Part shown: positions 1 through 64,000 of the stretch, piece by piece
How positions within the stretch are numbered: the first letter of the stretch is position 1
Layout: every line of letters starts with the position of its first letter
Origin: Kalmusia sp. IMI 367209
Lineage: Eukaryota; Ascomycota; Dothideomycetes; Pleosporales; Didymosphaeriaceae
DNA length: 64,000 nt
Assembly (NCBI GenBank): GCA_027946365.1
Contig: JAPEUQ010000014.1
Span: 1,054,001 to 1,118,000, forward strand
Direction of reading: 5' to 3'
Made by a program: the position numbers and the translations under genes
The notes under the pieces: model-generated
What the model saw: only the letters and a program-made list of their open reading frames with translations
What the model was told of the DNA's origin: nothing
Database searches by the model: none

Positions 1-1170
1 CTCCTCATCTCCAGCTGATGGCACTTCACCGCGTCGCTCTCGCTCACCTTCATCAATCTCGCCTTTCTCGCCAATCTCTCGCCAGAGCATTCGCCGCTAG
101 CCTTACCAAACATGGACCACTAGCCATGTGGCGGCTTCGGCTCAGGTCAATCGTGGCTGGCTGTGTGTATGGGTTCAGTTGACAGCAATTCTCAGCTCAA
201 GTTGCGGGCCGTGTGGAATCTGAGGGCTTTGTGCCTGGCCTGCCCGCAACCTCTCACCTGAGGCCCCTAGCGGTTTGCTGTCTTCTTGAATCTGGTGCTA
301 GTACGCTCTAAGATTTTCGATTAGCCTCCGTGCGCTGGGTCCGGATTCTTTCAACCACTTCACTCACTGCTCTGCTCAACCGAAATATCTGTCATCGATA
401 TACGCTACTGTTGTCTAGTCTTGTCTACATCATTGCAATTCGTCATCGACTCAACATGAAGTCCTACTAAGCCTTGGCCTCGATCTCAATTCGACCACGA
501 CTATCTATCACGACCATGGTTTTCACCTGATGTCTCACACAACATCAAACATGTATTTCACATGGTCGACCATCATTCATTTTTCCTCTTCTGACCATGG
601 AGCATAAGCCAAGCAGCCCAGCCAATGACACTCTCAGCTCTCATCGGACCCAGCGCACCTCACCTCGAACGAACAGAACGAAACCGAAGTGTGAAAAACA
701 CGGCACCGGACAGGAGACGACACTTCTCCTGGGCGCTCCCGATCTGCGGATCGGTGCAGCGTTGAGCTCGATCGGGTTGAACGTCATGGATTTTAGTACA
801 AGGTGTGGTTTGAGGCCACAGGGTTCCTTGCGCTTGGAAGATGGTCTCATCTCGAAGAATGGAAGGTGAAGGGAGGCGACATGTTGGCGTTGGATGACTC
901 AATGAACCTAGACGATGGAAATTGGTCGCGAATATAATGGTTAGATTTGGAGACTAGCTCGGACTAGGAAAGCACATGATGGGTTTCAAAGAGATCGCCG
1001 TTGCTGCATAATGTTGGACTTGACTTCGCAAGTGACGATGGAATGTTGGATGTGTAGAGGGGCATATGACACAAATTAAGATAGTCTTTATGAAGAATAA
1101 CATGGACATCAAATCACTCCGACTCTAAGACCATTTGATTTTTTCTTTGTCTGCTTCGTTACCGCCTATA
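1..1170. other. Intergenic, no supported gene
   Basis: No open frame here has coding character. The first 130 bases are CT-rich, and the 90-residue frame at 597-869 lacks any recognisable motif and has a same-sized open frame on the other strand. The right end carries the 3' flank of the beta-glucosidase gene. Confidence 0.5.
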
Positions 1171-3624
1171 TTATGCGCCACCAATCTCGAACGTCCCATT
1201 CAGCCTCAAGTCCCGACTACTCGCGCCAACCCAGACATTATACTCACCCCTCTGCAGCTTCCACTGCTGAGCAACAACGTCCCACACACTCAAATCTCGC
1301 CTTGTCAGCGCGAACGTCGCCACATCCGTCTTCCCTGGCTCTAGATCCACCTTTTGGAATCCCCGAAGCTGTCGCACGGGCGCATTAGGGATGCCGATGT
1401 ACAATTGTGCAATTTCCGCTGCAGTGAAGGTACCTTCGTTCGTAATGTTGGCCGTGATGGTGAGCACCTCCTCCCATAGCTGAGGATGCCCGCCTTGCAC
1501 AATGCCCACCGACGGGTCCGGATACTCCGCCGCATTCCCACCCACTTCCCCGATTTCCAGCGCACCGTATTCGAACGTAGTATACGTCAATCCGAACCCA
1601 AACTCGAACCTCGGCTCTACGTCATCTTTATCGAAGGCGCGATAATCAATGTAGAGTCCCTCAGTAAAGTTATCTTGCGGGAAGTAATCGAAGGAGACGG
1701 AGGAATTGAGGAGAGCGCCGTAGTCCGACTCGTTCTTCGCAATGGTGTAGGGTAGGCGACCGGAGGGTGCGACATCTCCATAGAGAATATCGACGAGGGA
1801 ATTTCCGCTTTCTTGGCCGGGGAGACCGGCGAAAAGGACGGCGGTTATATTGGGGTGGTCGATCCAGGAGTCGACTATGCGGATACCTGGGCTTAAATTA
1901 GTACAAGGTACAAGTGTAATAAAAGGCATGCTTACCGGCGGAATGGACAATGACGATTGTGTTTGTGCAATTTGCTGCTACGTTCTGGATGAGATTGTCG
2001 CTGAACCCGTCTGTGAGGGTCGTGCGGTCGAAGCTCTCGGAGGCATATGCGTTTATGAAGACGAGACACGCTTCAGAGTTAACGTATGGAGGGTATGGGT
2101 TTTCAGATTCAAAGTCCCATCTTAGTGTACCTCTATTCTTCGCGATGCGGTCTGAGATGGCGTGAAATGGGCTAATCACGTAAGAAGGCGTGCTGCTTCC
2201 AGATCCACCGCCGGCTATCATCGTGCCGTTAAGCGTATTCCAACCGAAATTCACTTCGTAGCCACCTCCAAATCGGGAAGGATTTTGCCAAGGAGTTAAC
2301 TTTACAGTCGCGTCGTAGCCGTATATGCTCAGGAATTTTGGATTGACCAAAGGCAGCGTGTTGTTGGTATTTTTGACAAGGACGGTGCCGGCGGAGCCAA
2401 TCTCGCGGATCAGAGCCGGGTGGTCATTTTGGACTTCAATGGGCTGGTGTTTGACGGTGTTGGAGTAGACGCCAACGGTAGGATATTTTTGGTCTTGTCC
2501 GAGTTGATACCAACTAGCAAGAATGCGAGTGGCCTGGTACGAGGTAAATGATTAGTATATGCCATGCTTGAACTATATTTTCTGGTGCGGCTCACCATGT
2601 CATCAAGGCGTCCGGCATTGACACTACCATTATTGACAGCTTCCGTCAGATTCTTGCCCCAGTACCCGCCATCCGGCATCACCATGTCTAGCCCTGCATT
2701 TGCCGAGGCGACACCTGAATGATGCGCTCCCCAGTCGCTAACGACGAAGCCTTCAAACCCGAATTCGGTTTTCAAGAGACCATTGAGAAGCTTCGAATTT
2801 TGACAACCATACGAGTTGTTCGCACGCTGGTAAGAACACATAGCAGAAGCTGCACCCTCGCGGAATGCGTCCATGAATGGGAACGCATACAGTTCGTGTA
2901 TGGCGCGATCATTCACATTACTCGATACAGCCTCGCCTAAATTGCTCTCTCTTCGACGGAATTCTTGCTCGTTCAAAAGCCAGTGCTTCGGCGTAGCAAT
3001 TACACCGTTTTCCTGGATTCCTCGAGTGATCGCGCCCATACCTGCGCCCGCAAGATATGGATCTGCGCTCAATCCTTCCCAGTTACGCCCACCTCTTGCG
3101 ACTCGACCTAGAGGCCCTGCGACCGGGCCTAAAGCTACATTGATACCCTTGCCGCGGTACTCCGAACCAAGTGCACGTCCGTACCGGTACATGAGATCGT
3201 GATCGAAAGTAGCAGCAACATGGATGCCAGCTGGAAATGCCGAGACGAACTCTTGCCCACGAATGCCGTCTGGAGCATCCGCAAAGCAGAGTGGTGGGAT
3301 GTTGAGCCGTGGTATGGCACCTGAATTACCGACACATTGCCCTGTATAGCCTCGAGTGATGTTGGCCTTCTCTTCTAGCGTCATTTGGGCCACGAGCGCT
3401 CGGGCTCGAGAGTATGAGAATGCCCATGCTGCGTTGCTGGTCCCATTGCCAATCGCTACGAGGAATTAGCCATTGCTTCAAATGAAGGTGTTTAACATAC
3501 GACTTGGGTATACTGGAGGGCTCTCGCCGTACAGTGGAACTTCAGATGGGATGATGCTGCTGTTCTGAGCTGCGCACAGCGATGCAAGTATCGCAACTGG
3601 AGCAAGGTCCGCTAATAGCCTCAT
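1171..3624 (-). CDS. Secreted GH3 beta-glucosidase
   Basis: Glycoside hydrolase family 3 enzyme, expected to release glucose from cello-oligosaccharides or aryl glucosides outside the cell. The model has four exons (3624-3501, 3455-2596, 2533-1936, 1886-1171) with GT-AG introns and gives 765 residues, normal for fungal GH3 beta-glucosidases. The chosen ATG opens a hydrophobic signal peptide (MRLLADLAPVAILASLCAAQ). The N-terminal TIM-barrel carries GRNWEGLSADPYLAG, the KHW segment and the nucleophile motif FVVSDWGAHHSG, where the Asp of SDW is the family's catalytic nucleophile. The central alpha/beta-sandwich follows (HPALIREIGSAGTVLVKN, then LPGQESGNSLVDILYG), and the C-terminal 130 residues look like the fibronectin-III-like domain. 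Reading frame and splice sites are all intact. Family assignment is firm; natural substrate is inferred. Confidence 0.93.
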
Positions 3625-6600
3625 TGTAGCATTCGAGGGACTGCGGTGTCTTGTTCAATATCGTCCAGGGACTGACAAGTCGCTTATAACGTTGTGCTTA
3701 ACGGATGGCTTCGCGCGCGCATCCGATGGATATCCCTCGTCCTCGTAACGAGCACAAGACGCGGGGATGAATACCCATCTCTCCACAGAAAGAGGCCGTT
3801 ATAGGAACGATAGCCTTGGCAGACATGGTGTTAGTCCTTTTCCTACTGGAGATGAGGGGCGGATAAATCTCGGAGGGAAGATCCCAGCTACGCATGCAGC
3901 CAGCGTGTCGGCATTTGTTGTCGGTGTCGTGACCTAATTGGTGTAGGCTGATTTTGCGACTCTGGATTGTGGAGCAAAAAATCTGAGCATGTCATGAGAA
4001 GCCTTTCGGAGATACTAGGGTTGAGTCATGAAATACCCGGTAAAGCACACGAAAAACATATAACGCCCAACGGCGGGAGAATCACGAATGACGTAATTGA
4101 CCACGCTAAACCTTCATGTCTCTAGCTTCGGTTTGTTGTACTTCATACGGTGCATATCACGCAACAACGACATTTGCTTCTCCGATTGCATTTGGGTAGC
4201 AGGTTGAAAAACCTGTTTTTAATTAATTACTCTGTTGATACCTTTTTGCAAGGGTGCATGTCTACGCTATTCCCCACCCAATCTCGGTAGCAAATATCTA
4301 CCCATAAAATGAAATACTACTCACAATAGCAAGGTTTTTTCGAATCGATCGCCTACAACACCAAGTGCCTCTTGCAACATCATCCCGTGCATGTGTGCAT
4401 CGCATACGAGATCATAGACATCACATTGGTCATTGTGGGAACCGGACCTCGTGGATGAAAGGTACCTGACCTCCAGATACCAGGCATACTCTGTGGCCTA
4501 CATTGATTCCGATATTTGCTACACCTGTTCAGTCATCTTTCGTTGCAAGCAGCCTTTGCAAAAGGCCCAATTCCCGCCAAGTGTATTCGTGGAAAGAGCT
4601 TGGCAATATTGTGGTTACTGAGAAACCGAAAAAATAACCCCTCAACAGAGCCTTTTGATTGATGCGAAGCCTGATATACAGTCCCAATATTATCGAAAAA
4701 GCTGGGGCTGCTATAAACTCCCTAGGCTGTCATCGTTTCGCAGCATATTGTAGAAGCCGTTTTAGGGTCCAGGTACCAGTTATTTCGGCGTACCATCTCT
4801 ATTACTCCAATCATAATATCAAATTGGCGTGTGAGAATTCGTTGTGATTGTGGAACAAAGAGTCAATAGAACATAGTCTAGGCATGGGCATCTCTTTGAT
4901 GTTATCGATGAAAGGCACCGTAATAAGAAATTCAACACACTCTGGCTAAATGCATTCGAGCATTACCTCTTCCAAGTCACTCGGCGGGGAACCATGCAAG
5001 TCTTGACGGAGCGCGAATGGTTTGTTGGGCAGAAATGGTGCACGAGAAATCTAGAACCCAGGACAGAATTGGGGCAAATTTTGATGGCCTATTGACAATT
5101 GGATTAGCAAGCCAAGCGTGGCCCAACGTGCGGATATTATAAAAGGATGGGGCACACGCTATTGTTTCCTGAGTAATTACGTCGCCTATAAAGTCGGTGC
5201 AGTCGGGCTGATCACCGTTTAATATATTGTCCGTTGCGAGGCCGAGAAAGGCAAAAACCTTAACCCGTGGGTTGATCGCTTTCAATCCTTGAAATGCATT
5301 AGAGTTTCCGTAAGCGAGACTACTAATTTTTCATTATTCTTCTGAGTCAAGTTCCTGTGACAAAGTGGCTTTGGTATCCCACTTTGCCAGTTCTCTCCCT
5401 TCTGCCACTGGCTAGATACACAGCATCTGGCTTGACGTGCAGAAATCATCTAACATGGCGCCAAGTCACAAAACTGACAGAAGAAAGTGTTCAGGTGATA
5501 TTTCAGGCTCTAGATTATCTAATACATTGGCATAGTGCGCCAACTTCCGCCAATTCGGAAGCGCCACACTTTGTTGCACCGCGTCGGGCGGCGTTGATTC
5601 ATCACTGCTTTAATAATAGATGTATTATCAGATGTATTAAAAAACATCTATGAACATGATTATTAATATCATGTAAGACCAAATTAGGGTTTCTATGGCG
5701 CACAGTATTGGTTTTAGAGTTTGAGCGCGCATATAGTAGTAAATGAACTCCATTCGCCAAGTAGTCAAGGCGATGAATTAACGCGTAGTAAAATTAGACA
5801 AATGACATAAGTAGGAAACAGATTTCCTCGTTTATGACATATCGATGCATAATCGAGTATGGGCTTGTAAGGATCTGGCCTACGCTCATGTATACCGTTA
5901 GGACAAGCTCCGGGGAGGAGAAAACTCGTTAATAAACGAACAGTCCCATTCCTTTTTGGAAATGACAGTCTAGCCCTTTTGAAACATTCTCACCGGGAGT
6001 TTCACTACGCCATACGGACAATGAACGGCTTATGTGGTCCGTGCGCAACCCCGTTCACCGCAGGTGGAATTGACTTCGAAAAGAATGTACACACTGCAAA
6101 GCAGTTTGCTGCTTCAAGAGAACTGGCATCTTGAATTTCTATCGCTAAATGAAGAAACAGATTTGTCGTCGCGCATACAACCCCGTTTTCCCAGGTCTAA
6201 ACTTTCACAGGTTTCAGGAATCTCCACGTTTCAGACAGGCGTTCCATCTCCGACACCAGCCGTCGACTACTTCGACGGCATACGGATAAGTGAGTTCAAT
6301 TAATACTTAGCCTATGACATGAGGAGTAAGCTTAAGAGAGAATCACGATAGAAAGCTTAGCTTAAGTCTAACTTTAGCGTTCTTTATGTGCCTAAGGCCA
6401 ACTGTTCTAGGCGTCCAAACAAAGCGCTTTGCCCTTTCAGCCGCCCAAACAAACGCGCTTTTTCTAATTGTCCGAACAAAGTGCAACATGGCTATTCATC
6501 TCCGCCATCCCTTTAGTCTATCCTCACCAAATGACATGCCAATGGCCGGGGCTGAAAACAATACCAATCGCAAAGCACTATGTCAAGGCCGAAATAGACC

Positions 6601-6909
6601 CTGCTCGATTTCTTTTAGCTATGGAGAAGCATCGACTTTCTTTCGCGCAATATCCATCAAACCGGGTGCCATGTTCAAAGATAGCTGGCCTTGTCCGACA
6701 TAGGTTGCATATAAGCACGCAATGGTAGTTTCTTCCCTACATCTTTCAATTTTTTCTTTCCCATCTACTCGCCTGCTGGTCCAGCTCGTCAATCTTTCCA
6801 CTGTCCTTTCAGTTCTAAGTTCATCGTTCAAGTCAATTTTTTCCAATACTTTTCGCTTCATCATCAGTCTTTGGCACCCAGGGCCGGCCCTCGCACAACT
6901 TCTTTCAAT
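3625..6909. other. 3.3 kb gene-poor interval
   Basis: Several stretches are AT-rich (around 4200, 4820 and 5640). The longest frame, 5285-4977 on the minus strand, opens with a sequence like AINPRVKVFAFLGLATDN but has no family motif I recognise and no flanking exons; it may be a decayed fragment. A CT-rich tract from about 6735 to 6870 is the probable transcription start region of the BYS1-like gene that follows. Confidence 0.45.
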
Positions 6910-7776
6910 ATGCGTTTCTACACTATCCTTCTCGCCAGCGGTTTCGCAGCCTTCGCCTCAGCCACATTCCATAAACCCGATTCCCGCCTCGACAATTTTC
7001 TAAACTCCCAGCCCGATCCATCATCCAACGCCACTTTCGGTTCCGATACCGATATAGTTCAAGTTAAGCGCGGAATGGGCAAAGCCATCCTCGGTAACCG
7101 CTGTGACCACGACATCTGGGTCTGGAGCGTCGATGGCAAGGTACACGACCCCTTGGCCTCCCTCCCCATTTACCACATATCGTCACATTATCTAACATAC
7201 TCATAGGGCAGCTCACCTGCTATCCGCGTTCCCGCCCGTTCCCACTACTCAGAACACTACCGCGAGCCCTGCGAGGGCTGCGGCGTATCCTTCAAGGTCA
7301 GCAACACGGATCAATTACAAGCTGGCAAGCAGACACAATTCGAGTACGCGATCAAAAACAACATCCTCTACTATGACATCTCGTTCGTAGATTGTGCAAA
7401 GGGAAAAAGTGCAGATGATTGTCCTGGACATCACAATGGTCTAGGGATTGATTCGCCGAATGTAAGTTCCAATGTTCTTTCTTAGGCTTTTTTTCTTCTT
7501 TGAGTTTTTCTCTTTGTATCTTAAGAGGTATTGCGGTACTGAGCTAATATATTTGTATAGGGGGCCTGCAAACCTGTCAATTGCCCGCCCGGCAAGTACT
7601 GCCCTACTCAATCATACTACGTCGATCAACCGCTTATCAAGCTTGGTATTGCTGAGCCGGTGTTTGGATGCGGTAGCGCCGGAGTAGGAATGGATGTTCA
7701 ATTCAAGGTTTGCAGTAAGATGGCGCCGCTAAAGCGGAGCGTTGCTGGACGCTTAGAGATCGAGGATGGCATATGA
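6910..7776 (+). CDS. BYS1-family secreted protein
   Basis: Secreted cysteine-containing protein of the BYS1 (Blastomyces yeast-phase-specific) family, which has a thaumatin-like beta-sandwich; no enzymatic role is established for the family, and some members are studied as effectors. Three exons (6910-7140, 7207-7461, 7561-7776) join in frame to 233 residues, with the second intron unusually T-rich. A signal peptide (MRFYTILLASGFAAFASA) is followed by an acidic linker ending in VKRGMG, a possible Kex2-type cleavage site. The family core begins at GKAILGNRCDHDIWVWSVDG, then RVPARSHYSEHYR, and the C-terminal part includes GACKPVNCPPGKYCP and a second Cys cluster. All donors and acceptors are canonical. 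The family call rests on the N-terminal core pattern. Confidence 0.82.
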
Positions 7777-7989
7777 GTGGATTGTATATTTTTGGTAGGA
7801 TGAATGTTGGATTTCATTGTAGATTAGTTTCGTGGAGGGAAGAAGAAGGATGCGTGTATAAACGTGAGTGGGTAGATTGTATATAAATTTGTGAACTGGA
7901 TCCATACTACAGTGGATAAAATACACCAAAATTCTGCACGGCCCGAATTGGCTATAATTTGCGGTACTCTTGTCTGCTTCAAAGGGGTT

Positions 7990-8155
7990 CAATATCGCCA
8001 TGCTCTTTCCGGACGGCAAAATCGTGGCCTCAGGCTCAAGTGATCAGTCAGTATAGATCTGGGATACGGTCACGGGAGTGGCTTTGCAGAAGTCGGAGGC
8101 TCCCACTGCCGAAGGTCTGTCGATTGATGGGACTAGAAAACTAACATAAATCCAC
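7990..8155 (+). pseudogene. WD40-repeat relic
   Basis: One frame reads FPDGKIVASGSSDQSV, then TAG (8054-8056), then IWDTVTG. This is one canonical WD40 repeat (SPDGK, ASGSxD, IWDxxTG) interrupted by a stop, with weaker similarity running on to about 8155. No upstream or downstream repeats remain readable. In fungi such high-identity WD40 blocks are usual in NACHT-WD40 and HET-NACHT-WD40 recognition proteins, so this is probably the last trace of one. It lies 530 bp from a HET gene but on the opposite strand. Confidence 0.6.
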
Positions 8156-8689
8156 TCATAATGGGGATATTTACCGTAGCGGGAAAAATTGGTAGGAGCT
8201 TCAACTTTAATGCTTAAGATAGTCTATATTCTTCCAAGTACATAGATCTTCTAAGGACGTAAATAGCATCCACTACACTTATATTGAACCTATTTTTGAG
8301 CTCTAATATACCCTCATTATGAAAGTTACCCGTGTATTGTTGCCTTCTCGATGATTTTACAAAAAGTCGGCTTTATAGCATAAACCTCGCAACTCCCTAC
8401 TGAGCTATCACCACATATACACTACTATCACAACCTATCATGCGCCTCAATCTCAGCCTAAGAATTGAAAAGGATTGCTAAGGAGTGATATTCAGCCGTA
8501 AGGCTGCGAGTGGCGATGGATTCACGCAGTGTCCCCCATCGTTGTCGGCAACGGAGACAATGTTGTTACGCTGCGGCTGTTGTTTTGTTACGCGTCGCTG
8601 GACGTTAAATTGGAAGTATACTTTGATATGTAGTAGATTTGGATATTGAAGCCCGAGATCAGATCCAGTGCATGGAAACTTTCGAAGAA

Positions 8690-10660
8690 TTATACGATGA
8701 CAAACGTCCGAACCTTGGTTGCATCTTCTCCCTCAAACGATACACGATTCCATCCATCTGGTGGATGCTTGAGGATTTTGTCTATGGATCTCCGACTTTG
8801 AGTAAGTCTGCGAACAAGACTACGTGACTCGATTGGTGTGTTTCGATGAACAAGTTGCCAACGGTCGTAAAACGGTTGCGCATCTACCTCATACCAAGAT
8901 AAACACGCGATGAGGCTATACTCATTGCTAGCTACTGACCGCAGTAGCCAAAGTCCGTCGTTATCAGGCATGCAAAGTTCTCCGCCCTTCCAATGGATGT
9001 CTCGTGAACGGAACCCGAAAAGATAAACAACAATGTCGCTTTCGCAAACGTCCACATCGAGTTTGAACACTACTTTGTCCCATAGTCCTTTGATGAACAC
9101 GCACCTTCTTGCAGCACAAAATTCGCTTCTTACAACTCCACGGACAAAAAGTTTGTCATGAGGGGTGTCTGGTTGACTATTAATGTTGCAGAACCTTGCA
9201 TGCTCCTTTGGAGGAAGTCCAGGGCGATTAATATGAGGGATCACGTCGTGATTATGCTTGGGTAGGGCTTTACGCGCGTCCCAAGGGTTTTCCAGGGTTA
9301 TAGGCCATTCTGTCCTCCCATCTCCAATGCTACAGGTTGCGAAGTTATGCCCAACAAGGCGCCAATCAATGACCCAAGACGGAAGTTGTCTTCCTTCTAC
9401 AAAAGGAGAGGGCTTGTCGTGCTGGATGGAGACTTTGAACTTGGCAATAATTCGGAGGCCAGCTTTCATCAGCATGGCCCAGGTCACAGCGCAGAGAATG
9501 CTGCGCATGTCGGCTGAATAGTCGATAGGGATATATATATCAGTCTCTCGTTCTCGCATCCACCGCTGGATCGAGCTGGCCCGTGCAGGGAACTTTGTCA
9601 AGCCCAGAATGCCGTACATATAATCTCTTGGGTTGCTAGCCGCAAGAGCTGCGGTTTCAATAAGCGTTTCAATAATGTCCAGTTGGACGACATCCTTCGG
9701 AGAAAACCGCTCAAAGTTATGGATGTTGTCTTTGTGGAGTTGAACCAAATTATGTACTGCATTCAATTGGAACTCGACGTCCTTTGGCACATGTCCCCGT
9801 TTCTTGTTGGCCTGCGGCTTGAAGGAGGGTGGGATTATGTTCAAGCCTGCTTTGTCGTGCTTGCGGATCCGATGGAAGTATGGTGCTAGATGCGGTAGTT
9901 CTAGTAAGACGTATGGATGGGAAAGGGTGTGACTCCAACTAAACGCATCCTTGCCACATTGCATTATCAATCGTCGTGCCCCGAAAATTTCTTGTTGCAC
10001 CCATATTCTCCGGAACCATGGACGCGTATACAAGTCACATAATCCTTTGTAAATGCTTCTAAAATCAGCCGCGGCCTCCATAGTGTATGCTATTGAACGC
10101 CCTGTGGTAAGTTCGATGGCTTTACGTAAGTTATCATTTGCAGCGCCCAACCATGCTATTACCTTGTTCGCTAACTGGTAAATCTGCAACATATGGAACA
10201 CCTGATGAGATTTTTCGATCTCATCGTCTTGGTTGATGCAGATAGCATCTACCCACAGATAACGAGACTGGTGGCCGGGGTTGCGGAGCGCACGCAATGC
10301 CTGGTAGAGATTCCCGTTGATCGGCAGATCAATATCATTGCACACAATGATATGTGTACATTTCGGGTCACCCCAGCAATATGATAATGCGTCGAATTGA
10401 GCGACATAGTCCGTCACACCCGGCGGGCCGCGTATTCCTAAGCCATCGAACTTCGGATGCAGTATATCTGCTGCGAATACTTCGCCAACCAATGGACAAT
10501 CTTGAACGCCATTCTCGCCATGGAGAAGAAAGATACGGGTTTGGTGTGCTGTAATAGATACGCCTAGGTACGTACTTGGTGTTTGTGGCTCAATATGCTC
10601 TTTTCCCTTTGATATTCGGCCGGAGAGCCCATGAGGCAAGTCTGACTGGGTCTCAGACAT
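8690..10660 (-). CDS. HET-domain protein
   Basis: Single-exon gene for 656 residues with an N-terminal heterokaryon-incompatibility (HET) domain, the effector module of fungal allorecognition and programmed cell death. The three HET blocks are visible: LSYCWGDPKCTH at residues 92-103, YLWVDAICINQDDEIEKSHQ about 40 residues later, and the MLQIYQLANKVIAWLGAAND segment. The C-terminal 450 residues have no repeat or NTPase motif (no P-loop, no WD40), so this is a stand-alone HET protein. The start at 10660 gives about 90 residues before the domain, normal for the family. No intron is needed. Function in incompatibility is known for the family only; many copies are never expressed. Confidence 0.9.
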   Translation of the reverse strand: MSETQSDLPHGLSGRISKGKEHIEPQTPSTYLGVSITAHQTRIFLLHGENGVQDCPLVGEVFAADILHPKFDGLGIRGPPGVTDYVAQFDALSYCWGDPKCTHIIVCNDIDLPINGNLYQALRALRNPGHQSRYLWVDAICINQDDEIEKSHQVFHMLQIYQLANKVIAWLGAANDNLRKAIELTTGRSIAYTMEAAADFRSIYKGLCDLYTRPWFRRIWVQQEIFGARRLIMQCGKDAFSWSHTLSHPYVLLELPHLAPYFHRIRKHDKAGLNIIPPSFKPQANKKRGHVPKDVEFQLNAVHNLVQLHKDNIHNFERFSPKDVVQLDIIETLIETAALAASNPRDYMYGILGLTKFPARASSIQRWMRERETDIYIPIDYSADMRSILCAVTWAMLMKAGLRIIAKFKVSIQHDKPSPFVEGRQLPSWVIDWRLVGHNFATCSIGDGRTEWPITLENPWDARKALPKHNHDVIPHINRPGLPPKEHARFCNINSQPDTPHDKLFVRGVVRSEFCAARRCVFIKGLWDKVVFKLDVDVCESDIVVYLFGFRSRDIHWKGGELCMPDNDGLWLLRSVASNEYSLIACLSWYEVDAQPFYDRWQLVHRNTPIESRSLVRRLTQSRRSIDKILKHPPDGWNRVSFEGEDATKVRTFVIV

Positions 10661-11673
10661 TCTGCATTCGTTTCAGATTATTTCAGACACATCGAGAAGA
10701 TGAACACGCAGGATCGATATGCCGTCGACAACTGACCGCTGGTGAGGAAGCTATCTCAACCTTCCATCTACTGTTGTATAGGGCCGTTGTTGTGCCTCCA
10801 ACTAGCGCACAGGCTTCTCGATAATATTGGTTTTGAATCGTGTTGGAATTCTTGTATTAGGTTACTGAAGTGTAAATGACTACTGAATAGCTAATGTTCA
10901 GCTATTATGATATAGTTTTTCGGAGGATTACTAATCACGATACAGTAAATAGTTACTTGCATTCCATCATTGCGCAGCGAATAGATTCCTAACTGTTGGA
11001 AACAATGCTGTATTGTGGAGAGATATGTATATTCAACAATCTAGGAATGTCCTCCAGTTAAGAAAAGGAGGAACAGTCAATACACTGCTGCCTAAATGTG
11101 CCGGTCCTACAGTTGTTCCGAACCTTGGCAGCCTTCTACCACGGTCACATCAATGATAAGGCCATCCTCTCGGATATCGCTCATTACATGATCCTACCGT
11201 CATTTATCGTCGCCATTCATATGGTCGTCTCATTTACACAGCACGGGAATCGTGGTGAACTAAATATACATATCAATGAAAACATCGCTCATCCGGCATC
11301 GCTAAGAAATAGAACACGGAAAACGACCAAGCAATATCCTCTCCCAGGTCTTTATAAAATCTACCTCTCGGCATGAGCAATTTCTACGCGTAACAGCGCC
11401 CTTCACGCTCGCGATGAAGAAAAACAACGCACCCCACAGCGCGATATTTCCCGATCCGGCAATGAAAACCGCGAATCTAGCGTGTGATTGGCCCGCCCCG
11501 CTTCTCCCCGTCTCTAACCGCGCAACCCCAATCTCCCCATCTTAACATGATAAAATGGCGCCCACACCTTAAGACTACTCATCTGAGCCTTTCCAATTCT
11601 TTTCGTCAAGCACAACCATATACATAATATCTACACTTCTCGGGCTCTCTTCACATCGACCACTTCCCTATTA

Positions 11674-11790
<117 letters not shown>

Positions 11791-11870
11791 ACCATTTCGA
11801 AAAAAGCTCATCAATACGAAAACCGAAGAGATCCGCGAAGCACGGGATACAAAATAGAACGACACCCAGA

Positions 11871-11990
11871 ATGATAGAAACTCTCTCGATATTCTACCTC
11901 TTCATCGCCATCGCGTTCGGCGAGCGGGTCATCAACTGCATCATGATGCAGCCCGTGCATCCGCGGAATTTCCACGACTATCGGGTTTGA
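11871..11990 (+). CDS. Possible 39-residue membrane microprotein
   Basis: A short frame of 39 codons that begins IETLSIFYLFIAIAFGERV after the initiator Met: a hydrophobic helix long enough to span or sit on a membrane, then a basic, proline-containing tail. It is placed about 80 bp after the microsatellite and 200-300 bp after a CT-rich, TATA-poor region resembling a fungal promoter. No homologue is known to me, and a frame this short can be open by chance, so it is a candidate only. A 77-codon frame overlaps it on the other strand with less credible composition. Confidence 0.25.
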   Translation: MIETLSIFYLFIAIAFGERVINCIMMQPVHPRNFHDYRV

Positions 11991-12029
11991 GGAGTGGGAT
12001 GCTTCTGAGCGTGGCGAACGGGACATTCG

Positions 12030-12071
12030 GCTCTTCCGGGGCAATGGCTAGAACTTAGTTCCCGGAAGAGC
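12030..12071. repeat. Perfect 11-bp inverted repeat
   Basis: GCTCTTCCGGG at 12030-12040 is the exact reverse complement of CCCGGAAGAGC at 12061-12071, with a 20-base loop. It lies 200 bp beyond the 3' end of the monooxygenase gene and just past the candidate microprotein. It could form an RNA hairpin in either transcript's 3' region, or be a regulator-binding palindrome. Confidence 0.7.
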
Positions 12072-12273
12072 TTGTTTAGGAGTAATGTGGGGTGGAGAGG
12101 AGCTGAAGAGGACTGATTGACAGGACGTGTAAGATACGGCAGATCAAGATGGATGTATGAGTATGGAATTGGCGTTGTGCGCTTCTTGAGCACAGCAACA
12201 ACGCCTTATAATGATCGTAACGCATTTCTATTTACTTGGCTTTCTATCAATACAAACTTCTCTTTACTTTCCT

Positions 12274-14213
12274 CTATGGCGCCTTGGTGAAATACTGCTT
12301 CTCCAAGCCCTCCAGATTCCCTTCCGCCCTCCAGTCCGCAAGCAACTGGAAAAACGCATCCGCGCCAGCGCCATAGCTCGCAAACTTGGCTCCTGCCTCG
12401 CTCACGGTACCCTCATTGTTGTAATACCCGGGCGTGCAGTCCCCAAAGAACTGCGCCATGCCCATGGCCCCCTGCACAATCGTGTTCACCCAGCCGTCCT
12501 CGGCCTCCTGCGTCGGTTCGACGGAACGGATGTTGCGCTTCTTCGCCTCGGAGATGATGTGCGCGTAGTGCGTCGCCTGCTCGCCAGTGACATGCATGAG
12601 GTTGAACGTCAGCGCGGCCTGGTAGTACTGCACGAAGAAGGCGTTGGGGAAGCCGCGCACGCCGTAACCGTGCAGCGTCGACAGTCCGTCCTTCCACTTC
12701 TCGGTGATGGTCTGGCCTGCGCGGCCGTACATCTCGATGCCGGACTTGTGGCTCCAAGAGTTGGAGGTCTCAAACCCGGTGCTAAAAATCAGGCAGTCGA
12801 TGTCGTAGCTCTTGCCGTCGGCTACGATGGACGTAGGTGTGAGGGCTTCAACGCCCTGCCCCTTGGTATCGATCAGCGTGACGGACGGCTTGTTGAAGGT
12901 CTGGAGGTACTCGTCATGGAAACAGGGGCGCTTGCAGAACCGGTTGTAGTATGCCTTCAGTGACTCGGCCGTGTCTTGGTCTTTGACGATGGAGGAGGCG
13001 CGCTGACGCACCTCTTCCATCTTCTCGAAATCGATCATTTGGAAGCGGGTTCCGGCTGCTACGGGGTCGGACCAGTCGAGGGGGTTCTCCATGAGCACGC
13101 GGCCGACGGAGGTCCAGCTGTCGTGGACGAGATCGACTTCGCGCTCTGCGCCATTGATGAGGCGGTTGAAATTTTGCATGCGCTTTTTCTGCCAGCCGGG
13201 CTGCAGGGACTTGAACCAGGATTCGTCAGTGACTTGGTTGTTGCGGACATCGATGGAAGATGGGGTACGCTGGAAGACGTAGAGCTCTTTTGCAAACTCG
13301 CCGACACGGGGGACGATCTGGACGGAGGTTGCGCCCGTGCCGATGATGGCGACGCGCTTGTCCTTCAAGTTCTCGAGGCCGCCGCGCACATCGCCGCCCG
13401 TGTACTCGAAGTCCCAACGAGAGGTGTGGAAGGAGTGGCCCTTGAAGGTCTTAATGCCTTTGATTCCAGGGAGTTTGGGCTTGTGAAGGGGTCCTGCGGC
13501 GGGGATGACGAAGCGCGAGGTGATCTTGTCGCCGCGGGAGGTCGTTGTGAGCCACTTGCTCGAATCCTCATTCCAGCGCATCTCATTGACTTCGGTCTCG
13601 AAGAGGGTGCGTTCATACAGGCCGAAGTGTTTACCAATGCGTTGGGCATGCTCGAGAAGTTCATCTTGATGAGCATATTTCTCCGTGGGCATGTAGCCGG
13701 TCTCTTCGAGTAGGGGCATGTAGATGTAGGATTCGATATCGCACTGAGCACCAGGGTAGCGATTCCAGTACCTATCCTCTTCATTAGCACATACATTCTC
13801 AATCTCAATTCATCCACTTACCAAGTGCCACCAAAGTCACCAGCCTTGTCAATCATCCTGAAATCTGCCACGCCCGCCTTCTGCAGCTCCGTAGCAATAA
13901 GCTGCGCACCATACCCAGCACCCACGATAACGACCTCCGTCTCCTCCACAACCGGCTCCCTCTTCACGGCATTCTCCGCCCACGGATCCTTCAGGTACTT
14001 CTTGAAATCGCCATCAAGCAGCGTATACTGATCGTTCCCTCCACCCCTCGCAATACGAATATCCCTCTCCTTGAGATACTTTTCCCTCAGCGCCACAGGG
14101 TCAAATGACACCTTGGGCGCCTGCTCTACGGCCGCCGACGCCTCAGCAGCAGCCGGCACGGGAGCCTCAGCGGTGTTAATAGCAGCAGCAGCCGGCATCG
14201 TCGCAGTCTGCAA
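12274..14213 (-). CDS. Baeyer-Villiger-type flavin monooxygenase
   Basis: FAD- and NADPH-dependent monooxygenase of the Baeyer-Villiger class, which inserts oxygen beside a carbonyl to make esters or lactones. Two exons (14213-13822 and 13771-12274) join inside the Trp codon of GGTWYWNRYPG and give 629 residues. The FAD Rossmann motif is VGAGYGA at about residue 97. The class fingerprint FxGxxxHTxxW is present as FKGHSFHTSRW near residue 240, and the NADPH-binding Rossmann motif follows as IIGTGATSVQ. The active-site region DxxSYxYxP-like segment CDIESYIYMP is intact. The N-terminal 90 residues are Ala-rich and charged, as in many fungal members, and no signal peptide is seen, so it is likely cytosolic. 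No cluster partner lies beside it. The substrate cannot be told from sequence. Confidence 0.92.
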
Positions 14214-15349
14214 TGTCGAGCGAGGATATGCGCGGCATCGAAGCGGCAGACCACCCCTCTAGATATGAGGGCACACCGAGACGTAAACCGAACACCGAGC
14301 GCCATCTCTCATGATACTCGTCCGCTGTCGATGCTTTTCCAAGGCTATACTCTGGTGGCTCTGGAGGAGATCCAATCACGCTGGCAACTGTCGAGCAGAG
14401 CAGCGCCAGAGAGAGCTAGTGCGCGGTGTTGGTCATAGTTACGGATCCCGGCCCCGAGGGTTGTGGTCAGTACCCGGGAGCCAGTGTCGGTTTCTGACGC
14501 CCACGCGTGACTCTGACCGACGACGACGACGACGACGAAGACGACGCTGCTGCTACTGAGGTCGCGATAGAGTTGGATTAGGCCTGAGCAGTGACATGCC
14601 AGTTCGTGGATCTTGTGGATAGGTTGGTGATCAGGCAGGCTGCCCTGTGCAGGCGAGCCGACCCACGGTAGCGTCGCCGTGCAGCCCGGCGGCGTGCACC
14701 ACCTACACACCCGTGGCACCTTTACGACTTTACGCCGCCAACAACCATATGGCAAAACCCACATCCGACCTCGTCGTCAGTTTTCTTGTTTCGCGACAGC
14801 GACAGCGACATCAGGAGATTTAAGCCTTCTTCTTTGCTGCTCCCTCCCTCCCGACCATGACGCCGCGCTGGCGGCTCCACCGGCCGCAAATGGCGCAGCC
14901 GTGCGACTCGCGCTGCCAAAACCCTCATTTCCGGGCTCGTGCAGCACGCCGATCCCACCAGGTCTCAGCAGAACAATCCCATTGTGTCCAGCTAGCGATC
15001 ACCAAGTGTCAGGGCTGACCGTGTGCGACAGCTGCAGTCATTCTCGGCGCGCTGCGCTGACGCCAGAAGCTGTGATTAGTTGGGGCCCTGCGAAATTAGC
15101 GGCGGCAGGCGCTTGCATGCACCGAATCGAAGACGGAATCACCACCAAGCACAGTCACAGTCAAACAAGAGAAGCGAGCGCACGAGTTTCAGCCATGAGA
15201 TAACGCGTCAATTGCAGCGACTAGCCGCCTAAAAACAAGAATCGTACAAACAACGTACTGACGAGAACAAGAATCGTGGCGCATCAACGCCCTCCACCTC
15301 CCCATCCAGCGGTAACCCGACCGTATTTTTCTGCTGTATATACAGGCGC
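14214..15349. other. GC-rich intergenic stretch
   Basis: Upstream region of the monooxygenase and 3' side of the CAP-protein gene. A short GAC/GAA-type trinucleotide run lies at about 14517-14545. The 174-residue plus-strand frame at 14679-15203 has no motif and no coding-like composition, so I do not call it. Confidence 0.5.
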
Positions 15350-16094
15350 CTAGTAGGCGACATCGCAGCCCCAGATGCCCTTGGAACAGGCGCAACCGAT
15401 CTTGGTGTAGTCCTTGCTGGAGAGAATGTCGGCGTGGCCAGTCTGGCCGTCGTAGGCCCAGCCCTTGGACATGCTGGAGCAGATGCCGTCCATGCCGGGC
15501 ATGTCAGGCCTCTCGCAGAGCCAGCCACCAACGAAGACGCGCTCGAACTCGTCGGGCTGTCCGGGAGCGAGGACCTGGCCGAAAGTGCCGGGGTTGAGCT
15601 CGTGCTTCATCTCGCCGTTGCCGTCATCGCAGGTCTTAAGGGCATTGGCCTCGAGAGTGGAATCCTGGGTGAGGGTGGAGAGGCCGAGCTTGGCACGCCA
15701 GGTGTTGACAGTGTCCATGTAGGTGCCGGTAGAGGGAGCCTGCGAGGGAGCAGGCTGCTCCTCGGCCTGGGTGGAAGAGGGCTGGGGAGCAGGGGCAGAG
15801 GGCTGCTCAGGAGCGGGGGTAGGCTCAGGAACCTGGTAGGACTGGGGGAGGAGACTCGACGACGACAGAGGTCGGCTGAGCGGGAGCGGGCTGGGGCTCA
15901 GGCTGGGGCTCCGGGGTAGGCGTGGGAGCAGCGCCGCCGATGGGTTGACCGTCAGGGCCGACGATGACAGTGACGACGGCCGTCTCGTAGACGATGTGAG
16001 GGTTGCCTCCGTGGTTACCACCCCAGTGAGGAGCGGGGACGGCGAGGGCAGAGCCCGCAAGGGCAAGCATACCGAGAGTGGCGTAGGCGTGCAT
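15350..16094 (-). CDS. Secreted CAP (SCP/PR-1)-domain protein, frameshifted
   Basis: Secreted protein with an N-terminal signal peptide (MHAYATLGMLALAGSALA), a Pro/Thr/Glu/Gln-rich linker (PTPEPQPEPQPAPAQP), and a C-terminal domain that begins MDTVNTWRAKLGLSTLTQD and ends GCACSKGIWGCDVAY. The C-terminal pattern fits the CAP superfamily (sterol- or lipid-binding secreted proteins), though the second half is divergent. The two halves lie in different frames. The switch falls at a run of five G at 15844-15848 (C on the coding strand); four would restore one frame of about 247 residues. No intron of credible length bridges it. This is either a sequencing error or a recent inactivating change. The domain call is moderate, the secretion call strong. 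Confidence 0.68.
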
Positions 16095-18920
16095 TGTGAT
16101 GTTTGGCTTTGGTGATAAGTTTTGTTGACTTCGACGGAACGTGTGGGATTTGTATTTTGTTTGCTGGTATAGCCGCTGGTGCTAGGTAATGAATGTGGTG
16201 TTCACGAAGGAACGTGGTAAAGAACGTGTATGGAAAGTAGTTGGTATTCCAAAGAGTGACTGGATCTCGTCGAAGTCTCAGACTTGTCGGCGGCAGGAGA
16301 GGAGCGCCGGCCACGGGTGGTTATATACGACTGCCACGCTGGGAGATTGGCCGGCGCCGTCGCATCCTCCGCAAGACGCTGTTCTGGGCACAGCGTATGC
16401 ACGATCCCAACGCCGTTCCGTGTGCCTCTCTCGAAAAGGACTGTTTCTCCAGCGAATCCGGCGGCTGGGTAGCCGGACTGCCGCACTCCACTCCTTCAAA
16501 TTAGCTCATAGTCCAGCAATCACATCTTTGCGCTGTTTCTGGGCGCCACAGTAGGATCGGCGTCTCGTTTGGCCGTCCGATGGGTACCTGCAGGTCCAGA
16601 TGCGCAGCGATTGGAGCTGTTTGTTCAGGGGACCTGAGGCTTACCCGTAAATAGCGTCATACAGTGGTAAGTAACCGGACTGCGCCTTAGCTAACCAGTA
16701 CCAAAAGGCCTGCATTGGCTGCTACTCCGCAATCTTCGATAAGATACGCAGCAGGGGTCGCTGAATTCGGTGGACAGGCCGTTCAGGGGCATGGAGCCGT
16801 ACCTTGTTCTGAGTCAGCATCGCAGCTGGCGATGTCCGCCAATTCGGGCGCAGATCTACGGACTAGCGCCTAATCTTATACCACGTTTCATAGTGGTGTA
16901 TAAGAGATATACTTGATTGGTGGGTAAGCTGTCGGCCAGGGCGTTCGGACACCACGTTTCAGACGTGCATTGTGGCGTGCATTAGCGAGAGGGGGCACTT
17001 TGGTAGGGTCTTCCAGGTACTAGCGCACAGCGCAAATTCAGCCCGTGAACTCCACGTTCGAGCCGTGCCTTGCGCAGGAACAAGAACCTCGAGTCAAATC
17101 GTTGTTAGGACGAGGGAGGGACGCTTCGCGGCTCCACTGCATAGCAACGGTCGAGGCCTTTTGAGGCTCATTTCGATCCTCCTGTCGTCAAAAAAAGCCA
17201 GCCAGGTCGGGAGATGAGCTGAAAGCAGATCAGTGGGGAGGACGGGACGACAACGGGAGGAGAGCCGAGTGCAAGCCAGTACGGACCGATAAAGGACACT
17301 GGACCAAGTTTTCTCATTCACAGCTTGCCGCATCTCAACAGCTTTCGCTGCAAGCCGCAAGATGCGTTGTCCATATCTGCACGCCACGTCCGCAGCCTGG
17401 TTGTCTTCGCTGTCAAGCAATTATCGTGGTCCACGTCCACGGATCTCCGGCTGTCACGCGCGACATCTCACAGACGTCATGGGAAGCGATAACTCGGGGC
17501 TCGTAATGTAAAGGGTGCAATTAATTGCGACAGGGTAGGCCTCGGCTGTTTAACTTTCTTCCCGCCGTCTCCACCATGCCTGTGCCGCTTTGTTTTGATG
17601 CCCTATGTTTAGGCATGTGAAGTGCTATAGACCATCTCTTCGTTTCTTGTTGTTTGTGTGAGAGGCATACCACCGGTGTTGCGGAGTTCATGTTGAGGGT
17701 GGTGAGCGCAGCGTAAGAGCGTCGCTAGCGTACGTTTTCCCCGTTTCGTACGGTTGATCGGAGTGCCGACAAGGATTACTGCGGAGTTGGCCCCGAGCCT
17801 CAAAAATGTGTATACCTTCCGGTGATGAGCCTTTGAAGTTGAGGCAGTGTGAGTGAGATCTTAGAGCGACTCAGGACTTCTACTGCTCACTCCAAACTTG
17901 AGAACCCTTCTTGCTTGCAGCATGTCCGCATCCACTCCTGAAGAGAGCGCATGTATCCTAATGACAATTTTATGAGTACAACATATGGAGGGCGCCTTTG
18001 CACATTCGATTCCTCGAGAGTTGTGGTCCGTTGACTCTTTACAAGCCCAGGTAGATAGGGTGACAGATCAGTTAAACCATCATTTTCCTTCAATAGCGCA
18101 CAGCTTAGCATGTGTCATAGGCGAAAGAATCGTCGACTTGCTTCGATACTAGTAGGATCTGGATGCTCTCTTCCCCACAAATCTGCTGCACGATTGGCGA
18201 TCGTCCTTTCTTTCACGTTCGATAAAGCGAGGTCTTGCATCAAGAAGGCTGATCCCGCGGCTAGAAAGCTCTCCAGGCGGCAAGGTCTCACCGCGAATCA
18301 CCCCGATCTCAACACTGCTAAACGCTGGCACCGCCGCTATGCGCCGGAGAGATTCTTGTGGCTACGCTACGGAGTACGGCCGTCACCACGATAACGATAG
18401 TGAATCCGCGGATCTGTGCGCCGTCGTTGCAGATCTGGGGAAATACCTCGAACTTAGCAACTGTGATAGGAGCATCGCTGACTCCACTGGGCATCGTTGG
18501 TAGCGGTTGAAAACGCCCGACGGCATTGGCACACGCACAGCCGCCGTTCGACACCGATAGCGCAGAGAGCGGGAACCGGATCTCGCGACGCACCACACAG
18601 GCAAAGCATCAATTCGTTCAATCGGGATGAAGGGTGTGGAGAGTTGTCGTGGAAGGTTAAGGAATGTTAGGAGTTTCGACCGCGATGGCGCTTACCTCCT
18701 GTTTTCGCTAAGCCTCTTTAGAATAGCCATGCCATCTTCGCTCCTCCTTCCAAAAAGCATTTTGTGGAGGCCGTCCAACTCGTTTGACTTCCTCCCTACT
18801 CCTTTGTCCTTCTACATATCTCTAGCGCCTCAGAACTAAACAGATTCTACAGCACGTCTGCCCCAGCTCCACTTCAACGCAGACTTTGCCATGCCGTGGA
18901 GCTGCCGAGTGACCCTGCGT
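16095..18920. other. 2.8 kb without recognised genes
   Basis: GC-balanced DNA between two minus-strand genes. The many overlapping frames of 60-120 codons on both strands are typical of GC-rich noncoding DNA and none shows a domain, signal peptide or exon series. A CT-rich tract at about 18710-18830 could be promoter-like. I see no repeat, tRNA or transposon signature. Confidence 0.45.
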
Positions 18921-21102
18921 TCATACGATAGTCACGTCTTGCGCAGGGCAAGCGTCGAATTTATGAATATCATCTCCGCTTGTCTTGTCCATGAGGAACA
19001 GCCCAAGTCTAACGTATTCGCTTCTCTCTCCTGACTCAGTGTCACTGTGCGCTTTGCAAAGCAACAAGCCTTGAATCTGGCGGAAACCATTTCGGACGTC
19101 TGAGAAGTGAAGGAGAGGAAGTGCAAAAATTGCTTGTGTCTCTCCGATATGCTTTGCAATGCTGTCAAGAGTCGGGAAAGTGCCCTTGCCGCACTCTTCA
19201 CGAAAGTGAGCCACGTTACGGAATTCTTTCACTTGGCCCGAAATTGACACGAAGCCTCCGCTCACGGCACCCATCTCATCACCTCCAGTTACAATGGTCT
19301 GCACGTCGAGGACCTTGCAAGCATCAACCACCTCATCCGACCCTGCGGTCCGAATATACTGCACATGCTGCGACGTGGAAGCCCAACTCCACGACGGTGC
19401 CACATACTCACGTCGCTTCTCATCAAATCGAAACGCAGCCCACAGCAATCCTTTCAGCAAATCTTCCTGCCAGAGCCCCGCGATATATCGTTCACCTCCG
19501 CAATCCGCCACCTTGTGCGCTATCCCGGAAATCGCAACGAGGCGATCCGTCTCATAGGTCAGCTTGCGACCCGAATACGCTTCCACAGCATGGATCCAGA
19601 AATTGTACGTATGCTCTGCCGACTTCACTTGGTGCTTTAGACCGTGCACGCTAGATCCTCTCAAGTACATTGAAGTGTACCGCGGGTCTCGAGTAACGGA
19701 AGAAAGATGGACTTGTTGGCATTCGAAACGCATGTTGTTACCGAAGAAGAGGGTGCGCAGTGAGAGAGCGCGCTCTTGGTACGTCCATGCGCGGCTGTTC
19801 CATTCACGGATATCGACGTCGTTGTGGTAACTTATATCTGCACGCGATCCATAAGCCTGGCGATCTTCAGCTTCTATCAGATATCTTCCTCTGATTGAGG
19901 GGTCATTTGCAGCGCAGAAGGGAATCATGGTCGAGGGTGCACACGTATGCTGCGGAAAGAAACCGGAATGGCTGTGTGAACCGAAAGCTGCGGCAATCGT
20001 GATGATAGCGTGTCCGTAGACATGCATCATGAGCGCTGCTTCTCTCTGCCAGTCTGAGTTGTCGTTCTGGACGATGCATAAAGCATCGATCCATAACCAA
20101 CGCATACCTAGCACTCTAGTCACAGTAACCGCGTCACGGATGGTCTGTGGAAGACTTTGCAGAGATATGCCTCGCGCATACTCGTCCAAATTCTCTTTAA
20201 ATGTTTTCAAAGCCGGAAAATTAAATGTATCGCCCCAGCAGTAACTCAGTGCTGCATAACGAACCTGGCGGTCACCAAATTGATGTAGAGTGGGATCCTG
20301 CTTTGTGATACAAAGACGGATGTCGTCTTCCAAGGTACCATCGACGTCCAAGAGACGCGTAGGCACAAAAACGTCTTTGTCTTGTTTGCACTGCTCATGC
20401 GTCTCCTCACACTCTTTGATCCACCTTTGCATTCTCTCAACATTCACTGGTGAGAAGGAACTTTTCTCACTTGGTCGACCGTCAATTTGTAGGTAATCCG
20501 TAACCGGATCATCTGATGCATGTCAACTCGGCATTTTCATCAACCTAGCTTGCGAACGTACCATCATACGCACAGATCGTGAACTCAAAGGACCACTGCT
20601 CCTTCTTTTCTACACCGTCTTGTGCTGTCCACGCCACGCGCGTATACCCAGTCAGCCGCTCGAGCGCATTTCTTATCCCTTCTTTTCGATCCTTATCCTC
20701 TTTCACATACGTCTGATCATAGAAGTATCGCAGTCGTTCTACGCTTACTTCGACTCCTTTCGCACCTCCATCCAGCTCTCTCAGCAATCTCTTTCCGACA
20801 TCTTTTTCCAAAAATAACTTAAGCGTCTTACAGAATTCACATCCTTTCTCGACCCCTTCCTTCAACACCGGAAATCCAGGAAACGTGTCTTCTAGCTCAA
20901 ACTCCACAGGAAATGAACGCCCTACTCTACCGCTCTTTACAGTTCGAAGCTCGGCCTCATACCCAACCTCACTAATGCGCGGCCAGTCGTGAAATACCAG
21001 CACGCTGCACCGTGAGCAGAGAGTAGAAGCGTCACTCTCACCTGTCATGGTCGGTTCAGAAGGGGATGAAATAATGATGTGATGTATTGCTGCGGTCGGC
21101 AT
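18921..21102 (-). CDS. HET-domain protein with N-terminal Cys motif
   Basis: Second heterokaryon-incompatibility protein. Two exons (21102-20562, 20512-18921) join in frame to 710 residues across a 49-bp intron. The N-terminus has the CxxC-and-GCxxC arrangement common in this subfamily (LCSRCSVLVF, then KGCEFCKTLK). The HET domain follows from about residue 255: YAALSYCWGDTF, RWLWIDALCIVQNDNSDW and HAIITIAAAFGSHS, then the WNSRAWTYQERALSLRTLFF segment that closes the domain. The C-terminal third (GLLWAAFRFDEKRREYVAPS, then WSWAS) is also standard. Translation could instead begin at the second Met, 18 codons in. The role in cell-death-based self-recognition is inferred from the family. Confidence 0.9.
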
Positions 21103-22448
21103 GGCTGATCGTTGAGTTTGGGGGCCGCGAGTGAGGGGTAATAAATGGCACGCATACTCACCGCACCAAAAGCATGAGAGCTACTACTAAACCAAGGACG
21201 TTTTAAAATCGCAACATAGCACTGGTATTCCAACTTAGAACAGGATAGCTTCAAATGTAGAAAATGATCTCAACTACACTTTGCCTTTAGGATAATTTCA
21301 TTACAGATAGAACGTCAGAAAATCATCTGAAGCTGGCAACACCTATCATTTCCAAATGCTCACAACTTATCCCACGTCAACCTCTACAATGGCCAGTCAA
21401 CATCTGTGTTCCCAGCTGTTATGGGATGACCCGTATGTACACGTAGTTACTCACTCAACACGACCAACAAAGATCATTTGCCCTCAAGATAGCGAAAGTG
21501 TTAAATACAGAACTATTCTGTATATCCAGTTGTCTAATAAAGTAACAAATAATGCGACTTGTCATCCCGAGTATCAATAGTGATTCTCTAGAACACTCCG
21601 CTCTACACTCTTTATAGGACTCACCTCTTGCATATGCATTTCAAGCGAGACATGGGTACATTCCCTCTACACCCTCTTATAGCTAGTTTCTCTTTACCTG
21701 CTTTTCCGAACAGGGACTCACAGTATTACAGAAGATTCACTGCAAATTGAGTGCCCACGTAAACGCCATAACGAGATGGAACTGCCTACTATACTAGGCA
21801 TGGGGATCTCCGAGGTCTCACGGCGTTGTACGCGGCATTTCCGCCCGTGTCTTAGCTCAATCTTGTCTCACTGCGACTTGTGAGACTTCAAATCCTAGTT
21901 CAACTCCAAGACGGTAAGGCTCAAGACCTTGAGAAGAAAAAAAATTCTTTGAGAGCGTTAGCCAATTCCTCCTGAGGGAAATGAGAAGTCTTGGGTAATG
22001 CGCGATGTGAACGTTAGTGTGAGTCGTCACCGATAAGGGGAAGAATCCGCCGTTTCAAAGGCGGGTTTATATCAATCCTGAAAGTTCACGCTAGACGGGA
22101 GAAATAACTTGTTCGGGCACAGCCTAAGGTGGGGAAGACTGGCCTGCATAGCCAGCATGAGGAAAACTTCACATGTGTGGATTAAGTGCTCAGAAAAATA
22201 ATGATAAGTGATTAATGGGAACAAGGTACAACTCTCCGATCTTGATGTTGACGAGCAGCGTAAGCCGGTCATAGCATTCGATCGATCTGTAGCATTGACC
22301 ATCATTTTATGTACTCATATAACGATATACATTAAACTATGAGTAATTCTAAGAAAGAGAAATGATTGAATTCACAATTCGCGTCCTAGGTAGAACATGT
22401 CTTTGACATCTGCGACAAGTACATCGAGGGATCACACGCGCGTGGACA
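21103..22448. other. Intergenic with small hairpin
   Basis: No supported gene. A perfect 7-bp inverted repeat (21865-21871 with 21880-21886, 8-base loop) sits in a segment that resembles a tRNA at first sight but fails the T-arm test. AT content is high between 22180 and 22380. Confidence 0.5.
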
Positions 22449-23763
22449 TTGTGCCCTCTTCTCTTACAGATACCCCGGCGAGGTGTGCAACTCGTCGACT
22501 TACTACTTAATCACCCTGTATCAGTCGAAGGCCTCAATGATGATAAAAGTTTCGAAGATTTAAATAATGGCTACACTACACTACCCGACATGAAAGCGAT
22601 TTCTGATACGGCAGGATTCGAGCCTTTCACAGGGACGTCGTCTCACTACACACGTCCCGATACCGATCCCAACTCTCCACATAAAGCACCCTTCTACCAG
22701 CCCGTTGACTCGACTTACCACTTGTCTTCCTCGACGTCAGCTGTTCAGGAGAGCTTTGTCGGTCCAAATTTTGACAAACTGGAAGATTCCCGCACACGAA
22801 AGCGGGCCTATTCAAGTTGGATGCTAGCTCGGCAGGTCTCTCTCGTTCATCCGCTCCTGTTCCCGGTCTTGAGCCTGTCGCATCGACGGAGCTACACTAC
22901 GACCAAAGGTCTCGGAAGAACCGGGATTTCTGTCCTCGGAAAAACCGGGGATAGGTTGCACAGAATCCGGAATTTCCGGGCAACTTTGGCCGTAATGTAG
23001 TTATTACGAAAACAGCTATACGACCATCTATACCTTCTTTCACTCTCACACCTAGAAAATCTACGAATCCGGTCATAATAGCAACGGTCACTGCTCCTAT
23101 TCAAATTAACGACTCTCCGTTCACCGATTCCACTCTTTCGCCATACCCCCCACGCCGAGTTCCAGAGAGTTTGGGTCAATATATCGCTAGCCTCAACGTG
23201 ACTAGCGGCTCACTACGTGCTGACAAGAATGGCCACTTCGTTAAGGAGGAGGCAGGTGACTGGGCTGCGCTGGACATGCTGATGCATGAGCAGCAGATCT
23301 ATGCAGACGACGATGACTCAACCGAGCCCAAGAACGGCGCAACAGGCCTCGATGATTCTCGTGCTCGGAAGTCATGGTGGCGCATCGTCGAGAATTGGCA
23401 GATGGGCTCAAGACACCAGCCAATATCTTCATGGTGGGCCCTTCATAGCTCCCACCCAAGAATGTCGAGGACATGATCTGGCATCGGCGCCACTACAAGG
23501 ATAAGGAGTCGTACAGCAAATTCTTGGTGATTGTTGAGCACTTCTAGGGCGTTGAGATGCTTCAGAATCTCGGAGTGGATTAAGGCGCTAGAATTGCGGA
23601 GCACGAGGACTACTTCTGCGACACGGAGGCGTTCGTGTTAGAGGATTCGAAGGAGTCGAAGTTTGTTTTCGTGGCGCGGGGCGAAAAGGCGCCGAAGGGA
23701 CAGCCTTATTGCGCCGAAGTTCCAGAAGACGAGCTGAATGGGCTTGTAAGACACATGGTGTAG
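22449..23763 (+). pseudogene. Decayed gene of unknown function
   Basis: Coding-like sequence is spread over three frames. The first part (to about 22810) is an open frame rich in Ser/Thr/Pro. The middle (23010-23430) contains PPRRVPESLGQYIASLNV and DWAALDMLMHEQQIYADDDD. The last part (23470-23763) reads DMIWHRRHYKDKESYSKFLV, is broken by TAG at 23545 and TAA at 23581, then continues EDYFCDTEAFVLEDSKESKF to a final stop at 23761. Both internal stops would be CAG and CAA with one C-to-T change each. At least two frame shifts also separate the parts. I do not recognise the family; the conserved-looking tail suggests a formerly real protein of some 430 residues. Confidence 0.55.
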
Positions 23764-24578
23764 GGACTTGTAGGGGCTTCCCTGTGAATGAAGCATTCAG
23801 CGGGATGAATCATTGATGACTATCATTTTATAGCATTACGACGGTCTACCGAAGTATGTTTTGAGTACTTGCTTTTTTGGATAGAGTTGTCATGTTAGCA
23901 ACGGAGTTTTGCGACACAGGAGCCTGAATTGACCACTGATGCTCGCTACAAAGCGTGAAATCATCTAGTACTTTGACTTCTATCAATTGATCTCATCCTT
24001 GAATAGATATTCCTCGCTTCCAAATGCGATGATCCTTTCACCCGTATGCGCTATCTCTTTGTTCAAGTGTATCGTACCACTCGCATCGAGCCACATTTGC
24101 ACAAAGCCGCTAAGCGAAGCCACAACCCATTCTTGCGTCCGCCCTATTGTACAACACTCTCAACCTCATCCGACATTCAGCCTGCCCATCGTGCCACCAG
24201 CATCAACAAGTTCGCAGTAGCGAAAAACATTTCTAGAAAACTTCTATGCACTAGTCGCTGGAACATGTGGACCGTCGGAGACCGGCGCGAATCTGGGCCT
24301 CGATGCGAGCGGACGTCGATGGGCTAGGGCTGCCTTTTGCGGCGTAGATCCACAGAATAGCGTTGGCAGTGGATCAGCATTAATCGACCGAACACATGTC
24401 AAGCGCCGGCACGAGTCAAGTAGCGTGTCAACAGGTCGACGTCTCACATGAATATCTACCGATCTCTTTCTCCGTTGTATGTTCATGATTTCTATATAAG
24501 CGCACCGTTCCAAAGTTTTCTGGGGTTGGATCGTAGTTCTGATCGGCTGTTCAAATTGACAGCTACAGCCTGACCACT
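23764..24578. other. Intergenic
   Basis: No gene supported. Frames on both strands are short and overlapping. The right end (24500-24578) has a TATATAAG-like element that may serve the following gene. Confidence 0.45.
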
Positions 24579-25124
24579 ATGAGCAATAAAATCCGTGTCT
24601 TCGTCGCAATATATACTCGACCCACTTCATCTAACTCATCTAACTCATCTACTGTCTCCTCTTCGACACCTCGCCCATCTCCACAAAAGTATCATTGGGG
24701 GCTTTGGCTTGAGCCCAAGGCAAGTACCGGTCAGGGTACCTCTTTCGATCTCGAAGACTCCGTCGCGTATTCTAATGTTACAAGCCCCTTTGGTTGGCGC
24801 TTACATATCGACGAACATGCGGACCCTCCACCGCATATGTTAGGCCGTATCATGATTGGCAAAATGGAGGAGGGAAGCTCAGCGCCACACGTTGCAAGAA
24901 TTCTGACGGAAATAGCAATGCCGAACGAGCCAGGCAGCCAAGTAGCAGATGCAGTGGAATGGATCAAAAGAATTATTGCGGATTTGCAAGAGTTAGGATG
25001 GGCAGAGACGTTCAGTATAGATGCGTTTATGGATGACGCTCTAAGTTTCGCAATGCGATGGCACAAAAAGAAGGCAAAACAGCCCGAGAAGGTCAATTAC
25101 ACTTGGAGCCGGACATTTCCCTAA
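24579..25124 (+). CDS. Conserved-looking fungal protein of unknown function
   Basis: Single-exon frame of 181 residues with good start context. After a Ser/Thr-rich stretch it has KYHWGLWLEPKAS, an amphipathic middle (GRIMIGKMEEGSSAPHVARI) and VADAVEWIKRIIADLQELGW near the C-terminus. This layout (Tyr-His-Trp followed by a Gly-Pro/Glu-Pro-Lys turn, then an Asn/Val-Glu-Trp-Ile helix) resembles a family of small fungal hypothetical proteins I have seen described only as uncharacterised. There is no signal peptide or membrane segment. Protein-coding status is likely; function unknown. Confidence 0.6.
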   Translation: MSNKIRVFVAIYTRPTSSNSSNSSTVSSSTPRPSPQKYHWGLWLEPKASTGQGTSFDLEDSVAYSNVTSPFGWRLHIDEHADPPPHMLGRIMIGKMEEGSSAPHVARILTEIAMPNEPGSQVADAVEWIKRIIADLQELGWAETFSIDAFMDDALSFAMRWHKKKAKQPEKVNYTWSRTFP

Positions 25125-25442
25125 AACGTATCCAAGGATTTCTTGAGGAATTTTCCAATGTTAGGATGAGAGCCGGAGGTTCCAATTGTCTGCCCTCGAT
25201 GTGCTTTCACCCCCGCCCACTACACCGCCTGCCCCTGGCAACCCGTCCCTCGCTAGGAACTCATGCACCGCAACGTTATCACCGTCACTGTGTCGTCCTC
25301 GCAACGCTGCCATGTGCCGCCAAGGCCCGCCGGCCGCTTGACTGTCATTTCAAGCTGCTGCTGCCTCGCCCACAACATTTGCTCTCCAACGCACGACACC
25401 GCTTTTTGAATTTTTTTTTCTTTTCTCAAAATTCATGACAAA

Positions 25443-28400
25443 ATGGTGTCCGCCACCATCCTCACCCTCTCGGCCGCAAAAGCCTCACTCGCGGGCGTTC
25501 GCGCCTCGTTGAAACGATCGGAGCCCGCCCTGGCCGGGTGTCAGCGGGCGCTTTTGCGCCTCAAGAAGGTCGCGTCGGGTCTGCCCGGCAAGAAGAAGGG
25601 TCACGCCGAGGAGACAGCCGCCCTGGATCTCCAGGTCGCGGGGATCCAGCGGGACGAGGCGCTCCAACAGCGCGACGCCGCCCTCCTCCAGGTGGTGGCA
25701 GGGAGCCGCGAGCTCCACGAAGCTCGGCAGCAGGTCCTCGCTGCCGCTGAGCACCTAGAGAAGACCGTCGAGCAGTACGCCGACGAGGTTGCGTGCCGAA
25801 AGGCACAGCTCGATGCCACTAGAGCCGAGGTGAGTCTATATAAGGTCTCCACACTTCTCTCTTCATCCTACTGATTCTAGAGTCCAGTTCGAGGCCCTCA
25901 AGGCTAAAGTCAAGATCGTCGACGCCCTCAAGCGGCAGGTATGTCTATCCTGTTAACGCTCTACTATAGCCATTGACGTTTCCCAGCTCAACACTTGCAA
26001 CAAGAAGATTGCCGCTGTCCGGAGTGAGCTTCAGTCAAGCAAGTCTGCGGAGCAGCAGCATCAGCAAGCCGCCTTGCAGGCGCGCATGCAGGTTGTCTAT
26101 GTGCAGCAACAGACTGCCCAGTCCCACCAACAGGCCGCCCACTATATGAACTCGTGCAACGAGGCGCAGCTCGCCATCGCAGGTCTGGTAAACCGCAACC
26201 ACGAGCTTGAAGCCGAGAACATGTCGACCACTAAGACGCTTGAAGCCACTGGCGATGCACTGGTCAAGACCCAGCACGAGCTCATTACCGCCCGCGGCGA
26301 TGCCTCTGTCACTGTGCAAGAACTCTCCATCGCGAAGGAAACCATCTCTACACTGACTGCTGAGCTCGAGGCTTACAAGAAGAAGTGCGCTACTCTCACC
26401 ACTACGCTTGATATCACCCAGATCGAGCTATCTGCCTACAAAAATGACGAAGCTGTCTACGCCGACGAAGTTATTGCCGCCATAGAGCCTGTTGCAGTCT
26501 CCGAAGTCGCTGTTGCCACTAGGCTTCTTACCATCATTGCTCCCAAAGCCGGTACAGGTGCATCACAAATTTCTACTGACGAGTGCAAAAACATTGTCAC
26601 CGACTCTGATAGCGACGCAACTATCATTGGATCTCCCAAATTCGAGCGCCGCGCATTCATTCCTCCTCACCTGCGCAAGAAGCCTGAGTACGCTCATCTA
26701 TTTGCCCCCGCTCCAAAGACCGAGAAGAGAGATGTCACCAACGAATGCAAAGACATTCGTAGCGAGTCCCATAGTTCCGACATCGAAATGTCTGTCATCA
26801 TTACCGATCCTTTAATTTCGAACAATAAGACGTACGACCTCACAAGTGAATGCAAAGACACTCACAGCGACGCCGATATATCCGAGTGCTCCGATAGCCA
26901 GAAGCCTGCCACCGATGCCGTCTCTAGATACCTCAAGCTTGGCCGCCAGTATATTCCGCCACATCTCCGCAAGAAGCCCGAGTTTGCGTATTTGTTCGCT
27001 CCGGCTATTAAGGTCACTTCCACCGATGAGTGCAAAGACACTCTCACCACGTCTAGCAAGGAGAAGGTTGCCTTCATCGACGAGCCTATTTCTCCAAAAG
27101 ACAAGGCGCACAGCTTCATTAGCGACACTCTAATTGGGACTGATAGCGAGAAGAATATCACCGCCGCCGATTCACCTGATGCAGCACTTAGCTCTCATAC
27201 TTTCAAGGGCGTCCTCAATCATTCTGATAGCGAGAAGAGTACCACCATTATTGAGCCTTTTTACCCAAAAGACGAGCCACTCACCTTTACCGACGAGACC
27301 AAGGACACTCATGCCGAGCCCCACAGCAGCAGGAACCTCGCCATCACTTCAATCGATATCCCAGAGGACAAGCCGCTATTTTCGGACACCGAGCGCAAAG
27401 ACTCAGTCATTGATGCCGATATGTTCAAGACTCCTCCCATCATTGAGAGCAAAACCGAGCTGTCGCTGAAGCCTGCCGTCACATACACTGATTCAAGCCA
27501 CTTCGTCGTCAAGAAGCCTATGACGGTCGAGTTCAAGCAAGACGAGAACGGCATCTGGGCCGCTGTCATCACCGATCCGATCGACCCCAAAGATCTTCTC
27601 ATCGAGGCGCTACAGAACAAAATTGCTGCCATTACCGCTGAGCTTGGTGCTAGAAATGCACAGGTCGTCCGCACTACCACTGAGGCTGCTTCCAAAGACA
27701 TGAAAATAATTGAGTACAAGGTTAAGATCGCCAGCATCAATCTCGACCTCGCTGCAAAAGAGAAAGAGATCCTTGCGAAAGATGCAGAGATACTTGCGCT
27801 CAACGACGCAATCGCGGCCACAAAGGAAGACTTTGCTTCTAGACACACCAGCCTCGCGAACGCAAACAACACACTTATCTCCAAAGACGCCGAAATCAAC
27901 GCGAAAGGCGCCCTTCTCATACATACCACCACCGCCCTCGCAATCACCAAACGCGAACTCTCCATCTCCCGCACCGCTCTGCGCACCACACAAGCCGCCC
28001 TCGCCACGACCTCATCCCAACTCTCTGCAACGCAGGACGCAAACACCAAGCTCGAGATACTTCACAAGATGTACGCCTGCGACAAGAACCCGTCCTGCAT
28101 ATCCTGCCCACACCATATGCAGCGTGCGCTTCACATCGCCATGGCTGCCGAGGTCGCGTCCGCCCAGCTCCTCTCAGAGACGCACATGGAGCGCCTCAAA
28201 GCCATATCCGAGCTGCATGACTATGAGGTGCATCGCGCGCGGTCGGATACGCTCGTTGAGCATGCGAGTCCCCTCCACGCGGCTGTCAATGATGAGGATG
28301 AGAGCGAAGAGCAAAGTAGTGACGAAGATGACTTGTCAGAGGCGGACTCGGATGAGAGTAGCGTGATCTTCATTGGGACGGATGGTCGGATGCCTGTGGA

Positions 28401-28608
28401 TGTTCCGTCCAAGCCGGAGCCGGAGCCGGAGCCTGAGAGCAAGGTCGAGGTCGAGGTGTCTCCTGAGGTTACTTCAGAGCCTGTGGTTATCGTTGGATCT
28501 AAGCGACATGTCTTGTCAGCGCGGGCTTTCATTCCTCCTCATAGGCGCAGGCAAGGTTTTGCTTTGCGCTCGTTGGCGCAGCACATGCCGGACCTTGTGC
28601 GCCAGTAG
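25443..28608 (+). CDS. Large coiled-coil protein with IPPHLRKKPE repeats
   Basis: Three exons (25443-25829, 25888-25938, 25987-28608) join in frame to 1019 residues; the middle exon is only 51 bp. The N-terminal 350 residues and residues about 670-830 are Ala/Gln/Glu/Lys-rich heptads typical of long coiled coils (e.g. LSIAKETISTLTAELEAYKK). Between them lies a low-complexity segment with repeated boxes: AFIPPHLRKKPEYAHLFAPA, then YIPPHLRKKPEFAYLFAPA, and a last copy AFIPPHRRRQ near the C-terminus. Six or so T-[DNS]-E-[CT]-K-D boxes alternate with Asp/Ser stretches. A small Cys/His motif (CDKNPSCISCPHH) precedes an acidic tail (SEEQSSDEDDLSEADSDESS). No catalytic domain is visible. It is probably a structural or scaffolding protein; the box series looks tandemly duplicated. 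Confidence 0.8.
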
Positions 28609-29360
28609 ATGTCCTTTGCTTTATCATTTAGGCGTGTGTAAAGCATAGCGTCGAGTAGTATGGCTACTTTTGGAATGGCTGTCGTATTAAGGATATGGCT
28701 TCTTTTTTTCTTTCGTGTTTTTGATGTTTTGGGTCTGGATGGTTGGTTGGTGTGCCCTAGTTAGATACCCTACTTCGGATGAATGCGATTGTCTTGTGTA
28801 TATCGAAACTTACCTCATTTTGCCTGTGATGTTGGTGAGATGTAAACTTAAAGTTGATCTGATATAACAAGACATGAGTGCATAGGTTGGGCCCGGCGTG
28901 TAAAGCGGGTCTTAGGTCAACATATGAGAGACTGGCGGAAAGAGGTGATTAGGAGTCAGCGAGACTTTTTCAATGGGCCGCACAGAAGTCGAAACAAAGG
29001 GCTGTGTATAAAGGTATTTTCTGCTTATTGGTGGCTGAGACCCACGAAGGGCAATGTGCAGGTCGTAGGTGATATGAACCATAGACCGCATCGCGCTACC
29101 ACAAAGCTCAACAGCCTAACATGAGTATACAGTCTTGAGGTTGACAAAAATGCCATTGTTGAGTCAAAATGAAATTCCTCAGGCTGTATGCTCAATACAC
29201 TATACCATCCTTGCAAGCGTATCCCCGTCTTCCATATACATCACATACTGGAGTCGGTAGCGAGGCATCATTTTCGAAATACTAGGTGCTTGGCTTATCG
29301 TCATACCGCAGCTGCGTCCACTATACCCATTGTTGAGAAGAGTGAAGAAGAGGGAGATAC
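28609..29360. other. Intergenic
   Basis: Three-prime flanks of two convergent genes. T-rich tracts near 28700 and 29390 fit polyadenylation regions. No other signal seen. Confidence 0.5.
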
Positions 29361-31501
29361 TCAATACATTATAACCTCAATAAGCATCCCTTTTTTCTTC
29401 CCTCCTACCTTTTCCTTGGCTGTATTGAGAGCTGCATACAATTGGCCAACATTGCTCACTCTCACACCTTGCATCCAGTCATTTTGCTCCGATGAGGGTG
29501 ATCCAATCGCGCACCCTGCTGCAGCCTCAGCCAAAGCAGCGTAATTAGGTGTAGGGCGGAAAGAGATATTAATTTCATCATCGGAAGCGGATATGTTCAG
29601 GCCTTCGGGGTAGACAAGTTCTGTAGAGTTGCGGGGAGCTTTCCAACCTAGCGCAAGCATTAGCAGGGATGTTGGAGCCATTACCAAGAAAACGAACCTC
29701 CGTTGTTTAGCACCATGGTCAAGATCGGTATCTCGCATTTCCGTGCCACCCATAGCGCGCTGGACGGGGATGCGCACATGAAGCTCCCATCGCCGACAAC
29801 CTGGCAGACTAGCCTGGGTTCTTCGATTCCAGCCTTTTCTAGATCCTCCAACGCCATCTTGATCCCTAGTGCTGCGCCATTGCTCCATCCGATGCCAGTA
29901 CCTCCGCAGTTAATCCAGCTTTCAGGTCGACGGGGTTGTATTTGGTCGTGGAGGGTTTGTGCTGCGGTGACGGCTTCGATGACAAAGGTAGTGGATTCTG
30001 GGAGAGCGGTCTTCAAGAGGTGGCCTATGTTGTCTGCGTCAAGCGCGGCGGCATCGTCAAGGTTTCGCTGGGCGTTAATGTTGGCGAGGCGAAGCTGGTG
30101 TGCCTTTGCGCGTGCCTTGCCACGAGCGGCAAATTTCGGGTCCTCAAGCGCCTTGCGCAAACTCGCTGAGCTCTTGATATGTCCAAGAAGTTGGTTCAGA
30201 GCGGTGAAGCTATCCACTTTCCAGCGTCCGTGAGCAGGAAAGAAAGATACTGGAATCTGCTGATTCAATGGATCACTGTCCACATGGTAGATGACAGTGG
30301 TCTTTGCTGGTGAATTTCGAGACGGTATCCACGGTACGTCACAGTCAAGCAGGAGAATTACATCCGCGTCTTTGGTACATTCATCAAAGCTGAGGCGGAT
30401 CCTTCTGAAGCAGGGTGGGTTGACGGAAAGCAAACATCACTGCCACCTGTGTCATGCACGCGAATCCCAGGTATTGCATCTGCAAGTGCGACGAGCAGGT
30501 CTGGTGTTCGACGGTCCCGCCCAGAGTAACCGGTAATGACAAGCGGGCGTTCAGCTTGGACGAGGGCGATACACATCTCTTGGACGGCATCGAGTGGTAG
30601 GGCACTCGGCCCGATAGGAACCCACTGGTCTTGCTGCAGCGAGTACGGCTGTATCTCTTGGGCCAAGACCTCGCGTGCGCTGGCCAGGTAGACTGGGCCT
30701 CTAGGAGCGCTGTTGGCAAATTGCAAGGCACGTCCGACAGATTGCTTGACGTTTAGTCCAGTGCGTACTTCTCCAGTGAATCTGCAATATTGCCTCACAA
30801 TGGCTGCCTGGTCTGGTGCCTGCTGCAGCCAGTGCATGTACTCTGTCCGCGAGCCAGTCAGCTCCCCGGATTCAGTACACGGGCAAAGGCCCGCGAAAAT
30901 GAAGACTGGGACCCTGGCGATGCTGGCATTATGAACAGCTTGACCGAGCGCTTGTGTGCCGACATCAACATGGACCACGACGGCTTGCGGCTTTCCACTT
31001 ATCCGAGCATAACCGTCGGCCATAGAAAGCGCTGTGATTTCAGCGGGGCACGTGATGAAGCGCGGCCACTTGTCTGGTCGTTCCCGCTTGCCTTTGAGGA
31101 TGGCCTCGATGATGGAAGGATGATCGGAACCAACATTGACAAAGCATGCTGTTATCCTGGCCTGGCTTCATGGTAGCAAACATCCTTGGGTAGGAAATCA
31201 TACTTACCTCCCATAGTGCCTCGAACAAGGCGAAGGCTGTCGTGTACCTGTGTGTAGTCAGCATCTTGAGGCAGCCTACTGCAACATGAAGCACTTACTG
31301 CGAAGCTTCCTGCTGCGTGCCTGAGATGCTGGTGGGGGTGATGAAGGCGGTGTTGGTAGTTGTTCGTCGTGTAGTAAGTCGAGGAGAATGCGAGGGAGAA
31401 TGGACAGAGGGAATCGGAAAGGCTCTGAAGAACTTCAACTTGCGACCCAAGAGGAGACCACTGTGACTCTAGAGCCCTAGAGTAGCGACGCGCAGTAGCA
31501 T
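29361..31501 (-). CDS. Thiamine-diphosphate-dependent enzyme (acetolactate synthase type), frameshifted
   Basis: Enzyme of the thiamine-diphosphate superfamily that includes acetolactate synthase and benzoylformate decarboxylase, acting on 2-oxo acids. The N-terminal pyrimidine domain has the catalytic Glu context FITCPAEITALSMADGYAR; the C-terminal domain has the cofactor motif GDGSF followed 26 residues later by NN. Introns at 31270, 31195 and 29690 are clean (YTTAFALFEALWE joins ARITACFVNVGSDHPS). One base is missing near 30401, where FPSTHPAS and FDECTKDADVIL lie in different frames; a third G would join them. No ATG lies in frame near the expected start. A distant ATG at 31501 is in frame but followed by TAG at 31469. 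The gene is therefore either mis-assembled or a young pseudogene. Superfamily is certain, substrate unknown. Confidence 0.75.
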
Positions 31502-31900
31502 AGTAGTGTTTATGTGGGTGCCCTAGGCCAATGTTTGTGATGTGGGCAGAGGGCAGGCGCGGCGTTAGGTGTACCTACCGCGCCGCAGCGGCCGCGCCTG
31601 CCCGGAATAGCCGACATCACCAAAGGGACAATACAAAGGACATTCGAGGATATTCTGCGTGGAGGTGGGGAGCACCCTGTGGGCGGTGCAATTTCGAGGG
31701 GCTCATCACTTTCTGGCTTCTCAGCCTTGCTGCCAATACCCGCATAGGTACGTCACGCGCTGACTACTTACATTATCGAGAACGATCGACCACTTAGCTA
31801 ATTCCTACACAAAAGCACACATAAATGTACTTCTGAACCACCGAAGATCAAGCTACCAACCGAAAACTGAAACTGGCGACCTTCAGGTTCCCTTGTCCCC
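31502..31900. other. Intergenic
   Basis: Upstream of the thiamine-diphosphate enzyme and downstream of the orphan exons. GC-rich, no motif seen. Confidence 0.45.
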
Positions 31901-32345
31901 TCACTGTGCGTAAGAGTACGCGTCGGCGCTGTCCACCTGGAGCTCCCTATCTGAATCGAAAATAGCCCTCGTTGCGTACGAAGATTGGGTGGTACTGTCG
32001 ACTTGGAGCGCCCCGTCAGACTTAAAGATCGCGCGCTTGGCTTTAAGTCAGGTCAGCGGAGTCATCGGGCAAAGTCAGTCCTCCACACGTACCGAGTGGC
32101 ACAGCAGATGCGAAAAAGCAAGCTCACCGGTAGCGTGGATCGATGAGAAACCGTGCCATGCAAGGTCGACCTCCTTCTCGGTGAGACGTAAACAACCACT
32201 ATGCTGCTCGACCAAGAAAGTGTCACCTACTAATCAACAGTCAGCTTACATCTGGTCTAATCTGGTGGCCAGTCACTTACCGTTGCCAACCTCTTCTAGA
32301 GAATTATGACGATATTGTTGGGCCGACGAGAGTTCTAACGTTGCT
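31901..32345 (-). pseudogene. Orphan C-terminal exons with internal repeat
   Basis: Three exons with clean splice sites join in frame: QQYRHNSLEEVGNG, then DTFLVEQHSGCLRLTEKEVD and WHGFSSIHAT, then a final exon with two near-identical boxes, AIFKSDGALQVDS and AIFDSDRELQVDS, before the stop at 31901. No start codon or upstream domain is found: going upstream the reading runs into an MFS transporter fragment in another frame. I do not recognise the family. It is most simply the 3' end of a gene whose 5' part was lost at a rearrangement breakpoint near 32310. Expression from the truncated transporter's promoter is conceivable but unsupported. Confidence 0.45.
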
Positions 32346-32947
32346 CGTAAGTCCAAACATGGTCATCGCCAGACCCATAGGCCTTAGGTCTCGAAAGATA
32401 TCGCAGAACATTTACCGGAGACTGTCTGCGGTGCAGCTGCACCACAACCCAGAATGAAGCGGGAGAAGAGAAATGTGCCCCAACTAGGCGCCAACCCACA
32501 TCCTAGCGTAAAGGCGGTGTGCAACGAAAAGCTGGCGAAGAAGATGGGACGCCGACCCCAGTGCTCAGACATTGGGGCAAAGATGATAGGGCTTAAGACT
32601 GTAAATCATGAACATGGATTTGGCAGATTGACTTTGAGGACCTATCACGTACTATAGCCAATCAGAAAAACTGCGACGGGGAGGGGCTTCTGGAACTCTG
32701 ATGTAACGCCAAAGTGGGTGTTTAGCACTGTTCCTGAACCACTAGGCAAAGACGACCCCATGGTCACGTTGAAGTTCATCAAGATGACGGTTGTGGTGAT
32801 GAGTTGCTTCCGTGTCTGCAACGCCTCGCATTAGATATGAAACTTCAAGTCCAAGAGAGAAACTTACAGTTGAAAAGTGGTTGCCACATCATCAGAGCTA
32901 CTGATAGGCACTTCTGCTGATATATGATCGGGGACCCTCGTAGACAT
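32304..32947 (-). pseudogene. N-terminal fragment of an MFS drug:H+ antiporter-like transporter
   Basis: The ATG at 32947 opens MSTRVPDHISAEVPISS, and exons separated by two GT-AG introns encode transmembrane helices 1-5 of a DHA1-type major facilitator transporter: LMNFNVTMGSSLPSG, then the loop 2-3 signature region MSEHWGRRPIFFASF, FSRFILGCGAAAP, and GLAMTMFGLTSNVRTLVGPT. Reading is broken at least twice: the first junction is out of phase, and a shift occurs between QTVSGKCS and DIFRDLRP. Sequence ends abruptly after the fifth helix at about 32305, where unrelated exons begin. More than half of the usual 12-helix protein is missing, so it cannot be functional. Confidence 0.7.
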
Positions 32948-33270
32948 TAGAACCCGAGGGGCTGCAAAAGAGGATGGCACTTGCGTCGGGGACACGCGCT
33001 GTCCTTTGATGAGAGTATCAAAGGTCTATTGGAGAGTAGCATCTTCATTGAACTGATATCACCACAAACGAAAGTTCGCAAGAGTTGTGGCTTTATCCTG
33101 GTTAGTCAAGATATTTGTAGTTTGCTCGCGCTCGCGCGAGGAATGCCAACGGGGTTTAAATCTAGTAACACGTCGTAACTTTCCGCACCTCGCCAAGCAC
33201 AAAAGCAAAAGAAAACGATGGTAAGCTGTCTCCATAGGATTAAATCCACTCCACCAGCATTTCGGCTCCT

Positions 33271-33990
33271 TCACAGCAAAAGTCGCAATCGCTCCTTCGG
33301 TCCAGCACCTTTAGATATGCGTCTCCTCCTCAAGATCAAGAAGTTGTATAGTAAAGTTGCGACAAGGCCCATAACAGTGACCCCCATGCAGATTGAATAT
33401 CCGGTACTATAGTACGGTGCGTACTTAGGTAGGAACGCAAAGGGAGCCAGTATGCCTGCAGCTTTTCCAACGGATATTATAAACGCCGACCCAATGCTGC
33501 ACTCTTTGTGACCATGAAGGTTCATAAGGTACCGGCATACAGTGATGGGAGCGGTTCTAAGAGCGCCCATGCAGACCAAACCGATGCCTAGATAGCGTAA
33601 AGAGAAACTGGAATGGATGGTCATTAAGATTGCAAGGCCGACGACAAAAAGGGCGAATGGAAAGAGCACAAAGGGAAACCGTAAGTTTACCCGGTCCGAC
33701 AACCAAGCCATAATAATGCATAGCCCAAAAGCAGTGGCGAACGGCGGAACCGAGTGTAGCTGATTTTTGATCACGGTGTAACCGAGGGCTTTAACGACTC
33801 GATGCGCAGCGGTGCCAGCTTGTATACACCCATAATCACGCTTATCGTTCCACTTACTCGTTGGGGTAAAGTAGGCAAACGAATATACCGGCACAACAAC
33901 GGCTGTAATAAATTAGATCCTCTCACAAATTTCATGGTATACGACATACCGAAGTACAATGATGCTCGTAAATAGTTAGCTGGACAGAAG
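33271..33990 (-). pseudogene. C-terminal half of an anion:cation symporter-type MFS transporter
   Basis: Exons starting near 33990 encode VVVPVYSFAYFTPT, then after a 55-bp intron VKALGYTVIKNQLHSVPPFA, MAWLSDRVNLRFPFVLF, and the last helices up to YNFLILRRRRISKGAG. This is helices 7-12 of a Dal5/allantoate-permease-like MFS transporter, a different family from the fragment 330 bp downstream. The segment upstream of VVVPVYS is scrambled, and helices 1-6 are absent from the following kilobase. The C-terminal half itself is open and hardly decayed, which points to a recent truncation rather than slow erosion. Confidence 0.7.
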
Positions 33991-34829
33991 GCCGTCCTCG
34001 GGCTTGGTTGGATCCGGAGTCGCGGCATCGGTCTGGTTGATTTCTATGTAGCGTAAGTTGAGTAGTGCATCACAGTATCAGTAGCATACCTGCTTGTCCT
34101 GTGACGGTAGATGTGAGGTAAATGGTTGATAGTGGTGATGATTCGAGTAGATTTGTGAAGGACAGAAGGTTGTGCGCTGAGAGAGTTGATGTGTTGCGTT
34201 TGATGGAGCTGCTAGTTGAGGGTAACGCGAGACAGGCCAAGACAGTATAGGTTGACCGAAAAACAAGGCAGCGGGCTCCGAGAGATCAGCTTTCATGTAA
34301 TGCAGAGACTATCGTAGTCTTGTCCTACGGTCCTGCCAGTATGCGCTCGACACGCAAGCGACGCTATCCGCATGGGTACGCATGGAAAGTGGCACGGTGG
34401 GCAGATGTGATGCTGTAGATTTGACTCAGAATCCGTAGGAACAACTGTGTGCAACACATTTATTCCTCTCCGAGGGTTGTGCTCTGTGCTCCCTGTGTCT
34501 TTCAGCTCGCTGCGTAGACAGAGCAGCTACAACAGCACGGCTCGGGCTACACGAGTGGCTGAGGCTATACACAGCCCTGCAATAGAGAGCAGCCTTGGAA
34601 ATAGATTGGATGATCGTATATTGCAGGGTCCAATGTCATTTTGGGATGCAAGTTAATTCTGTCGTACTCATTCCTCCCTTTGGCGGCCATGCGAGATATT
34701 AAGTCGGCGCCCCACAGCAACGCATCCTGTCCGTCGCGACATAGTTTAACTTCCTCCGCTAGATCGATTGACTCTCGTCCCTGATTCGAATTGTCTGTCA
34801 GCTCCACTCGTAAACCAATTGTGGCTTCC
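33991..34829. other. Intergenic, possible transporter debris
   Basis: Lies upstream of the symporter fragment. A short minus-strand frame at 34296-34078 has no transporter character. The right part is the promoter side of the PTH11-like gene. Confidence 0.45.
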
Positions 34830-36049
34830 ATGGCCCTCTCTACGTCAGCTCCGCTCCCCACGTTTATCCCGGCGTTGAAACCGCCATCGGGAGTCTCTTC
34901 CAACCCCGACCATCCAGCCTCGCTGGCCCATCTTGCAACTATCACCATAGCGATTTGCATACCTTTAGTGACCATATTCTTTGCTCTTCGCAGCTACGTC
35001 CGATTCTGGGTCAAGCGACTCTTCACCTTCGAGGATGTCCTCTGCATCCTGCTATGGTCCGGCACCGTTGCCTACTGCGGAACCATGCGGAACACAATGT
35101 ATCATGGTGGCGGCATGCACTTATGGGACATATCGCCACCCAAGGCGCACGAAGCGGCATACTGGTTCAATGTCTGCGCCATCGAGCACGGTATTATGAT
35201 CGGGCTTGCCAAGATCGCTGTCCTCTCGTTATACCGGCGCGTCTTTTCACCGCTCAAATGGAGTGCATTCGACATCATCATTGTCGCACTTATCGCCATC
35301 ATATTAGCTTTCTATCTTGTTACAAGTATGGTGAAGATTTTCGGGTGTTGGCCACGGACCAAGATTTCGGACAAGTCGATCCCTGGCAAGTGTGTCCAGA
35401 TAAAGTGGGTCTTGAACATTAGCGGGGGCTTCAACACAATCACTGACTGGATGATACTTCTCCTCCCCATCCATGCTGTTTCGAGGCTGCAGATGGATAG
35501 ACTTAAAAAGATTCTCGTCGTTCTTGCCTTCACTTTTGGCATGTGGTACGTTGCAGTCTCAATGATAAACCCTGGCAGGATATCAAGTTGACGTTATGTA
35601 GCGCTCCGATCCTCGCAACAGTAGGATTTGCCGTCCGCATCAAGAATAGCGGCAACAAGGACGTCTCCTGGAAACAGCCAGAGATTCTCCTCTGGGGCAC
35701 TGGCGAGCTTGCCTCGAGTAACCTCATCATTTGCTTCCCGGAGATCGCTGCTCTCTTTCGTAACGGCACGTGGAGAAGAATATCGACGCCCCGCAAGCCC
35801 GGTCCCTCTACCCTCAAGGGCTGGAATGAGCCACCATCGTCGAAGAAGGTTCGTGACCCTTACATGACTAGGAGCTTGATGAGTGCAACGTTCAATGGGT
35901 ATGATGGGCAGTGCATTGAGTTGGGTGATGGAGATAACGATGTGCAAATAACGCGGACACAGAGCAGTCGCAGGCTTCATAATACTACAGACGAGGGGGT
36001 AGTGGTAGCGAGGAACGAGTTCAAGATCGTGACGCTTCAGGAAGTCTAG
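34830..36049 (+). CDS. PTH11-like seven-helix membrane protein
   Basis: Integral membrane protein of the fungal rhodopsin/PTH11-like family, whose best-known member senses host surfaces in Magnaporthe; most members are uncharacterised. Two exons (34830-35545, 35602-36049) give 387 residues. The ATG at 34830 is the first in frame. Hydrophobic helices are visible at HLATITIAICIPLVTIFFAL, FTFEDVLCILLWSGTVAYCG, HGIMIGLAKIAVLSLYRRVF, FDIIIVALIAIILAFYLVTS, GGFNTITDWMILLLPIHAVS, KILVVLAFTFG and LWGTGELASSNLIICFPEI, with the family's WxDWxILLLP-like fifth-helix region. The cytosolic tail of about 120 residues is charged. No CFEM domain is present. The gene is intact although it is flanked by broken transporter and MACPF-like genes. 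Confidence 0.85.
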
Positions 36050-36287
36050 CACACGAAGAACACGATAACGCTGAGCACAAGAGAGGGTTGCACTTTTACG
36101 AAGCCATTACTGAGCCCTTACCCCCTTTTTGTGTTTTTAACAACGCCTTTACTTTATCTATACATCTATTAAGGAATACATCAGGTTAAATATTTTCAGC
36201 GAAAGCCTTTCTAGATTCTAAAGCCCTTGACTAGATAAAACACTCCACTACTAACTCTAATTCGTCAACACAACTATCAGGTATGGT

Positions 36288-37900
36288 TCAGAAATAAAAC
36301 GCCTGAGATACAATACGAATACCAGGGAACCTTATCGCAACAGCAGCCTTCGTTCCCTCCTGCGTGACATCCCTCAACAGAGGATCATCTGTATCTCCCA
36401 ATCCACCATTGGCTACTGTGTCAATTCTGAAGCTCACATCCTGCATCACATAGGTGTAAGACCCTCCATTTTCCGGAAGCACCTTCATCGCGAACGCTCT
36501 CAATTTGTGCTATTGGTGCTATGACCATACTGTTCGGTGGCGGGGCACCGCCGAGGATTGGACTCTGAATCTCAAACCTGGGCCAAGGCAGTTTCAGATA
36601 CAGGACTGAGCTTTCCAGTTCTGGCGGGCATTGGTTGCGCCGGCGGGCGAATACGTCGTCAGTATAGTCCCTAAAACCGGTAACTTGGTCGCTGAACGCC
36701 CAGCACAGCCGGATCTCATCGCTTTCCTTGATATGCTCGCCGATGGTAGTGCAATCCTTTTTTCATCGCTCTCGGACATGCCAGGTTGGAATACACCCTG
36801 TTGGTGGCGGATAACCACCATGTGGGCTGAAGGCTTTGGGGGTGGGGCGTTAGGATTATTTTGTGTCGCTGGATCATTGTAGGGATTGGTGCAGAGAACT
36901 ACACAGACTCCTTGGGTGAGCTGAAACTTTTGTTTCAGCACGATGAATGAAGACACTGCGTGGTGTAAGTATGAACTTACGGCTTCACTAAAGGGCGCTA
37001 TGATTCTCCACTCCGTCTCGATGAATTCTTGGTCATATGCTGCCCCAAATTGAGATCGGCCAACTTTGCTATCCGCATAGCCAACAAGTACTGGAGCACG
37101 GATCCTGGTACCGTCAATTAGCCTGTCCATCCATTTTTGCTCTGGAAGCAATGTGCATCTGAAGGTACTTACGATCTTGGATTGAATAACGGCTTCTCTT
37201 CGGTGTGCTCTATCATAGGGCCTCAGAAGTTGCGCTCATCAATTGTCAACATTCTAGGGGTGGTGCTCAATCCAGGTAAGTAACCGAGGTAATATGCCGG
37301 GTCTCTAGCGTCACGCAAAGATAACCCGATCAAGGGTTGCAAGAGTCGGAAACGTACCATTACTTGACGGCTCGCGTCAAGTTCAATGTATATGCTCACT
37401 GCGGGTACAGCTTGAAGGAAGTAACTGCCAACTTCGGTGTAGCCAGGAATGGCGGCCAGTATGTCCGCTAGAGGTGCGAGCGCGTCTCTCTGGAAAAATT
37501 ATCAGTTGTGCTTCAAACATTGAAACAGTTTCATACAGCCAATGCTGCTTACATTAATGGCTCGCCAGAACTGATACTTGGCCACTGTTAGTCCCATGCA
37601 ACTGAACTGTCGTCGTTAGTCGTAGGAAAGAGACGGAAGGTCAGTCTCTAGATCACATACTTGTTAGCGAGAATTGTGTCGCCGCCCACAGCTTCCGCAA
37701 TGTTCCTCCCATTGGTTGTTCTATCCATATTGTTTATTGATGTGCCGTGCCCTTCCTCGGTTTCGTGCTTCATGCTGGCACCAACACCAAATGGGGTTGA
37801 AACGAAAACGCCAACAAGAACCTCAAATTGCTCCTTCTGTTCCTGATCTGAGGAATTGGTCAGGGACTTGATAACCCTAACTGACAGCAGACGCCCTCCA
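36288..37900 (-). pseudogene. MACPF-like (perforin-fold) gene, broken
   Basis: Exon-like blocks on the minus strand resemble the second half of fungal MACPF-type proteins, a pore-forming fold. Blocks in order: TPFGVGASMKHE and EAVGGDTILAN (37850-37660), a block ending YLPGLSTTPRML (about 37600-37250), IRAPVLVGYADSKVG (37100), CVVLCTNPYNDPATQ (36900), and a C-terminal region with GGSYTYVMQDVSFRID. The frame shifts at a run of six T (A on the coding strand) at 36758-36763 and again near 36510. No start codon or signature Y-G-x-x-Y motif is found at its 5' end, which abuts a plus-strand gene of the same kind. Assignment to MACPF rests on pattern memory, so moderate. Confidence 0.5.
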
Positions 37901-37984
37901 AGGATGGGGTTTTAACAAAACAAATGACCTTAGTAGCCCTCAGACCTTTGACATGAAGAGATGGCCATATCTGACCCTTCTAGG

Positions 37985-39328
37985 AGGGAATCGTCGAGAT
38001 ATCTGGAAAGACTAGCTCTGTGAATGAAAGAAAGATCAAAGCCTCCGATCTCAACGTTATCGTGTCCGTGAAGGTACGATATTTTCAATTACTACCCAGC
38101 CACATCGCTAACGTACGCTGCAGGTCGTAAACCAGACCACTACGCTCATCGACGACTGCAAGTTCAAGCCCATCACGGACGTTCGGCCAGGATCTCAGCG
38201 ATTCAATGAGGTTTATGGGGACAGCTACATCTCAAGTATAGAATCTTCAGCCCTTACTATAGATTCTATGTGTGTGCTGAGTGTCCCTAGGTTTTATTGA
38301 GGGTGGAGAATTTACTGAGATCGTTTCCATGAGAGTTCTAGGTATAAGCAAAGTCGACAAAGTCTCATCATCGTGGGTACTCTTGTTCATCTACTTCTGT
38401 ACTCATTCAATTATGCTTACCATTATATTACTAGTATCAAGAGTTGGGTGAGCTCTGGCACCAAGGTGTTCACCATGGACAACATGGACTTTGCCCTAGA
38501 TACTTCCGGAAGTGAAAGTCTGAAGGACACTGAGACAACAATCTCTGTAAATTGGATGGGTGGCGGTCAGATGAAAGAAAGTATGCTACTGTTTATGTAT
38601 CTTAATATGAGGATGCTGAGAGGAGATAGCCGACAAACCTTGGGATATGGATTCCGTGTACGCCTCAGCGGCAGCATTCCCTGCTCATGTATCTCAATGC
38701 CCACAGAGAACCTGGTGGGAGCCTACCATATGCTGGTTTTTACGCGAAGTAGCTGACCATCTCTAGGGCAATCTTTACCAAGTATAAAGCGAATCGCAGC
38801 TTTGTTGAGTGGTCACAGGCCAAGGCATTCACCCCGTTGGAATATGACAATATGAGTAGCTTCACGGGAGAACTTTTCGAGAACTTTATGGAGTACAAAC
38901 AACTCTTGAAGCTTGTTGCAGATATCTTCCAAAACAGAGACCACTACACTGTTCAGGACGATAAGCCCAACGCCATCTCTACGGATGTTCCTACACTGAT
39001 AGCTGTACGAGCCGCGCTCCGGAACGAGATGATCAAGATTGTGGAAGCTGTTGACATCCTTGTTCCGGTTAGCTTTAGCCTTACCAATGTCATTCTCAAC
39101 TGGGCTATTACCTGGGGTGATACTATGATAAGCAACGACACTGTCAAAATGAACATCTACAGGAAGGCTCAGGCACGCGAAAAGCTCCATCTAGGCAATG
39201 AGCTCTTTGGCGGTGATTCCATGGAGGGGATTGTAAAGACATGTGCGATATATTTTCAACTCGATTGGTACAAGCCCACGCAAGCTGCCTATGGAAGAGA
39301 ACATGAGGGAATGTTGGTCACTGGGTGA
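37985..39328 (+). pseudogene. MACPF-signature protein gene, 5' end missing or frameshifted
   Basis: An exon series starts after an acceptor near 37991 and reads VNQTTTLIDDCKFKP, then across an intron YGDSYIS-SFIEGGEF. That matches the MACPF signature Y-G-x-x-[FY]-x6-G-G, with Asp-Ser in place of the usual Thr-His. Further exons give FTMDNMDFALDTSGS, PAHVSQCPQRTWAIF and a helical C-terminus (FMEYKQLLKLVADIFQN) ending LVTG at 39328. Four introns are canonical. The fifth junction, at GGG 38375-38377, is out of phase by one base, and no initiating ATG was found. It may be a real gene with one assembly error and an unrecognised first exon, or a pseudogene. It is divergent from the broken MACPF-like gene at its left. 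Confidence 0.5.
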
Positions 39329-40404
39329 TAAGACACGAAGGCCGGGTGACTAGGCGTTATTATCTGCTCATCACTCTAATGATTCAGAGGATGCATCACC
39401 TTGTTGTTCACTAATATTGCTGAAAAATAAATTGTTACTTTTCCTTGCCTGTACACGGTCTCTTGCGGATTTCTGAGAGCAAACTTCAGTAGTCAGCACT
39501 ATTCCCTCACCACGCTACACGCCCCCCGCACTGAATGTTGAGCCTGAAAAGACAACCTTCTTGTTCGGACACGGGCGTCGCCGTATACTAGAATACCAAT
39601 ATCGACGGAGTACTAATGGCTATTGCTATATTGCTTACTTAGGGTTGTGTAATCACACGAGAACGCGCATGCCGCTAATCCGAAAACACTTTTTTCTTTC
39701 TTCCTCAGCGGGTCTGGCGAGATCATAGTTGAAGCGCCTTGAATGTCGTTATTGTATTAATGTGAAGGGTGTCGTGCAATATGCGGTGAATACTATTAAC
39801 ACCGAGTATGAAGAGCCGAGTTCGGACGAAGTACGTCGGAGAAAGGGGTGTAGACAGTATGTAGCATCTTACCACATCGTTTACAGATCAATGCACGCAC
39901 TCAATTTTAGTTGAGTGACGCTTCGTTGAGAGTGTGCATGAAGGTAGCCCTCATAGGTTGGGTATAAACTCTAGAGCATGAATATAGTGGAGTATGTGTG
40001 GATGACTCGGGTCTTGTCAATTGATAGCTGAGCATACTCAGCTGTGGGTGGACCTCCGTAAAACAATCATCAATCAGAAGAGGTCGGGATTAATTGACGA
40101 TCATCATGTTCAGCGGAAGAGGCTATTCAAACAAACTAGCGTTTTAGGGGCAACTCAACCGGAAAACCAGCTAATGTCCTTATTTGGCAGAATTTTGCGA
40201 TATTAGATCAAAACAGCTTTCTGAAGAGGAATTTGCAGCCAGAAGCGTACTCCAATACAACCTCCCGAGTATATTTAAGCTCAAAAGATGCCATCGTGAG
40301 CTCAGTCAATAAATGTATCATTTTTTCCATCTTTCAATCCTCCACAGCTTGTTGCAAGCATCAGGTACTTCTCCAAGTCCTATCATTCTGTAATATAACC
40401 AACA
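39329..40404. other. Intergenic
   Basis: AT-rich, no frame with recognisable content. Frames of about 60 codons at 39729 and 40021 have no motif. Confidence 0.45.
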
Positions 40405-42275
40405 ATGCGCGCGAAACCCGATCAGTCGCGCTGGCCAACATTCATCCTCCATGTTCCCGATTGGACTATCCACCGCTTCGCTGACAAGGAAAAGACTTAT
40501 GGGATGACAAAATTGGAGCATGGAGATATGGTGTTATTCCCTATGCCTGGGGTAAATGGTACGACAAAGAGAAGTGGTATAGCAGCGATAAAGACATGGC
40601 TAGTAGCTATAAAGACATGTTTAGGGTCATCCACAACGTGGAATATCTTACGTTTGCAGCCACAATCGACTAGCAAGATCGATGGGTTTTCCCGTTTTTG
40701 AAAAATGCCAATGAAAAGAATGTTCCTCCATTCACTATCGAGGAGAAGAAGACAGCTATCAAAGCCTTGGGGCAAAGGTATGTCTGGTGGGACTGGGCCT
40801 GTAACGTACAAGGCAATAACCTCGAGAGAGCATTGGAACAGTACGGCGCGAATAGAGCTACAGCACGAGCTGTACTGCAGTCAATTGAGGTAAATAAGAT
40901 GCGAGACGTCTATTCATATTCCGTCGGCGGGTTTCTCTGGCTCCATGAAATGTCATGGACCAGCAATAGTAAACAAAAGGAGGTAGCGTTCGATACGCAC
41001 TTGACTTGGTCACGAAGATGCGTGGTCGACAGGTCCCGCGGAGTTTGAAGTCGGTCGAGGAATTTTACAATCAGCTTGTTTATATGCAGAAAACGCAGGC
41101 TAGCTTGGTCTCCGTGTGGTCGTTCTAGGACGGAATTTGTCTCCATCGTCCAGAGCGTATACTTCCCAACGGCGCGACGCGAATACCTATTTTTGATCAT
41201 AAAGGCAATCCTATACCAAGCTTACTAACGATGGGGGTGCCTCTGGCGATTACGTTGAAGACAGTGCGAATTTTGCGACTAGCATTGTCGGTGAAAATGC
41301 GGATGCGCTGCAGCGGAAGGCTCTCGAGATACCCGAAGTGAGCGCTACTCCTTTCGCAGAATGTTGTTACAAGGACGGACCCAAAGCGCGTGAACTAATG
41401 AGCAAGATGATTGGTAAGTGCAAGCCTGGCTAAGCTAAAATTCTCTGACCACTATAGCGACGGGGTTCACGTCTTACCACTACGACAACCCTCTTGGACT
41501 GTTGGTATCCAAGTGGGCACGCTCACTGGCATCAGAGAAATGAAGTAGTGAATCTGATAGGACGGCACGTGCGCTCATCGGTGCCCTGGCCGTGGACATG
41601 GGTACCCAGGTTTTGCTAGACACTGCGAAGGCAAAGCAAGACGTCGTGGTGAACATGGACCCTAACTCAAGTCAGGAGTCAAAAGACCAAGAAGGTGATA
41701 AGGCTGAATGTAAAGTGTTCAAACTCGCATTTCGAAGGCATTGATTGCTGGTTATAGCTGGCGGATGCTGCTGCATGCAAGAGGTGGAGATACATTCAAA
41801 GCATCAAAAAACACATGGTGGACGCAATTTACGGAAGCGCCGTGGCCTACGCCAACCTTGAACAGTAGGACCGCCCTGGAACTGTCGCTTACACGAAGCT
41901 CGATTCTACTGAATTGGCGCAGCCAAATGGCAAACTTGGTAGCAGAATGGTGCTCCTTCCTTTTGAGAAATGCGGAGCCACACGCAATCCCGTTCGCGTG
42001 GCCCGCACTCGCTGCTTTATCCTTTCCGACTTTGACGACTCCAAAGCTATACGCACCGCCAATATCCGCGACGTGGGGAAATTTGAAACTTTGTACGAAA
42101 GCGCTTTGATTCCGTTCGACAAGGATCTCGAAATCTCGAAATCGAGTACCTATCCCTAGAGCTGCTAGCGTTCGTACCGCTTAATGACGATGAAGCAGTG
42201 CAAGAGATGGGCTTTTCTTATATGATACGAAAGTCGAATTCAGAACAGAGTTTAGCTAATTCTTGTGGCGTTGTC
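40405..42275 (+). pseudogene. HET-like protein gene, multiply broken
   Basis: The start reads FILHVPDWTIHRFADKEK. After a one-base shift in a run of four A (40509-40512) it continues GAWRYGVIPYAWGKWYD and RYVWWDWACNVQGNN, a variant of the HET-domain blocks (aLSYxWG and WxDxxCIxQ), then VGGFLWLHEMSW. In-frame TAG codons occur at 40671, 41126 and 41866, each explained by one C-to-T change in CAG. Later blocks are FYNQLVYMQKTQASLVSVW, a GT-AG intron at about 41414-41458, DTAKAKQDVVVNMDPNS and LLPFEKCGATRNPVR. The length suggests a former protein of 550-600 residues. The HET relation is judged from the spacing of aromatic motifs and is moderate; gene decay is certain. Confidence 0.6.
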
Positions 42276-42662
42276 TTAGCTTGCACAGTCACTCTTTTGT
42301 TGTTCAAGTTTGCGCAGCCAGTCGTTACTATTGGGATGTATGGATCTGTAATCGATCGAGTAAGCGCAACGTCGTCTCTCTGGCATTTTGGTGTTTAAGT
42401 AGCTTCTTAGTCTAGTCTAGCCATTTCCTGTCAACTCTTTTTCGGAAGGACTTCTGATGCAATAGCCATTCACTGAGTCTTGACATGCTAGCTTCGGCCA
42501 TACGGAACTGAACCGTCGATCGTGTACCTTTCGGCTCGAGAGTTACTCCATCGTTGCCTACTGGGCCACACACTTATCTAACATATTGCCTAATAGTTCA
42601 ACAAAGGGAAGGCTTGACGAGAACAATCGTTAATATAAATAGTATACGTTTTCTCTATGGTA
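42276..42662. other. Intergenic
   Basis: Between the HET-like relic and the 3' end of the Mid2-like gene. Nothing recognised. Confidence 0.45.
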
Positions 42663-43772
42663 TTATTTCCCTGGCAATTCATGACGTCCATTGCCATGGG
42701 CCTCCCCTCCGAGTTCTGCCCTTGTTTGTGTGTTTGAGCCAGTCATATACTGCTGCATCACCGGCACTGGATAGTGACCCCACCCAGTTCCACCGTATCC
42801 AGTCCCTTGAGCTGTGCTCTGTGAAGTCAAGTCAGGTTTGCCCATTTGTTCTCCGTATCCTTGCGCACTCTGTGCGGTAGCAGGAGCATTTTTCCCAGGT
42901 CGTCTCAAGTAAAGGATGGCTGCAATGATGACTAAGGCGGCTGCGGCGACGGCACCGATGCCGATGCCTGCTTTTGCACCGGTGGAGAGTCCAGAGTCGG
43001 AACCTGGCTGGGCGCCACTGGTAGTCGCAGTGGACGACCCTTCAGTGGGAGAGATTCCAGTTGAAGTAGAACTTGACGAAGTTTGCTTCAAACCCTCTGA
43101 ACCCCCCGTTCCTGTTGTGAACGGGCCTCCAGAATCCGCTGACATTGACCCTGTGTCTTCTGTCGTAGTAAGGGTGGAAGAAGTGGCGACGGTCGTCTTA
43201 ATTGCAAGTGTGGTCTGGCGCATGCTATCCGTGGTGTGCTCTGTTGGCATTGCCTGCGTTGTGCTTGTATCTGACTTCTTGAGAATACGAAAACTGACAG
43301 AGGAGACACTCAGAGGAGTGTTCCAATCGTACGTCGCTGCCGTGGAACTGACGGGCCGCTCGAGGCGATATAAGAAAACGCCTCCGCAAGAGTCAATGAC
43401 GTTGTCCGAGAGGTCGACTGTCCAGGCCCAGGTTCCTCCGGCTGAGGAATCAACGTCCGCTACAGCCTCCATCAGTCAATTGAACATGAGTGGGTTGCCA
43501 ATGGATATAGAAGCATAGTTACCAGCAAGCAATTTATTGAAGCTCTCATCGAGGCCGGAAGTTATCCATAGCGAGGCATGACCCTTTGCATCTAAAACCT
43601 TGACAGGCTCGTTTTCCAGGCCGACTAGCCATGCAAAGTCGTGAATATCACCTTGTCGTACGTTATTGCCCGGCGCGACTTCTCCCAGGTCACCATCTGG
43701 AACTGTAAAAGCCCACTGTGCGAATGCTAGCCTCAAAAATCCGAGGAAGAAGAATAAAGCTGCGATGAACAT
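42663..43772 (-). CDS. Mid2-like single-span cell-surface protein
   Basis: Type I membrane protein of 348 residues from two exons (43772-43523, 43459-42663). A signal peptide (MFIAALFFFLGFLRLAFA) leads a globular N-terminal domain with GGTWAWTVDLSDNVIDSCGG, then about 90 residues of Ser/Thr-rich stalk likely to be O-mannosylated, one transmembrane helix (AGIGIGAVAAAALVIIAAIL) followed at once by a stop-transfer LRRPGK, and a Gly/Gln-rich cytosolic tail. This layout matches fungal wall-stress-sensor-like proteins of the Mid2 type, which relay cell-wall damage; the extracellular domain lacks a WSC Cys pattern. The gene is intact although both neighbours are pseudogenes. Function is inferred from architecture only. 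Confidence 0.75.
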
Positions 43773-44165
43773 GTCTGAGAGGTTTGCAGCAAACCAGGCA
43801 AGGCTGAGAGAAGTTCGCCGTTTTCACCAGGGGAAATGGAGACTATATGAAAAGCCCCGCGGGACGGTTTGGTTTCGCAGCCTGATTGCATTTTCTAGCC
43901 TGCCAAGACGAGACAATCGAAAGATGACGGACGTTGATAGGCTCAGACGGAGAAGGCTGCGGCGCAAACCCGATGCAGCCCCCAAAAGGTCCGAATACGG
44001 ACGAATAGCAGGCTTAGATGGGAAAGGGATCTCCACGGGCACCAGCCAGCGTGCTTCAGCATTGCGGACCTTACTGCACGTAAGCAGGAGGCGTCCATAT
44101 TAAAGGTACGCCCGTACGTTACCCGTGCCGCAAGATTTATCGTCTATTACGCCCGAGGCTACCTC
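43773..44165. other. Intergenic
   Basis: Probable promoter of the Mid2-like gene. The plus-strand frame at 43666-44103 overlaps that gene's signal-peptide exon and is not credible. Confidence 0.45.
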
Positions 44166-46392
44166 TTACCCACGGAAGTTTTCGACAGCCCGCTTCCATA
44201 CCTTATTCAAAACTAGAAGCATATTCTTTGTGTAAAACATCTTACACTCCGCTTCCTCCCACACAAACTGCAATGGAATCTCCACCCTTCCTGACCGCGT
44301 TGCGCCCATTCGTACTGATGACCGCCGGATCAGCGAGTGCGGCTGCAACAGCCACTCTGTTCCGCACATTTGGCAGATCTTAGGCCAACTTCGCGAGACC
44401 AGAGGTATTGAAGGCTGCGATATCGGACACTGAAGAATTGGAAATAAGCTCGCCTGCAAACTTGGCCCAAGGACCTAGCTGGAAGAATCCAAGCTGGAGT
44501 GCACCTTTTATAACCGTTGGAGCGGTGACGGGATTCTTGTGCGGAGCGTGGATAATGGTAATGGTATGTATATCAGCGGTTGTGTAGAGATATTCGTGGA
44601 AGATCGCCCAAGAAGAGGCGCATGCATAGTCCTCAAGCTTACTTCGCGTTAGTTTTGTCAAACAATAGAATGGCGCGTGTCAAGAACTTACAATTACAAT
44701 GTTTTCTGTGGTGAAGGGTTGATACATTGTCACATTCGTGTTGCTTAGATAATCCAAAATTGACAGACCACCACCGTAGCCTTGGATCTGCTCGTCATTG
44801 AGCTACTGATAGGTGAGAAAAACGAAGGAAACTGGTTCCGGAGCTAGATCTAGGATATACATTATCGTAAAAGGTTTGGGTGAAGTTGGCGTAATCGTGT
44901 TGTAGCGGCCCGAACATTACACCGAAGTCTTTATAGAACCACCCGTTTCTTAAGGCATATAGTGTGGTCTGCCATGTGATCTGCCATGTACAACTGAACT
45001 CTATAGTATTAATACCTTGTTAATTCCTCCCTCTTTCAGATGGCCCACCTCGAGGTATTTGTCCACGATATAGCCGAGTTCATGGTACATTTCATTGACG
45101 GAAAGGTTAAGACCAAGCGAAGGCTCAAGGGCAGGAAACAATTGCTTGAAGATGTCGGTAGTGACGCAGCTATATCCGCCTCCTTTGCTTCGCAAATCCA
45201 TTATAAGCCTCTTCTCCCCCTGCACCTTGCTTTTAGAAATGAACTTGCGAACCACAGCCGAGAATTCGAGGGGGCGACCATAATCAAGGGACGAGTCTAA
45301 AGCTGAAAGCGTCAAGGACGGGACCACAAATGTAGGAATCGTAAGAACCGCAACATCGTCGTATCCCGTATCATTGAGGTAGTAGCCCGAGATTGCATCA
45401 CAAGAGTGCTTAATACTGAATACGGGTAGCTAGTAAGTGTTGGTGGACGTTGCGACATTATCGAAGAAGGCCCGCCACTGGTCGGGGTCGCGGTCGAAGA
45501 TTTGAGTGTTTCTTCCGCTGAGCCGGTACGAGATTAGTCGAAAAAAGCCTCGCCGCTATGCACACCAACAAAGTCTTTTGGAACGATTGTGATATCCGCA
45601 AATGTTCTAGTCGTGCCATTTGCGTAAGCAAACTATGTTGGTCCATCGTACATGCCTGAGGAATAAACCTATGAGCATTCTCGTCACTGATCGCAAGACC
45701 AGCAGGGGGTCACGAAGCTGGAGCTGTACCTAGCGTCGTCATCGGAAAAGCCAGCGTTCTTAGTGAAATGTTGCAAGTACTTGACGGGATCGATCCTATT
45801 AATGCATTCGATTGGTGTGGGCTCATAACCGGAGCCGTTCGAGGCGCGAATAACATCTGAGTAACTGTATATTTTCGGCAGGGCCCTGTCCGTCCTCAGA
45901 TACCTCTACAAGTTGAGTGTCCGGATCTCTCGTGAAACATAGAACGTTTGCCAAGATGTAAGCTGCAAGCATAAGATGAGAATTATGGGTCGAGCGAATG
46001 AACTCAAATATGTTGGACTAACGTTATATTCATCTGTATAACCCCATCTGTATAGCCTCCAGCCCCTAGTTTGCTTTTGATGTAGAGCCCTTTCAGGAAA
46101 TTAACAGGTCATAGCTCCGAGCCAGGTGGAGGATTTTTGTGATGCCGGAGCGTCGGTTGCTATTGTAAGTAGAATCTTCGTCGATCAGATCCGAGTCGCC
46201 CTTCTAGTCCACTGGAACAGTCATGAGACAATCATAGGCAAGTTTTGCTGGAGCAGCAATGGCGGGACACTTTTGACCTATGAATTGATCGCTAAGTGCT
46301 GCGCATGGCTCAGTGAGCGGAGTTGGAGATGAGCATACAGGTACAAAAGTTATTGCAGTAGTGAGGACGTGGTGAGATATGGTCTGCAGCAT
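44166..46392 (-). pseudogene. S41-family (tail-specific type) peptidase gene, broken
   Basis: The ATG at 46392 opens a signal peptide (MLQTISHHVLTTAITFVPV) and the family's N-terminal PCAALSDQFIGQ block, soon stopped by TAG at 46204 (within LMTVPVD-KGDSDLID). Further blocks are FADITIVPKDFVGVHSGEAF, a shift at a run of six A at 45541-45546 (T on the coding strand), YRLSGRNTQIFDRDPDQW, IMDLRSKGGGYSCV (the GGG core), YACASSWAIFHEYL where the catalytic Ser is retained, and the C-terminal VEIPLQFVWEEAECKMFYTK in yet another frame. The order and spacing follow fungal secreted S41 proteases of about 700 residues. With at least one nonsense codon and two shifts it is a pseudogene. Confidence 0.7.
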
Positions 46393-47101
46393 AGATAAGG
46401 ACAGATATGCAAAGTGGAGAGGTTAGCTAGATTTGATGTGAGATATTTTGCACCTGAAATCGTATATTTCTATATTCTGCTTACAATACATTTATTCCAA
46501 ACGCGTAATAAGGCTTGAAGCTGATAAGAAGCCCGCAATCTTCGTCATGCTGTCGAAGCAATGAGGCTTTCTGCGGAAATAGCTTGATCTAAAATTATAG
46601 TCATTATATGATTAGTGTAATTGGCGGCTGAGATGAGATTTCTTATTGCAGTCCATATCTGCGGCACCCCCTTACCTGCTGTCTGCTGCTGATCTGCTAG
46701 CACGCGTAGGGATCTTTTCGATGACCTCATTATTTCTTTTGAACAGTGTATATGTGCGATGAAAAGATTCAGGGTAGGAACGGTGTTCAGCTATTGAAAC
46801 AAGCGGCAGTGTTGCCAAACGGAGAAGATGAGAGAGGCGGTGATTGCTTATGTGACGTTCTGTGGCTCAAAGCGGTTTAGGCTCGCAAATGCGCACCTAA
46901 GCTGTTAAAAACTCCACACGTCAGTCATCCTGGCGCGATATCCCTGCTGCGACAATCTTGCTTATGATATTCTGTCAGCTGAGCATGTCGCACATGTCGT
47001 CCCAGATATCAACTCAAAGGTCCTGCGAGGCGCAACATCGCATATGATACCTCAAAGTGGCAATATCTATCTAACAATCATTTATACTTGTGAGGGTTTT
47101 C
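46393..47101. other. Spacer between relic belt and terpene cluster
   Basis: Divergent interval between the S41 relic and the first cluster regulator. No coding frame is supported. It marks the left boundary of the intact gene set. Confidence 0.5.
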
Positions 47102-48852
47102 ATGGCGAGAACCAAGACAAGCGGTCGATGCGACAAGTGTAGGCAGCGGAAGGTGAGAGTACGTTGATACCCATAGGATACTAAAATGATTGCATACATT
47201 TAACGGTGTTACAGTGCGATGAAAAATGGCCGGTATGCGGACAATGTTTGAAAGGTCAAAGAAACTGCGGCGGTCCACCAAAGAAAGATATATTATTCGC
47301 CGAGCCGAGAAACGAATCATCCTTTGGGCAAACCAGGGGTGCAGTTCAACCCATCTTGCAAGCGTCGAAGTCTTCCACAAGCAGCCAAAGAAACGATGAC
47401 GGCAGGAATCTATACATGATGACACTGTCTTCCAATAAGCTTCATAATGGTGTAGAAATGAAGAAGTTCCGCCTGCTTGAGTTAGAAACCAAGGGTACTT
47501 CGTACAGCAGACACGCACGAAAGATGGCCCCCTTACGTCCTAGCTTATCACTATCATCCAACGAGAGGCTATCTACTAGGCTGCATTCTGCGTTAGACTT
47601 CGCCACTAACGCAAAGATACACAGCCATGGAATGGTTCTCCGAGAGCTTCTCGGTAGATTCGGGACTAGCGCAGCCTTGGATAACGCGACCCTATGTTTG
47701 CTGTCATCGCATGAAGCCGTTGTACGAGGGGATGACATATCCGCCTGTTTCGATACGAGGCAGTATGTAAAAGCCCTTCGTAGCATACAACGAGCCATAA
47801 ATAATCCCGCTGATCAGTATTCGACAACCACATTGGCCGCTATATCAGTCATGTGGAGACTTGAATCCACCTTCTATCGCATCAATGGCATGAAAACCAG
47901 TAACCAGGATGTACATGGCCGCGCTATGGCAAAATTCTTGGTGCGACGCGGGCTTCCCGATGGATCGGACCCTCTGGAGTTTCTTCTCTTTGTAGAGTGT
48001 GTCGTCGGCGACGTACAAGCCAGTCTGATGGCCATTCGACCTTCAACATTCGACACGCCAGAATGGGCAGCTGCATTTGCACGTTTGAAAAGTCGCAATA
48101 TTGTGTCAAATCTGCACTGGCAACTAATGCGAGCGTTCGTCGAATGGCCTGGTTTTAGACACGATATCATAGCACTCAGAGCCACACCAGAAGACCGTAC
48201 AGGCTTAGCTAACAGTATCCTGAGGCGCCTCATTGCTACTGCTGCCCGACTTGAGGTTATTTCGTGCACTCTAGTATGGCTGCTATCCGAGCCACAGGTG
48301 TGCGCGACCATTTCCTCGTCTTTCGGTGATCCTCTCGTTCCAATGGTATACCACTTCAAAAACGTTGACGTTGCCGTGGTTGCAGCCTACCACTGCTTTT
48401 ACAGCGTCATGGTTTATGGGATGATCGAGTCTGTGAACGGTCAGCTCCCCAAATCACGACAAGATGGTGACGCACCAACACTGCTGGCATATTATACTCC
48501 AGATCCTCCAGCGCCTGGTACTAGTAGACTCTTCACTTTATCAGAACATTTCAGTTTCCCGCTTCCCGCCTCTTTTCTCACCCGTCTTGGCCTCGAAAGC
48601 ATGAAACTGAGCCGAAGGGTCTGGATGATGTACGAGCAAGTACAAATCTGGAAGCCGATTGGTTGTCTCTTCTTCTTGAATGCTCTGAAAGCGACGTACC
48701 CGTGGGCGGACACTGTAGCCCTGAAAGAATGGGTGTTGCTAGCCACAAACAATATTGAGGACTTTCTGCCTGTGGAAAGCCGGTGGACACATGAAACTGT
48801 TGAAATTTGGTGCAAAGCTTGGATTGGCGAGTCTGTGGAGGATGTAGCGTGA
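47102..48852 (+). CDS. Zn2Cys6 transcription factor (cluster regulator candidate)
   Basis: Two exons (47102-47158, 47215-48852) give 564 residues. The intron splits the zinc cluster: RCDKCRQRKVR joins CDEKWPVCGQCLKGQRNC, giving C-x2-C-x6-C-x6-C-x2-C-x6-C at residues 10-39. The alternative donor seven bases upstream would remove the conserved Val-Arg before the third Cys and was rejected. The rest fits the fungal-specific regulatory domain, including LLGRFGTSAALDNATLCLL and YVKALRSIQRAINNP. It binds DNA in the nucleus. Its place at the left edge of the terpene cluster suggests it controls it, but such regulators can also sit beside clusters by chance. Confidence 0.9.
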
Positions 48853-49459
48853 TCATACACGTGTCGATTTCTGATTGCGACTTAAAACATGTATAAAAAC
48901 TCTCATTACTCGTTAGGCTATAGATTATGATTATATGAATAGTTAAAGTATATTATCTTTAGCTGGTCATGTTTTTTTATTCCATTTAAGTTAGAGTAGT
49001 TTGGTAGTTACCTTAAGCTCAACATCATGTCGTAATTCAACGATAATTATCTATAATATCATCTCAACGGAAGATCACATTCAATGTGTTCAATGAATGA
49101 ACTGATGAACACAAGATGCAGGGCTTGTGGTACCATGGCGCCGCGGCCAGGCAACAGAGACTGAGAGACACCTACTAGTTCACTATGATACGCGTAGTCT
49201 ACACGCGTTCATCCCTAACCCTTCACATTAACTGCAGACGCGTAAATAAAGAAGGCTGCTAAAATGAACGCAATAGACCAATTAGTACAGCTTCTTCGAA
49301 AGCCATCGCCCCGAATATATCCTGATCAGAGCTGATTTTCAACTCAACAGTAATTTAATATTCAGGGTAGGCATATGATGAGCGTATGTAGGCAGGAGAT
49401 ACAGCATTGATATACAATGTAGATTTATATGAACGGTTAGATTACCTAATCAACTTCTA
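48853..49459. other. AT-rich convergent 3' region
   Basis: Three-prime flanks of the regulator and the first P450, which converge here. AT-rich with no frame of note. Confidence 0.55.
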
Positions 49460-51273
49460 CTATGTGTGCCGCTTGCGCATTCGAATCTTCACATCGCGAT
49501 TCGGAATCATTTGAATCTCAGCATTCAGATTCGGAGGTCTGTTTTTCTGGTTTTTGCAATATTTGAAGTCGTATGTCACAAGAAGATGCGCCATAATTAG
49601 CTTGATCTCGTAATCTGCAAACCAACGTCCTGGGCAGGCATGTTTTCCGTAACCGAACGCCATGTTGTCCAGATTTGCAGAAGCAAATTTAGTGCGGCCG
49701 GCAGCAGCTGGATCATTTTCAACTGCTTGCAGCATCTTTTCGTGTCGCCACGCATCGAATTGATCCGGATTAGGATAAAGTTCTGGATTCATAGATAATG
49801 CTTGCGATGGTGAGCCAACGAACGTCCCAGAGGGAATGCGAAAGCCATCGGAGAGGGTAAGGTCCTTGGTGATGATGCGTTGGAATGTCACTACAGCGTG
49901 TAAACAGAGCCCTAGTTTGGTATTAGGGTGTGTCGCTTACCTAGAAGCAGAGGGTTGAAACGAAGACTTTCTTTCATAAAGGAATCTAGCTTTCGCATCT
50001 TGCCAAAGGCGCGCTTATCTAGTGTCGGGTGTTCCCTCATTACCTGTTCTACTTCCTCCCGCAGAGGTTGGATGTATTCCGGATGTTCACATAGGTCACA
50101 CACCAGTTGCATCGGAGATGCAGCGCTAGTATGTAGGGCAGCAAAGCTGATTTTGAGCAAGATTTCTGCAAGAAACTCAGGACTCTCCTCGCCAGGCTGC
50201 GCGTCATCAATCATCCACTGAAGAAAGTCGCTTGGCTTGCTTGTAGTCCTTTGGCCGAACGGCTTCTTGGGATCGTACCCACGAGCGTCGAGAATGCTTT
50301 GCACTACTTTCTTGACTGCTTCATGATGCTTGGGTATCCGCCGCAACTCCATGATAAATGGGGCTACCAGCGGTCGGATAAATTCGGGATACTGTTTGAT
50401 CTTTTGTGCGCCGACAAAACCGTCCATGGCAAAGCCCTGAGTAGCGTGCAGCCATGAGGCATCATTAGCAAGTGCTTTACCGCCAAACATTCTACTCGAA
50501 GCACGAGCAACAATCCAAGTGATCTTCTCAGCAAATGGAACCTGTATCCAATCTATGTGCATTAGCCAGCGTTGTGCGCTTCGGTCACATCAGATTCATA
50601 CCTTGCCCGACCTTCACCTCATCTTCGAAAGTTTGAATTATCTCGTCCCGTACGGGCTGTAAAATGAATTCTATCAAAATGAGCCGAAATTATTTTCGCA
50701 TCAACGTCAGTGCACGTACCCATATACTGGTTCAGTTGCAACCGGGTAACCCGTGGATGTAGTAGCGACCGACTACCCATAGTCGTGTACTTCCCTTCAA
50801 ACATCTTCGCTCCATTAGTCCATCTTGGTCAATACCCAATCCCGATCGGGCCTTGCAAACCTCGAAGAAAGTTCCCACAAAGTCTACATCGCTCATTGGA
50901 GCAGCCTTGAGCTCCTCCACGTACTTGGAGGGAATCATGAGGCGTTCTCCAAGCGGCGTCGGTACGTAAAAAGGTGTGTCTTTGAACTTCGATCATTTAA
51001 CGGAGTTTGGGTTCATTTTTTCAGGGTTCTCACCTTTCTGTAGCCTTCAAGAAGCATGCTTTGCGCATCGCTGTAGAACCTCTTTCTTGCATCCTTCAGT
51101 TTACCCCCTGGAGGAACGCCTACAATTGGAACTGAAGGATTCTTGCGAACTCTGTTCTGGAACACATATTGTATAAGCGGAATTGCCCACAGAAGAATGC
51201 CTAGATACAGAGCTGTTTTGCTGACACGCCCTTGTAAGAAGCTTAAAGAATTAGAGAGTTGTATTTTAATCAT
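49460..51273 (-). CDS. Cytochrome P450 (gibberellin-pathway-type)
   Basis: Membrane-anchored haem monooxygenase of about 530 residues from six exons, all with canonical introns; early exons are 51273-51034, 50986-50861 and 50804-50720. The N-terminus has an anchor helix (TALYLGILLWAIPLIQYVF) and a short proline-containing linker. The I-helix is FAALHTSAASPMQ, with His-Thr in place of the common Glu/Asp-Thr; P450s of the fungal gibberellin type share this. The K-helix ExxR is ESLRFNP, and the haem loop FGYGKHACPGR has the Cys ligand. It is the next gene but one to the sesquiterpene synthase on the same strand, so oxidation of the terpene skeleton is the likely job. Position and stereochemistry are unknown. 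Confidence 0.9.
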
Positions 51274-52042
51274 TTTAAGAAGGTAAGGCGGTGCAGACCT
51301 GTCTGGAAGATCAAGTCAATCGTTAATGAAGAGGAAAGTACTTTCTCATCTTCACATTTGCCTATTTGCTCGTATTCAAATTTGACCGGATCAGGTTACC
51401 AGAATATACGACTCCTAAAAAGGAAATACAACTGTTTTGACCGATCAATACGAAAATACGGAGTCCAGTCCGAGCATGTTGGGTTGTTAGGGTATAGAAC
51501 CGGGGTCCGGCACACTTCGGCGCTTACCCAAAAAGGTAACTTGCGCCCGGAACATATCATTATGCTGTGGGGGTCTGGACTGTATGTCAAAATTAAAAAA
51601 GTTCCCCGAGACCCGAGACCATTATCCAATTAACGTTACATCAACTGGATCACGGAGACATGATTATATCTATGAAGTAGGCCGAGATCTATAATCTGTC
51701 CAGACCCAGTAACCTACCCAACAGGGCTTCAATCTACGTGGAACCCCCACGGTCGCTTAAAGAATGCATCGATAGACTAAAATGGCAATTCTGTAGGTGA
51801 ACACGATGTATATGGAGGGAACGTATGATCTACATACTCATAGTTGATTACGGGAATAGGACTAGTATGATATTTGATTCGATTGTTTCGAAGAAGAAGA
51901 GAAATGAAGAATAAATATCAGAGACTCTGTGAAGTATATCGAGCAATCTAGGAAACTCTAACCCTTGTAAGGCTAAGATGCGCAAGAAAAAAAAATAGAT
52001 CGATCCTCCCGCGCCCCATCAACTCTACATGACCGGCAGACC
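51274..52042. other. Intergenic, P450 promoter side
   Basis: Contains the P450 promoter and the 3' end of the synthase. The plus-strand frame at 51259-51633 has no motif. AT-rich from 51780 to 52010. Confidence 0.5.
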
Positions 52043-53152
52043 CTATGCGGGTTGGCCGATCGTGGCTAAGCAATTACTCTTCTGTTCCTGATTACTGTCG
52101 AATTTCCGTTTGTTAGTCATCTCGCTTCGGTATCGATGCGTTGTCTTGCTCCAATGCTCGTTGCCGCTCATCTGATACTCTAACCCCTCCACGTAGCGCC
52201 TTAGATCACCCTTTAGCTCTAGTCCCGGAAGCGAGGAGTTCATTCGTGAAAAGAGCTTCACATGTGTGTGCTCACATTCTCGGATCATAATCCACAACAC
52301 GTTCTTCGCTGCTTCGATAGTGATACCTACTTGATCTGCGAGGATCTGGACAGCGTTACACAAAATTGCTCCTTCACTGTTCTCTTTCTCTGCGATACGA
52401 CGCTCTTTTTCGTAGCTATAAATATCGTTCACGAGGGATATGTGTCGGCCGCAGTTCCTTTCAATGTCGGACATAAGGGCGAGCTCGCGAGGGGAAAGGT
52501 GCAGTTTGTACGAAAATCTCATGAGTGCGGCCAGTAATCTAATTTGTCAGCGATCATGAATCATAGGGATAAGGGCGGACGTACGCTTGACCAACGTCAT
52601 CCTGTCGGTATTGAAGGTAATCATGCAGACTATCAATGGAGAGTCGCTCCTTTGCAGTTTGGGCCCTCATGAAGACAAAGACAGGCTCGACAACTTCCTC
52701 AGCAAGCTGACGGTCGATTATACGCATCTCTTCCCAAAGGTCATGCATCATCCACTCCACGGGATTGTTTCGATCTGGCTGGAGTACTCCTGTGCAGAAA
52801 GGCATCAAACTGTTGTTATACGCCTTACCCTCTTCAAGGGACAGGTACTCGAGTTGATCTGCCCACTGTTAGAACGACTCCGGCCAACTAGACCACCGAA
52901 CTGACCATCGACTAGGAATAAGATCGTGATCAATTTGCAGGCTGACCTAATCCGCTCTGGTAGAGCCTTAGGAAAGTATAGACATGTAACTCGAGAGAAG
53001 CCCGCAGCGACGAATTTGTCTCTTGACTTTTGATCTGAAAAGTTCCAGTTGTTCAGAAACCATGAATCGACATCGTGAACTGCACTAGCAGCGTCTGGGT
53101 GGGAAGTCTCTGTAAATAAGCCTTTTGTTTCGGTTGTTTGGATTCCCATCAT
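52043..53152 (-). CDS. Class I sesquiterpene synthase
   Basis: Cyclises farnesyl diphosphate (inferred) to a sesquiterpene. Three exons (53152-52906, 52858-52585, 52538-52043) give 338 residues, normal for fungal class I synthases. The Asp-rich metal site LFLVDDQLEYL is formed across the first intron (GAT G / AT CAA). The second metal site is NDIYSYEKE, an exact N-D-x-x-S-x-x-x-E. The pyrophosphate-sensor Arg lies in SDIERNCGRHIS, and the C-terminal H-R-Y sequence (THRYRSE) completes the RY pair. The region before the first metal site (FVAAGFSRVTCLYFPKAL) is strongly like that of longiborneol/sativene-type synthases (CLM1 group) as I recall them, so a bridged product is plausible but unproven. 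It is divergent from the FAD oxidase gene, sharing a 443-bp promoter region. Confidence 0.92.
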
Positions 53153-53595
53153 CAAATCGGGTGATCAGTGTTTTCGGTGTTGAGTACACATACGATCGAA
53201 AGCCGTCTTCATGTCTTGCTTATGTCTAGTGAATTGGAATATGCCGCCAGTAATAATCATGGCCACAGCAGTAGCCACAAACTGCTCTAGTCAAAAAAGG
53301 GAACTTCTCAGTCCGAGCCACTGGGGTATCTGTCCGGGTAGATGCCGATGTGGGGATGCATACCCAGTATTTGATCACTGCATCGTCCAAGCTCTTGGAA
53401 GTCCGGTAAGGTGCATGGAAGATACGCTTATACGCCTATATTGGCAATACCCGGAGATTTGATTAATTTACGAACGGGTATCAATGAGGACAGTGTAGAA
53501 ATCCGGGCAGGGTTAATAACCCCAGAGGGGCGTGACGTTCAATTGGAAGGTAGAGGGCACTCCACTCTGCCAACCATCCATCCGCTGAAAAGACA
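53153..53595. promoter_or_regulatory. Shared divergent promoter of terpene synthase and FAD oxidase
   Basis: The 443 bp between the two start codons must hold both promoters, which is the usual arrangement for co-regulated cluster genes. I found no unmistakable regulator site by eye. Plus-strand frames reaching into it are upstream extensions of the oxidase frame with no motif before the signal peptide at 53596. Confidence 0.6.
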
Positions 53596-55135
53596 ATGCA
53601 GATCTTGTACCAACTTTGCTTGGCTGCGCTTGTTGTTGCTGGATCTCGTCTCGAGAAAAGAGCGGGGTCGGGATGCCAGCGTCTGGCATCCAAGTTCTCA
53701 GGCCAGATCTCGTATCCCAATTCGGCAAACTACGCAAACGAAACTGCATGTACGTATTTGCTTCCATTGTTGTAATGTGGCACGTGCAGCTAACATTGAC
53801 CCTTTAGCGTATTGGACGAAAAATGTACAGCTACAACCACTCTGTGTCTTCACACCGCGTGGTGTAGAAGACATTGCTGCTGCAGTCCCAATACTGAAAT
53901 CCACCAAGACACATTTTGCTGTGCGAGGGAATGGCCACATGACTGTTAAAGGCGCTGCCTCTACTTCAAACGGCGTACTTATCGTCTTGACCAAATTTCG
54001 AGAGCTAGTCATCTCTGCTGATCGTAATACTGCTAGCATCGGGCCTGGTATAACCTGGCTCGAAGTGTATCAATGGGTGCAGAAGCACGACCGCACTATC
54101 GTTGGTGGGAGGTACGGTCCTGTAGGTGTGTCTGGATTGCTTCTAGGTGGAGGCATCAGTTTCCACAGTGGACAGTACGGCTGGGCAGCAAACAGCGTCG
54201 TGGCATACGAGGTTGTCACCGCGGATGGCAGGATACTTCAAGCAAGCAAAAAAACCAATTCGGATCTGTTTTGGGCACTCAAGGGGGGCAGCAGCAACTT
54301 TGGTATCGTCACTCGTTTTGACGTCCAGACGCACCCCACTGGGCAGATCTACGGTGGCATATTTTCGTGGAATGCGTCCAATGTCCACCAAGCCGTCGAT
54401 GCTCTCGCGGCTTTCGCCGCGCCCGGTGGCGGCATCGATGATCCAAAGGTTGCTCTGCTTCCAAACATTGCCATCGACCCTGCTTCTGGCATTCAGAGTG
54501 CTTCCATCTTCGGCTTCTACGATGGAGTAGACGACACCATCCTCCAAAATTTTACAAACTCTGCTCTAGCCACGACCGCGAAGATTCGGACATATGCGGA
54601 CTTCATAGCTGAAGGGTCCGCAGGCGGAGCAAGGGGAAACTTCCGCGGCGCATTCCACTGTGCAAGCTTCAAGGCTTCTGCCCAAACAGTGAAGATGATT
54701 CACGAAACCGTTACGAAAGATGCCATCAAAAACTTGGCCAAGGTACCCGGTGTATTCGTCGCACTCTCCATCCAGCCCCTTGGGAAGAGTTGGTTAAAGG
54801 CAGCGCAAAAAGCTGGGGGAGACGCTATCGACATTGATCCATCCAACGGCAACCTCATTGTGCTGAATCTTGTCATCCAGTGGGCTGATGCTGCCGACGA
54901 TGCTAAGATCGCCGACTGGGCTAACAGCATTCTAACGAAATTGGGAAAGCAGGCCGCTACCCTTGGTTTGAATTTCCCTTTTGTCTATATCAACGATGCT
55001 CAAGCGGGTGCACAGCCCTTCCAGTATTACGGAGGAGGAAAGAGCCTTTCGAAGTTGCTTCAAACAAGGAGAAAATACGATCCACAGGGAGTGTTTCAGG
55101 ATCTTATGCCTGGGGGTTTCAAGCTGGGCAAGTAA
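53596..55135 (+). CDS. Secreted FAD-linked oxidase (berberine-bridge-enzyme-like)
   Basis: Two exons (53596-53749, 53808-55135) give 493 residues. The ATG at 53596 opens a signal peptide (MQILYQLCLAALVVAGS) followed by SRLEKRAGSG, a Kex2-type Lys-Arg processing site; longer upstream frames lack either feature. The intron joins NETA to SYWTKNVQLQP, restoring the family's start-of-domain sequence. The flavin-binding PCMH domain shows FAVRGNGHMT, whose His is the usual 8-alpha attachment point, and GGRYGPVGVSGLLLGGGISF. The second Cys attachment found in bicovalent members is Tyr here. The end has the family's berberine-bridge signature region (RRKYDPQGVFQ). In sesquiterpene clusters such enzymes oxidise alcohols; secretion implies a late step. 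The substrate is inferred only from context. Confidence 0.92.
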
Positions 55136-55375
55136 ACATATGTTATCAATCATGTAGCTATATATGTATTCGTGATTTCAAAATGCAATCTACACAATTG
55201 CATCATGTAGTGAGCGCTTTCGCCCGTCAATATTCGCTCTTCAGGTAATTATATATGTCCATGTCGCTAAAATGTAATGTTCATATTGTATCTACTACCA
55301 TGGACGATCTATCAAAGACTGTGGAACCAAATACAAATAATCAGATAATACTATATGAAAATATTCTCAATTAAT

Positions 55376-56429
55376 TTACCATGCTCGACCGCTCACGCCA
55401 AAATCTCGGAAATCTGTAACCGCCTGTTGCTGATTCTGCAAACGTAAATTCTCCTCCCCGAACCACTGCGGTCTCAAATCAGCCAGCTTCTCCTCTAACT
55501 CGGTGTACATATCGCCTAATGTCAATATGACCCTTCCGTTCCATCGGCCTGCCTTGTAAAGATTCTCCAATGGCTCCTTACCATAGATGTCTACTTTTCT
55601 CGTTTGCGTTGCAACGGCAGAGTAGACCAACGCTGCCCCAACATGGCGAGCTGAGCTCACTGGTAATCCCATTTCCTTGATTGGACCCAGGAAGTCATCT
55701 CCTACGAGCGCGGTCTCGGTGCATGCTGGCACCACAGCATTGATGGTGATGTCGTCCTGGGCGAGGTTGTGTCGGAGCGAGCGGATTAGACCGACTAAGG
55801 CCAGTTTGAGGGCGCTATAGACTGGAAGCGATTGCTCGGGCGAGTAGGCTGTGGAGGACGAGGTAATGACTATGGAACCTCGTGTTGTGTCTCGTTTGAA
55901 ACTATGATGGGCGAGCTTGATGACATTGAGTACGGACTTTAGATTGACATCAACCAGGGGATAAGCAGGCTCTGCAAGCTGGTTCAGAACCTCGTCACGC
56001 GTTATACTAGTATTGCTCTTCATCTCTTCTTCCAGGGTATCAGCGAGGAAATTTTCGTTCTCTGAGATGCCCGCATTGGCAAAGACGTAGTCTACGTGAC
56101 CGACCTTGGCAAATATGCCCCTAAGAGTCTTCCAGTGCGTGACATCACATTGGTGGAATATAATGCGCTCGGACAGTGGGCTGTGGACTGGAGGAAAGGA
56201 TGCCGTAGCTGAAGGAGGATGTCGGTCTAGAATGTGCACAGTCGCATCTTTAGTGGCAAGAAGCTTTGCCGCGGCGAACCCGATGCCTGATGCTCCACCT
56301 ACATGAGAGTCAGCGAGCGCATGCGGCATGCACGGCCGAACAGGGATCGGGAACAATGTTACCTGTTATCAAGGCTACCTTTCCTGATAGCGCAGGAATG
56401 GCCGTTTCGTCGATAATGAGCGAAGTCAT
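55376..56429 (-). CDS. Short-chain dehydrogenase/reductase 1
   Basis: NAD(P)-dependent classical SDR of 329 residues from two exons (56429-56363, 56298-55376). The intron falls inside the cofactor motif, joining GKVALITG to GASGIGFAAAKLLA to give T-G-G-x-S-G-I-G. The acidic HILDRHP at the end of the second strand favours NAD. Also seen are FANAGI, the catalytic Ser in VITSSSTAYS and YSALK (Y-x3-K). The C-terminal 50 residues, ending GVSGRAW, are longer than minimal SDRs. It converges with the FAD oxidase (240 bp between stops). A role in interconverting alcohol and ketone on the terpene is expected. Confidence 0.9.
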
Positions 56430-56698
56430 GAGGTGAAAAGGCACTAGTGAACGCGACAATATTGGACCATCAGGCGTGATAGCTGACGATGGTGGGTTGA
56501 AAAGACGTATGTAATTCGTGGCGAGGTTGGTGTTCGCTAACTATTAACTACGACGGGGTGCGTCCGCACGTAATTCGTACGCGAACACGGATGGCGCCAT
56601 TCGGCAATTCCGTCTTTAGGCAGGTAACGCACTCGCATTCAATCCGAAAAACCTCCGCCTTCGACGCCGATTATCGAACCACTCCAGGTAATCTTCCT

Positions 56699-58542
56699 TT
56701 ACGCACTAGACGTGTTCTCACGAGCGTATATTCGCATTGGAAGCGCAGGTTTTTGCCACAGCGTATGCATGCGAGACTTCCCATGCCAATCTAACGTCGT
56801 ATCCACAAGTTCAAGATCAAACTTGAAATGCAGCTTTGCCAATGTTGTCCGCATCTCCATCCATCCGAGGCTGAGCATCTGTCAGTGACTGCCTAAGAAG
56901 AGTGAGAGAGACGTGTCGTACCTCCGGCCGAGACAGCCTCGGGGACCGGTGGAAAACGGTTGACTTGCTTCATAATTGTCGTAGCCATTGTGCTCAATCC
57001 AACGTTCAGGTTTGAAATCAAGCGGATCCTTGAAATTCGTGGGGTCCAAACACGCCGCGATCGGACTGGTCGATACAATCACCTTCGGGTTGGTTAGCTA
57101 AGCAGTATTTGCATCTAGCGACAGGGACAAACTGCCCCTGGTGGAAGAAAATGACCGTTGATTTCATTCCCGTTCTCGGATACAACGCGCGGCAAAGCGA
57201 TTGGGAGTGGTGGATATATCCTCATGCCTTCCTGACACACCGCATTGAGATATGTCAACGGAGCCGTCGAGGCTGAATCTATCTCTTGAAATGACCCGAA
57301 GGTGCCACGAATTTCCTGCTGTAACTTCTCAAGCACGTTCTTGTTCCGCGACAGATAGTATGTGATGCATGACAATGCAGTGGCCGTCGTCTCGCTTCCA
57401 GCCGTCACGAAGTCTGCCGAGTGGGCGGCTATTTGAACATCTGAGATGGACTCGTCGCGCTGCTCGAGAATTCGAGTGAGGAAATCCTTGCGTTCCGATT
57501 TCCGTGCGACGCGTTTCTTTACAAGATCCAACGAATACTCTTCGTTGAGCTTGCAATCCAATTTAATGCGTTCAACGGCCCAGGAAAGGAACACCATAGC
57601 GATTTTTGCGAGACTAGGGAACCGCTTAAACGTGTCAGCTAGAGCACCTTGTTTCATGGCGCCCGTGATTCGTGCGATCCAAGGGTGCACCGTCCCTGTA
57701 GCTCAAACTTCAACAAAGGCTAGAATCTGTTTTCGCAAGGTTTGACTAACCTGAATCTATACCCTTGAATGATTCTCCAAATGCGAGTTCCCCAATGATA
57801 TCGAAAGTCATCATGTTAAACCATTCCGTGAAATCAATCACTGCCGCATCCTTGGCCTTGGCGTCGAGAATCCGCATGAATTGGTCGATAACTCCGGAGA
57901 TTATCGGTTCTTGTTCGATGAGGCTACGTTGTGAGAATGCATTCGAAAGGAAACGACGCATTTGCCCGTGTTTATCTGGGTCTCGCTCCGAAACAATCGA
58001 CCCGCATTGGTCTGCAAATGTACCCCCTTCGTAGAAATCCGACTTGATGAGCGAGCGCTTGCCAGGTCCATTGGAGTCGTAGATATCCTTCCATGACTGG
58101 GCATTATTGAATGATAGCTCATTCGGCGCGATTCGTACTACCGAACCTGAAGATTACTAATTTAATGATTCTCCTTGTGAGTATCCTAGATTTCGCGATG
58201 TTTACTAACCGTATTCTTGGTGCAAGGTAAGAACATTATAAGGGTGGCGACCGCCCAGAAAACTAAGACAGTAGTTCAACTGAGGTAAATTTAAGTTAGC
58301 ATGTGGTGCAGCATGTGGTGAGAAATCGAATGATCAAAGGACTTGCATTGCTTGCAGCGTTTAGAACCGGACCTGGGAACTTTGAGAGGCGATGGAAGTA
58401 GACATTATAAATTCCCTTAAACAAAAAACAGCTCAATACCTATTCCCTGGCCGTGTTAGCTGTGCTTAGGGGCATGTAAAGAAAGTCATACGCAGACGAC
58501 AAGGCTGGCAATAGCTAGCCCTGTATCATTCGTTCTGGACAT
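56699..58542 (-). CDS. Cytochrome P450 (CYP65-like)
   Basis: About eight exons give roughly 500 residues. The N-terminus MSRTNDTGLAIASLVVC joins VLSCFLFKGIYNVYFHRLSK, an anchor helix and linker, then FPGPVLNAASN and HQEYGSVVRIAPNELSF. The I-helix is ADFVTAGSETTATAL, the ExxR is EGMRIYPPLP, and the haem loop is FSTGPRGCLGRR. The last junction uses the acceptor after ATGCTC, giving GRSLGWMEMRTTLAKLHFKF. The intron after AASN has a GC donor (GCAAGT) rather than GT; using the GT one codon later breaks the frame. The opening sequence and motifs resemble the CYP65 group, which hydroxylates trichothecenes and other terpenoids. It is likely the second hydroxylase of the cluster. Confidence 0.88.
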
Positions 58543-59006
58543 GTTGCCGTATTCGAATCAGCGAATGCAGTTGAAGTAATTTTGCTAGTTTGTTGATGTT
58601 TTGCAAAACCAAGAATATGACCGAACGGTTTATAACTTGTGCAGGTTGGCGTATGGTGAACATGTGGGGTTCGATCGGAATTTGCCGATTTAGGCGGATT
58701 AGCGGAAATGTCGTACAAGAGCTATTGGCACATTACACATCGAAAAGTTTCACCAAAGGAGTGGAGGACTGTATTGTATATCTCAGGGTAGCCCCGCCCA
58801 TAATGTGTCTCCAAACCTTTGAAGAGGTGCTAAAAGCGGTATCTTTTCAATCGATAAGATGCATAGTGGTACTGCAAAATTGGAAAGTGCACAAAAAACG
58901 AATATAGGCAATCACAGCAGTTTACAAGCTGTAGAGTGATATGTTATTTAGAAATGTGGTGTAGGTACGTAATTCTTCTGTATGACTCCGGCTTCGTTGA
59001 CTAGAG
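58543..59006. other. Intergenic
   Basis: Promoter of the second P450 and 3' flank of the second SDR. A 105-residue plus-strand frame at 58590-58907 has no motif and lies among same-strand cluster genes in the other direction. Confidence 0.5.
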
Positions 59007-60146
59007 TTACTTGGAACCGAAAGACTCTCCTACAACCTTCTCGCTCCAGTTCCATAGCTTCAGCGCCTCACCTTTATCATTCGCGTAGGAAAGAACCGGG
59101 ATGATATTCGATTCCTTGAGGAATGCGGGCGCGCTGGCTCTCAGACTTGGGTCAAGAACGGCGCGAAGCTGGGTTGCGACGCCCTGCTGCATGGAGACGA
59201 GCACCGTCTTGGGAACCTGCTGGCCCTTCATCCGCTCAGCGGCAATCTTGAAGCCTTCGGCAAGAAATTCCTCATCTACTGCACTATTCACAAGCAACTG
59301 GCTGTCGTGAGCCACTGTTCTAGCGATCAGCTTCATGCATATAATTGTCCTCGGAGATATATCTTACTTCCCGGATCGGCCACAAGGGATACAAGTTTTC
59401 CACCGTACTTCTCCGCAAGTGCCCAGGTGAAAAGGATGTTTGCCGTCTTTGAGCGACCATAAGCTACCCATGCACTATAGTTTTTGCCCTCCTATACGGC
59501 TGTCAGCTGGATCTTCAGCGAGATGCTCGGCATGATGCTACATTAAAGTTGGGGTCGTCCGTGCTAGCTTCCGCTAGCGTATAGGCCATGCTAGCCACGT
59601 TGAGGACAATACCATGAGATGCGATAATCTTGGCAGCTAGGAGGTTCGTCAAGAGGAAATGGCCAAGGTAGTTGGCAGCAAGATGAGCTTCGACGCCGTC
59701 ATTGGAAAGGGAAAAGTCCCTCTTTGCAGCAACACCAGCATTGTTGATGAGCACGTCAATGCTATCCACAAGAGCATCAATCTCAGCGGCGGCTTTGCGG
59801 ACTGAGGCAATGTCGAGGAGATTGAGGGCTACAAAGGTTGTTCTGATGTTTGGATTGAGTTCTCGGATCTGCTCGATCACCGGGTTGATCTTGGCTTCGT
59901 TTCGGCCTGCGAGGACGAAATGGGCCGACTTGGCCTTGGCTAGGGTCACCAGCAGCTCAGCGCCCAATCCTCCTGCACTCGGGCCAGTGATGACGACTGT
60001 GTTTTCGTATAAGCGTGACCCTGCATAGCGAGACAGCGAATAGGGAGGCTAAAGGCGCCCAAGTACATACCCGTTTTACCGTCGGCGTTGGCACCGAATT
60101 CGGCCACAATCTGCTCACCTGTTGTCTCGATGTTGAACGGGGCCAT
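59007..60146 (-). CDS. Short-chain dehydrogenase/reductase 2 (retinol-dehydrogenase-like)
   Basis: Four exons give about 330 residues. The start is MAPFNIETTGEQIVAEFG. Exon 1 (60146-60071) joins SRLYENTVVITGPSAGGLGA, whose T-G-x-S-x-G-G-L-G is an SDR cofactor motif with one extra residue. The NADP-favouring LAGRNEAKI, INNAGV, and the catalytic YGRSK (Y-x3-K, in SAWVAYGRSKTANI) follow. The last intron runs from GTAAGAT after GATCCGGGA to the acceptor before TGGCTCAC, giving DPGMAHDSQLLV; other acceptors hit stops. The C-terminal QQGVATQLRAVLDPSL is typical of retinol-dehydrogenase-like fungal SDRs. It is tandem with the CYP65-like P450, so the two may act in succession. Confidence 0.88.
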
Positions 60147-60389
60147 AGTTGGAGTTTGCTACCCGGTGATTAGACGTTGTACTAAAAATGCGATGGCGAC
60201 GAACATTATAACAAGCAGCACTCTCGCCATTGGGGCATTTGTAATACGCTATAGGCCTCAGCGTTGCGGCGCAGCACCTCGACCGGGTAAACGCCGACGC
60301 CGACGCCCACGCTGACGGTGCCGCAACAATGGAATCTTTGAAAGCGCAGGCCTACATTGACCGTCCCTCTGGAATCTACTACAAACGAT

Positions 60390-61501
60390 TTACTGTACAC
60401 TGTGTAACCTGCCAGGGACGCGGAATTTGACCATCTGCATCCGCACATCGCTGTCCAGATCCAGGACCATGGCCATGTGCCTGGTGAGCCCCTGCGCCCT
60501 GCATCGACTCGACAAACCGCCCAGCAACCTTTTCCACCTCTCTAGATGAAAAGATGCAAGACTGCTCAGCACAAGCAGCGTTTCCTCGGACGATGCGTCG
60601 TACTCGCCAACCCGCACTTTGTCCCCAGCCGACGCCTGTGGCCTGAGCTTCTCCGCAAGCTTGCCGTACGACCGCACCGCCTTTTCGCAGATCTGTATCA
60701 TCAACATCAGAAATGGGGAGGCCATGCTGCAAGACTGGCAAGTGAACAGATCGGTGCACATATTCAGCGTACGCTTCCTGGCGCGCAGCTCGTGGCTTGT
60801 CGAGTAGGATCTTGTCTCGTATACATCTAGCGCGAGCATTTCCAGCAAAGATACAGCGACAGAAATGCACTGGCAAGGCGCCGATGCTGTCGAGATGCGT
60901 CTGTCATCTAGGAGCAAGTCATCTGCTGCAAGCGTGCTGTGCGCCTGGGGCATGTCGTCAGAGGCGCCCAGCAGTGCTTCCAAGTCGTTGTGTGCGAATG
61001 TCTGTTCATCTACAAAACTCTCGAAACCATCTAGAGCCCAGGAGACAGATGTGGGTGGACTACAAATGGCCGTCGTTACCTCTGTTGTTGTCAGGGCGCG
61101 CCCGTCCTCGCTTCTCCCTGTCGTATCTCGCAGAAGCTCCTCATACATCGTGGGGTCCAGTGTCGCAGTTTCTGTCGATGACAGCGGTGAAGGTAGAACC
61201 GAATTATCGGTACGGCTCGTCCGTGGCGTTGGGTCTTTGTGCGCTCTACTCCTCCTTCGACCCGTCGACTCTGAATATTCACATTTGGCTTGGTGTTGCA
61301 CACATCGGCGGCAGCCCGTCGCCTCTCCCGTGCACTTGAGCTATGTCATGCATCAGGCATTCGTCGAAGATAAAAGGGATATAATCAGCGTGCGCCACCA
61401 ACCTTCTTTGCACGGCACGTATTGCAGGCCGAAAAGCTAGCATGCCCACTTGCGCGCTCCACGAGCAGCGAGTTGTGCTGTGTGCGTAGTGTTGCGAACA
61501 T
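60390..61501 (-). CDS. AflR-like Zn2Cys6 transcription factor
   Basis: Two exons (61501-61403, 61340-60390) give 349 residues. The intron again splits the zinc cluster: SFSACNTCRAKK joins LKCTGEATGCRRCVQHQAKC, a perfect C-x2-C-x6-C-x6-C-x2-C-x6-C. The acceptor four bases later would drop Leu-Lys and break the spacing. CEYSES right after the last Cys is the same as in AflR-type regulators, as are the Ser/Thr-rich middle and the C-terminal Cys-containing domain (LFTCQSCSMASPFLMLMIQI). The ATG at 61501 gives a 20-residue lead before the cluster. AflR-type proteins activate secondary-metabolite genes, so this is the stronger of the two regulators as cluster-specific activator. Confidence 0.88.
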
Positions 61502-62095
61502 TGCACGATGCGATACGGGCAGTAATTGATGCTCTACGATAAACTATTTACCGATAATGAAAACTCTCCATAGATCCATCTAACCAGTTCCGGGGGCGTG
61601 GACTGCAGGAAGGCCCCCAAGTCCGCTGCAGGCTGCAAACACTCGCAGGCAATAGCCCCCAACGGACATCTTTAAAGTTGCATATGCTGGGGGGATATAT
61701 GTATAAATCTGCCGCGCCTGCTTCGCATTAGCTCCAATAGTCTGTATATACGTACCAAAGATACTTATGCACCAATGCAGTAAGTCCCGAGCGCGCCGAC
61801 TCAAAATCCGAATACCGAGTTATCAGTTGCCTCGCAAGACCCCTGCAACCATGTGCCTTGCCCCACACCTACTCTGCGGCCTCTGATGTGAGCCGTTTCA
61901 TTTACTAATTCCTGCAGAATGACTTTTTGTAAAAGGCATCGTAGAGCTACCCATGAGTCTGTCCAAAACGGGCCGAGGATTTACATGCCCGAGAAGGAGT
62001 GAAAACAAGGCCGGTTGGCGCGGTCGTTTTCACAACCCATAGCTACCTTCCTCGTTCTCTGTATTCCGATATCCCAACACTGTTACTCGTTCAAC
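61502..62095. promoter_or_regulatory. Divergent promoter of AflR-like regulator and PTH11-like protein
   Basis: A 594-bp interval between divergent start codons. TATATATG-like sequence occurs near 61690-61750. No coding frame is supported. Confidence 0.45.
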
Positions 62096-63369
62096 ATGAC
62101 TTCGTCTACATCAGCTACGGAACCGACACCCGAGGAGCAGGCCTTCTTACAGTATCAGATGTCGGTCAAAGATCAGACACGACAGCCTGCTTTCTATACT
62201 ACTGTCGCTGTGTGTATGTTCCTTGGATATGCTTCTATTGTCCTACGACTTCTCGCCAGGCGGAAAAAGGGACAAAAGTTGAAGGCTGACGACTGGTGGA
62301 TCATTGGAGCTCTTGTACGGTGCACGATATTGACTGGCCTAGGATCTTTACTGACCATGTGTTAGCTACCTGTCAGTGTTTGGGATGCTTTCAACTTCTG
62401 GTCCATCTATACCGGGCTGGGTCTCCACATCATCCGCGTCACGAATCCTAAAGCCTTGATTCAATCGGCAGTGGGTTGCATGATCCTATACCCAATGTGT
62501 CTGCCTCCCATCAAGTACTCCATTCTGTTCCTCTACCAGCGATTCTTCCCTTCCAAAATGATCAGAATCTTTAGCATTACCATCGCTGCCATCGTGACTT
62601 CAATGGCCATTGCAGCGTCCGTTTCGTTTGCACTCCAATGCATCCCTTTGTCGAGCTTGTGGGCCGGGACACATGGGAAGTGTATCGAGCTGAACAAGCT
62701 CGCGATAGCGACTGGGTAAAAGCCGAATAACGGAACCGGCGAGATGTTCTTACTGACAAAAATATAGAATTGTTAACATCGTTACCGACGTGGCAATCCT
62801 CGCGTTGCCCATTCAGCCACTAATCCATCTGAAAGCCTCATTCAGAGTGCGACTTGGTTTGATTGCAACGTTTCTGCTCGGAGGCTGTGTATGCGTTTTT
62901 AGTATAATTCGCACTAAGATTGTTGTGCAATCTAGCCAAGCCGATCCTAGCTGTACGTTAACCTAAAATATGTCATATCGTTTTGCAGAGCTAAAGCCTC
63001 GCAGGGAACAATGCCATCGGTGGTATGTGGTCTGTTATTGAAGTGCACGTCGCCATAGTCAGTGCCAACCTGCCGGTTCTCAAGCCCCTGTTCATGAAGC
63101 ACGAGCCAGAAACGTCTGCTTCGTATGCCAGGCCAATAATAAAGTCATCTGGATACATCCGCTCCGAAGACTCCAATGGGACCTCAAAAAAAAGCAAACG
63201 TAGAGGTCCATACTCTATCACGAACGGCTCCTTGTGGAAAGATGACGATGAAGTCCCGCTTCAGGACATTGAGCATGGAGTGCAGACTATCTCCAAGCAA
63301 ACGCAGTTTGAAGTGCATAGCGTAAAGGAAGAGCAAGAGAAAAGCCAGCAGACTGAAAGGGTTTTCTGA
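62096..63369 (+). CDS. PTH11-like seven-helix membrane protein
   Basis: Four exons (62096-62314, 62366-62715, 62768-62952, 63005-63369) join in frame to 372 residues. The last acceptor is the AG just before GGAAC, which restores PSWNNAIGGMWSVIEVHVA; nearer AGs give stops. Helices are visible at FYTTVAVCMFLGYASIVLRL, LKADDWWIIGAL, MILYPMCLPPIKYSILFLYQ, IFSITIAAIVTSMAIAASVS, IVTDVAILALPIQPL, LGLIATFLLGGCVCVFSI and the last at SVIEVHVAIVSANLP. The family is the fungal rhodopsin/PTH11-like group. The cytosolic tail of about 90 residues is charged. It is divergent from the AflR-like regulator, so it may belong to the cluster (sensing or self-protection is speculative) or mark its edge. Confidence 0.87.
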
Positions 63370-64000
63370 GTCTAGGTTGGTATTCACGTTGCTTTGTTTT
63401 TCACGTCACTGTAGGTTTTTTTTTTTTTGGCTATATCACAATTCATTATCGCGTTTGAAGCCAAGTGTAACTATAATATGCTCACAATATATTAATCAGC
63501 AGCTTTTGATTCGATTGATCAGAAGCTATTCCAAGTGCAGATTCTAATTTCCGAAGTGTCCCTAAGAAGTGCCTTTGAAATTATGTATGAGACTCGTTGT
63601 ATCGCTCATGCAGTGAGCCAGTCTTGATTGAAGGGAAATTGAGATTGATTATCTGCTATGTTATGGAAATATCTTAATTTACTCTAAACTGATTGTAACG
63701 TATAAGCTTGTTGAACGAAAATGCGAAAGCGACTACTTGCGGATCCGTTAGCCCCCTAGCACCACCAGCACGGCAAGCTCAAACAGGTATATCCCGACCA
63801 AATTTCCGGTAATCGGTCTCGCCAATGCTTCGACGCACTATGCACCTTCAATTTAATGTAGGAATGGCTCTGAGGTAGTCCTATGCGAACAGCAGTTTCC
63901 AGGTTTTGTGAATTCTACAATGATTCTCGAGCAGCTCAGAGCGCAAATTCTTACCACACTAGGTCAAGATACCGTACTCCTATTAATCGCTCTAGTTAGT
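63370..64000. other. AT-rich intergenic end of window
   Basis: Starts with a T10-type run at 63417-63428 after the membrane-protein gene, likely its 3' region. AT-rich to about 63720. No gene seen. Confidence 0.5.

Follow-up and report, generated by a model that had tools for sequence, protein, structure and literature searches.

Is the run of genes towards the downstream end of this stretch of DNA a single biosynthetic cluster, and which kind of sesquiterpenoid would it make? The window, by which we mean the whole stretch of 64,000 nucleotides analysed here (contig 6, 1054001-1118000), belongs to a genome of 42.8 Mb in 30 contigs that is fungal by its gene structure and content. Gene models were rebuilt with introns, the splice sites being chosen by us from the sequence. 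An earlier note had described nine intact neighbouring genes at 47102-63369, and they were found with these ends: each becomes one open frame once introns of 46 to 74 nt are spliced out, and each protein matches a Pfam family above the cut-off (P450b was scanned as an earlier model of 496 residues). Along the run come a regulator (TF1, 564 aa), a cytochrome P450 (P450a, 520 aa), the sesquiterpene synthase (337 aa), a FAD oxidase (493 aa), a short-chain dehydrogenase (SDR1, 329 aa), a further P450 (P450b, 501 aa), SDR2 (320 aa), TF2 (349 aa) and a PTH11-like protein (372 aa). Gene models and Pfam thus agree with the note on the synthase, the two SDRs, the FAD oxidase, the two Zn2Cys6 regulators and the PTH11-like protein. 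A motif scan of the models found the haem, nucleotide-binding and catalytic motifs of the run intact.

The run extends beyond 63369. An intact P450 gene of 7 exons, P450c (63920-65741, plus strand, of which 63920-64000 lie in the window), starts 550 bp after the PTH11-like gene and passes the end of the window by 1741 bases, as seen in the genome contig (L001). It encodes 501 residues that match PF00067 (E 3.1e-65) and is likely to be the tenth gene of the cluster. The P450a and P450b genes announced by the note do lie inside 47102-63369, but the run holds three P450 genes and not two. At least 104 P450 matches were counted in the genome (as exon pieces, with 92 of 319 candidates scored); about 0.045 P450s are expected per 18.64 kb, and the Poisson chance of three or more is about 1.5e-5, a rough figure, such genes clustering anyway. 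The gaps between genes measure 240 to 769 bp along the whole run, P450c included, and the tailoring oxidases and dehydrogenases that directly adjoin the synthase are intact, as judged by single open frames and Pfam. The ten open frames, the short gaps and the three P450s against 0.045 expected argue for a cluster, and a sesquiterpene cluster with two regulators, as first proposed, is supported. We give a probability of about 0.72 to the reading of 47102-65741 as an intact, single-locus cluster for an oxidised eremophilane-type sesquiterpenoid. The cluster is real and apparently intact, and its product is most likely an oxidised sesquiterpenoid derived from aristolochene, which would make the locus a complete, testable gene set for such a product.

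The nature of the product turns on the synthase. This gene (STS, 52043-53149, minus strand, 3 exons) encodes a class I sesquiterpene synthase of the aristolochene synthase type, matching PF19086 with an E value of 5.4e-23. When all solved structures were searched, its best match was the aristolochene synthase of Aspergillus terreus (4.5e-107, 361 bits), followed by that of Penicillium roqueforti (9.9e-93, 314 bits), whereas the next kind of enzyme reached only 75 bits. Among solved structures, then, verified aristolochene synthases resemble STS more than any other terpene synthase does; the comparison covers enzymes with solved structures, and a closer relative might exist among synthases for which there is only a sequence. 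The alignment with the known enzymes (A. terreus, PDB 4kux and 2oa6; P. roqueforti, 1dgp and 1di1) extends over residues 12-310, and 170 of 295 aligned residues are identical to the A. terreus chain (57.6%). STS keeps both metal-binding motifs of class I terpene synthases, DDxx(D/E) and NSE: the aspartate-rich motif DDQLE was found at residue 81 in the motif scan, and the second metal motif, NDIYSYEKE at residue 210, is unchanged relative to A. terreus. It also keeps the C-terminal RY, and all three residues altered in the variant PDB entries 5imi, 5imp and 5in8 are unreplaced here. The identity and the preserved metal motifs make an eremophilane skeleton likely, and this reading is favoured both by the fact that, among solved structures, only aristolochene synthases match STS strongly and by the unreplaced residues. 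The eremophilane skeleton is that of the PR-toxin and phomenone class.

Nevertheless, STS is not a copy of either known enzyme. The A. terreus and P. roqueforti proteins score 417 bits against each other, above the score of STS to either, so that STS sits somewhat outside that pair. It has DDQLE where A. terreus has DDLLE, and 27 C-terminal residues beyond the alignment, where the solved chain has 4. No terpene synthase NCBIfam model reached its cut-off for STS among the families shown, these models being bacterial or archaeal. The score of the known pair, the altered motif and the lack of an NCBIfam match weaken the eremophilane reading, as does the fact that 57.6% identity cannot fix the product of a terpene synthase. 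STS might instead have drifted to make another germacrene A-derived sesquiterpene, or an unrelated one, giving a different product class with the same tailoring logic. The modest identity and the DDQLE motif would be in keeping with such a drift, since a few residues are known to shift terpene synthase product specificity. Indeed, 8 of 37 compared positions differ from aristolochene synthase, but the other 29 are the same, in a rough check whose positions were picked from active-site numbers that may be shifted; moreover, the distance between 361 bits and the 75 bits of the runner-up enzyme class in the PDB speaks against it. We consider drift of this sort unlikely and retain aristolochene, or a close relative, as the probable first product.

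Elsewhere in the genome, 10 matches to PF19086 were found, including exon pieces and the window's own. The closest paralogue of STS, on contig 28 at about 519-520 kb, is 36-41% identical in two pieces; STS is therefore no recent duplicate. This second terpene synthase and pieces of a P450 gene occupy L009:8143-9086 and L009:3956-5208; the first piece of the synthase scores 20.6 bits against PF19086, under the cut-off of 23.7. The P450 pieces, 38-46% similar to P450b, are about 3-4 kb from it, and a Zn2Cys6-like motif can be seen by eye in a nearby frame (L009:1879-2469). This locus is possibly another terpene cluster.

P450a (49460-51273, minus strand, 6 exons) matches PF00067 over residues 227-505 (E 1.6e-40) and carries the motifs ESLR and FGYGKHACPG. 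Among long matches in the genome its nearest is 29% identical, and shorter pieces reach 42-44%. P450b (56699-58542, minus strand, 7 exons) matches the same family with an E value of 1.7e-68 on the earlier 496-residue model; the present model requires a GC-AG intron at 58280-58346, a rare but normal class. Solved structures include only distant P450s for both, the best being CYP51 for P450a (80 bits) and CYP3A5 for P450b (108 bits). P450b and P450c share 39.9% identity over 471 residues. In a genome search with P450b, two pieces of P450c match at 44 and 48% and one more at 25%, and the genome's other P450s reach 45-48% in pieces, which means that the closeness of P450b and P450c is not special. 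Since those other pieces match equally well, a recent tandem duplication giving rise to the two genes is unsupported.

The FAD oxidase gene (53596-55135, plus strand, 2 exons) shares with STS a divergent intergenic region of 446 bp (53150-53595). Its product matches PF01565 (FAD_binding_4, E 1.9e-26). By eye, a signal-like stretch and a KR site can be recognised at its N-terminus, the stretch being probably a signal, going by the family; the protein thus looks secreted, on sequence grounds. A motif scan found RGNGH, whose histidine presumably binds FAD covalently. FAD_binding_4 and this histidine are held in common with EncM and the berberine-bridge-like oxidases (PDB 6fyd, 9p1o), from which the enzyme is nonetheless distant: 117 bits over residues 31-233 for EncM and 105 bits over residues 32-483 for 9p1o. 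In the bicovalent berberine-bridge family a cysteine also binds the flavin, and this second, cysteinyl link appears, from a reading of the sequence, to be absent here. The best near-full-length match in the genome is 32% identical and has one internal stop, maybe an intron. SDR1 (55376-56429, minus strand, 2 exons) and SDR2 (59007-60146, minus strand, 4 exons) both match PF00106, with E values of 5.9e-36 and 2.3e-22; the former carries TGGASGIG and YSALK, the latter TGPSAGGLG and YGRSK. No NCBIfam model reached its cut-off among the best 25 of 196 matches for SDR1 or the best 25 of 147 for SDR2.

These enzymes suggest a route. Aristolochene synthases ionise farnesyl diphosphate, close it to germacrene A, reprotonate this intermediate and rearrange it to the eremophilane skeleton. 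By analogy, Mg2+ bound to DDQLE and NDIYSYEKE would let STS ionise farnesyl diphosphate, which the enzyme would close, via germacrene A, to aristolochene or a close relative. All three P450s might then hydroxylate or epoxidise the skeleton, the two SDRs might convert alcohols to ketones, and the secreted-looking FAD oxidase might carry out a late oxidation, probably outside the cytosol. TF1, TF2 or both would turn the cluster on. We infer the product, the order of the steps, the role of each oxidase and the regulation, everything past the synthase being deduced from enzyme class. The route sketched in the earlier note, with a cyclisation, two hydroxylations and several alcohol or ketone oxidations, holds in its outline, as the enzyme set fits cyclisation and several oxidations, but has to accommodate three P450s instead of two.

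Both putative regulators have a full six-cysteine motif. TF1 (47102-48852, plus strand, 2 exons) matches PF00172 with an E value of 1.9e-5 and TF2 (60390-61501, minus strand, 2 exons) with one of 8.5e-8. The C-terminal part of TF2 is weakly AflR-like (PF08493, E 0.003, 18 bits, under the cut-off of 24). AflR-type sites were tried and rejected: the 4584 bp of intergenic DNA contain no TCGN5CGA, where 0.87 would be expected. The pattern CGGN7CCG occurs 3 times in the same DNA against 0.62 expected, and is not counted as a signal because 15 patterns were tried and this one did best. No exact 4+4 dyad is shared by more than 4 of the 8 promoter regions, and the 25 random control sets give values of 3 to 5. 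No shared promoter motif beyond chance was found in the intergenic and promoter regions of the run, and Pfam recognised neither a transporter nor an acyl transferase among the ten gene models of 47102-65741; both results weaken the cluster reading.

The limits of the cluster are a related matter. Perhaps only a core made of P450a, the synthase, the FAD oxidase, SDR1 and P450b serves one pathway, and some or all of TF1, SDR2, TF2, the PTH11-like protein and P450c are chance neighbours. The want of a shared promoter motif would agree with this, as would the surroundings, where accessory genes abound (HET, glycosyl hydrolase 3, FMO, peroxidase). The PTH11-like gene (62096-63369, plus strand, 4 exons) encodes a membrane protein with a fungal rhodopsin domain (PF20684, E 5.1e-57); another PTH11-like gene is found upstream, at 34785-35591 of the window (fungal rhodopsin, E 1.7e-39), which weakens the case for the copy in the run, whose membership of the cluster is uncertain. 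The tight gaps of 240-769 bp along the run and the compatible functions of its genes argue, on the other hand, for more than a core. We hold the narrower version to be possible but doubtful; it is compatible with the best explanation, an eremophilane cluster, and concerns only its boundaries.

What lies on either side of the run was also considered. Immediately past P450c, on the other strand, a fungal peroxidase gene (L001:2127-3140; contig 6, 1120127-1121140) encodes a protein with a PF00141 match (E 3.6e-29) and, by eye, a signal-like N-terminus; it could be either a member of the cluster or a neighbour. Further downstream, L001:6600-7403 encodes an oxysterol-binding protein, and L001:9233-9625 holds the beginning of another P450. 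The note also speaks of an adjoining belt of broken genes. Nine upstream frames between 24543 and 45429 were searched one by one against Pfam at E 0.01; four are without a family and five have one (fungal rhodopsin, a TPP enzyme in two parts, DUF6914 and a weak S41 peptidase). The thiamine-pyrophosphate-dependent enzyme is spread over two overlapping frames (29681-31167, minus strand), through an intron or damage. Still farther upstream, all five frames scanned at 1171-20522 match Pfam: two with glycosyl hydrolase 3, one FMO-like and two with the heterokaryon-incompatibility (HET) domain, the last at window positions 8690-10672 and 18921-20522. The idea that the upstream belt consists of transposons was rejected, as each of the two parts covered by the single-copy test, 36000-42000 and 44000-47000, has no genomic match other than itself. 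RIP damage was likewise rejected, the composite index being negative in all 37 of the 2-kb windows that cover the window and L001. Neither direct nor inverted repeats of at least 60 bases (seed 14) exist in the window, and Rfam at gathering thresholds and a tRNA scan returned nothing there.

How does the locus compare with clusters already described? The earlier remark that its gene content could not be equated with any of them goes too far where kind is concerned: the synthase groups with the aristolochene synthases, and this kind of cluster is already well known, nothing unheard of. The rDNA spacer region looks like that of Pleosporales and suggests a host lineage remote from the Aspergillus and Penicillium species that supplied the solved enzymes. 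One counterpart is the PR-toxin cluster of P. roqueforti and P. chrysogenum, which likewise combines several P450s, SDRs and a FAD oxidase with a synthase of the aristolochene type. This likeness of synthase and tailoring classes could be taken to mean that the locus is the PR-toxin cluster itself, or is directly orthologous to some other aristolochene cluster already published. PR toxin biosynthesis, however, includes an acetylation step and an acyl transferase gene, whereas no acyl transferase was recognised in our ten models, nor in the 4 Pfam-scanned frames from the next 10 kb; the two Zn2Cys6 genes and the PTH11-like gene, for their part, are not known from the PR-toxin cluster. Such an identity is very improbable. 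It is conceivable, as a tentative extension of the eremophilane reading that we do not favour, that the product is an eremophilane whose oxidation pattern would be new, owed to three P450s and a secreted FAD oxidase, unacylated, and under two Zn2Cys6 regulators. Other fungal eremophilanes, such as phomenone, sporogen AO-1 and the peribysins, would need the same kinds of enzymes: a synthase, hydroxylases and alcohol dehydrogenases. A comparison of this locus with the known clusters would separate the tailoring steps that run through the whole class from those added locally.
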